NCBI GenBank assembly: GCA_003152315.1
Contig: PLZV01000028.1
Span: forward strand, 1-35,742
Direction: 5' to 3'
DNA length: 35,742 bases
Origin: Verrucomicrobiota bacterium
Lineage (GTDB): Bacteria; Verrucomicrobiota; Verrucomicrobiia; Palsa-1439
The notes beneath the pieces are model-generated. The model was not told the DNA's origin. It saw nothing but the letters and a program-made list of their open reading frames with translations, and did no database searches. Both the position numbers and the translations under genes were made by a program. Shown piece by piece: positions 1 to 35,742 of this stretch (its first letter is position 1; each line of letters starts with the position of its first letter).

Positions 1-2
1 TC

Positions 3-425
3 AGCCGCGTCGGTGGCAACGCGCAAACCAAGGCGATGAAGAAAATCGCCGGCACGTTGCGCCTGAGTCTGGCACAGTACCGCGAACTCGCGGCCTTCGC
101 GCAATTGTCGAGCGACCTCGACAAGGCGACCAAGGCGCAACTCGACCGCGGCCAGCGCATGGTCGAGCTGCTCAAACAGCCGCAATACCAGCCGATGACC
201 ATGGAGGACCAGGTGGCGGTGATTTGGGCCGCCACCAACGGTTATATCGATGGCGTTGCCGTCTCGGCCATCCGCCAGTTTGAAATCGAATTCCTTCAGT
301 TCCTCAAGAGCAAGTACTCCACGGTGGTTTCGGGACTCCGCGATCGCAAAGAACTCACCGAGGAAGTTGTTGCGGGCCTGAAAAAAGCCGCCGAGGAGTT
401 CAAGGGCCTCTTCTCCGCCAAGTAA
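3..425 (+). CDS. atpA: F-type ATP synthase subunit alpha, C-terminal part (partial)
   Basis: The reading frame is open from the window edge and ends at a TAA at 423-425, so only the last 140 or so residues are present. The visible start, SRVGGNAQTKAMKKIAGTLR, is the well-known alpha-subunit stretch that follows the catalytic core (the SRVGG..Q..AMK..AG..R motif). It is followed by the helical C-terminal domain (LAQYRELAAFAQ, then GQRMVELLKQPQYQPM). In the F1 head, alpha subunits alternate with beta and carry non-catalytic nucleotide sites. The next gene, atpG, starts 6 bases downstream, the usual atpA-atpG-atpD-atpC order. An in-frame ATG at 36 is internal and not the real start. Identification is firm; only the gene's 5' end is missing. 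Confidence 0.97.
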   Translation, partial: SRVGGNAQTKAMKKIAGTLRLSLAQYRELAAFAQLSSDLDKATKAQLDRGQRMVELLKQPQYQPMTMEDQVAVIWAATNGYIDGVAVSAIRQFEIEFLQFLKSKYSTVVSGLRDRKELTEEVVAGLKKAAEEFKGLFSAK

Positions 426-431
426 GTTGTC

Positions 432-1298
432 ATGGCCTCGCTTCGCGACATTCGACGCCGCATCAAGGGTGTCAAGAACATCCGCCAGGTCACGCGCGCG
501 ATGAACATGATTGCCGCCGCCCGCCTGCGGCGCGCGCAAAGCAAGGCGTTATCGGCGCGACCCTACGCGGAGCGCCTCTCCGAGATTTTGCAGGACGTGG
601 TGACCTCCAGCGGCGGCGCAGCCCGGCATCCGTTGATGGCCGACCGCCCGGTGAAAAACGTAGCCTTGGTGTTGATCACGGCCGACCGGGGTTTGTGCGG
701 CCCCTTCAACGCGGGCATCCTCCGGGAGGCGCAACGGTTCTTAAACGAGCAGACGGTGCCAGTCGAGATCATCACGGTGGGACGCAAGGGACGCGATCAT
801 TTCCAGCGCCTCGGGTACAAGATCTCGCAGCACTTCCCGCAACCTTCGCGTGACGTACACCTGGAGGAGGTCGGCAACATCAGCAAGCGGATCATTGCCG
901 ATTATGGCGCGGCCAAATACGATAAGGTTTACCTGGGTTACGCGAAGTTTGTCAGTGTGCTGCGGTCGGAACCGACGGTGATTCAGTTGCTGCCGCTCAA
1001 TCGGCCGGAAACAGCCAAACAAGGGCCGAAGACAGCCTATCAATTTGAGCCCGACGTGGAGGAACTGCTGGACATCTTGTTGCCGCAGTACATTGAGGTC
1101 CTGGCCTATCGCGCGCTTGTCGAGTCGCTGGCCAGCGAACAGGCGGCACGCATGGTGGCCATGAAAGCGGCCACGGACAGCGCGTCCGACATGATTACCA
1201 GCCTGACCCGCGAGTACAACGGCGCCCGCCAGGGTTCTATCACCACGGCGCTGCTGGAAGTCGTTGCAGGCGCCGACGCGTTGGCCAAGAAAGAATAG
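432..1298 (+). CDS. atpG: F-type ATP synthase subunit gamma
   Basis: This 288-residue protein is the rotor shaft of F1, turning inside the alpha3-beta3 ring. The N-terminus (MASLRDIRRRIKGVKNIRQV followed by TRAM) is the canonical gamma coiled-coil helix, and the C-terminal helix carries the matching signature (EQAARMVAMKAATDSASDMI, then LTREYNGARQGSIT). The middle holds the Rossmann-like part (ALVLITADRGLCGPFN). Length is normal for the family. It lies between atpA (6-base gap) and atpD (24-base gap) and is surely co-transcribed with them. No odd features were seen. Confidence 0.98.
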   Translation: MASLRDIRRRIKGVKNIRQVTRAMNMIAAARLRRAQSKALSARPYAERLSEILQDVVTSSGGAARHPLMADRPVKNVALVLITADRGLCGPFNAGILREAQRFLNEQTVPVEIITVGRKGRDHFQRLGYKISQHFPQPSRDVHLEEVGNISKRIIADYGAAKYDKVYLGYAKFVSVLRSEPTVIQLLPLNRPETAKQGPKTAYQFEPDVEELLDILLPQYIEVLAYRALVESLASEQAARMVAMKAATDSASDMITSLTREYNGARQGSITTALLEVVAGADALAKKE

Positions 1299-2735
<1,437 letters not shown>

Positions 2736-2742
2736 CCGCGTC

Positions 2743-3168
2743 ATGGCCGACGAGAAAACATTCCCATTCGAGATTCTCACGTTGCAAAATCTCTTTCTGC
2801 GCGAGGAAATCCGCTTCGTCATTGCCCCCGGTCAGGAGGGCGTATTTGAGATACTGGCGCACCATGCGCCGTTCGTGTTCGCGCTCAAGCCCGGCCCGTT
2901 GCGAATGCGACTGCCCGACGGGCAGGACCAGTATGTCGCCGTCGGCACCGGGTTCCTCGTGGTGCAGAAGGAACGCACGACGGTGCTCACGCGCAGCGCC
3001 GAGCGTCCCGAGGAAATCGACGTGGAACGCGCCCGTCGTGCGAAGGAGCGGGCGGAACAGCGGTTGCAGCAAAAGTCGGCGGATTTTGAAATGGCCAGGG
3101 CGGAGGCCTCCCTCCAACGCGCGCTTGCGCGTTTGAAGGTTGCGGACTATGCTGTAGTCGCGAAATGA
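2743..3168 (+). CDS. atpC: F-type ATP synthase subunit epsilon
   Basis: This 141-residue protein matches the epsilon subunit, the central-stalk component that couples gamma to the c-ring and can inhibit ATP hydrolysis. The N-terminal beta-sandwich is recognisable (FEILTLQNLFLREEIRFVIA, then the P-G-x-E-G-x-F-x-I-L-A-x-H-A-P motif). The C-terminal half is a charged helical hairpin rich in Arg, Glu and Ala (ERARRAKERAEQRLQQ). Its stop codon overlaps the start of the next gene in an ATGA arrangement (3165-3168), suggesting coupling to the kinase-like gene downstream. Confidence 0.95.
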   Translation: MADEKTFPFEILTLQNLFLREEIRFVIAPGQEGVFEILAHHAPFVFALKPGPLRMRLPDGQDQYVAVGTGFLVVQKERTTVLTRSAERPEEIDVERARRAKERAEQRLQQKSADFEMARAEASLQRALARLKVADYAVVAK

Positions 3169-3905
3169 CACGGATCTCTCAGGGTTGGGTCGGTTCGGAT
3201 GTCGAAGCGCGGATTGCCGCACACATTCACGCTTGGGAAAAGTTCAAACCGCTCCGCAACACCCGCCGTCTCGAAACGTACCCGTTCGTCGCCATTTCCC
3301 GTGAGTTCGGTTGCGAAGCGTTGCCACTGGCGGGGCAGTTGGTGGAACTCCTGAACGAACGTTGTCACCCCTCCATTCCATGGGTTTCTTACGACCGCGA
3401 ACTGCTCGACAAGGTCGCGGAAGAGTTGCACATCCAGCGCGCAATCCTCGAGATGCTGGACGCCAACCGCCGCGAGGAAATGAGCAAGCTATTCGACACT
3501 ATCATCAATCACAAAGTGGCCGACGCCCTGGTCGTGCGCAAACTCGCGGAAGTCATCCGCACGCTGGCGGTGCATGGGCACGCGGTTTTGGTGGGCCGCG
3601 GAAGTTCACTGGTGACTCAGGACCTCCGCAACGGCATGCATATTCGCCTGGTGGCGCCCCGCACCTGGCGGGTCCACACCATCGCCACCGTCCGCGATCT
3701 ATCGTTGCGTGAAGCGGAGAAGGTCGTCGAAGAAGGTGAAAAGCAACGCCTCCGCTATATCGACACGTTCTTCGTGCTCGATTCTCAACAACCCTTCCTT
3801 CCCGACCTGGTGATCGACAACTCGCGGTTCAACCTCGTGCAGATTGCCGAGATCGTATTTGGGGCGCTGGGCTCCAGGTTCGGCGAGACGCTCGTCAGTG
3901 CGTAG
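3165..3905 (+). CDS. Cytidylate kinase-like family protein
   Basis: This 246-residue cytosolic protein resembles the cytidylate kinase-like family (Pfam PF13189 type) of P-loop nucleotide kinases. The segment FVAISREFGCEALPLAGQL stands where the family carries a degenerate P-loop after a 'SR..G' motif. Later come VSYDRELLDKVAEE, the GHAVLVGRGSS segment, and the arginine-rich lid (LRLVAPRTWRVHTIA-like, then KQRLRYIDTFF). The substrate cannot be fixed from sequence; nucleoside monophosphate phosphorylation is the family expectation. It overlaps atpC by 4 bases and ends 6 bases before a convergent gene, so it is the last gene of the atp transcription unit. Confidence 0.8.
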   Translation: MTRISQGWVGSDVEARIAAHIHAWEKFKPLRNTRRLETYPFVAISREFGCEALPLAGQLVELLNERCHPSIPWVSYDRELLDKVAEELHIQRAILEMLDANRREEMSKLFDTIINHKVADALVVRKLAEVIRTLAVHGHAVLVGRGSSLVTQDLRNGMHIRLVAPRTWRVHTIATVRDLSLREAEKVVEEGEKQRLRYIDTFFVLDSQQPFLPDLVIDNSRFNLVQIAEIVFGALGSRFGETLVSA

Positions 3906-3911
3906 CGGTTC

Positions 3912-4466
3912 TTACTTCTTCCAGTACGTCTCTTTCACGCCAGCTTTCTTGTTGGCCCAGCGGGCCAGCGTGAACAAGGCATCACTCAACCGGTTCAGGT
4001 AAGGGTTCACGAACTCGCCGACCTTCTCATCTTTGCTCAAGCGTACGCAGAAGCGCTCCGCTCGCCGGCAAATTGTCCGCGCCACATGCAATTGCGCGCC
4101 AACCGGGCTGCCACCGGGGAGGATGAACTCCTGCAATGGCCCCAACTCTTTCGTCAGCTCCTCGATCTGCTTCTCTAGGTCGACTACGTGCTGGCGCTCA
4201 ACGCGCGGCATACCCTTTTGAAATCTGTCGGGTGGTGTGGCGAGTTCTCCGCCGAGATTGAACAAATCATTTTGGATATGGCGCAGGCGCGCATCGAGGT
4301 TGGGATCGCTGTTCAGGGATCGGACCACCCCGATCGCCGAGTTCAACTCGTCCACCGTGCCGTACGCCCAGACGCGCGGCGAGTCCTTACTGACCCGCTG
4401 TCCGCCGGCCAGCCCCGTCGTGCCGTCATCACCAGTGCGCGTGACGATATTGGTGAGCCGTGCCAT
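3912..4466 (-). CDS. Cob(I)yrinic acid a,c-diamide adenosyltransferase, PduO type
   Basis: This 184-residue protein is an ATP:cob(I)alamin adenosyltransferase of the PduO family, which makes adenosylcobalamin. Family hallmarks are present: the N-terminal TRTGDDGTTGLAGGQRVSKD segment (ATP binding), AYGTVDELNSAIG, the helix CRRAERFCVRL with the active-site Arg region, and the C-terminal YLNRLSDALFTLARWAN motif. Length is typical. The stop lies 6 bases from the end of the convergent kinase-like gene. The start follows the cupin gene stop by 6 bases, so the two minus-strand genes form a small operon. No cobalamin riboswitch was recognised upstream. Confidence 0.93.
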   Translation of the reverse strand: MARLTNIVTRTGDDGTTGLAGGQRVSKDSPRVWAYGTVDELNSAIGVVRSLNSDPNLDARLRHIQNDLFNLGGELATPPDRFQKGMPRVERQHVVDLEKQIEELTKELGPLQEFILPGGSPVGAQLHVARTICRRAERFCVRLSKDEKVGEFVNPYLNRLSDALFTLARWANKKAGVKETYWKK

Positions 4467-4472
4467 TCGTGT

Positions 4473-4823
4473 TCAGCACTTCTGAAACTTCGCCGGGATC
4501 AGGCACATAAACTTGAAGGCTTGGTTGCTGGCATTCTTGAACTGGTGCTGTTCATCAGCCGGGATGTAGAGCACGTCGCCGGGCTTGATCGTCACTTCCT
4601 TGCCGTCACGCCAGACCGTCCCCTGCCCTTCCATCACGAAGATCTCGTGCTCATACGGATGACGGTGCAAGGGCGTGTGACCGCCGGCCGACACCTCAAA
4701 GATCCGCATTGCGAAATTCGGCGCGCCATCGCGCGCTGTCACCGCAAGCTTGACCTGGCAATCCTTCGCGCCGTCCATATCCACCTTTTCCGAAGGAATC
4801 TCTTTGACGCTGGCAATCTTCAT
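4473..4823 (-). CDS. Cupin-domain protein
   Basis: This is a single-domain cupin of 116 residues. The two cupin motifs are clear: [14 protein letters not shown] followed by VMEGQG (motif 1, giving His/His/Glu metal ligands), and [15 protein letters not shown] (motif 2, with the last His ligand). The chosen ATG at 4823 has a GGAGAA ribosome site about six bases upstream; the longer open frame to 4874 would run into the divergent YjbQ start. It is divergent from YjbQ (49-base gap) and co-directional with the adenosyltransferase. Substrate is unknown; small cupins of this type are metal-dependent enzymes or sensors. Confidence 0.85.
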
Positions 4824-4872
4824 GGGTCGTTCTCCGGTTGTTATTCTTAACACAAACGCTATTGTGGAAGCC

Positions 4873-5289
4873 ATGAAAAGCTACCGCAAGGAACTCTGGT
4901 TTAACATCCCTTCCCGACGTGGATTCGTCAACCTCACGCCCGAGGTGGAAACTTGTCTGCGCGAAAGCGGGGTCAAGGAAGGGCTGCTTCTCTGTAACGC
5001 CATGCACATCAGCGCGAGTGTGTTTATCAACGACAACGAGTCCGGTTTGCACCAGGATTTCGAGCGCTGGCTGGAGAAACTGGCGCCTGAGAAACCTCAC
5101 TCTCAGTATGCCCACAACACGGGTGAAGACAACGCCGACGCGCACTTGAAGCGCACCATCATGGGCCGGGAAGTCGTCGTCGCGATCACCAACGGAGAAC
5201 TGGATTTCGGCCCGTGGGAACAAATCTTCTACGGCGAATTTGACGGCAAACGCCGCAAGCGGGCGCTCGTGAAAATCATCGGGGAATAA
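4873..5289 (+). CDS. YjbQ family protein (secondary thiamine-phosphate synthase-like)
   Basis: This 138-residue protein belongs to the YjbQ/UPF0047 family. Seen: [13 protein letters not shown] (family H-T-S-A-S-x-x-I-N-D-N motif, here with Ile for Thr), a [13 protein letters not shown] block, and the C-terminal [20 protein letters not shown] motif followed by GKRRKR. The family has a compact beta-sandwich and weak thiamine-phosphate synthase activity has been reported for the E. coli member; the true role is uncertain. The ATG at 4873 is chosen because GGAAG stands just upstream and homologues begin with a similar sequence; the open frame extends upstream to 4750 but would overlap the divergent cupin. 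Confidence 0.88.
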
Positions 5290-5385
5290 GTCTTGCGACC
5301 AACCGCTCAAGATTATGTTGCATCGGTGCAGGGAAGTCATCACCATCTCGCCGAAATTGGGTAGCCTTTTACAAGATCGAGACGA

Positions 5386-6222
5386 ATGAAGAATACAGTC
5401 CTTATTACCGGAGCCTCTTCCGGCATCGGCAAGGCTGCCGCAAAATTCTTTGTGGGCCAGGGTTGGAACGTCATCGCAACGATGCGTACCCCCGATGCGG
5501 AATCAGAACTGGTCCACATGAGCGACATGTTGGTGACCCGCCTTGATGTTCAGGACCGCGACAGTATCGACCAGGCGATTAAGGCCGGCATTGCGCGATT
5601 CGGAAAGATCGACGCCTTGATCAACAATGCCGGCTTCAGCCTGTTCGGCGTTTTCGAGGCGATTTCACCGGAGAAGATCCAGCAGCAATTCGATGTCAAT
5701 GTCTTCGGTGTCATGAATGTCACCCGAACCATCCTGCCGCACTTCCGGGCGAATAAGGGCGGGCTGATCGTCAATATCAGTTCGCGCGCCGGAATCGTGA
5801 CCCTGCCGATGAATTCGCTTTATTGTGCCACCAAATTCGCGCTGGAAGGGTTTTCTGAGGCGCTGGCCTATGAACTCGCATCCCAGAACATCGGCGTCAA
5901 GATTGTCGAACCCGGCGGCGGGGCCAGTGGCACCAATTTCGGCCAAAGAATGAGCAAGGAATACGCGCAGGACGCCTCTCTGACCGATTACGGGGCGTTC
6001 ATCACCCGCATGAACGCGATCTACACCGGCATGCGCGGGAGTGGGCACATAACGACTGCGGACGATATTGCGCGGGCCATCTACGATGCCGCCGCAGACG
6101 GCACCGATCAACTCCGGTATGCGGTCGGCAACGACACGCCACCTTTCATCAAGGCCAGAAGAGAAATGTCCGATCAGGACTATGTAGATTTCATGAGGTC
6201 GCACTTCCTGCCGAAGTCATGA
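5386..6222 (+). CDS. Short-chain dehydrogenase/reductase (SDR) family oxidoreductase
   Basis: This 278-residue classical SDR has the nucleotide-binding motif TGASSGIG (residues 8-15), the NNAG motif at 80-83, the catalytic Ser in ISSRAG near 132, and the YxxxK pair at Tyr146 and Lys150 (SLYCATK). After the active site comes VEPGGGASGTNF. The length and the C-terminal region fit the group of SDRs with an extended C-terminus acting on unknown carbonyl or hydroxyl substrates. It is a single gene, 96 bases after YjbQ and convergent with the DUF6580-like gene (18-base gap). The substrate cannot be inferred. Confidence 0.92.
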   Translation: MKNTVLITGASSGIGKAAAKFFVGQGWNVIATMRTPDAESELVHMSDMLVTRLDVQDRDSIDQAIKAGIARFGKIDALINNAGFSLFGVFEAISPEKIQQQFDVNVFGVMNVTRTILPHFRANKGGLIVNISSRAGIVTLPMNSLYCATKFALEGFSEALAYELASQNIGVKIVEPGGGASGTNFGQRMSKEYAQDASLTDYGAFITRMNAIYTGMRGSGHITTADDIARAIYDAAADGTDQLRYAVGNDTPPFIKARREMSDQDYVDFMRSHFLPKS

Positions 6223-6240
6223 GACGGGGCGACCGAAAAT

Positions 6241-6798
6241 TCAGGCCCGGACTTCAGATACCAATTCAGGGCGGCGTTCGGCTGAGAAATGCCGCACAAG
6301 CACGGCGGTCAACGCAAACACGGTCATGAATGCCCAGTCGCCGATCACGGTGCCGCGCAGAAACGGCAATCCGGCGGCGTAGCATTCCGCCAACCCAGAG
6401 AAAGTCTTGGCGTAGGGCGCATTCGCGAGGCTCATTCCAAAGAGCCAGACGGCGAAATTACTGACCAGGAAAAAGAGGAACGGCGTCGCGAGTGCCGCGC
6501 CGATCTTGGCACCCAGTTTCCGTTCGCGGGCCCACAGGCCAAGCAGGCCGACCAGCAGAAACGCCCCATAATCAAACGCGCGCGGCCAGTAAAACGCGGG
6601 GTAGCCCATCTGCACGTTGAGGATGAAGTCCGTCAACAACAGTACCGCCAACGGCACCCACAGCGCAAAGCGGCGTCCAAGGTACATCCCGCCGACCAGG
6701 GCCATGGCGGCCAGCGGCGCGATGTTCCACCACTGGAACTCGTGCGCCGCCAGCCGAAAAATCCCCGCCCCCAACACCATCAAGATTGCCAAAATCAT
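6241..6798 (-). CDS. Small polytopic membrane protein (DUF6580-like)
   Basis: This 185-residue protein is hydrophobic along most of its length, with about five predicted membrane segments by eye. The pattern of NIAPLAAMALVGGMYLGRR near residue 25, followed by a segment with LLLTDFILN, resembles the DUF6580 family, thought to be related to ECF-type substrate-binding membrane components. I infer an inner-membrane location; the substrate is unknown. The ATG at 6798 was chosen because the first membrane helix begins right after it, while the upstream extension to 6891 is hydrophilic and atypical. Convergent with the SDR gene, and divergent from the small gene at 6912 (113-base gap). Confidence 0.65.
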   Translation of the reverse strand: MILAILMVLGAGIFRLAAHEFQWWNIAPLAAMALVGGMYLGRRFALWVPLAVLLLTDFILNVQMGYPAFYWPRAFDYGAFLLVGLLGLWARERKLGAKIGAALATPFLFFLVSNFAVWLFGMSLANAPYAKTFSGLAECYAAGLPFLRGTVIGDWAFMTVFALTAVLVRHFSAERRPELVSEVRA

Positions 6799-6911
6799 GG
6801 AACCATTCTGGGTGCGTGGCCTGTGAAAATCAACTCGAAAAGTGCTCTCACACCAATCAGCTCCAGATGGCTCGTTCGCGCGGTCCCGCAAGCTGTGCTA
6901 TCGTAGGGGTC

Positions 6912-7142
6912 ATGTTTCCGAGCGAACAAGCCTACCGCAGATTACAACGACGCGTGGATCGCCTCGCCTTTCTCATCGTGGCCACGGACATTTCCGAGCG
7001 CGACATCGGCATCGAACGGTTGTTTCTGCGGACGGAGGCAGCCCGCTTGTTTCCCGAGAGGTACCGCTTCTACGACATGCTCTACGAGAGCCGCTTCCGG
7101 AGATTGGTGGAGCAGTTTCGCCACAAGCTACCGGGCAATTAG
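6912..7142 (+). CDS. Small hypothetical protein (76 aa)
   Basis: This is a 76-residue basic, helical protein (many Arg, Phe and Glu) with no signal peptide or membrane segment. I do not recognise a family. It is judged real rather than a shadow because it occupies an otherwise empty gap, has an ATG with a GGGGT sequence just upstream, and shows a sensible coding-like composition (AARLFPERYRFYDMLYESRF). Its 3' end overlaps the convergent amidase gene by 15 bases. An open frame continues upstream to 6786 but this part looks non-coding and overlaps the divergent membrane gene. Confidence 0.55.
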   Translation: MFPSEQAYRRLQRRVDRLAFLIVATDISERDIGIERLFLRTEAARLFPERYRFYDMLYESRFRRLVEQFRHKLPGN

Positions 7143-8309
7143 TTTGCTCAATCCCTCCGCCACGGCGTCGGCATACTCACGAAAGATGCTTTTCATGGGC
7201 GTGCCGTTCACGTTGCGCAGGCCTTCATAGTCTCCCAACTGGATGCGCTGATAGACGAGGCGATTGTTCTGGTAGTACGGTTCGAGAAAGACGACGGGAC
7301 CGTTGACGAGCCGGTTGGCCGCAAGGTTGCGGGCGAAGACGTATGGGTTGTCGTCCACGTGAACCGAGCCGCTGTTCGGGCCGTACTCGACCGGCGGGAG
7401 TTTGGTGGCGTTCGCGAGCGCGGCGGCCAGCGCCTCGGCGACGGCTAATTCCGTGGGATGCGAGCGTTCCAGAATTTTTTCGAACAGCCGCAGTTTCTGG
7501 TCGTCGTCCTTTAATTCCGACGCAAGATAGTTGCCGTGTACGAAGACCACCAGGCGGTTGTCATCCACCAGATTGTGGCATTCATCCCACTCGACGGCGT
7601 TCATGTGCAGGCAGATGGTCAGGTCGGGCTTGATCTTCTCGTTCAGCAGTTTGGCGCGGGCGGCGATCTCGGAACTGCGGTAGAAGATCAGTTCCGCGCG
7701 TTTGCGGACGGCATCGGCAAACGCGGCTTCGCGTTCCAGCGGCGGAAAAGCGTCAAAGCGCGTGGAGGCTTTGACCTCCTGTTCGGACTGCGCCTGGAAA
7801 TCCTCCGGTCGCTTGTCGGTCACGGGCTCAAAGTTCTCCTTGGTGAGGAACACCTGTGCTCCCGCCGCTTCGAGCCGCGTCTTGAGCAGGCGGGCGACCA
7901 TAAGATTAAGTTCGGCCTCCTGCACAGGGCGATCCTTGCCGTGCTCGAAGAACCGCTCTTCCATCCGCGCCCAAGCACCGCCAATATGGCCGGGATCAAG
8001 GGCAATACGCTTGAACTCGCTTTCGCCAGGGCTCCGGCGGACAGGAGATGAAGCAGCCGAAGAGAAGCGCAAGGCAAACAGGGGTGGATTCTTCTTCTCG
8101 GCTGTTGAGAACACACTGACGGAATCGGTGGTGAAGGTCAGGTAATTTGTGAGCGCGCCCGATGGGCAATAGACCTCCGTCAGGAGAGTTTCAAACTCTG
8201 CGCGTGAAACTGTTTGCTGGTAACGTTCCAACGCGGACCAATCAGCCGCCAAAGCCGCCGTGCCTCCAAAGCTCGCGACGAACAGCGCTAGGAGCCGGGT
8301 TCGTCCCAT
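7128..8309 (-). CDS. Exported N-acetylmuramoyl-L-alanine amidase (Amidase_3 type)
   Basis: This 393-residue protein has an N-terminal signal peptide (TRLLALFVASFGGTAALA, cleavage expected before ADW). An N-terminal region of unknown fold precedes an Amidase_3 (zinc peptidoglycan amidase) domain. Zinc ligands visible, counted from an upstream ATG at 8324: His113 in ALDPGHIGG, Glu136 or 138 in VQEAELNLMVARLL, and His240 in TICLHMNA. A late Glu (VVFLEPYYQ) fits the catalytic Glu position. The enzyme should cut the amide bond between MurNAc and L-Ala in periplasmic peptidoglycan. The ATG at 8309 is preferred because GGAG precedes it; the ATG at 8324 is the alternative. It overlaps the end of the upstream unknown gene, so the two are probably coupled. 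Confidence 0.85.
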   Translation of the reverse strand: MGRTRLLALFVASFGGTAALAADWSALERYQQTVSRAEFETLLTEVYCPSGALTNYLTFTTDSVSVFSTAEKKNPPLFALRFSSAASSPVRRSPGESEFKRIALDPGHIGGAWARMEERFFEHGKDRPVQEAELNLMVARLLKTRLEAAGAQVFLTKENFEPVTDKRPEDFQAQSEQEVKASTRFDAFPPLEREAAFADAVRKRAELIFYRSSEIAARAKLLNEKIKPDLTICLHMNAVEWDECHNLVDDNRLVVFVHGNYLASELKDDDQKLRLFEKILERSHPTELAVAEALAAALANATKLPPVEYGPNSGSVHVDDNPYVFARNLAANRLVNGPVVFLEPYYQNNRLVYQRIQLGDYEGLRNVNGTPMKSIFREYADAVAEGLSKLIAR

Positions 8310-8842
8310 TCGGCCGGGCTCCATTGGAGGATTTCGTTGATGGCCTCGAAGCAGTGAATATTCTCAGAGGCGACGTAGCGATCCCGATCAAGCGCCGCGA
8401 GTTCCTCCTGCATCTCCAACTCCGTGCAGTCGCGGACATAGCTGTGGGTGGCGTTAAGCTTGCGGATGCGGGCGGCACTAAGCACATCGAGGAAATCGTA
8501 GTAAACGCCCGTTTCTTCGTCATTAATCAACGGCAAGGCGAAAAGCTGCCCGCCGGCGTCAAACTCGTCCTGTTCGGCGGGCGCAAGTCGCAGGCGGTCG
8601 TCGTCCAGTTCGGACTCGAGTTGGAACAACTGGAAGGCGTCGTCGAGGAGTTGACGCTGGAAGCCGTAAGAGTGGTATTCCTCCAGCATCTCAACCAGAT
8701 ACTCGACCTGACGCGGGTCGAGCAGGCCGCGGGCGTCCTCACCCCAGTACACATCCGTGCTGGCTTCGTCGAGCCACCAGTTCATGTCGCCGCCAAGGCG
8801 GACGACAATCCATTTGGGAGGCGTTGGTTTTCCCTTCATCAT
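8288..8842 (-). CDS. Hypothetical acidic protein upstream of the amidase
   Basis: This 184-residue protein is acidic and soluble by eye, with no signal peptide. I do not recognise the family. It starts MMKGKPTPPKWIVVRLGGDM and contains several Glu/Asp-rich helices (LVEMLEEYHSYGFQR; ALDRDRYVASENIHCFEAI). Its stop overlaps the amidase start by 22 bases (or 37 with the longer amidase start), which suggests translational coupling. Two ATGs stand together at 8842 and 8839; a further ATG at 8890 would leave only 16 bases to the divergent carbonic anhydrase-like gene, so the shorter form is preferred. The pairing with a cell-wall amidase may hint at a related role, but this is inference. Confidence 0.65.
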   Translation of the reverse strand: MMKGKPTPPKWIVVRLGGDMNWWLDEASTDVYWGEDARGLLDPRQVEYLVEMLEEYHSYGFQRQLLDDAFQLFQLESELDDDRLRLAPAEQDEFDAGGQLFALPLINDEETGVYYDFLDVLSAARIRKLNATHSYVRDCTELEMQEELAALDRDRYVASENIHCFEAINEILQWSPAEWDEPGS

Positions 8843-8906
8843 ACGGCGGTCGAATCTTGCCAAATCTGCTTTGCATTTTGCAACGAGCATCGCCAGAATT
8901 CGCGTC

Positions 8907-9437
8907 ATGGGCAATGTCCTCGAATATCTCGGCAAAAAGCCGCGGCTCGGCGCGGGGGTATTCATCGCCGACAGCGCGCGGGTAATCGGCGACACGCAGA
9001 TTGGGGAACAATCAAGCATCTGGTTTGGCAGTGTGCTGCGCGGCGACATCAACCGGGTTGTCATCGGCCATCACACGAACATCCAGGACTGTAGCGTGTG
9101 TCATGTCGCCGATGAACACGCGTGCGTCGTGGGCAATTATGTGACTGTAGGGCACCGCACAATCCTGCACGGGTGCATGGTATGCGATGAGGTGTTGATT
9201 GGCATGGGGGCGGTGCTGATGAACGGCGTCGTGGTTGGCGAGCAGAGCATCATCGGCGCGGCAGCCCTGTTGACCGAAGGATTACAAGTACCGCCGGGCT
9301 CGCTGGTTTACGGTGCGCCGGCCAAGGTGGTCAGCGCACTCAGCTCGACAGAACGCGAGAAGATCAAGGGTTGGGCTGAAAAGTATTGCCGAGTGGCGGG
9401 GAATTACCTGATCCCAAGAGCCAACCGACGGGCTTAG
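8907..9437 (+). CDS. Gamma-class carbonic anhydrase-like hexapeptide-repeat protein (YrdA family)
   Basis: This 176-residue protein has the left-handed beta-helix pattern of hexapeptide repeats (for example IGDTQIGEQSSIWFGSVLRG). Family motifs present are RGDINRVVIGHHTNIQD, a His at about 66 (SVCHV), and the pair His83 and His88 in VGHRTILHGC. These three correspond to the metal ligands of gamma carbonic anhydrases. The end (PPGSLVYGAPAKVVSAL) is the usual C-terminal segment. Whether it hydrates CO2 is unknown, as many YrdA proteins are inactive. The ATG at 8907 matches the family N-terminus. Its TAG shares bases with the stop of the convergent DUF192 gene. Confidence 0.9.
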   Translation: MGNVLEYLGKKPRLGAGVFIADSARVIGDTQIGEQSSIWFGSVLRGDINRVVIGHHTNIQDCSVCHVADEHACVVGNYVTVGHRTILHGCMVCDEVLIGMGAVLMNGVVVGEQSIIGAAALLTEGLQVPPGSLVYGAPAKVVSALSSTEREKIKGWAEKYCRVAGNYLIPRANRRA

Positions 9438-9838
9438 GATTGGGTGGGCGTCTTTTCCGCCCCGGCCATGCGTCCGGTGGTCGTGGTGTCGCTGTTGGCG
9501 GTGCGGATTTGAATCTGGTCGCCTTCGCCTGTGCGCGACGCATCCACCGCCCCGACGGGAACTTCCAAGACGTAAACGGATTTTTTGACAACGCAAGTGC
9601 GATACGGTGACAGGGCTTTAACGGCGCGGATGACGCACAGATCCTTATCGAGAAACAGCACGTCGATGGGGAAACGCATCCCGAACGTGTGGATCCCGTA
9701 GCAGCGATCCAGGAGCAGGCCCTCGCCCTTGTCAAATCGTCCGCGGTTCAGCAATCCGACCACGCGTTTCAGGACGGTATTTGCAAAATGGCAATTGTCG
9801 GAGACGACTGTTTTCTTCGTGGCGTTAACCAAAACCAT
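9434..9838 (-). CDS. DUF192 family protein
   Basis: This 134-residue protein matches DUF192: RVVGLLNRGRFDKGEGLLL, the core CYGIHTFGMRFPIDVLFLD, and VLEVPVGAVDASRTGEGDQI. The family is small, beta-rich, of unknown function, and often exported, although no signal peptide is seen here. A CAGGAG ribosome site stands about 10 bases before the ATG. It begins 21 bases after the tadC stop on the same strand, making it the probable last gene of the Tad operon. The final 20 residues are Thr/Ala-rich and look disordered. Its TAA overlaps the TAG of the convergent carbonic anhydrase-like gene. Confidence 0.88.
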   Translation of the reverse strand: MVLVNATKKTVVSDNCHFANTVLKRVVGLLNRGRFDKGEGLLLDRCYGIHTFGMRFPIDVLFLDKDLCVIRAVKALSPYRTCVVKKSVYVLEVPVGAVDASRTGEGDQIQIRTANSDTTTTGRMAGAEKTPTQS

Positions 9839-9859
9839 CCAAATCCACTCCTGCGCCGT

Positions 9860-10789
9860 TTACTGGAGCTGGCGCCAAATGCTCACGAACGCGGGCCCGA
9901 GCAAAACGATGAAGAGCGCGGGAAAAATGAACAGGACCAGCGGGAACACGATTTTGATCGGGGCCTTCATGGCCTGTTCTTGCGCGCGCTGACGGCGGCG
10001 GGTGCGGATCGAATCAGCCTGGATGCGGAGCGTGTTGGTGATGCTACCGCCCAAGCGACTGGCGTGCACCACGGCCGTAATGAATGTCTTCAAGTCGTCC
10101 ACCCCGGTGCGATTACCCAGGTCCTCCAGGGCCTCCAAGCGCGGTTTGCCCAGGCGGATCTCATTCAAGGTCTTGGAAAACTCCTCGGCGAGTGGTCCTT
10201 TGATCTTCCGCATCGTGTAACCGACCGCGGCGTCGAACCCCATACCCGCTTCGACGCTGATTGAAAGAATGTCGATCGAGTAGGGCAGGTTGGTGAGGAT
10301 CAGATCCTGGCGTGTCTGCACCTTCCTGCTGAGCACAAACTGCGGCAGCTCATATCCACCCGTAGCACCGAATAGTAACAGAAGTATATTGATTGGGTCC
10401 GTATATCGGAACTCACCACCAGGCGAACCCATCGCCAGAATCGCGAGGAATACCAGAACGACACAACCCGACGCGCTGAACCAGCAGAGGCCAATCAATT
10501 GTCTCGCTGTCACGCGTGGGAAAAGCCCGGCCTTCACGAGTTTCTTGTGCGTGCGATCGGACATTTCGGCCGGCGTATACCCGCGAAAGAGTTTCGCCAC
10601 GGAATCGCCGAGCGGCAACAACACGCGCTGGACAAACGGCTTCGCCAACTCCTCTTCCGCCGTCTGCGCGTCGGCGATCATGATCTGTTCGATACGTTTG
10701 CCAACGCTGAAACGGTCCGAGGTGCGGTAGAACCCCACCGCTGCGAGCACGATTGCCAAAATTGCCACGATGATGGTGAAGATAAACAT
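9860..10789 (-). CDS. tadC: Tad pilus assembly inner-membrane protein TadC
   Basis: This 309-residue protein carries a T2SSF (GspF-like) domain with membrane segments at the N-terminus, near residues 90-135, and at the C-terminus. Seen: LTNLPYSIDILSISVEAGMG, the typical helix of TadB/TadC, then AVGYTMRKIKGPLAEEFSKT and RTGVDDLKTFITAVVHASRLG. The C-terminal helix (IVFPLVLFIFPALFIVLLGP) is the family's last membrane span. TadC forms the inner-membrane platform with TadB, driven by the TadA ATPase. The gap to tadB is a single base, and an AAAGG ribosome site lies inside the end of tadB, pointing to close coupling. Confidence 0.95.
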   Translation of the reverse strand: MFIFTIIVAILAIVLAAVGFYRTSDRFSVGKRIEQIMIADAQTAEEELAKPFVQRVLLPLGDSVAKLFRGYTPAEMSDRTHKKLVKAGLFPRVTARQLIGLCWFSASGCVVLVFLAILAMGSPGGEFRYTDPINILLLLFGATGGYELPQFVLSRKVQTRQDLILTNLPYSIDILSISVEAGMGFDAAVGYTMRKIKGPLAEEFSKTLNEIRLGKPRLEALEDLGNRTGVDDLKTFITAVVHASRLGGSITNTLRIQADSIRTRRRQRAQEQAMKAPIKIVFPLVLFIFPALFIVLLGPAFVSIWRQLQ

Positions 10790-10790
10790 A

Positions 10791-11783
10791 TCAAACCTTT
10801 ACGGAGACGATCTTGAATATCATGTAGGCCCCGATCAACTGCCAGCCCACCGCCCCCGCCAGCAATAACACGCCCATGGGAATGTCGTAACCCAGGTAGT
10901 GCCCCATGATTGGAGGCCCAAACATCGTGCTGAAATAATCAGGCGCCGACAGGATCAGGATCAGAAAAACCACGAAAGGCATGAAACCAACGACGAACCC
11001 TGAGAGCTTGCCTTGTGTCGTCAACACGCGCACATCCCCCTGAATGCGCAACCGCTCGCGAATTGTCTCGGCAACCTTCTCCATAATCTCGGTGAGATTG
11101 CCGCCGACGTCCTTCTGCACGAGGTACGCGCCGACGACAATGTCCAAATCCTGACTGTTCACGCGGCGCCCGAGGTTCAACAGCGCATCGTCCACCGTCG
11201 TGCCCAGATTGACCTCCCGCAACATGCGGTTCAATTCCTTCGAAATCGGATCGCCCATCTCTTTGGCGACAAGCTCCAGTCCCTTGAGGAAGCCGTAACC
11301 CGACCGCAGGGAGTTCGTCAGCAACATGAGCGCATCGGCCAATTGCCGGACGAACTTGGCGCGTCGCCGGTTCTGATGCACGCGCACGAACATGATTGGC
11401 GCGATAAAACCGAAGACCGCCAGGATGAGCCCGCTGTGTACATAGCCGAGAGCATAGCGGCCGATCAAGTACCCCACGCCTACCAGCACCACCCGCAGCA
11501 ATAAATACTCGGTGGGACGCATCGGAATATCAGCCCGCGCCAGGTTTTCCTCCACCCGCGCCATGTACCCAGGCCCAAATACCATGTGCAAGAACCGCGG
11601 AAGCTGACCCAGCTTTTGCAATTCCTCATCAGTGGTCCGCGCAGCTTCCTCTTCGATGCTGGCATAAGTCTCGAGACGCTCGGCAAGGATGGTCCGCCGC
11701 CGCGTCACCTGCAAATACACGCCGTAGGCGAGCAACAATATCGCCGCCACAACGAGGATGTAGATGATTGGTCCGGTTGGCAT
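10791..11783 (-). CDS. tadB: Tad pilus assembly inner-membrane protein TadB
   Basis: This 330-residue protein is TadB, the partner of TadC in the inner-membrane platform of the Flp pilus machine. It starts with a membrane helix (GPIIYILVVAAILLLAYGVY), has a cytosolic segment, two membrane helices around residues 95-140, then a T2SSF domain (QLADALMLLTNSLRSGYGFL; LVQKDVGGNLTEIMEKVAET) and C-terminal helices. The ATG at 11783 directly follows the tadA stop with a single intervening base; an open frame runs further upstream but lies inside tadA. Length is normal. Confidence 0.95.
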   Translation of the reverse strand: MPTGPIIYILVVAAILLLAYGVYLQVTRRRTILAERLETYASIEEEAARTTDEELQKLGQLPRFLHMVFGPGYMARVEENLARADIPMRPTEYLLLRVVLVGVGYLIGRYALGYVHSGLILAVFGFIAPIMFVRVHQNRRRAKFVRQLADALMLLTNSLRSGYGFLKGLELVAKEMGDPISKELNRMLREVNLGTTVDDALLNLGRRVNSQDLDIVVGAYLVQKDVGGNLTEIMEKVAETIRERLRIQGDVRVLTTQGKLSGFVVGFMPFVVFLILILSAPDYFSTMFGPPIMGHYLGYDIPMGVLLLAGAVGWQLIGAYMIFKIVSVKV

Positions 11784-11784
11784 G

Positions 11785-13083
11785 TTAACGAACCTCGCTC
11801 GTCCTCTTAAAGATCTCGGCGGGCAAATGGATGCTCGACGCATTGAAGCGGTCAATAAACTTCGGCACCATCCCCGTGGCTTGCATCGTTCCCAACACCT
11901 TGCCGCCTTCGCCGACACCCTTCTGCTGGAAGGAGAACAGATCCTGCAAGACGATCACATTGCCTTCCATTCCTTGGATTTCGGTCACGCTGATGACCTT
12001 GCGGCTGCCGTCGCTCAAGCGCCCGATTTGGACGATCAAGTGCACCGCGGCGGCGATCTGCTCACGGATGGCGCGCGAGGGCAGGTCCATGCCGGACATC
12101 ATAACCATCGTCTCCAGACGCGCCAGCGCGTCGCGCGGCGTGTTGGAGTGAACCGTGGAAATGGATCCCTCATGACCCGTGTTCATCGCCTGTAACATGT
12201 CGAGAGCCTCGCCGCCGCGTACTTCGCCGACCACAATGCGGTCAGGCCGCATACGCAGGCAGTTGCGGACGAGATCCCGAATTTTAATCTCGCCCTTGCC
12301 TTCGATGTTGGGTGGACGCGACTCGAGCCGCACCACGTGAGGCTGGTGAAGCTTCAATTCCGCCGCGTCCTCGACGGTGACCACGCGCTCGCCTTCGGGA
12401 ATAAAGGACGACAGCACGTTCAGTAGCGTCGTCTTGCCCGCGCCGGAACCGCCTGATACCAGCACGTTGAGCTTGACCTTCACGCACGCGGCCAGGAACG
12501 CCGCCATGCCCTGCGTGAGGGTCCCAAACCCGATCAGGTCCTCCACGGTGTACGGGTCGACGGAAAATTTACGAATCGTGAGCACCGGGCCGTTGAGCGA
12601 CAGCGGCGAGATGATGGCATTCACGCGCGAGCCATCGGGCAGGCGGGCGTCCACCATCGGGCTGGATTCATCCACGCGGCGGCCCAGCGGGGTGACAATT
12701 TTGTCGATGACGTGACGAATATGTTGAAGGTCGCGAAATTGGATATCCGTCAATTCGAGTTTGCCAAATCGCTCGCAGTAGACCTGGTCGGGGCGGTTGA
12801 CCATGACTTCGGTGACGGTCGGGTCGCGCAACAGCGGCTCGATCGGCCCAAAGCCAAGAATCTCGTCGGCCATGTCGGAAACCAGCCGGTTGCGCATCTG
12901 GCGCGAGAATGGCAACTTCTCGGAGCGGAGCTTCTCCTCGACCAATTCCTCAACGCGGCGACGCAACAGCGCCTCGTCGCCTTTTTCAAGAAGTTTCTGG
13001 TCAATATTCTGGATCAAGTACGCCAGAATGGCGTTCTTGGACTCGAGATATAATTGTGTGCTGATTTCCGGGGTGTTCGCCAT
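11785..13083 (-). CDS. tadA: Tad pilus assembly ATPase TadA/CpaF
   Basis: This 432-residue protein is the secretion ATPase of the Tad system. Motifs: an N-terminal helical region, the N2-like domain ([20 protein letters not shown]), Walker A GGSGAGKT at about 211-218, the Asp box TVEDAAEL, Walker [16 protein letters not shown], and the His box [13 protein letters not shown]. It powers assembly of Flp pilin through TadB/TadC. The ATG at 13083 is chosen over a GTG at 13095 because a perfect AGGAGGTG (13093-13100) sits 9 bases ahead of the ATG. It lies between cpaE and tadB. Confidence 0.97.
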
Positions 13084-13092
13084 AATCCGCCG

Positions 13093-13100
13093 CACCTCCT
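13093..13100 (-). promoter_or_regulatory. Perfect Shine-Dalgarno deciding the tadA start
   Basis: The minus strand reads AGGAGGTG, an exact complement of the 16S rRNA 3' end, with 9 bases to the ATG at 13083. This excludes the GTG at 13095, which would lie inside or directly on the site. Confidence 0.85.
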
Positions 13101-13112
13101 CCTAGCTCAAAT

Positions 13113-14327
13113 TCATTGCATAAACGAAAACCATTTCCCCGACCGCTTCTTCGCACTCGTGGCCATCGGCGATACAGTTTCTGCCAGGGCCAGGATCGCC
13201 TTCGACACGGGCTTGCCGGGGCTGGAACTAACAAAAGCCTGCCCGAGGTTCACCGATGAACCCACCAGCGCGTCGTCACTCGGGATCTGTGTCGTCACCG
13301 GAAACTCCAGGATCGTCTCGACCTCGGACGCGGAGATCTCCTTCGAATTTGTGGAACGATTGACGATGACACGGATCTTCTCTTTCGGGTAATTGGCGGC
13401 GAGGAGATTCTTCAAGTAAAGCTTCCCGTCCCGTAACCGCGGCAAATCCATTCCCACCACCACGAGAATCAGATCCGAGTAATCCATCGCGGCGAGGGTG
13501 GACTCCAGATTGGCGTAGCCGGTATCGATGACCGTGTACTCGTAATTCTCGCGCAGGGCTTCGAGGATGCTTTGCACCATATAGCGAGAGAGCGTCGAGC
13601 CGTCGAAGGTCCCTGTCAACGGCGCCGCCAGCACCGAGACACCCGACGCATGCTTGGACATGACACTATCAACGACATCGTAGTCGATGCCGCCGAAACC
13701 CGGCAACAGATCGCCCAGCGTGCGCTTGGGTGAAACATCCAGGAGCATGGCGACATCGCCGCCCCAGAGGTTCAGGTCAACCAGCGCCACCTTTTCGCTT
13801 ACACCAGCCAGGGCCACCGCGAGATTCGCGGCAATCACTGTCTTGCCACACCCGCCGCGCGGGCCCGTGATGGTAATGACCCGTCGCTTGGGGCCTTCCG
13901 GCTCCACGGGCGCCGACGGGGTCGCGGCGGTCATGCGTTTCGCCGCCTTGGACTGGATGCCGTGAACTTTACGCACTTCTTCTAGAAGCCGATCCACTGG
14001 GAATGGCCGCGTGAGGAATTCCTTGATGCCGGCACGGAGCATCTTGTGCCAAACCTCCTGGCCTTCCGAGCCCGTCAGGATGAGGATCACGCCCACTTCG
14101 GGCATCTCAGACGAGAGTTGTTCGGCAACCGTCAGCCCGTTAACAATCGGCAGGTCTTCCTTGATAATGACAACCGCCGGTTGATGTCGCTTGACGAGTT
14201 CCAGACACTCCTTGCCATCGCGCGCTTCTCCGATGACCTCGATGTCCTGCTCATTGGCCAACTGGCCCTTGAGCTTCTCACGCTCAGTGAGCTCGTTTTC
14301 CGCAATGATGACGGTGATGCGATCCAT
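13113..14327 (-). CDS. cpaE: Tad pilus localisation protein CpaE/TadZ with pseudo-receiver domain
   Basis: This 404-residue protein has an N-terminal receiver-like domain (1-120) and a ParA/MinD-type ATPase domain (about 148-390). TadZ proteins place the pilus machine at a cell site. The receiver is degenerate: VVIIKEDLP has Lys56 where the phosphorylated Asp is expected, and the conserved Lys near the end is Arg (FLTRPF). The P-loop reads GPRGGCGKT (155-163), with Arg in place of the signature lysine of deviant Walker A motifs, then the ALVDLNLWGGD segment. These changes suggest no phosphorylation and unusual nucleotide handling, as known for TadZ proteins. It lies 29 bases upstream of tadA. 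Confidence 0.92.
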   Translation of the reverse strand: MDRITVIIAENELTEREKLKGQLANEQDIEVIGEARDGKECLELVKRHQPAVVIIKEDLPIVNGLTVAEQLSSEMPEVGVILILTGSEGQEVWHKMLRAGIKEFLTRPFPVDRLLEEVRKVHGIQSKAAKRMTAATPSAPVEPEGPKRRVITITGPRGGCGKTVIAANLAVALAGVSEKVALVDLNLWGGDVAMLLDVSPKRTLGDLLPGFGGIDYDVVDSVMSKHASGVSVLAAPLTGTFDGSTLSRYMVQSILEALRENYEYTVIDTGYANLESTLAAMDYSDLILVVVGMDLPRLRDGKLYLKNLLAANYPKEKIRVIVNRSTNSKEISASEVETILEFPVTTQIPSDDALVGSSVNLGQAFVSSSPGKPVSKAILALAETVSPMATSAKKRSGKWFSFMQ

Positions 14328-14346
14328 AATTCCAGCCTACATCGCT

Positions 14347-14384
14347 CTTGCCAGTATATACCTAGCACTTTTGATACCGGCAAG
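14347..14384 (-). other. Dyad between cpaC and cpaE
   Basis: CTTGCC (14347-14352) pairs with GGCAAG (14379-14384), continued by GTAT/ATAC after one mismatch. It lies in the 74-base gap after the secretin stop. There is no following T run, so an mRNA processing or partial-attenuation hairpin is more likely than a strong terminator. Confidence 0.35.
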
Positions 14385-14401
14385 TGCCAACATCACTGCT
14401 A

Positions 14402-15919
14402 TTACTCCGCCGGTCGGGCCGGAGAATAGTTTGTAGATGGTTCCTGGGCCGGGTTCACGGCTGCCGGTTGGGCCGCAACGGGCGGTGTTACTACCTCAGG
14501 AGCGGCCGCTGCCGGCTGGGCAGGCTTCGCAGCGCGGGCCGGTGCCGCGGCGGCAACTGGTTTGGCAGCTTTCTTCGCCGGCTTTACCGAGTCCTTATCG
14601 TGAACCGGGAAGCCCATATGATCAATATTATGCAAGCCCCAATCGTCCTTCTTATCCGGCGGTTCGATCATCTTTCCCTTGTTCCACGTCGTAACCCAAT
14701 GCTGCAATCCGGGTGTTTGCGGGGCTGCGGCCATGTCGGCGTCAATGTCCTTAATCACTTCCGGGGTCATGAAGAACAGTACTTCACGCTTGGACTGATC
14801 GAATTGTTTGTCACGAAACAGCGCGCCAATGACCGGAATCTCCGCCAGCCAGGGCAACTTCCGCAACACGTCGCGGCTGACGTTGTTTTCCAACAAACCA
14901 CCAATCACGATGGTTTGCCCGTCGTTGACCTGCAGGGTCGTATCCGCCGTCTTTGCGCCGATAATGGGAATGCTATTCGCGCCAGTGCCAATCACCTGAC
15001 TGACTTCCGCGTGAATGACAGTATTGATCCGATTTTCGCTGTCGGCCGTGGGTTTGATCTTCATGCGCACGCCAACTTCCTTGAATTCGACCGTGAACGA
15101 CTGGGGCAACTGCTGGACGATGGGAATCTCTTCACCGACGAGAAAGCTCGCTTCTTTCCCGCTAAAGGTCACCAAAGTCGGTTCCGAAAGAAGTCGCCCG
15201 TAGCTTTTCGTGATCAACATATCCAACAGCATGGTCAATGACACGGTAGATGGGTTGATCGTCGATCCGGCTGTGCCAAACTCACTGGCAGTCGGGACGA
15301 AGCCATTCACGATTGAGCCGCCGCCGACGTACTGCATGGCGTACTGCACCTGGCCTTGCGGTCCAAACCATTGGAAACCGATGTTCTTAATGGCCTCCGT
15401 GTTCACTTCCGCGATGCGGATGCGGACTCTAATTTGGCGGGGCTTGGACACTTCCAAGAGATTGACGACTTGCGCCTTGTACGCGCCAGCGATCTGCGCG
15501 GCGCGCTGTGCTTCAATTTCGTCGTTCACCTTTCCGTCGAGCACCAGCGCATCGCCAATCGCGCGGACGTTGATATTGTTGTTTCCAATCATCTGGCGGA
15601 TGGTGACAGCCGCGGCGTCGTTGCCGACTTCAATGCGATACATCTGGGTCGGCGAGGCATCGCTCTTGACGATCGTCAGCGTGGTGACGCCGGCTTTCTT
15701 GCCGATAACGCTAAGTTCCTTGTCGGACAGATTGACAACGTCCGCGATGGACGGGTCGGCCAGGGCGATTTTCGAGACATTCTCGCTCGGAATCGAGACG
15801 GCCTCACCGACACTCACCTGAATGCTTTGCTGTTCAGCGCGGGCGTCTGGAATCACCAATAGCCCAGCGGCCAACAGCACCACAATAATCCCCATTCCCC
15901 TCCATTGTATCTTCTTCAT
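14402..15919 (-). CDS. cpaC: Tad pilus outer-membrane secretin CpaC/RcpA
   Basis: This 505-residue secretin forms the outer-membrane channel for the Flp pilus. It has a signal peptide (GIIVVLLAAGLLVIPDARA, cleavage expected before EQQ), an N-terminal pilus-secretin domain (SVGEAVSIPSENVSKIALAD; ELSVIGKKAGVTTLTIV), a BON-like segment (RAIGDALVLDGKVND), and the secretin core with SFLVGEEIPIVQ, LQVNDGQTIVIGGLL and the end motif IPVIGALFRDKQFDQSKREV followed by LFFMTPEVI. The last 75 or so residues are an Ala/Pro/Lys-rich tail, longer than usual and probably disordered. An AAAGGA ribosome site precedes the ATG. It lies 42 bases after cpaB. Confidence 0.96.
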   Translation of the reverse strand: MKKIQWRGMGIIVVLLAAGLLVIPDARAEQQSIQVSVGEAVSIPSENVSKIALADPSIADVVNLSDKELSVIGKKAGVTTLTIVKSDASPTQMYRIEVGNDAAAVTIRQMIGNNNINVRAIGDALVLDGKVNDEIEAQRAAQIAGAYKAQVVNLLEVSKPRQIRVRIRIAEVNTEAIKNIGFQWFGPQGQVQYAMQYVGGGSIVNGFVPTASEFGTAGSTINPSTVSLTMLLDMLITKSYGRLLSEPTLVTFSGKEASFLVGEEIPIVQQLPQSFTVEFKEVGVRMKIKPTADSENRINTVIHAEVSQVIGTGANSIPIIGAKTADTTLQVNDGQTIVIGGLLENNVSRDVLRKLPWLAEIPVIGALFRDKQFDQSKREVLFFMTPEVIKDIDADMAAAPQTPGLQHWVTTWNKGKMIEPPDKKDDWGLHNIDHMGFPVHDKDSVKPAKKAAKPVAAAAPARAAKPAQPAAAAPEVVTPPVAAQPAAVNPAQEPSTNYSPARPAE

Positions 15920-15961
15920 TTCACGCGGTCCTTTCCTTTTTCGAATTCCTGTGAACTTCTA

Positions 15962-16798
15962 CTATTCTTGCGGCACAATCGTCTCTTGTGAACCCCTGTA
16001 AATCTTGAGTTCCGGCCGCTGGTTTCGCGGCGGGCTGATAATGATCGGCGTCGACCTCGACACGTCGGGAGGCGTCGTGGAGAATTTGAGGGTGTTAGGG
16101 CCGCCGAAATCCCGCGTGCCAACACCCTGGGTTGCGATCACCGTTTTCTCGTTGAGACCGCGCAGCGCCACCCGTAACGCGCCGGCGCGATCCGCGGCTG
16201 TTAGTAATTCCGCCTCTTCCGGCTTGACCGCCAGCGTCATCGAACTCTTGGCGCCTTGCTTAATCTGCTGATCGGTCACGCCCTCGTTGACGGCGAGAAC
16301 GAGCACGTTTTGCAGGATCATCTGTGTGGTTTCCTGATGCACGACCGGATCTGAATACGTGGCCAAAATGTCAACGCGGTCACCGGGTTTCACGGACCCA
16401 CCGGCGGCCATGACCTCGCCGGCGCCGATGGCAATGGCGCGCATGCCTGGGGGAATGTCATACGCCAGCCCCGGAGCCTGTCCCGCACCCAGAAGGTCGT
16501 TTGCACGAATCTGTTCCTTGGCCTTGATTCTCACCAAGGTAGTATGTCCGTCCACGTCCTTGGGATTTCGGATGGCACCGTCGATGACAAGCTCTTTCGG
16601 GTAGCGGGTCAACGTAACCATTTCGCGGGTTATTTTGGTGCGCGCCGGGATATCCTGCAGCGCAGCAACCACTTCAGTCCAATACTTCTCGGACTGGAGC
16701 TCTTGCTGCCGCTGCATATTCCAAATAAAATAAACGGCGAGTATTGCCAAAACGACAGCAACCAAAATGATCCCGCCTGCACCAGATTTCTTAGCCAT
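15962..16798 (-). CDS. cpaB: Tad pilus assembly protein CpaB/RcpC
   Basis: This 278-residue protein has one N-terminal membrane helix (GGIILVAVVLAILAVYFIW) and a SAF domain (VVAALQDIPARTKITREMVT) followed by the RcpC domain (LAYDIPPGMRAIAIGAGEVM; GSVKPGDRVDILATY). CpaB/RcpC is a periplasmic part of the Tad machine thought to bind peptidoglycan or the secretin. An AAGGAGG ribosome site stands 6-7 bases before the ATG. A gap of about 400 bases separates it from flp, so it may start its own transcript (see the sigma-54-like site at 16835-16849). Confidence 0.94.
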   Translation of the reverse strand: MAKKSGAGGIILVAVVLAILAVYFIWNMQRQQELQSEKYWTEVVAALQDIPARTKITREMVTLTRYPKELVIDGAIRNPKDVDGHTTLVRIKAKEQIRANDLLGAGQAPGLAYDIPPGMRAIAIGAGEVMAAGGSVKPGDRVDILATYSDPVVHQETTQMILQNVLVLAVNEGVTDQQIKQGAKSSMTLAVKPEEAELLTAADRAGALRVALRGLNEKTVIATQGVGTRDFGGPNTLKFSTTPPDVSRSTPIIISPPRNQRPELKIYRGSQETIVPQE

Positions 16799-16834
16799 TG
16801 AGTCCTCCTTGTTCGACTTTGCGTGCTAAGGCAA

Positions 16835-16849
16835 GCAGATGCTGTGCCC
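16835..16849 (-). promoter_or_regulatory. Possible sigma-54 (-24/-12) promoter of cpaB
   Basis: The minus strand reads GGGCAC, five bases, then CTGC. The invariant GG and GC are at the correct spacing, with two departures from TGGCAC-N5-TTGC. Transcription would start near 16823, giving a leader of about 25 bases with the cpaB ribosome site. It is weaker than the flp site; one such match could occur by chance in a window this size. Confidence 0.4.
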
Positions 16850-17133
16850 TGCTGCAAAGAATTGCAACATCAAAATTGAGAAAAAATGGACCGGTCATTT
16901 CGAGGGTACTGTAGTCTGCAAATGATGAATCCGTACTGGCAAATCCTAAAAACCACAATCGGAAGCACGCATTCAAATTCAACAATTTGCGAACCAGATC
17001 TTTACCTGTCTGTCGTTTTGACTGCTTCTACGCATACAATAATGACACCTCACGTATGGACAACGCTGTTTATGACAGGAAATTGAACGGCCACCGTTAA
17101 AACCCAAAAACACATTTGGGCTATAAGACCGTA

Positions 17134-17166
17134 GGGGATGAAGAGGCGTTGGCCTGCTTCATCCCC
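17134..17166 (-). terminator. Strong hairpin downstream of flp
   Basis: GGGGATGAAG (17134-17143) pairs perfectly with CTTCATCCCC (17157-17166), and AGGC/GCCT extends the stem to 14 pairs with one bulged G and a GTTG loop. It begins 30 bases after the flp stop. No T run follows on the minus strand, so it may act as mRNA stabiliser or partial terminator that raises pilin over machinery expression rather than as a classical intrinsic terminator. Confidence 0.6.
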
Positions 17167-17195
17167 GTCTGGACATGGTTTGATACTTTGCCAAG

Positions 17196-17369
17196 TTACG
17201 GCAAGTTCGCATTCACTGACGACAAGGTGTTATTGACCTTATTGCCGAGGCCCTTCAGCACCAGGATCGCCACGACGGCGATGAGAGCCAGGATAAGCGC
17301 GTATTCGACCAAGCTCTGGCCCTTCCGCGACTTCAGCCCGCGATACATTTTTCGGAGAGTTCTCTTCAT
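17196..17369 (-). CDS. flp: Flp/Fap-type pilin
   Basis: This 57-residue prepilin is the structural subunit of the Tad pilus. The leader is 17 residues of mostly Lys/Arg ending in Gly17. The mature part starts QSLVEYALILALIAVVAIL, with Glu at +5 and Tyr at +6, exactly the Flp signature, followed by a short hydrophilic tail (NKVNNTLSSVNANLP). Cleavage by a TadV-type prepilin peptidase is expected between Gly17 and Gln18; no such peptidase is encoded in this window. The ATG at 17369 is chosen because AAGGAGGTG (17376-17384) lies 6 bases upstream; earlier in-frame starts (17387, TTG at 17411) lack this. It heads the Tad locus and has its own promoter candidate. Confidence 0.95.
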   Translation of the reverse strand: MKRTLRKMYRGLKSRKGQSLVEYALILALIAVVAILVLKGLGNKVNNTLSSVNANLP

Positions 17370-17375
17370 CTCGTT

Positions 17376-17384
17376 CACCTCCTT
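17376..17384 (-). promoter_or_regulatory. Strong Shine-Dalgarno of flp
   Basis: The minus strand reads AAGGAGGTG with 6 bases to the ATG at 17369. This near-perfect site fixes the pilin start and predicts high translation. Confidence 0.85.
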
Positions 17385-17448
17385 CATCTGGCTTTTTTTC
17401 GTATTGCTCAACGATCCAACAGACTCACGTTAGTGCTGGAATGCAATC

Positions 17449-17463
17449 GCAGCTTGTGTGCCA
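17449..17463 (-). promoter_or_regulatory. Sigma-54 (-24/-12) promoter upstream of flp
   Basis: The minus strand reads TGGCAC, five bases (ACAAG), then CTGC. This matches the sigma-54 consensus TGGCAC-N5-TTGC with one substitution and the GG and GC dinucleotides at the exact spacing. Transcription would begin near 17437, giving a leader of about 68 bases to the flp ATG. A sigma-54 activator gene lies at 29478-30869. Confidence 0.7.
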
Positions 17464-17471
17464 CGTTCACC

Positions 17472-17489
17472 CAGTCGACCGCAGTCGAC
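17472..17489. repeat. Phased CAGTCGAC direct repeat next to the flp promoter
   Basis: CAGTCGAC occurs at 17472-17479 and again at 17482-17489. Each contains the palindrome GTCGAC, and the period is 10 bases, one helical turn. It sits just upstream of the -24 element of flp and could be an operator or activator site. Confidence 0.45.
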
Positions 17490-17956
17490 ATCTCAGCGCG
17501 TACACAACCCACTATCCTCAAACCCATTAACAGTCGCCACGAATAAATTGAGCACAGGGAAACACCTAGGTCATTTTTGCAGTGAATCATCATTCTTGCC
17601 CAACCATCTGTACATGTCTTGATAAATTGTTCAGTTTATGAACACTTTTTGGCTGCTGGCCTACATGTAAAAGCAGTCTCGTACCGGACTCTGTCCGCAA
17701 TTCTGCTCCTTGCATATAGGTACGACTTGAAAAAATAGACCAACTGGTCCCCTTGGACGAAAAAGAACCATGTTCCCCTCCCCAAACAGTATTTTAGTCA
17801 GAGAATCGGTTTGCTGCTGGTGTCAAACCCACCTTTCCACACCCAAGCTTTTAAGCAGCAAGGATTTGGTTATCAAGAGGTCCGTATTGTCCTGTAATCG
17901 CTTCACGCTGATTGCCTCGGCCCAATTGTCTCCGCCGATTTGCTCTCTACAACCGA

Positions 17957-19564
17957 TCACCGCAACAACTTCACCGCCTCCGTAGGTATGAAATACAGAT
18001 CGTTCTCCGATTGCGGCAAGACCTTTGCGCTCGCGAGCGACAGGTACGGGGCGAAGATCTCCAACTTCTCCCCCGGCGGCACCACCAGCACAACGCCCTC
18101 TTTGCCATCGATGTTGAGCTTGTCGACGAACTCGAGGTGCCCGTTTCGCACCAACCACATCGGTTTGCCCGGCGGATGCAAGGCCGTTCCATCGACCACG
18201 AATTGGTATTGCTCGTACTCCGGCAGGATAAGCTGAAAGTGCCGCAAACCGCACAGGTAGTACTCTTCCGAAAAACAGAGGACGACGCTCTTCGGCGAAT
18301 ACGATCGCCGGATCGTCCCGGCAATTTGCATCAATTGTGCGTCATGCTCTGCGATCGCGTGGGCGGTCCGTGCCATCCCGAAGAAAAGGCCATCCCATTG
18401 TGGTGGCCAAACGGCAAAGGCCACCACGTTCCCCGCGCAGATCACAGCGATCACCGCCGTCCTGCACCACTTTGACTGCAGGCTCGCCACCACGGCCCCT
18501 AGCAGCACAAACCATCCTGGCAGATAACTCAACACGTGGCCGGGTTGGTTGGTGACGAACACTGTCCCCAGAATCATCATCGGGACAATCCAAAGCGCCA
18601 AGACCACCAACCCAGACGCGTGTTCGCTATCCCAAGAACTCTTCTGCTCGGCCGTCATTCGGAACGCTCGGTGCAGATGCGCCACGAACAACACCACGGC
18701 CCCCAGCATCAAGCCGTTACCACAGAATCCCGTTATGTTTGCCACATTCTTCAGCAGCGCATCCAAGCCGCCTCCGGGAAAATACGTCGAAGCATTGGAG
18801 GCCGCGTGCAAATGCACAATGTCCAGGTACGTTCTCAGCCCGCCGGACGTGCGTACCATCGGCACGAACCACAGAATTCCAAGTCCGACCGCCACCACCG
18901 ACACTGTCGCCAATTTCGCAAGCCGCGCCCTTTCGAATCTCCAAAACGCAAACACAACCAACGGCACCAGTGCCGGCACACTTTGCTCACGCACTCCCCC
19001 AATCAGAGCCAGCAACGCTCCCACCACGATCGCATCTCGCCACCCGCCCCCGCGCTCCATCGCCCGCCAGAGCACCAGCACCACCGTGCAAACCAGAAAG
19101 CTGTCCACGCAGTACGTCAGGGCGACACAACTATGGAACCACACTTGTGGACTCGTCAGCGCCAACAATCCCGCCGTCACACCCGCCTTCCGCCCGAACA
19201 TTGCCGTCGCCAGAAGATACACGACTGCCGGCAGCGCGCTCCCGAAAACGACACTGATCCATACCAGGCTCGCGTGCGGATCGCCCACCAAGCCGTTCAC
19301 TAGCCGCCCCAACATGATGTAGAGGAAATAGCCCGGTGCATGCGGCTGGCTCAATCGTATGTCGTATTCATTGATCGCCAGTGCAAACTGCGCGCTGTCC
19401 CAGTGGTACGCAAACTGACTGCGAAAGGGTATTCGCAAGGCAAGGGCAGCGGCGAACAACACAACCGCCATCGCAACGTCGGCCTTGCGCAACTTCTCTC
19501 CGCTCCCACAGCCTGTTCTTGTCCCAGCGCTTTTCAATCTGTCCTCCAGATGCCGTTTCCGCAT
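17957..19564 (-). CDS. GT-C type membrane glycosyltransferase (GT39-like)
   Basis: This 535-residue polytopic protein has ten or more hydrophobic segments by eye. After the first (AMAVVLFAAALALRI) comes a loop with HWDSAQFALAI (Asp at about 56) and then HAPGYFLYIMLGRLVNG, a pattern common in GT39-like lipid-linked sugar transferases of the GT-C fold. The C-terminal 120 residues look soluble and periplasmic. It probably uses a polyprenyl-phosphate sugar; donor and acceptor are unknown. The ATG at 19564 is chosen because GGAGG stands 9 bases upstream; an ATG at 19573 would touch that site. It is the nearest island gene to the Tad locus, in the same direction, but separated by the flp promoter region. 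Confidence 0.75.
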   Translation of the reverse strand: MRKRHLEDRLKSAGTRTGCGSGEKLRKADVAMAVVLFAAALALRIPFRSQFAYHWDSAQFALAINEYDIRLSQPHAPGYFLYIMLGRLVNGLVGDPHASLVWISVVFGSALPAVVYLLATAMFGRKAGVTAGLLALTSPQVWFHSCVALTYCVDSFLVCTVVLVLWRAMERGGGWRDAIVVGALLALIGGVREQSVPALVPLVVFAFWRFERARLAKLATVSVVAVGLGILWFVPMVRTSGGLRTYLDIVHLHAASNASTYFPGGGLDALLKNVANITGFCGNGLMLGAVVLFVAHLHRAFRMTAEQKSSWDSEHASGLVVLALWIVPMMILGTVFVTNQPGHVLSYLPGWFVLLGAVVASLQSKWCRTAVIAVICAGNVVAFAVWPPQWDGLFFGMARTAHAIAEHDAQLMQIAGTIRRSYSPKSVVLCFSEEYYLCGLRHFQLILPEYEQYQFVVDGTALHPPGKPMWLVRNGHLEFVDKLNIDGKEGVVLVVPPGEKLEIFAPYLSLASAKVLPQSENDLYFIPTEAVKLLR

Positions 19565-19665
19565 CGTGCCCATCCTCCGCGAGCCGCCAACCTGCCACCG
19601 CGCAATCCGGGACGATCAACGTGCCAGCGTCAGGATCGATGGCGGCAACGGCGGAAAGTAGCATT

Positions 19666-20119
19666 CTAGTACATTGGGAACTGATAGTACGCCAACCGCC
19701 GCCGCCATGTCTGCAGAACCTCGCGTAGCGAATGCGCCAGTTCTGGGCGCACCGTACTCAGGTCGTCCGTTCCGCCGGGGTCGGTCTCCACATCGAACAG
19801 GCTCTCCTCGTCCCCGGCCGCAAATAGTGCTCTCCAAGTTGCGCGCCAGTGGGTGCCGCAACCGGCTTGCCACCAGCCACACCACCCAGCCCATCGTCAC
19901 CCAGATCCAAGCCGCGAATATCACCGCCAACCACTGTGCCGGTCGCGACACGTAGTAGATGTTGTCGCTCGCGCAACCAAGCAACGCCAACTCTGTCACC
20001 CATCCGATGGTCACCAACAGCAACACCCGCGGATTCGGTGCGACACTTGCCGCATGCCAGCGCCACCACATCGCGTCGCCGACACGGGGCTCCGTCTCAG
20101 ATTTCAGGTGCACGGGCAT
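19666..20119 (-). pseudogene. Remnant of a membrane-anchored sulfatase
   Basis: From an ATG at 20119 one frame encodes about 90 residues with two membrane segments (RVLLLVTIGWVTELALLG; WLAVIFAAWIWVTMGWVVWL). In a different frame, open from 19896 to a TAG at 19666-19668, the sequence reads HWRATWRALFAAGDEESLFD, then VETDPGGTDDL and PELAHSLREVLQTWRRRLAY. This is the typical C-terminal tail of an arylsulfatase-type hydrolase (the 'LFD.E.DPGET..L' segment). The catalytic domain of about 350-400 residues, with the Cys/Ser-x-Pro-x-Arg site, is absent. The simplest reading is a large internal deletion plus a frameshift in a membrane-anchored sulfatase gene. The N-terminal part could instead come from another membrane protein. 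Confidence 0.65.
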
Positions 20120-20189
20120 CCTTACTAGGATGCCTCACCAAAAAAGTCGAGCGTGGACATCATTCTTTCATGGGAGCCAGGAGCGAAGG

Positions 20190-21458
20190 TCAACTTTGTC
20201 CACCGCTGAGGCGTGGAGCCGATTCCCGCTGGATCCGGAGTTCCCGCCAGAAAAAAATCCCCAATCCGAAAAGTCCATAGAGCGGGAGGTTGCTAACGAG
20301 AATGTACAGGAGCTTGTGCCGCCAAAGAACCGGCGAATCCGGTGGATCGACACAATTCACTGCCACCACGAGCAGTATCAAATAAACCACTTTCCCCGGC
20401 GTGGGTCTCGTCGCCATGCGGATCGCTACCGCCGCGAGCGGAAATACCAGAAAAACAAAATAGTGGCCCTGCACCGTGATTGTTCCAATCAACATGGCCA
20501 CGCACAAGAGGCAAAACTCCGCTTCTCGATCGCCACGGGTCGTCAGACAGGCGCCATAAGCCACAGCGATGACCACCAAACCCACAACCGTTCCTGCGGA
20601 CCACCACCACTGCTTTGCTTCGGGAGATGGATGGAAGTCATGGTACAGGTAGCCGAGATTGGTCACCAGCGCCGGCAGGGAGAAATGAAACGTGCGCCCG
20701 ATTTCCTCCCCAACACCCATCGGTAGACCGTAGTGAAAGAAGTCACGCCAAAGACCGGGTCCCGTCAATGCCATCACCGCGAGCACAAACCCGCTGGCTC
20801 CCGCCATTCGATAGAGGCGCGCGCGCAGGCCACCGCCGCCGGACCAGACAAACCACGGCAACAGGACAAAGGGATAGAACTTGAGGATGCCAGCCGTGGA
20901 AACCGCCAGGCACGCCCAACCGTGTCGGCCGGCCCGATGCGCCGCATACGCGGCCAGGACGAGGGCGGCCAACAATAATTGTACCTGCGAGAAGAAGAGA
21001 TTGTAACTCACGGTCCGAGAACAGACGGCCAGCATGACGACAAATAGCCAACCCCGCCCGGACAGCTTCTTCCCCAACAACCTGTGCGTCAACCAGAGAA
21101 TGGCCGTCAAACAACCGATCTCCAACGCCACCCAGATGGCGAACGCCACCCGTGGCGGCAGCGCGGCCAGGGGCGCGAACAACCAGAGAAAACTGGGTGG
21201 ATAACCGGCAATCGGGTATTCCTCGGAAAACTGGAACCCGAGGGCCTCGCTCATTGGCTTTTGCAAGGTCGTGTAAGGATTCCGCCCGTCCAACAGCGTC
21301 CGGCTCCCAACGTAGTAAAGATTGAAATCGAAATCGGACCAACGCGACGGGAGCACCTCGGCCCACAGGACAACGACCGACACCATGACCAGGATGGCCG
21401 CCACATCCAGCAATCGATTCCGCGCCAACCGTCGTAACCAGTTCATTGTTTCATTCAC
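20190..21458 (-). CDS. DUF2029/GT87 family membrane glycosyltransferase
   Basis: This 422-residue protein has about ten membrane segments. It shows the GT87 (DUF2029) layout: after the first helix, SDFDFNLYYVGSRTLLDGRN with a DxD at 42-44 followed by PY, then YPPSFLWLFAPLAALP, a helix with FFSQVQLLLAALVLAAY, and STAGILKFYPFVLLPW. GT87 members are polyprenyl-phosphate-mannose-type transferases in the membrane, related to PimE. The sugar and acceptor here are unknown. The GTG at 21458 is favoured because GAAGG stands 6 bases upstream; the ATG at 21446 lacks one. The gene follows a related-looking gene on the same strand, and the pseudogene lies 70 bases downstream. Confidence 0.82.
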   Translation of the reverse strand: MNETMNWLRRLARNRLLDVAAILVMVSVVVLWAEVLPSRWSDFDFNLYYVGSRTLLDGRNPYTTLQKPMSEALGFQFSEEYPIAGYPPSFLWLFAPLAALPPRVAFAIWVALEIGCLTAILWLTHRLLGKKLSGRGWLFVVMLAVCSRTVSYNLFFSQVQLLLAALVLAAYAAHRAGRHGWACLAVSTAGILKFYPFVLLPWFVWSGGGGLRARLYRMAGASGFVLAVMALTGPGLWRDFFHYGLPMGVGEEIGRTFHFSLPALVTNLGYLYHDFHPSPEAKQWWWSAGTVVGLVVIAVAYGACLTTRGDREAEFCLLCVAMLIGTITVQGHYFVFLVFPLAAVAIRMATRPTPGKVVYLILLVVAVNCVDPPDSPVLWRHKLLYILVSNLPLYGLFGLGIFFWRELRIQRESAPRLSGGQS

Positions 21459-21549
21459 GCGTGGCCTTCACTAGCAGAGTTGCCGGGGCAGCTCTAGCGC
21501 AAACTGTGGAAGTATGGGTTGCTGTAGCGGAATGCATCTGCTTGAATCG

Positions 21550-21600
21550 ACCGCCGCAGCCTGATGGTGAACATCGTGGCCACGCTTCGCAAGCTGCGCG
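21550..21600. repeat. 51-base imperfect direct repeat, copy A
   Basis: This copy and 23223-23273 are the same length without gaps and match at 40 of 51 positions by my count, starting ACCGCCGCAG and ending AAGCTGCGCG. It lies in the gap upstream of the GT87 gene (minus strand). On the plus strand it could encode VNIVATLRKLR, like the frame preceding the first paralogue's ATG. Confidence 0.7.
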
Positions 21601-21628
21601 GCTGCGCCTGTCCACTGGCGTCAGGACT

Positions 21629-23164
21629 TCAGTTCAATCCGGAAGCTTCATTCGTCCCTCGCACGGGACGATACACGTAGAAAGCGTCACCGTGCATACC
21701 CCAACCGCAACGCGTCTCCATGACATAATGCCCGGTCGCTGCTTCCAGCCACCGCACCGGAAACTGCCGCGGCAGGGCCTTCTCTTCCAATGGAAAACTG
21801 GCCACGATGGCGTCAAATCCACCCGCCGCAATCCGCTGGCGCAACTCGGTATCGTCAAACTCCCCCACTTCACCCAGCGCTTCGAGATGTTGCGGGTAGA
21901 GCAGGAACATCTCCCGGGACTGACGCGCGGCGAGATACAAATCTTCCACGAGCACCCGTCCCTTCCATTCCCCAAGGCAGTTCGCGACCCGATCCCACTC
22001 TTGCGCTTGTTGTGCGCGTGTTACGCGATGATTGACGACCTCGCCCCACCACTCGGAAACGTGTCCGACCCGCGACCTCAGGGTCATCGCCGAAATCACG
22101 ACTGCCAGTCCCAACCAGCCAATCGCAACTCTCGGGGCAAGGTTGTCCACAGCCGGATCGGTCCCGTACCGCACCAGCCCGGCGCATAACACACAGGCCA
22201 TGGCGAAGGGTTCAAGGTAGTAGTTGACGGTGGCGCCGAACTTGATCGAGGTCACCACCGCGATCGCAAAACTAATGGTGTAGCTCCACCGCAAGAGCGT
22301 TAACCGTTGATCGCCGCAGGTCACCACGCCCGCCAGCCAGCCGCCCGCAAACACCGCGATTCCCCTGATCATCGCCATCCGCAACCACATCCACATCTGG
22401 GCTGGCGATACCCAGAGCATAACGGCGCCAAACGCGTTCTTCAGAAATGCTCCCCGGCTCAGCGCCTGGGTGACCATGATACTCACCGCAACGGCGATTA
22501 CCCAACTGCCGAACACAGCGGCGGCCCGGCCCCATCGTCGCTGGGTTGTTTCCGTGGCCACGATGGCCAGCCAGACCGCGACGAAGGTTTGTTTGTGAAG
22601 GAATGCCGCAACCAGCAAGGCCACGGTTGCCGCGAGGGCCAGCCAGGATGTGCGTCGTTGATACAGCCACAGCGCACCCAGCGACAATAACAGCGCCGGC
22701 GCATCCGGCCGATAGGCAATGGCCCATTGCCAGGCCAGAGCCCCGGCCAACCACATGAGGCCAGCCATTGCCGCGAGCGAAACCTCGCAACCGATCTGTC
22801 GCCCAAGTGCGTATAGTGCCAGGGCTACGCCAAACCAGGCCACGTAGGTGTAGGTCCGACCGCAAATAATCATCCCGATCCACGATGTGTTCAGCAGCCG
22901 TGCTACCGTGCCCGGCACCGCATAGAACAGTGGTCCATATAATGCCACCACGTGCGGGGGCCGCGCGAAATCATGGTAGGGGGTCTCACCATTACGCGCG
23001 CAACGCAGCCCGTACAGGGGTTCCGCGTCCGACCAGAGCACTTCGCCGTCGAAATCCAGGTTCGACACGAGGTGCAACTGCAAGAGCAGGGCCGACGCCA
23101 GCAAGATGGCCAATAACAACCAAAGCAGGCGGCGGCTGCACTTCGCCACCGCAGCGTTGCTCAT
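21629..23164 (-). CDS. GT-C type membrane glycosyltransferase-like protein
   Basis: This 511-residue polytopic protein starts with a membrane helix (LLWLLLAILLASALLLQL). The first periplasmic loop reads LWSDAEPLYGLRCARNGETP, with a DxE at 46-48, followed by PHVVALYGPLFYAVPG. This arrangement is typical for GT39-like and related GT-C transferases. A long series of helices follows, and the last 150 residues look soluble (VEDLYLAARQSREMFLLYPQ). GAGG about 8 bases before the ATG at 23164 supports the start. It is divergent from the paralogue quartet (111-base gap) and is followed on the same strand by the GT87 gene after 170 bases. Donor and acceptor unknown. Confidence 0.7.
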   Translation of the reverse strand: MSNAAVAKCSRRLLWLLLAILLASALLLQLHLVSNLDFDGEVLWSDAEPLYGLRCARNGETPYHDFARPPHVVALYGPLFYAVPGTVARLLNTSWIGMIICGRTYTYVAWFGVALALYALGRQIGCEVSLAAMAGLMWLAGALAWQWAIAYRPDAPALLLSLGALWLYQRRTSWLALAATVALLVAAFLHKQTFVAVWLAIVATETTQRRWGRAAAVFGSWVIAVAVSIMVTQALSRGAFLKNAFGAVMLWVSPAQMWMWLRMAMIRGIAVFAGGWLAGVVTCGDQRLTLLRWSYTISFAIAVVTSIKFGATVNYYLEPFAMACVLCAGLVRYGTDPAVDNLAPRVAIGWLGLAVVISAMTLRSRVGHVSEWWGEVVNHRVTRAQQAQEWDRVANCLGEWKGRVLVEDLYLAARQSREMFLLYPQHLEALGEVGEFDDTELRQRIAAGGFDAIVASFPLEEKALPRQFPVRWLEAATGHYVMETRCGWGMHGDAFYVYRPVRGTNEASGLN

Positions 23165-23222
23165 CGTCCGCGCCTCATTGCCCCTCCATTACCAAACTTC
23201 CCGGCGCAACTCGAGGCAAAAT

Positions 23223-23273
23223 ACCGCCGCAGTTCGGCGTTGAACATTGTGACAGCGCTTCGTAAGCTGCGCG
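23223..23273. repeat. 51-base imperfect direct repeat, copy B
   Basis: Partner of 21550-21600. It lies in the divergent gap between the minus-strand gene starting at 23164 and the first paralogue starting at 23276. In the frame of that paralogue it reads (TTG)NIVTALRKLR, and three of the six differences from copy A within this part fall at third codon positions and none at second positions. Confidence 0.7.
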
Positions 23274-23275
23274 CC

Positions 23276-24817
23276 ATGGCTGCGAACGCAAACCCAACGG
23301 AAGCGGAGTCTCCTGCATCACCATCGTCGCGCCGTGACGTGCTCCCCTGGCTGACGCCATCACTTACCCAGTGGTTCTGGCTGGTCATTTTGTTGATCCT
23401 GCTCGCGCAACCCTGGCGCACCATGATGGTCGCCAGTGATGGCGATGCCTGCCTGCATTGGCGCGTCGGCGAATACATGCTCGAAACGGGTCACATCCCA
23501 ATTCGCACCGACGTATTTTCGCACACGCGCTTCGGCCAGCCTATCGTCTCGAAGGAATGGCTGTCGGAACTCATCTTCGCCGTGGCGGGCCGGCGGGCGG
23601 GATTATATGGACTGATCGTCGTCGCTGCGCTGTTGATCGCTTCGACCTTCGCCCTGCTTCACCGACAGTTGGTGCGTGAGACCGGCAATCACGCGGTGGC
23701 AATCTTCGTGGCGTTGCTGGCCGCCAGCGCGGCTTGCATGCATTGGCTGGCGCGACCACACGCCTTCAGCTTTCTCCTCGCAGCCCTGTGGGGTGATGCG
23801 CTCCGCCGGTTTGACCGGGGTGAATCGGCCTGCCGACTCCTGATGACTCTCAGTGTGCTGACAGTCCTCTGGGTCAATCTGCACGGCGGCTATCTCGCTG
23901 GCTTCATTACGTTGGGTATCTACTGGTTCGGCACGATCATCGAATTATTCCTGGCCCGGACGGACCGCACACACTGGGGCGTCGCGCGCCGGAAACTCAA
24001 CGTGTTGACGGGCGCTATCGTGCTCGTCGGGGTGGTTTCGCTGCTGAACCCAAACGGTTATAAGCTTCACGTTCATAATCTTCATTTTCTTCACTCGGAT
24101 TACCTCACGAGTTGGCTGGCGGAATACGCCTCTTCCAATTTTCACGAAATAGATTCGCGCGGGTTCCTGGCCTGGCTGGCAGTCACCTTTCTGACGTTGG
24201 CAGTGGTGCGGCCACGACTGTCGCCAACGGCGGGACTGATGCTGATCGTCTGGACATACTTGGGGCTCTACGCGGCCCGCAACATCCCGCTACTGGTGAT
24301 CTTTGTGGCGCCAATTCTCGCCACCACGCTCGCCGACGCGTCCCCGCCGTGGGTGCGGCGGTTGTCAGATCGGCTGCGCGAGACATATATGATGTCGCGC
24401 GGCTGGTTGCTCGTCGGGGTGGCCGCGCTCGTGGCCATTGCCGTGGTGCCACGCCCGACGGAGATGCCGCCAAAGAAGTGGCCCGTGGCGGCGGTCGAGT
24501 ACATCCAGCAACATCCTGAACAGTTTCAGGGCAACATGTTCAACCATTACGTCTGGGGTGGGTACTTACTGTACGCGCTGCCAAAACATCTCGTGTTTGT
24601 GGATGGTCGCACGGATTTCTATGGGGAATCATTGATCCGCCAATACAATGACACTTCGGCGCTGCAAACAAACTGGATGCAGGCCCTTGAGCAGTATCAC
24701 GTGACCTGGACCTTGCTGCCTACCGAGCATCGCCTGAACCTTGCACTCGCCCTGCTGCCGGGTTGGCAATGCGTTTACTCCAACGAGGTGGCAGCCGTTT
24801 TCCGCAAACAACCGTGA
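23276..24817 (+). CDS. Polytopic membrane protein, tandem paralogue 1 of 4
   Basis: This protein is 513 residues from the ATG at 23276; a TTG at 23240 in the same frame is a possible longer start. About ten membrane segments are seen by eye. Motifs shared by all four paralogues: DGDACLH after helix 1 (the DxDxxxH motif, Asp55, Asp57, His61), RTDVFSHT, KEWLSELIF, MHWLARPH, NLHGG, NPNGYKLH, NFH...RGFL, ARNIP, and near the C-terminus FVDGRTDFYG then WTLLPTEH. I do not recognise a named family. An acidic DxD in the first extracytoplasmic loop suggests a GT-C-like glycosyltransferase, which is inference. This copy is the most diverged in its N-terminus. It overlaps the next gene by GTGA. Confidence 0.8.
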   Translation: MAANANPTEAESPASPSSRRDVLPWLTPSLTQWFWLVILLILLAQPWRTMMVASDGDACLHWRVGEYMLETGHIPIRTDVFSHTRFGQPIVSKEWLSELIFAVAGRRAGLYGLIVVAALLIASTFALLHRQLVRETGNHAVAIFVALLAASAACMHWLARPHAFSFLLAALWGDALRRFDRGESACRLLMTLSVLTVLWVNLHGGYLAGFITLGIYWFGTIIELFLARTDRTHWGVARRKLNVLTGAIVLVGVVSLLNPNGYKLHVHNLHFLHSDYLTSWLAEYASSNFHEIDSRGFLAWLAVTFLTLAVVRPRLSPTAGLMLIVWTYLGLYAARNIPLLVIFVAPILATTLADASPPWVRRLSDRLRETYMMSRGWLLVGVAALVAIAVVPRPTEMPPKKWPVAAVEYIQQHPEQFQGNMFNHYVWGGYLLYALPKHLVFVDGRTDFYGESLIRQYNDTSALQTNWMQALEQYHVTWTLLPTEHRLNLALALLPGWQCVYSNEVAAVFRKQP

Positions 24818-26349
24818 AGGACGCTTCGCCCCATGCCGACGCCCGCGCCCGCGGGTGGCTTCCGTCGCTGAGCGCGATGATCTGGATTGTGCTCTTTCTC
24901 GGGTTGACCCTGACCGATGCCCGGATCGTTCTGATCAGCGCCGATAGCGACCCCGCCCTCCATCGCCGGCTTGGCGAGTGGATGATCCAACACCACGCCG
25001 TCGTGCGCGAGGACCACCTACTGCATACGCATCAGGGGCCATTTGTGTCGATGGAATGGCTTAGCGACGTGTTGTTCGCGGCAGCAGGACGTGTCTGTGG
25101 CTGGAATGGCGTTGTCTTCATCGCGGCCGCAACTATCGCGACGTGCTTCTGGCTGCTTCATCGTCAACTGCTTGCGGACGGCTGCGACGCCATACTCGCG
25201 ACGGTTCTGGTTCTTGTGGCGATGCTGGCTTGTTCGATGCATTGGCTGGCGCGACCGCTGGTCTTTACGCACCTGCTGACGCTGGTCTTTGCCGGGCAAT
25301 TACGCTCGTTCCAACACGGGCGTGTGTCCGCGCGACAGATGTTCCTGCTCTTGCCGCCGTTGATGGTTTTGTGGGTAAACCTGCATGGTGGTTTCGTCCT
25401 GGGTCTCGTGCTTCTCGCCATGCATGCAGTCGGCAGCACGCTTACCGTCCTGCGCCAACCCGCCGTGCGCAACAAGTCGCGGGCGCTCACGACACTGCTT
25501 TTCGCCTGCGGTGCGGCCTCGTTGGTTAACCCGAATGGTTGGAAGTTGCATTCTCACATTTTGGATTTCCTGCGATCGCCCGAGCTTTCCACCGCCACCA
25601 CCGAGTTTGCTTCCCCGAATTTCCACACCGTCGGCATGCACGGATTCCTGTTGCTGCTGTTCCTGCTGGGGGCCGCGCTGGTGATCATCCGTCCCAAACT
25701 CGACGCGACAGAAGTGCTCCTGGTGGGCGGGTGGGGTTGGTTCGCGTTGCTCTCCGCGCGGAACGTTCCCATCTTCGCTCTCGTCGTAACTCCGCTCCTG
25801 GCGCAATGGATCACCGAATTCCTACAGGCCAGTGACCGTTCCGAGTGGTGTCGATCATACCGGAGATGGGCAGCACGGACGATGCCCGTCGACCGCGCCG
25901 CTGGCGCCGCCATTGCTATCGCCGTGGTCGTTTGTGTAACGCTCATCATGGCCAAACCCGCCATCGCCGGCGGCGCGCCCGTGCTCGCGACCGATTTTCC
26001 GCCGAACCGCTATCCAACGGACGTGGTCAGCTATCTCCGGGCGCACCCAGGGTTGATCCACGGAAAGATGTTCAACCTCTTCCTCTGGAGCGGCTATCTC
26101 GAGTTCGCGTTTCCAGACCATGAACCGTTCGTCGACAGCCGCAATGATTTCTACGGCATCGACTTGATGCGGGAGTTCCGCATTGCGAATGATCCAAAGC
26201 CAGGATGGGAGGCAGTGTTCGCCAAATACCACGTCGACTGGACGATGCTACCGGCCCAACACCCGTTGAATCAAATCCTGCAACTCTGCCCGGATTGGCA
26301 GTTGGTCTTCTCGAACCGCCAGGCGCTGGTCTATTCACGACGGCCATGA
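24814..26349 (+). CDS. Polytopic membrane protein, tandem paralogue 2 of 4
   Basis: This 511-residue protein starts at a GTG whose last two bases begin the TGA of paralogue 1 (GTGA, 24814-24817). The start is chosen because it gives the same 4-base overlap as the next two junctions and the same N-terminal length as copies 3 and 4; an upstream ATG at 24763 would overlap by 55 bases. It keeps the family motifs: DSDPALH (Asp44, Asp46, His50), MEWLSDVLF, MHWLARP, VNLHGGF, NPNGWKLH, NFHTVGMHGFL, and FVDSRNDFYG (Ser in place of Gly), then WTMLPAQHPLN. The second loop is unusual: EDHLLHTH replaces TDxFSHT of the other copies. Function unknown; a GT-C-like role is possible. Confidence 0.8.
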   Translation: MKDASPHADARARGWLPSLSAMIWIVLFLGLTLTDARIVLISADSDPALHRRLGEWMIQHHAVVREDHLLHTHQGPFVSMEWLSDVLFAAAGRVCGWNGVVFIAAATIATCFWLLHRQLLADGCDAILATVLVLVAMLACSMHWLARPLVFTHLLTLVFAGQLRSFQHGRVSARQMFLLLPPLMVLWVNLHGGFVLGLVLLAMHAVGSTLTVLRQPAVRNKSRALTTLLFACGAASLVNPNGWKLHSHILDFLRSPELSTATTEFASPNFHTVGMHGFLLLLFLLGAALVIIRPKLDATEVLLVGGWGWFALLSARNVPIFALVVTPLLAQWITEFLQASDRSEWCRSYRRWAARTMPVDRAAGAAIAIAVVVCVTLIMAKPAIAGGAPVLATDFPPNRYPTDVVSYLRAHPGLIHGKMFNLFLWSGYLEFAFPDHEPFVDSRNDFYGIDLMREFRIANDPKPGWEAVFAKYHVDWTMLPAQHPLNQILQLCPDWQLVFSNRQALVYSRRP

Positions 26350-27908
26350 CAAACATTTCGTCCCATGCGGAAGAAGCCTCGCCACGACGGTGGTGGCTGC
26401 CGTCGCTCACCCAATTCCTCTGGATCGCGTTCTTCCTGGCCATTCTCTTGACCGACTGGCGCCAGGTGCTTATCAACGCTGATGGTGACCCGTGCTGGCA
26501 TTGGCAAACGGGCAATTGGATGATCGAACATCACGCCATCATGCGCACCGACCTGTTTTCCCACACCCGACCCGGTGCGCCGTTCGTGACGAAGGAATGG
26601 CTGAGCGAGGTGCTCTTTGCGGCAGCGGGAAACCGGCTCGGCTGGAACGGTGTGGCGCTGGTTGCGGCACTGGTCATTGCGACCACGCTGGCGCTGCTGC
26701 ACCGGCAACTCCTGGCCGAGGGGAGCGACACGCTGCTCTCAACGGCGCTGGTTATGCTATCGGCGTTGGCCTGCTCGATGCATTGGTTGGCGCGACCACA
26801 TTTGTTCACGTTGTTCTTCGTGGTCGTCTTCGCGTGGCAACTGAGGTGGTTCGATCGTGACCGCGTGGGCTCGCGGCAGCTTTTCCTGTGGCTGGTACCC
26901 CTGACAGTATTGTGGACAAACCTCCACGGAGGGTTCCTCGCGGGACTCACTCTCATCGGCATCCATTTCGTCGGCAACATCGTGCGCGCGCTAATGGACA
27001 GTACGTCCTCACGACCCGCTTTACGCCGCCGGGTGATCACGCTAGGGATTCTGGGGGTGACCTGTGCGCTGACGACGCTCCTGAATCCGAATGGGTGGAA
27101 ACTCCATCAGCACCTGCTGAGTTTCTTGCGGGACCCCTCGCAGTCGTATTTCACGAGCGAGTGGAACTCCGCCAATTTCCACTTTGCCGGGATGCGCGGT
27201 TTCACGCTGCAGTTGTTGGTTCTCGGATTCATGTTGGTCGTCCTCCGCCGGCCTTGGGCGACCACCGATCTCCTCCTCATCGCTTTTTGGTTATACTCAG
27301 GACTGAACGCCATGCGTAACGTGCCGATCTTCGCGCTGATCGCCACGCCAATTTTCGCTGAACACCTGTCCGCCGGGTGGCAGGGTGTGCGCGAATCGGT
27401 ATGGAGTCGCTCGTTGCGCAGGGTCTCAAATGACGTGGGTGCGCTGAATCGCGTTGCGGGTGGCAACGGTCTGGTGGCTGTGGTCATCGGGGCCATGCTG
27501 CTCATTCTGGCAAAACCAGTACTTGTCGGAGGCCCCCCAGTTGTAAAGACGGAGATTTGGGCGAATCGGTTTCCGGTGGCAACCGCGAATTACCTGCGAG
27601 CACATCCGGAGACTGTCCACGGCGAGATATTCAACGAGGATGGTTGGGGTGGCTACCTCATCCTCTACCTGCCAGAACGCAAGGTATTCATCGACGGCCG
27701 CGACGATTTCTATGACGAGGCGTTGCTCCACGAGTTTGCCGACGTCTCGCACCTGACCCCTGCCTGGGAGAAAGTGCTCGGAAAATATCACGTCGGCTGG
27801 ACGATGTTGCCCGTGCAACATCCGCTGAATCGCATTTTGGAAATGCGGCCGGACTGGCAGTTGGTTTACTCCAACCAAGTGGCGCTCGTCTTCTCTCGCG
27901 CGTCATGA
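26346..27908 (+). CDS. Polytopic membrane protein, tandem paralogue 3 of 4
   Basis: This 520-residue protein begins at the ATG in the ATGA overlap with paralogue 2 (26346-26349). Approximate layout: short cytosolic N-terminus, helix 1 at 22-42, DGDPCWH motif (Asp46, Asp48, His52), TDLFSHT at 69-75, KEWLSEVLF at 83-91, helices to residue 340 with MHWLARPH (145-152), NLHGGF (192-197) and NPNGWKLH (247-254), a last helix around 376-390, and a soluble C-terminal part with FIDGRDDFYD (448-457) and WTMLPVQHPLN. All landmarks align with the other copies. Function not known. Confidence 0.8.
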   Translation: MTNISSHAEEASPRRWWLPSLTQFLWIAFFLAILLTDWRQVLINADGDPCWHWQTGNWMIEHHAIMRTDLFSHTRPGAPFVTKEWLSEVLFAAAGNRLGWNGVALVAALVIATTLALLHRQLLAEGSDTLLSTALVMLSALACSMHWLARPHLFTLFFVVVFAWQLRWFDRDRVGSRQLFLWLVPLTVLWTNLHGGFLAGLTLIGIHFVGNIVRALMDSTSSRPALRRRVITLGILGVTCALTTLLNPNGWKLHQHLLSFLRDPSQSYFTSEWNSANFHFAGMRGFTLQLLVLGFMLVVLRRPWATTDLLLIAFWLYSGLNAMRNVPIFALIATPIFAEHLSAGWQGVRESVWSRSLRRVSNDVGALNRVAGGNGLVAVVIGAMLLILAKPVLVGGPPVVKTEIWANRFPVATANYLRAHPETVHGEIFNEDGWGGYLILYLPERKVFIDGRDDFYDEALLHEFADVSHLTPAWEKVLGKYHVGWTMLPVQHPLNRILEMRPDWQLVYSNQVALVFSRAS

Positions 27909-29470
27909 CCAGTGACACTACCAACGCCCTGACTATTCCGCGCCGCAGCCCGTGGCTGCCCACCATCGGGTTGTCCCTTTGGCTGATCTTCATGCTGGGA
28001 CTTTCGCTTTCGCAATGGCGGCTGGTCATGATCAACGCGGACGGTGACCCGTCTCTGCATTGGCGGATTGGCCAATGGATGATCGAGCACCGCGCCGTGA
28101 TTCACACTGACGTCTTCTCCCACACGCGCCCCGGTAAGACTGTGGTGACGATGGAGTGGCTGACCGAAGTGACGTTCGCTGCAGCCGGTGACGCGCTCGG
28201 CTGGAATGGCATCGTGTTGTTGGCGGCGGCATTCATCGCCACCAGCCTGTGGATCCTGTATCGCCAACTGTTGTCCGAAGGCAACGACGTCTTGCTCTCA
28301 ACCGGGTTGACCCTGCTGGCGGCCACGACCTGCTCCATGCACTGGCTGGCACGACCGCATGTGGTCTCATTCGCTCTCCTGACGTTTTGGGCCTGGCAAC
28401 TCCGCGCTTTTGAACAGGGTCGCCTGTCCACGCGCCGATTATTTGTGGTGCTCTTACCCTTAACCGCGCTGTGGGTCAATCTTCATGCGGGATTCCTCAC
28501 CGGTCTGATATTGATTGGTGTTCATTTTGTCGGCGCGGGTACGGAGTTGCTGACCCGAGATGCCGCACAGCGCACGATCGCCCGTGGCCGGATGGCGGTG
28601 TTCATGTTGCTAGGAGTCAGTTGCCTGGTAGCGTCGCTCGCCAATCCCAACGGCTGGAAGTTGCATGCCTATATCCTCGATTTTCTGCAATATCCGAAAT
28701 TGGTCGGCTTGGTGAACGAATTCCGTTCGCCTGATTTTCACTCGAACGGTACGCGTGGATTCTTGATGATGTTGTTGGCGCTCGCCTTCACATTGGTTGT
28801 GGCGCGGCCGCGACTCAGCCGGACCGAAACCCTTCTGGTCGGCTGGGCGGGATGTTTTGCGTTGCGTTGGGTGCGCAACCTGCCGATTTTCGCGATCGTG
28901 GTGACGCCGATTTTGGCGCAACACCTGACTCTCTGGCTGCAGCAGCCCCTCGATTCCGGCCTCCTGATGTGGTACCGGAAGACTTGCAACAAGGTGAGCG
29001 AAATCAACCGGCGCGTGGACGGCCGGTGCTTGGTGGGGATCGTGTTGGTGATGCTGCTGTTGGTGGTCGCCAGACCGCGGGTGGTGGGCGGTGAACCAAT
29101 CCTGGCCACGGAATTACTGACGAATCGATTTCCAGTGGCTGCCGTGCAATTCCTGGAGCGGAACCCCGCGGTGGTGCACGGCGAGATGTTTAACGACTAT
29201 GGTTGGGGAGGCTATCTCATGCTGGCGCTGTCCGCGCACAAGGTCTTCGTGGACGGACGCAACGACTTCTATGGGTCGGAACTCATTCAGGATTTCGATA
29301 CCGTGAACCGGGTTCATCCCGGCTGGGACGACGTCCTGCAAAAATATAAAGTCGGCTGGACGATCCTGCCGCGCGCACACCCGTTGAACGAACTGCTCGC
29401 GCTACGCAAGGATTGGAGCCTGTCGTATAAGGATGATGTCACTGCCATTTATTCCCACCATCTGGAATGA
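27905..29470 (+). CDS. Polytopic membrane protein, tandem paralogue 4 of 4
   Basis: This 521-residue protein starts in an ATGA overlap with paralogue 3 (27905-27908). Family motifs: DGDPSLH (Asp46, Asp48, His52), TDVFSHTRPG, MEWLTEVTF, MHWLARPH, VNLHAGF (Ala for Gly), NPNGWKLH, DFHSNGTRGFL, VRNLPIFA, FVDGRNDFYG and WTILPRAHPLN. It is the last gene of the quartet and ends 7 bases before the stop of the convergent sigma-54 activator. No terminator hairpin fits into that gap. As for the other copies, an inner-membrane location is clear and the activity is unknown. Confidence 0.8.
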   Translation: MTSDTTNALTIPRRSPWLPTIGLSLWLIFMLGLSLSQWRLVMINADGDPSLHWRIGQWMIEHRAVIHTDVFSHTRPGKTVVTMEWLTEVTFAAAGDALGWNGIVLLAAAFIATSLWILYRQLLSEGNDVLLSTGLTLLAATTCSMHWLARPHVVSFALLTFWAWQLRAFEQGRLSTRRLFVVLLPLTALWVNLHAGFLTGLILIGVHFVGAGTELLTRDAAQRTIARGRMAVFMLLGVSCLVASLANPNGWKLHAYILDFLQYPKLVGLVNEFRSPDFHSNGTRGFLMMLLALAFTLVVARPRLSRTETLLVGWAGCFALRWVRNLPIFAIVVTPILAQHLTLWLQQPLDSGLLMWYRKTCNKVSEINRRVDGRCLVGIVLVMLLLVVARPRVVGGEPILATELLTNRFPVAAVQFLERNPAVVHGEMFNDYGWGGYLMLALSAHKVFVDGRNDFYGSELIQDFDTVNRVHPGWDDVLQKYKVGWTILPRAHPLNELLALRKDWSLSYKDDVTAIYSHHLE

Positions 29471-29477
29471 GCCACGG

Positions 29478-30869
29478 TCAGCGAATCGCGTCGGGGTCGA
29501 TCTGGTATTTTTTCAACTTGGCGTAGAGCGTCGTGCGACTGATCTGGAGGGTCTCGGCGGTGCGCTTGATATTGCCCGAATGTTGGCGGAGCGCATTGAT
29601 GAGAATTTGTTTCTCGGGTTCTCCCAGTTGGTCGGCCAGCGCGGCCGACTGCGATCCCAATACCGGCTTGGATTCCGTAATGCGCCTGGGCAGATCACTG
29701 GCATCGATGAGCGAGGATTTCGCCAGCACCACCGCTTGCAGGACCACGTTTTCCAGTTCGCGCACGTTACCGGACCAGTTGTACCGGCACAACACATCGA
29801 TCGCGGCGTCGGTGAAACCGCGTAAATCCTTGCCGTTCTGCCGGGAAAACCGTCGCAGAAATTCCATCGCCAGTAACGGGATGTCCACCGTGCGATCGCG
29901 GAGCGGCGGCAACTCGATCTGCACGACATTGAGCCGGTGATAGAGGTCCTCCCGAAAAATCCCCTCGGTTACGCAGGTTTCCAGCGGGCGGTTCGTCGCC
30001 GCAATGATGCGCACGTCCACCGAGATCGACTTGGAACCGCCCACGCGCTCGAACGTGCGCGTCTGTAACACACGCAACAGTTTTGCTTGTACGTTGAGAT
30101 TGATGGTGGCGACTTCGTCCAGAAAAAGAGTTCCCGCGTTGGCTCGCTCGAAGCGGCCGACGTGACGATCCACCGCGCCCGTAAAGGCCCCTTTTTCGTG
30201 ACCGAACAACTCGCTCTCCAAAAGCTCGCGGGCCAGCGCGGTGCAATCAAGCGTGACAAACGGTTTGCCATGGCGCCCGCTCGCTTCGTGAATGGCACGG
30301 GCCACGAGTTCCTTGCCCGTCCCGGTTTCTCCGTGGATCAGCACGTTGGCGTAGGAATCAGCGATGGTTTGGATCAACTCGAACATATCGCGCATCTGCG
30401 GGTTCTGGCTGATGATCCCGTAGAAGCCTTGCACCGGCGCGGCGAGCAGTCCCCGGGTCCGTGGATCCACAACGGAGGTTCGCACCAGAGTCCCGATTTC
30501 ACGTACTACCTGCCCAACACGCTCTCGCAGCGTCGTCAGCGCCCCGGGATCCTCTGACTTCTGGAGGTAATCGAAGATTCCCAGTTTGGTCGCCCGAACT
30601 GCCTGTTCCACCGTCGCCTTGGCGGTGTGGACGATGACCGTGGTTTCCGGGAAAACCTGGCGCATCTGCTCCAAAAATGCGGTGCCGTCCGTCCCAGACA
30701 TATTGATCTCGGCAATGACGATATCAATGCTCCGTGCGTCCAGAAGCAGCATTGTATCCTCGACCGAATTCGCCGAAAACATCTCACATTCGTCTTGAAT
30801 GAGGAGCTCTGACAGCTTGAGGGTCCAGGAAATATCTTGGTCTACTACCAGTATCTTCGCTCTTGGCAT
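29478..30869 (-). CDS. NtrC-family sigma-54-dependent response regulator with Glu at the phosphorylation site
   Basis: This 463-residue protein has the three NtrC domains. Receiver (1-120): acidic pocket VVDQD, but IVIAEINMSG has Glu54 where the phosphoacceptor Asp stands; Thr82 and Lys104 are kept. AAA+ domain (about 155-395): Walker A GETGTGKE (180-187), the sigma-54 contact loop GAFTGA (227-232), Walker B GTLFLDEV, and the Arg-rich sensor FREDLYHRLNVV. C-terminus (420-455): Fis-type helix-turn-helix (NIKRTAETLQISRTTLYAKL). The ATG at 30869 follows GGGAGGGG by 8 bases. It activates sigma-54 promoters by ATP-driven remodelling. No histidine kinase gene is adjacent. The Tad pilin promoter is a candidate target. 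Confidence 0.95.
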   Translation of the reverse strand: MPRAKILVVDQDISWTLKLSELLIQDECEMFSANSVEDTMLLLDARSIDIVIAEINMSGTDGTAFLEQMRQVFPETTVIVHTAKATVEQAVRATKLGIFDYLQKSEDPGALTTLRERVGQVVREIGTLVRTSVVDPRTRGLLAAPVQGFYGIISQNPQMRDMFELIQTIADSYANVLIHGETGTGKELVARAIHEASGRHGKPFVTLDCTALARELLESELFGHEKGAFTGAVDRHVGRFERANAGTLFLDEVATINLNVQAKLLRVLQTRTFERVGGSKSISVDVRIIAATNRPLETCVTEGIFREDLYHRLNVVQIELPPLRDRTVDIPLLAMEFLRRFSRQNGKDLRGFTDAAIDVLCRYNWSGNVRELENVVLQAVVLAKSSLIDASDLPRRITESKPVLGSQSAALADQLGEPEKQILINALRQHSGNIKRTAETLQISRTTLYAKLKKYQIDPDAIR

Positions 30870-31053
30870 GTCCAGCGCCCCTCCCGACATGTAAACCTGG
30901 CCGGCCAACACCCTGACCTGCAGGCGCTGCCACGTAGGCGGCGTCTACACTATGTTAAGCACCTTCCAAGCCAAAGGAAAACGGCCAGTCATACTTTTGG
31001 GGGCGCAAAGTGGACATGTTCATAGGCTCCGGTAGTCTATCTGTCAAGGCTTA

Positions 31054-31085
31054 ACGGCCAATGGTAACCTAAGCCACTTGGCCGT
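31054..31085. repeat. Long inverted repeat upstream of the sigma-54 activator
   Basis: ACGGCCAA (31054-31061) pairs with TTGGCCGT (31078-31085), and TGG/CCA extends it to 11 pairs with one bulged C around a 9-base loop. It lies about 190-215 bases upstream of the activator ATG and might be an operator, an activator site or a terminator. Confidence 0.5.
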
Positions 31086-31194
31086 ACTGACATGACAGGA
31101 ATTCTGAACTGGGCATGTTATGAATGGATAAGACTAGTGGTTTTCAGTCAGCAAACACTGAGGCGAACCAAATAAGCTATCTTCGGATGAACCC

Positions 31195-31225
31195 GATGGA
31201 CAAATAAGGGCCTTGAGCGTCCATC
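31195..31225 (-). terminator. Weak hairpin after fabI
   Basis: GATGGAC (31195-31201) pairs with GTCCATC (31219-31225), with AAGG/CCTT inside. It lies about 57 bases after the fabI stop. There is no T run, so a terminator role is uncertain. Confidence 0.3.
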
Positions 31226-31281
31226 AAACCAAGCGAAAACTCGCATGTGTTTCGCACAGAGACCATTAACCCAATAGATCA

Positions 31282-32064
31282 CTACATTCCCATGATTTCG
31301 TACCCACAATCGACGTACACTACTTGCCCCGTCGTCGCCGTTGACATATCACTTGCCAAAAATAGCCCTGTCGTGCCCAGTTCCTTCGGATCGAGGTTCC
31401 TCTTCAAAGGTGCCCGCTCTTCATAGTGCTGGAGCATTTGCGTGAAGCCAGAAATACCACGCGCTGCCAGCGTGTTGACCGGGCCGGCGCTGATCGCGTT
31501 CACCCGAATCTTCCTCGGTCCCAAATCGTACGCGAGATAGCGAACGGAGGCTTCCAGTGAAGCCTTGGCTACGCCCATCACATTATAATGCGGCACCACC
31601 TTGACCGAGCCATGGTACGTCATCGCCAGAATCGACCCACCCTCCGTCATCAACGGCGCCGCTCCCCGCGCCATCGCCACCAATGAGTATGCGCTGACAT
31701 CGTGTGCGACCCGGAAGGCTTCGCGCGAGGTATCGAGGAACTGGCCTTCCAGCGCCTCCTTCGGCGCATAGGCCACCGAATGCAGCAAGAAATGGAGTTT
31801 CCCGAAATCCTTCCCAACCTGCTCGAAGACCCGCGCGATGTCTTCATCGCGGGTCACGTCACACGGATACATCGGCGTGTCTTGGCCAAAACTGGACACC
31901 AACTCCTCGACATTCTCCTTCAGCCGCTCGCCCTGATAGGTAAACGCCAGCTTCGCCCCGGCGTCATGCCACGCCTGCGCGATGGCCCAGGCGATCGAGC
32001 GCCTGCTGGCCACTCCAAAGACGATTCCGCATCTCCCCGCCAATGACGTCACGTTGGGTTGCAT
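31282..32064 (-). CDS. fabI: Enoyl-[acyl-carrier-protein] reductase (NADH)
   Basis: This 260-residue protein is FabI, which reduces trans-2-enoyl-ACP in the last step of each fatty-acid elongation cycle. Seen: the FabI-type nucleotide motif GVASRRSIAWAIAQ (G-x5-S-I-A in place of the GxxxGIG of other SDRs), LLHSVAYAPKEAL, and the active-site set Tyr150, Tyr160 and Lys167 (Y-x6-K in HYNVMGVAKASLEASVRYLA), then INAISAGPVNTLAARGI-like sequence and the C-terminal GQVVYVDCGYEIMG. Length is normal. It is transcribed toward the sigma-54 activator, after a 217-base-pair separation from its stop to the dyad region. Triclosan-class inhibitors act on this family. Confidence 0.97.
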   Translation of the reverse strand: MQPNVTSLAGRCGIVFGVASRRSIAWAIAQAWHDAGAKLAFTYQGERLKENVEELVSSFGQDTPMYPCDVTRDEDIARVFEQVGKDFGKLHFLLHSVAYAPKEALEGQFLDTSREAFRVAHDVSAYSLVAMARGAAPLMTEGGSILAMTYHGSVKVVPHYNVMGVAKASLEASVRYLAYDLGPRKIRVNAISAGPVNTLAARGISGFTQMLQHYEERAPLKRNLDPKELGTTGLFLASDMSTATTGQVVYVDCGYEIMGM

Positions 32065-32097
32065 ACCCGAAGATACTTAAGAAACCCCTGCCAACAA

Positions 32098-32472
32098 TCA
32101 AGCTTCATTGTTCCGCTTCGCCGCTATAAAACATCCACACGCTGCGGCCACGGAACCCACCGCGATCATGATGGCCACCGAACCCGGGCGCTTCAACACG
32201 TCGCACAGGTCCCACCACTTCACCACCAAGACGCCCAGCTTTCCGTTATACATTTCCACATCGTGCGAGAAGCTCTTTGAGTCGGCGGGCGCCAGCGAGC
32301 CATCCTGCCACGCACCGTCCGCATTGGCGCCCTGCCCCGCGGAACGATTCTGTCCAATCGCATAAACAATGCAAGCGCCGACAATGCCCAGAAGCAGCAC
32401 GATGACCCCGACCGTGTTGAGCGCCGCACGGCTCTTCAAAGCCGAACCTCGCGTTGCTGTCGAGTTGATCAC
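32098..32472 (-). CDS. Small membrane protein, function unknown (124 aa)
   Basis: This 124-residue protein has two membrane segments, near residues 20-42 (NTVGVIVLLLGIVGACIVYA) and 97-116 (VAIMIAVGSVAAACGCFIAA), with a soluble loop between them (MYNGKLGVLVVKWWDLCDVL). I do not recognise a family. It starts at a GTG in a GTGA overlap with the cyclase-family gene (32469-32472), so the two are probably coupled. It ends 33 bases before the fabI start, and the three genes may form one transcript. The conserved-looking Trp-rich loop suggests a membrane-bound partner role, but nothing firmer can be said. Confidence 0.65.
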   Translation of the reverse strand: MINSTATRGSALKSRAALNTVGVIVLLLGIVGACIVYAIGQNRSAGQGANADGAWQDGSLAPADSKSFSHDVEMYNGKLGVLVVKWWDLCDVLKRPGSVAIMIAVGSVAAACGCFIAAKRNNEA

Positions 32473-33107
32473 GTCAATGTCCGCAACACCACCCGTGCCG
32501 GCGCGCCGTCCGCGCCTTTCAGTTTCACCGGCAGCGCAATCAGCTCATAATCTCCGGCGGGGACTTCCGATAGATTCAAGCTTTCCACAATGACCACGCC
32601 CATCCCCAGCAGGATCTCATGCACCGGGTGCGTCTTGCTACCAAAGGCTTCGACCGATAGATAATCAACACCGACCAACTCCACTCCATGCTCGATCAAG
32701 TGTGCGGCGCTGTCCGCAGCCAGCGCCGTAAAACCCTTGTCGAATTCGCGGTCACCCTGCGCCCAATGCCGCGAGTTGCGCGTTTTAAATAACGCCCGCG
32801 TGACACCGCGCCAATCGCACTTCTCCAACGCTGCCGCCGTGATATCGCCCGTGACGTTCGTCAAATCGAAGACGCGGCACGGACCGATGAGAGTGTCCAA
32901 CGAAAGTTGGTCGATCCCCAAGCCGTTCTTGTCGAAATGAAACGGCGCATCCAGGTGCGTTCCCGTGTGCGCCCCCATGTCGAGGTGCGTGACGTTGGCC
33001 GCATCCCCCAACGCAATGCTGCTCGCCAGGTTCATCACCAGTTTCGGATCGCCGGGCCACGTCGGCAACCCGTCCCACACCAACACACTGATATCGTAAA
33101 TTTTCAC
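32469..33107 (-). CDS. Cyclase family protein (kynurenine formamidase-like metal hydrolase)
   Basis: This 212-residue protein belongs to the cyclase family that includes bacterial kynurenine formamidase. The metal-binding motif HTGTHLDAPFHF (about 47-58) is the family signature. Upstream is the conserved YDISVLVWDGLPTWPGD start, and later GVELVGVDYLSVEAFGSKTH and HEILLGMGVVIVESLNLSEV, also typical. The reaction is probably hydrolysis of an amide or lactone; without tryptophan-pathway neighbours the substrate remains open. It begins with GTG and has only a weak ribosome site. It overlaps the next gene by 4 bases and lies 59 bases after the debranching enzyme. Confidence 0.92.
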   Translation of the reverse strand: MKIYDISVLVWDGLPTWPGDPKLVMNLASSIALGDAANVTHLDMGAHTGTHLDAPFHFDKNGLGIDQLSLDTLIGPCRVFDLTNVTGDITAAALEKCDWRGVTRALFKTRNSRHWAQGDREFDKGFTALAADSAAHLIEHGVELVGVDYLSVEAFGSKTHPVHEILLGMGVVIVESLNLSEVPAGDYELIALPVKLKGADGAPARVVLRTLT

Positions 33108-33166
33108 AATCGTCTTCTATCCATTTCTTGTTTTTGGAGCGCGAGGCGAATTCTCTTCACCGTCGA

Positions 33167-35119
33167 TCACCGCACATAGGTGTCGTACACGCGCAGCACT
33201 TCGCTCACGCTCCACGCCTGGGCGAAACAACCGACCGGGCGATGCGGCGAGTTGCCGTCAAAAATCTCCGAGATACTCCCCAAGCCGGCTTCCTGCAGAT
33301 GGTCCAGCAACGGCTGGATGATCTTGCCGATTTCCTTGCGCTGCGTCTTGCCGGTGCCGTTGACTTTCGCGTACGCGTCACAATACGGCCCGATGAGCCA
33401 CGCCCAAACCGTCCCCTGATGATACGCGCAATCGCGTTGCCACTGGTTGCCCGTATACTTCGGGCAATATTTGTCACTCTTCGGCGTCAACGATCGCAGC
33501 CCATACGGCGTCAGCAACTGCTCCGTCACCACGTCGAGCACCGCCTTCTGTTGCGTCTTGTCCAGCGCCGAATACGGGAGGCTGACGGCAAAGATCTGGT
33601 TGGGCCGCACGGTCGGGTCGTGGAAGTCGCCCTGGATCACATCGTAGAGATAATTGCCGTCAGGGAACCAGAACGCCTTGACGAAATTCCCCGCAACCTG
33701 GTCGGCCAGTTTGCGCAGGATCACGGCGCCATGAATGTTCCGCGCCAGTTTCTCCTCCATCTCGGCCAGCATGATCAGCGTATTCAACCAGAGCGCGTTG
33801 ATCTCGACCGGCTTGCCGTGGCGCGGCGTCGGCACATAACCGTCCACCTTTACATCCATCCACGTCAACTGCGTGCCGGGCGTGCCCGCCGTGATCAGCC
33901 CGTCGTCGTCCGCGCGTATGTCAAAACGTGTGCCATCCTTGTAATACTTGGCGACCTCCGCCAGCGCGGGCAGCAATTGCCTCGCGCCGTCGTCATCCCC
34001 GCTCGCTTTCCAGTACTTCCAGCTGGAAACCACAAACCACAGCGACGCGTCGACCGTATTGTACTGGGGCGTCTCGCCCGCGTCGGGGAACACATTCGGG
34101 ATCATTCCCTTGTCGCAGTATTGGGCGAACGTAAGCAAAATCTTGCGCGCGACATCGTACCGCTCGGACGTCAAGGTAAGCCCCGGCAACGCGATCATCG
34201 TGTCGCGACCCCAATCCGTGAACCACGGATAACCGGCCAGCACCGTCAGGTTGTCCTTCCCGCGCCGGGCAATAAACGAATTCGCCGCAATGACCAGCGG
34301 CTGCCGCCACGCACCGCTCACCCGCTCGAATTCCTTGCGGCGCTGCCGCTCGCTTGTGACGAGATCTTCCGCGTTGACCGAGTTCTTCTTCTCCGTCGAA
34401 ACGACGATGTGGACGGTCTGTCCCTTGGTCAGCCGATAAGACAGCTCGAACGGCGTGAACAGGTCCTCCTGGAAATCCAGGCCGCGCTCTTCCTCCACCG
34501 GATACGTGAAATCCCGATACCAATCCGTCTTCGTGTCCACCGTGTCGGGCTTCGTGTAAAAGTAAAGCCGCGGCAGATTGTCGTACGGCTGCACCGAAAG
34601 CGTACCGTTACTGCGTTCGACCGCCAGATTGACCTCTTCATCGCGCTCGGCCAGCGTATTGTAATCGCGGAACGCCAACAGCGGCCGCAGCTTCAACTCG
34701 ATCGGCGCACGCGATCGCTGATTGCGATAGCTCACCACCACCGTGTTCTCCCCTTGCACCAGAAACACACTCTTCTCAATTTCAAAATCGGGGTCCGCAT
34801 ACCGAAACGTGGGCCACGGACGCAGACGAAACTCCATCTGGATGTTGAAACCGTGCGGGAAGATCGTGCCGGGGTAAAGGTTCGTGGAAATCGAGGACTC
34901 GTGTCCGTCGACCGCCACACGCTCCTCGAATTTCGCGAGTAACACGTGCCGCTCCACCGGCGGTCGCTGCGAGGCAATCAGGAGTCCGTGCTGCCGTCGC
35001 GTATTGGCGCCGATGATCGTGGAGGAAGCGAACCCGCCAAGGCCGTTGGTTTCCAACCACTCCTTGCCGAGCGCATTCTTAAGATTCTGGCACTCAGACT
35101 GATCGAAGATCGTTTTCAT
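33167..35119 (-). CDS. Glycogen debranching enzyme (amylo-alpha-1,6-glucosidase, GH133)
   Basis: This 650-residue protein has the two parts of bacterial GH133 enzymes. An N-terminal GDE_N domain (about 15-235) begins EWLETNGLGGFASSTIIGAN and has RRQHGLLIAS. A C-terminal (alpha/alpha)6 GDE_C domain (about 275-645) has AGYPWFTDWGRDTMIALPGL, the region with the catalytic acid, then GMIPNVFPDAGETPQYNTVD and ASLWFV, LTWMDVK and INALWLN. It should remove alpha-1,6-linked glucose from glycogen limit dextrin in the cytosol. Length is normal. A 604-residue antisense frame lies opposite and is a shadow. The gene begins the minus-strand run that continues with the cyclase gene, and the hairpin-rich gap lies upstream. 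Confidence 0.93.
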   Translation of the reverse strand: MKTIFDQSECQNLKNALGKEWLETNGLGGFASSTIIGANTRRQHGLLIASQRPPVERHVLLAKFEERVAVDGHESSISTNLYPGTIFPHGFNIQMEFRLRPWPTFRYADPDFEIEKSVFLVQGENTVVVSYRNQRSRAPIELKLRPLLAFRDYNTLAERDEEVNLAVERSNGTLSVQPYDNLPRLYFYTKPDTVDTKTDWYRDFTYPVEEERGLDFQEDLFTPFELSYRLTKGQTVHIVVSTEKKNSVNAEDLVTSERQRRKEFERVSGAWRQPLVIAANSFIARRGKDNLTVLAGYPWFTDWGRDTMIALPGLTLTSERYDVARKILLTFAQYCDKGMIPNVFPDAGETPQYNTVDASLWFVVSSWKYWKASGDDDGARQLLPALAEVAKYYKDGTRFDIRADDDGLITAGTPGTQLTWMDVKVDGYVPTPRHGKPVEINALWLNTLIMLAEMEEKLARNIHGAVILRKLADQVAGNFVKAFWFPDGNYLYDVIQGDFHDPTVRPNQIFAVSLPYSALDKTQQKAVLDVVTEQLLTPYGLRSLTPKSDKYCPKYTGNQWQRDCAYHQGTVWAWLIGPYCDAYAKVNGTGKTQRKEIGKIIQPLLDHLQEAGLGSISEIFDGNSPHRPVGCFAQAWSVSEVLRVYDTYVR

Positions 35120-35265
35120 GCTGCCGTTCGCCTACCGCAGCCGTGTCAGGACAGCCGCAGTTTAACTGGTTACCACCCCAGCGAAAAGCAAATTCAAGCC
35201 CCCTCCCCGTAACCTGCCAAACATCTGGCCTGTAAGCGACTGTCATTTTCCGCACCTGCTGCAGC

Positions 35266-35283
35266 CGCGGGCTTTAGCCCGCG
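35266..35283. repeat. REP-like hairpin CGCGGGC-TTTA-GCCCGCG
   Basis: A perfect 7-base-pair stem with a TTTA loop. Hairpins with this GCGGGCTTTAGCCCGC core recur in many bacterial genomes, from memory; within this window I see one copy. Confidence 0.6.
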
Positions 35284-35310
35284 TTCGTCATGTCGTTCTC
35301 CGTTGTGCGA

Positions 35311-35324
35311 CGGTCTCCCGACCG
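35311..35324. repeat. Small hairpin CGGTC-TCCC-GACCG
   Basis: A 5-base-pair perfect stem with a TCCC loop, 28 bases after the previous hairpin. It belongs to the same hairpin cluster. Confidence 0.45.
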
Positions 35325-35429
35325 CGCACTTCATCTGACCGCAGGTCTCCATTGGTATTCTCACAAAGGCATTTCGGGACCCGTTTTCACCCAAATCCGT
35401 GTTTCACCCTTCATTTACTCCCCGAAATT

Positions 35430-35453
35430 GGGTTCGTTTTCCAAAACGAACCC
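35430..35453. repeat. Perfect 11-base-pair inverted repeat
   Basis: GGGTTCGTTTT (35430-35440) and AAAACGAACCC (35443-35453) are perfect inverse complements separated by two bases. The right arm with ACCG following is repeated in inverted form at 35528-35541. Confidence 0.7.
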
Positions 35454-35527
35454 ACCGAATTCTTCCAAACATTTCCGCCGCAAGTTCCACGCCCAATGAT
35501 AGTTGCATCGAAAAAATCCCTGAAAAA

Positions 35528-35551
35528 CGGTGGGTTCGTTTCGCAGAAACG
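35528..35551. repeat. Second, inverted copy of the CGGTGGGTTCGTTT element with its own hairpin
   Basis: CGGTGGGTTCGTTT (35528-35541) is the exact inverse complement of 35444-35457. It runs into a small hairpin, CGTTTC-GCA-GAAACG (35537-35551). The two copies are 70 bases apart and could form a long stem. Confidence 0.65.
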
Positions 35552-35742
35552 TATATGGGCCCCCTTCCCCCTAGCGGCGAGGGTGTCCCGCTCGTGTCCT
35601 TTTGCTCGGCCAGTGTGCGGTGGCGTCTCGCCCATCTTGTTCCGTCAAAGACCATATCACGGAGTATATCACTATCGGAATGCGATTTCCAGAATAAAAC
35701 ACACCCTTCTCTCTGCGCTGTCATCTCTGAAAGCGCGCTTGG

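Follow-up and report, generated by a model that had tools for sequence, protein, structure and literature searches.

Four overlapping paralogues of an unnamed family are probable extracytoplasmic GT-C glycosyltransferases that may act on a Tad pilus

The array and its neighbourhood

The window (the whole stretch of 35,742 nucleotides that was analysed) carries four similar genes in a row, which raises the question of what the encoded proteins do and why one genome would keep four of them. A first-pass annotation made from the sequence had described four head-to-tail genes of 511-521 amino acids with four-base overlaps (GTGA, ATGA and ATGA), and the open reading frame coordinates agree with this exactly:

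23276..24817, + strand, array copy 1: ATG start, 513 aa, GT-C-like membrane protein; copy-1 clade support 100/99
24814..26349, + strand, array copy 2: GTG start, 511 aa; GTGA overlap with copy 1
26346..27908, + strand, array copy 3: ATG start, 520 aa; ATGA overlap with copy 2
27905..29470, + strand, array copy 4: ATG start, 521 aa; ATGA overlap with copy 3; the copy modelled with AlphaFold

We consider it probable that these genes encode paralogous extracytoplasmic GT-C glycosyltransferases of an unnamed family, possibly acting on the Tad pilus. The four proteins are 37-51% identical in pairwise comparisons and more than 100 alignment columns are invariant across them, which puts their kinship far above chance. 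The motifs HWLARP and NPNG[WY]KLH are present in all four, as had been noted; DGRxDFYG, also listed as common to all, occurs unaltered only in copies 1 and 4 and reads DSRNDFYG in copy 2 and DGRDDFYD in copy 3, a small overstatement. The annotation as polytopic membrane proteins was borne out by hydropathy and by the structure model of copy 4, which concur in adding a soluble C-terminal domain. The array region held no match to a sigma-70 promoter and none to Rfam, and terminator counts there were near chance level.

The genes surrounding the array are as follows:

9860..16798, − strand, Tad pilus operon: CpaB/RcpC, secretin, TadZ-like, TadA, TadB, TadC
17196..17411, − strand, Flp-type pilin of 71 aa, sequence GQSLVEYALILALIAVVAI
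17957..19573, − strand, PMT_2 family GT-C glycosyltransferase (PF13231, E 1.3e-9)
20190..21458, − strand, GT87 family GT-C glycosyltransferase (PF09594, E 6e-27)
21629..23164, − strand, unnamed multi-TM protein, the divergent neighbour of the array; weak match, below cut-off, to the NCBIfam cell-surface glycopolymer model AZOBR_p60025
29478..30911, − strand, NtrC-type response regulator, on the other flank of the array from the GT-C and Tad genes

The NtrC-type regulator adjoins the array, or lies one gene off, in five further genomes (G002, G004, G007, G008 and G009). The other GT-C genes of this island are also multiplied in the sister species G002, which has three tandem copies of the PMT_2 neighbour and two of GT87 (L034 1403-5993; L033 16539-19100).

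Predicted fold and putative active site

The first-pass annotation had recognised no characterised family. This held for named sequence families, as none of the four proteins matched a Pfam or NCBIfam model, and PADLOC was also without a match; it did not hold for structure, which places the proteins in the GT-C superfamily. Sequence searches of the PDB returned chance matches only (e.g. AKT kinase at E ~1) and phage records held no match to the array. The PMT_2/ArnT and GT87 Pfam families matched neither the array proteins (at E <= 1) nor 13 aligned members of the family. No match to PF02516 (STT3) was found in the four proteins or in the whole genome, although the model does recover members from other genomes of the phylum. 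STT3-type oligosaccharyltransferases (OSTs) are encoded in two genomes of the phylum (L058 646-2781 and L059 94-2295, both on the − strand); one resembles archaeal AglB (SWPYG) and the other is nearer PglB (WWDNG). The family itself is listed in databases only as 'hypothetical protein' and occurs in Verrucomicrobiota, Chloroflexi-type metagenome-assembled genomes (MAGs), Acidobacteriota and Proteobacteria; for this widespread group, the structural placement supplies an identity and a function that can be put to the test.

Copy 4, alone of the four, was modelled with AlphaFold2 from an input of 13 family sequences (mean pLDDT 85.1, pTM 0.85). Foldseek comparison of this model with the PDB gave CeDPY19 as the best match (E 8e-7), followed by AglB (1.5e-5), AftD (5e-5) and then AftA, ArnT and Pmt, with no match outside GT-C at E < 0.1. 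VIA structural alignment gave Z 20.1 to eukaryotic STT3 (451 residues, 4.5 A), 17.1 to PglB, 16 to AglB, 15.4 to ArnT and 15.0 to DPY19, with unrelated proteins from about Z 5 down. The C-terminal 117 residues, predicted alone, reached pLDDT 93; their top Foldseek match was the AglB dome (3vu0, E 3e-4), and GT-C luminal domes filled the first 27 VIA rows (Z 10.9 to 5.7), the next, unrelated protein scoring 4.0. Such a dome has been reported as a structurally conserved element of GT-C enzymes that are diverse in other respects (PMC10154233). The copy 4 model also has the transmembrane module and long first extracytoplasmic loop of the superfamily, and the array proteins are predicted with near certainty to share the GT-C fold.

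Residue conservation was computed over 67 family members from several phyla and is given in copy 4 numbering, in which the elements of interest are:

28040..28072, + strand, first extracytoplasmic loop DGDPSLHWRIG (D46, D48, H52, G56), putative GT-C acidic catalytic motif
28718..28720, + strand, E272, putative counterpart of the OST TIXE/SVSE glutamate
28874..28876, + strand, R324, inside the segment that hhalign pairs with AglB at 80% probability
29117..29467, + strand, C-terminal luminal-dome domain (residues 405-521), with FNxxxWGGYL and VFVDGRxDFYG

The conserved polar positions include D48 (88%), E272 (97%) and R324 (90%); conservation is also high at W190-x-N192-x-H194 (100, 99 and 96%), N247-P248 (97 and 96%) and D450-x-R452 (99 and 97%), and all highly conserved polar residues are retained in the four array copies. 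Each copy has the DxD-type acidic motif of GT-C enzymes, D46-x-D48, after the first transmembrane helix, in a loop predicted from the model to face outside.

Comparison of the family profile with an OST profile of six sequences by hhalign gave 80% probability around R324, and in a colinear global profile alignment D48 falls at the AglB GNDPW loop. In a separate local alignment E272 lies opposite E389 of the STT3-like protein L058, at a probability of just 5.5%; single-sequence hhalign comparisons, controls included, did not exceed this value. Drawn from few sequences, these profile alignments are a hint of OST kinship and not proof. The array proteins resemble STT3, AglB and PglB in their whole-length fold (Z 20-16), in having a luminal dome at the C-terminus and an acidic motif in the first loop, and in a conserved Glu and Arg whose positions are plausibly equivalent. 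They differ in lacking PF02516, in being shorter (~520 aa), in giving no significant single-sequence comparison, in their arrangement as coupled tandem paralogues and in the dome, where the OST WWDYG was not found and the family has FNxxxWGGYL. The tryptophan C-mannosyltransferase DPY19, the best Foldseek match, has a dome in common with them but is eukaryotic, longer and without detectable sequence kinship. ArnT/PMT_2 and GT87 enzymes, each represented by one gene in the window cluster, likewise share the GT-C fold, but the array proteins match neither in Pfam.

Neighbourhoods of relatives and the candidate acceptor

Plasmids of the proteobacterial genera Azospira, Sulfuricystis and Phyllobacterium encode relatives in an operon ordered GT2, SAM methyltransferase, GtrA and one or two family members. 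A GT2-methyltransferase-GtrA module is the usual setting for a GT-C enzyme using polyprenyl-phosphate sugars. In G667, from the Chloroflexi class discussed below, the order is GT87, a GT87-type gene, a GT2-methyltransferase fusion, two family members and Tad genes; the best NCBIfam model for the fusion is AglJ (below cut-off), followed by other polyprenyl-phosphate-sugar synthases. These GT2 and GtrA neighbours point, indirectly, to a putative polyprenyl-phosphate donor for the family. The Gtr-type combination of GT2, GtrA and GT-C in one locus is present in the three plasmid-borne relatives, and the array proteins share with multi-component Gtr-type systems a DxD in an extracytoplasmic loop; they differ in belonging to another sequence family, in occurring as two to four tandem GT-C copies and in their setting, as we identified no GT2 or GtrA gene within the window. 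The closest GT2 of the source genome (G000) is on another contig and is 61% identical to that of G667. The Azospira and Sulfuricystis plasmids carry matching modules with two family members (L054 9627-14960 and L055 9615-14953) between plasmid maintenance and transfer genes, possibly as a mobile glycosylation module.

The array proteins are very probably active glycosyltransferases. Each copy would take a sugar from a polyprenyl-phosphate-type donor on the external side of the cytoplasmic membrane and pass it to an acceptor held under the OST-like C-terminal dome. In this scheme D46 and D48 of the first extracytoplasmic loop and E272 are the putative catalytic residues, and R324 would sit close to the phosphate of the donor. 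The acceptor may be the Tad pilus or the surrounding surface glycan, as is suggested by the neighbouring PMT_2, GT87, Flp pilin and Tad genes.

The Tad and GT-C cluster adjoins the array in four genomes (G001, G002 and G007 besides the source genome). Outside the phylum, the Chloroflexi MAG UBA6077 has the order CpaB-TadZ-TadA-TadB-TadC-DUF192 followed by two family members, and 16 of the 29 genomes of its class have a strong family member. In 12 of these 16 (G646, G648, G650, G659, G660, G661, G663, G665, G666, G667, G668 and G670) a member and Tad genes are no more than about 11 kb apart; for three of the four unlinked genomes the member is on a contig of less than 12 kb. By chance, such linkage would be expected at roughly 1% of family loci, given some 1.4 RcpC places in a genome of about 4.6 Mb. 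The 12 linkages are not independent events, since the genomes are related and four of them have a common his-operon neighbourhood, but no fewer than four local arrangements are represented. Tad, DUF192, the array and an ATP synthase operon lie within about 20 kb both in UBA6077 (L053) and in the window, a neighbourhood common to two phyla.

With Tad linkage seen in two distant groups, the pilus or its surrounding glycan stands out as a promising acceptor. The linkage is not general to the broad family: at 37 other Verrucomicrobiota loci, some of them on short contigs, Tad genes were nearly absent, with one weak secretin match, and Tad linkage was also absent from the f4 single-copy genomes. 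RcpC has been implicated in glycosylation of Flp pilin (PMC12307814), and the array proteins are candidates for the enzyme behind this modification, where so far only RcpC has been implicated. A conserved N-glycosylation sequon in the Flp pilins was considered and rejected; the genus has NNT and G007 has NNK, so this site gives no support for pilin N-glycosylation.

There is close to an even chance that the array instead serves the synthesis or decoration of a free surface polysaccharide or lipid (LPS or exopolysaccharide) unrelated to Tad, in what would be a general surface-glycan island. Among known bacterial three-component GT-C enzymes, the majority act on polysaccharides (PMC11127046, PMC8035078). 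Members of the broad family are mostly away from Tad genes, no Tad gene is annotated within 12 kb of the plasmid relatives, and PMT_2 and GT87 paralogues share the island; the recurrence of Tad adjacency in two distant groups with differing local gene orders argues against this explanation. A polysaccharide acceptor is at least as likely as the Tad pilus, and the pilus or pilin as acceptor is a tentative proposal that we hold with low confidence. Held with similarly low confidence is a family dedicated to Tad-pilus glycosylation in Verrucomicrobiota and Chloroflexi-type bacteria, in which several co-translated OST-like GT-C paralogues would add different sugars to the minimal Flp pilin or to pilus-associated proteins; if true, this would be an unknown class of pilus glycosyltransferase.

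Age, copy number and division of labour

Whatever their acceptor, the copies are not of recent origin. Orthologues of copies 1-4 in the source genome and in the sister species G002, which carries all four, are about 86, 70, 85 and 82% identical, and dN/dS between the two genomes is 0.12, 0.22, 0.17 and 0.19, respectively, indicating that each copy is maintained by purifying selection. Identity between paralogues is 40-50% by comparison. In the tree, the copy-1 clade (100/99) is sister to a clade of copies 2, 3 and 4 (100/100), each of which forms its own orthologous group within the genus with a moderately supported branching order. Orthologue identity above that of paralogues, the tree and dN/dS agree with the first-pass view of old, diverged paralogues; a recent strain-specific expansion is ruled out by the orthology with G002 and the divergence of the paralogues.

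The survey of tandem copies which that annotation had called for found four, three, two or one in related genomes. G001, of the same genus, carries copies 1, 2 and 4, the overlap between 2 and 4 being intact; other genera of the same bacterial family have two, one of copy-1 type and one copy-4-like; and f4 genomes of the genus g10 have a single gene of copy-1 type. On this sequence evidence the split between copy 1 and copies 2-4 is placed as older than the bacterial family. Growth of a GT-C enzyme from one to four coupled copies is unusual as a genetic design. The copy-1 homologue of G004 is broken into two reading frames (L041 7813-9287), being either a pseudogene or an assembly error, and between it and the copy-4-like gene a further diverged member (25% identical to copy 1) occupies 9353-10609.

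Every junction is an NTGA overlap in the source genome, G002, G001, G007, G003, G009, UBA6077 and a separate pair in G032. It is probable that the co-translated copies have different acceptors or linkages, or that they assemble into hetero-oligomers, and we lean, with moderate confidence, towards distinct specificities for the four. That they form one hetero-oligomeric enzyme rather than four independent ones is unlikely, although a four-nucleotide overlap at all junctions of the verrucomicrobial arrays examined and of UBA6077 would suit it, as would the hetero-dimeric GT-C precedents Pmt1-Pmt2 and EmbA-EmbB, both among the VIA fold matches. Since GT-C hetero-dimers exist, a complex and separate enzymes are both possible readings; the single-copy homologues of f4 genomes and the absence of copy 3 from G001 with the 2-4 junction intact nevertheless indicate that the full set is dispensable, which argues against an obligate four-part complex. 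It is very improbable that these proteins have the GT-C fold but no catalytic role, serving instead as scaffolds, transporters or assembly factors, a reading that draws on the missing WWDYG and the lack of an identified donor, but is countered by retention of the first-loop acidic motif, E272 and R324 in all four copies and nearly all 67 relatives and by the placing of relatives beside GT2 and GtrA genes.

The source genome also encodes a distant fifth paralogue of 804 aa (L005, G000:C46:54786-56234; 26% identity), in which the GT-C domain is fused to a C-terminal TPR region. This is the domain order of the animal TMTC O-mannosyltransferases, which have a GT-C domain with a C-terminal TPR region; the array members, unlike the fifth paralogue, are without TPRs. 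Open frames comparably long to that of the fifth paralogue are found in G001, G002 and G005.
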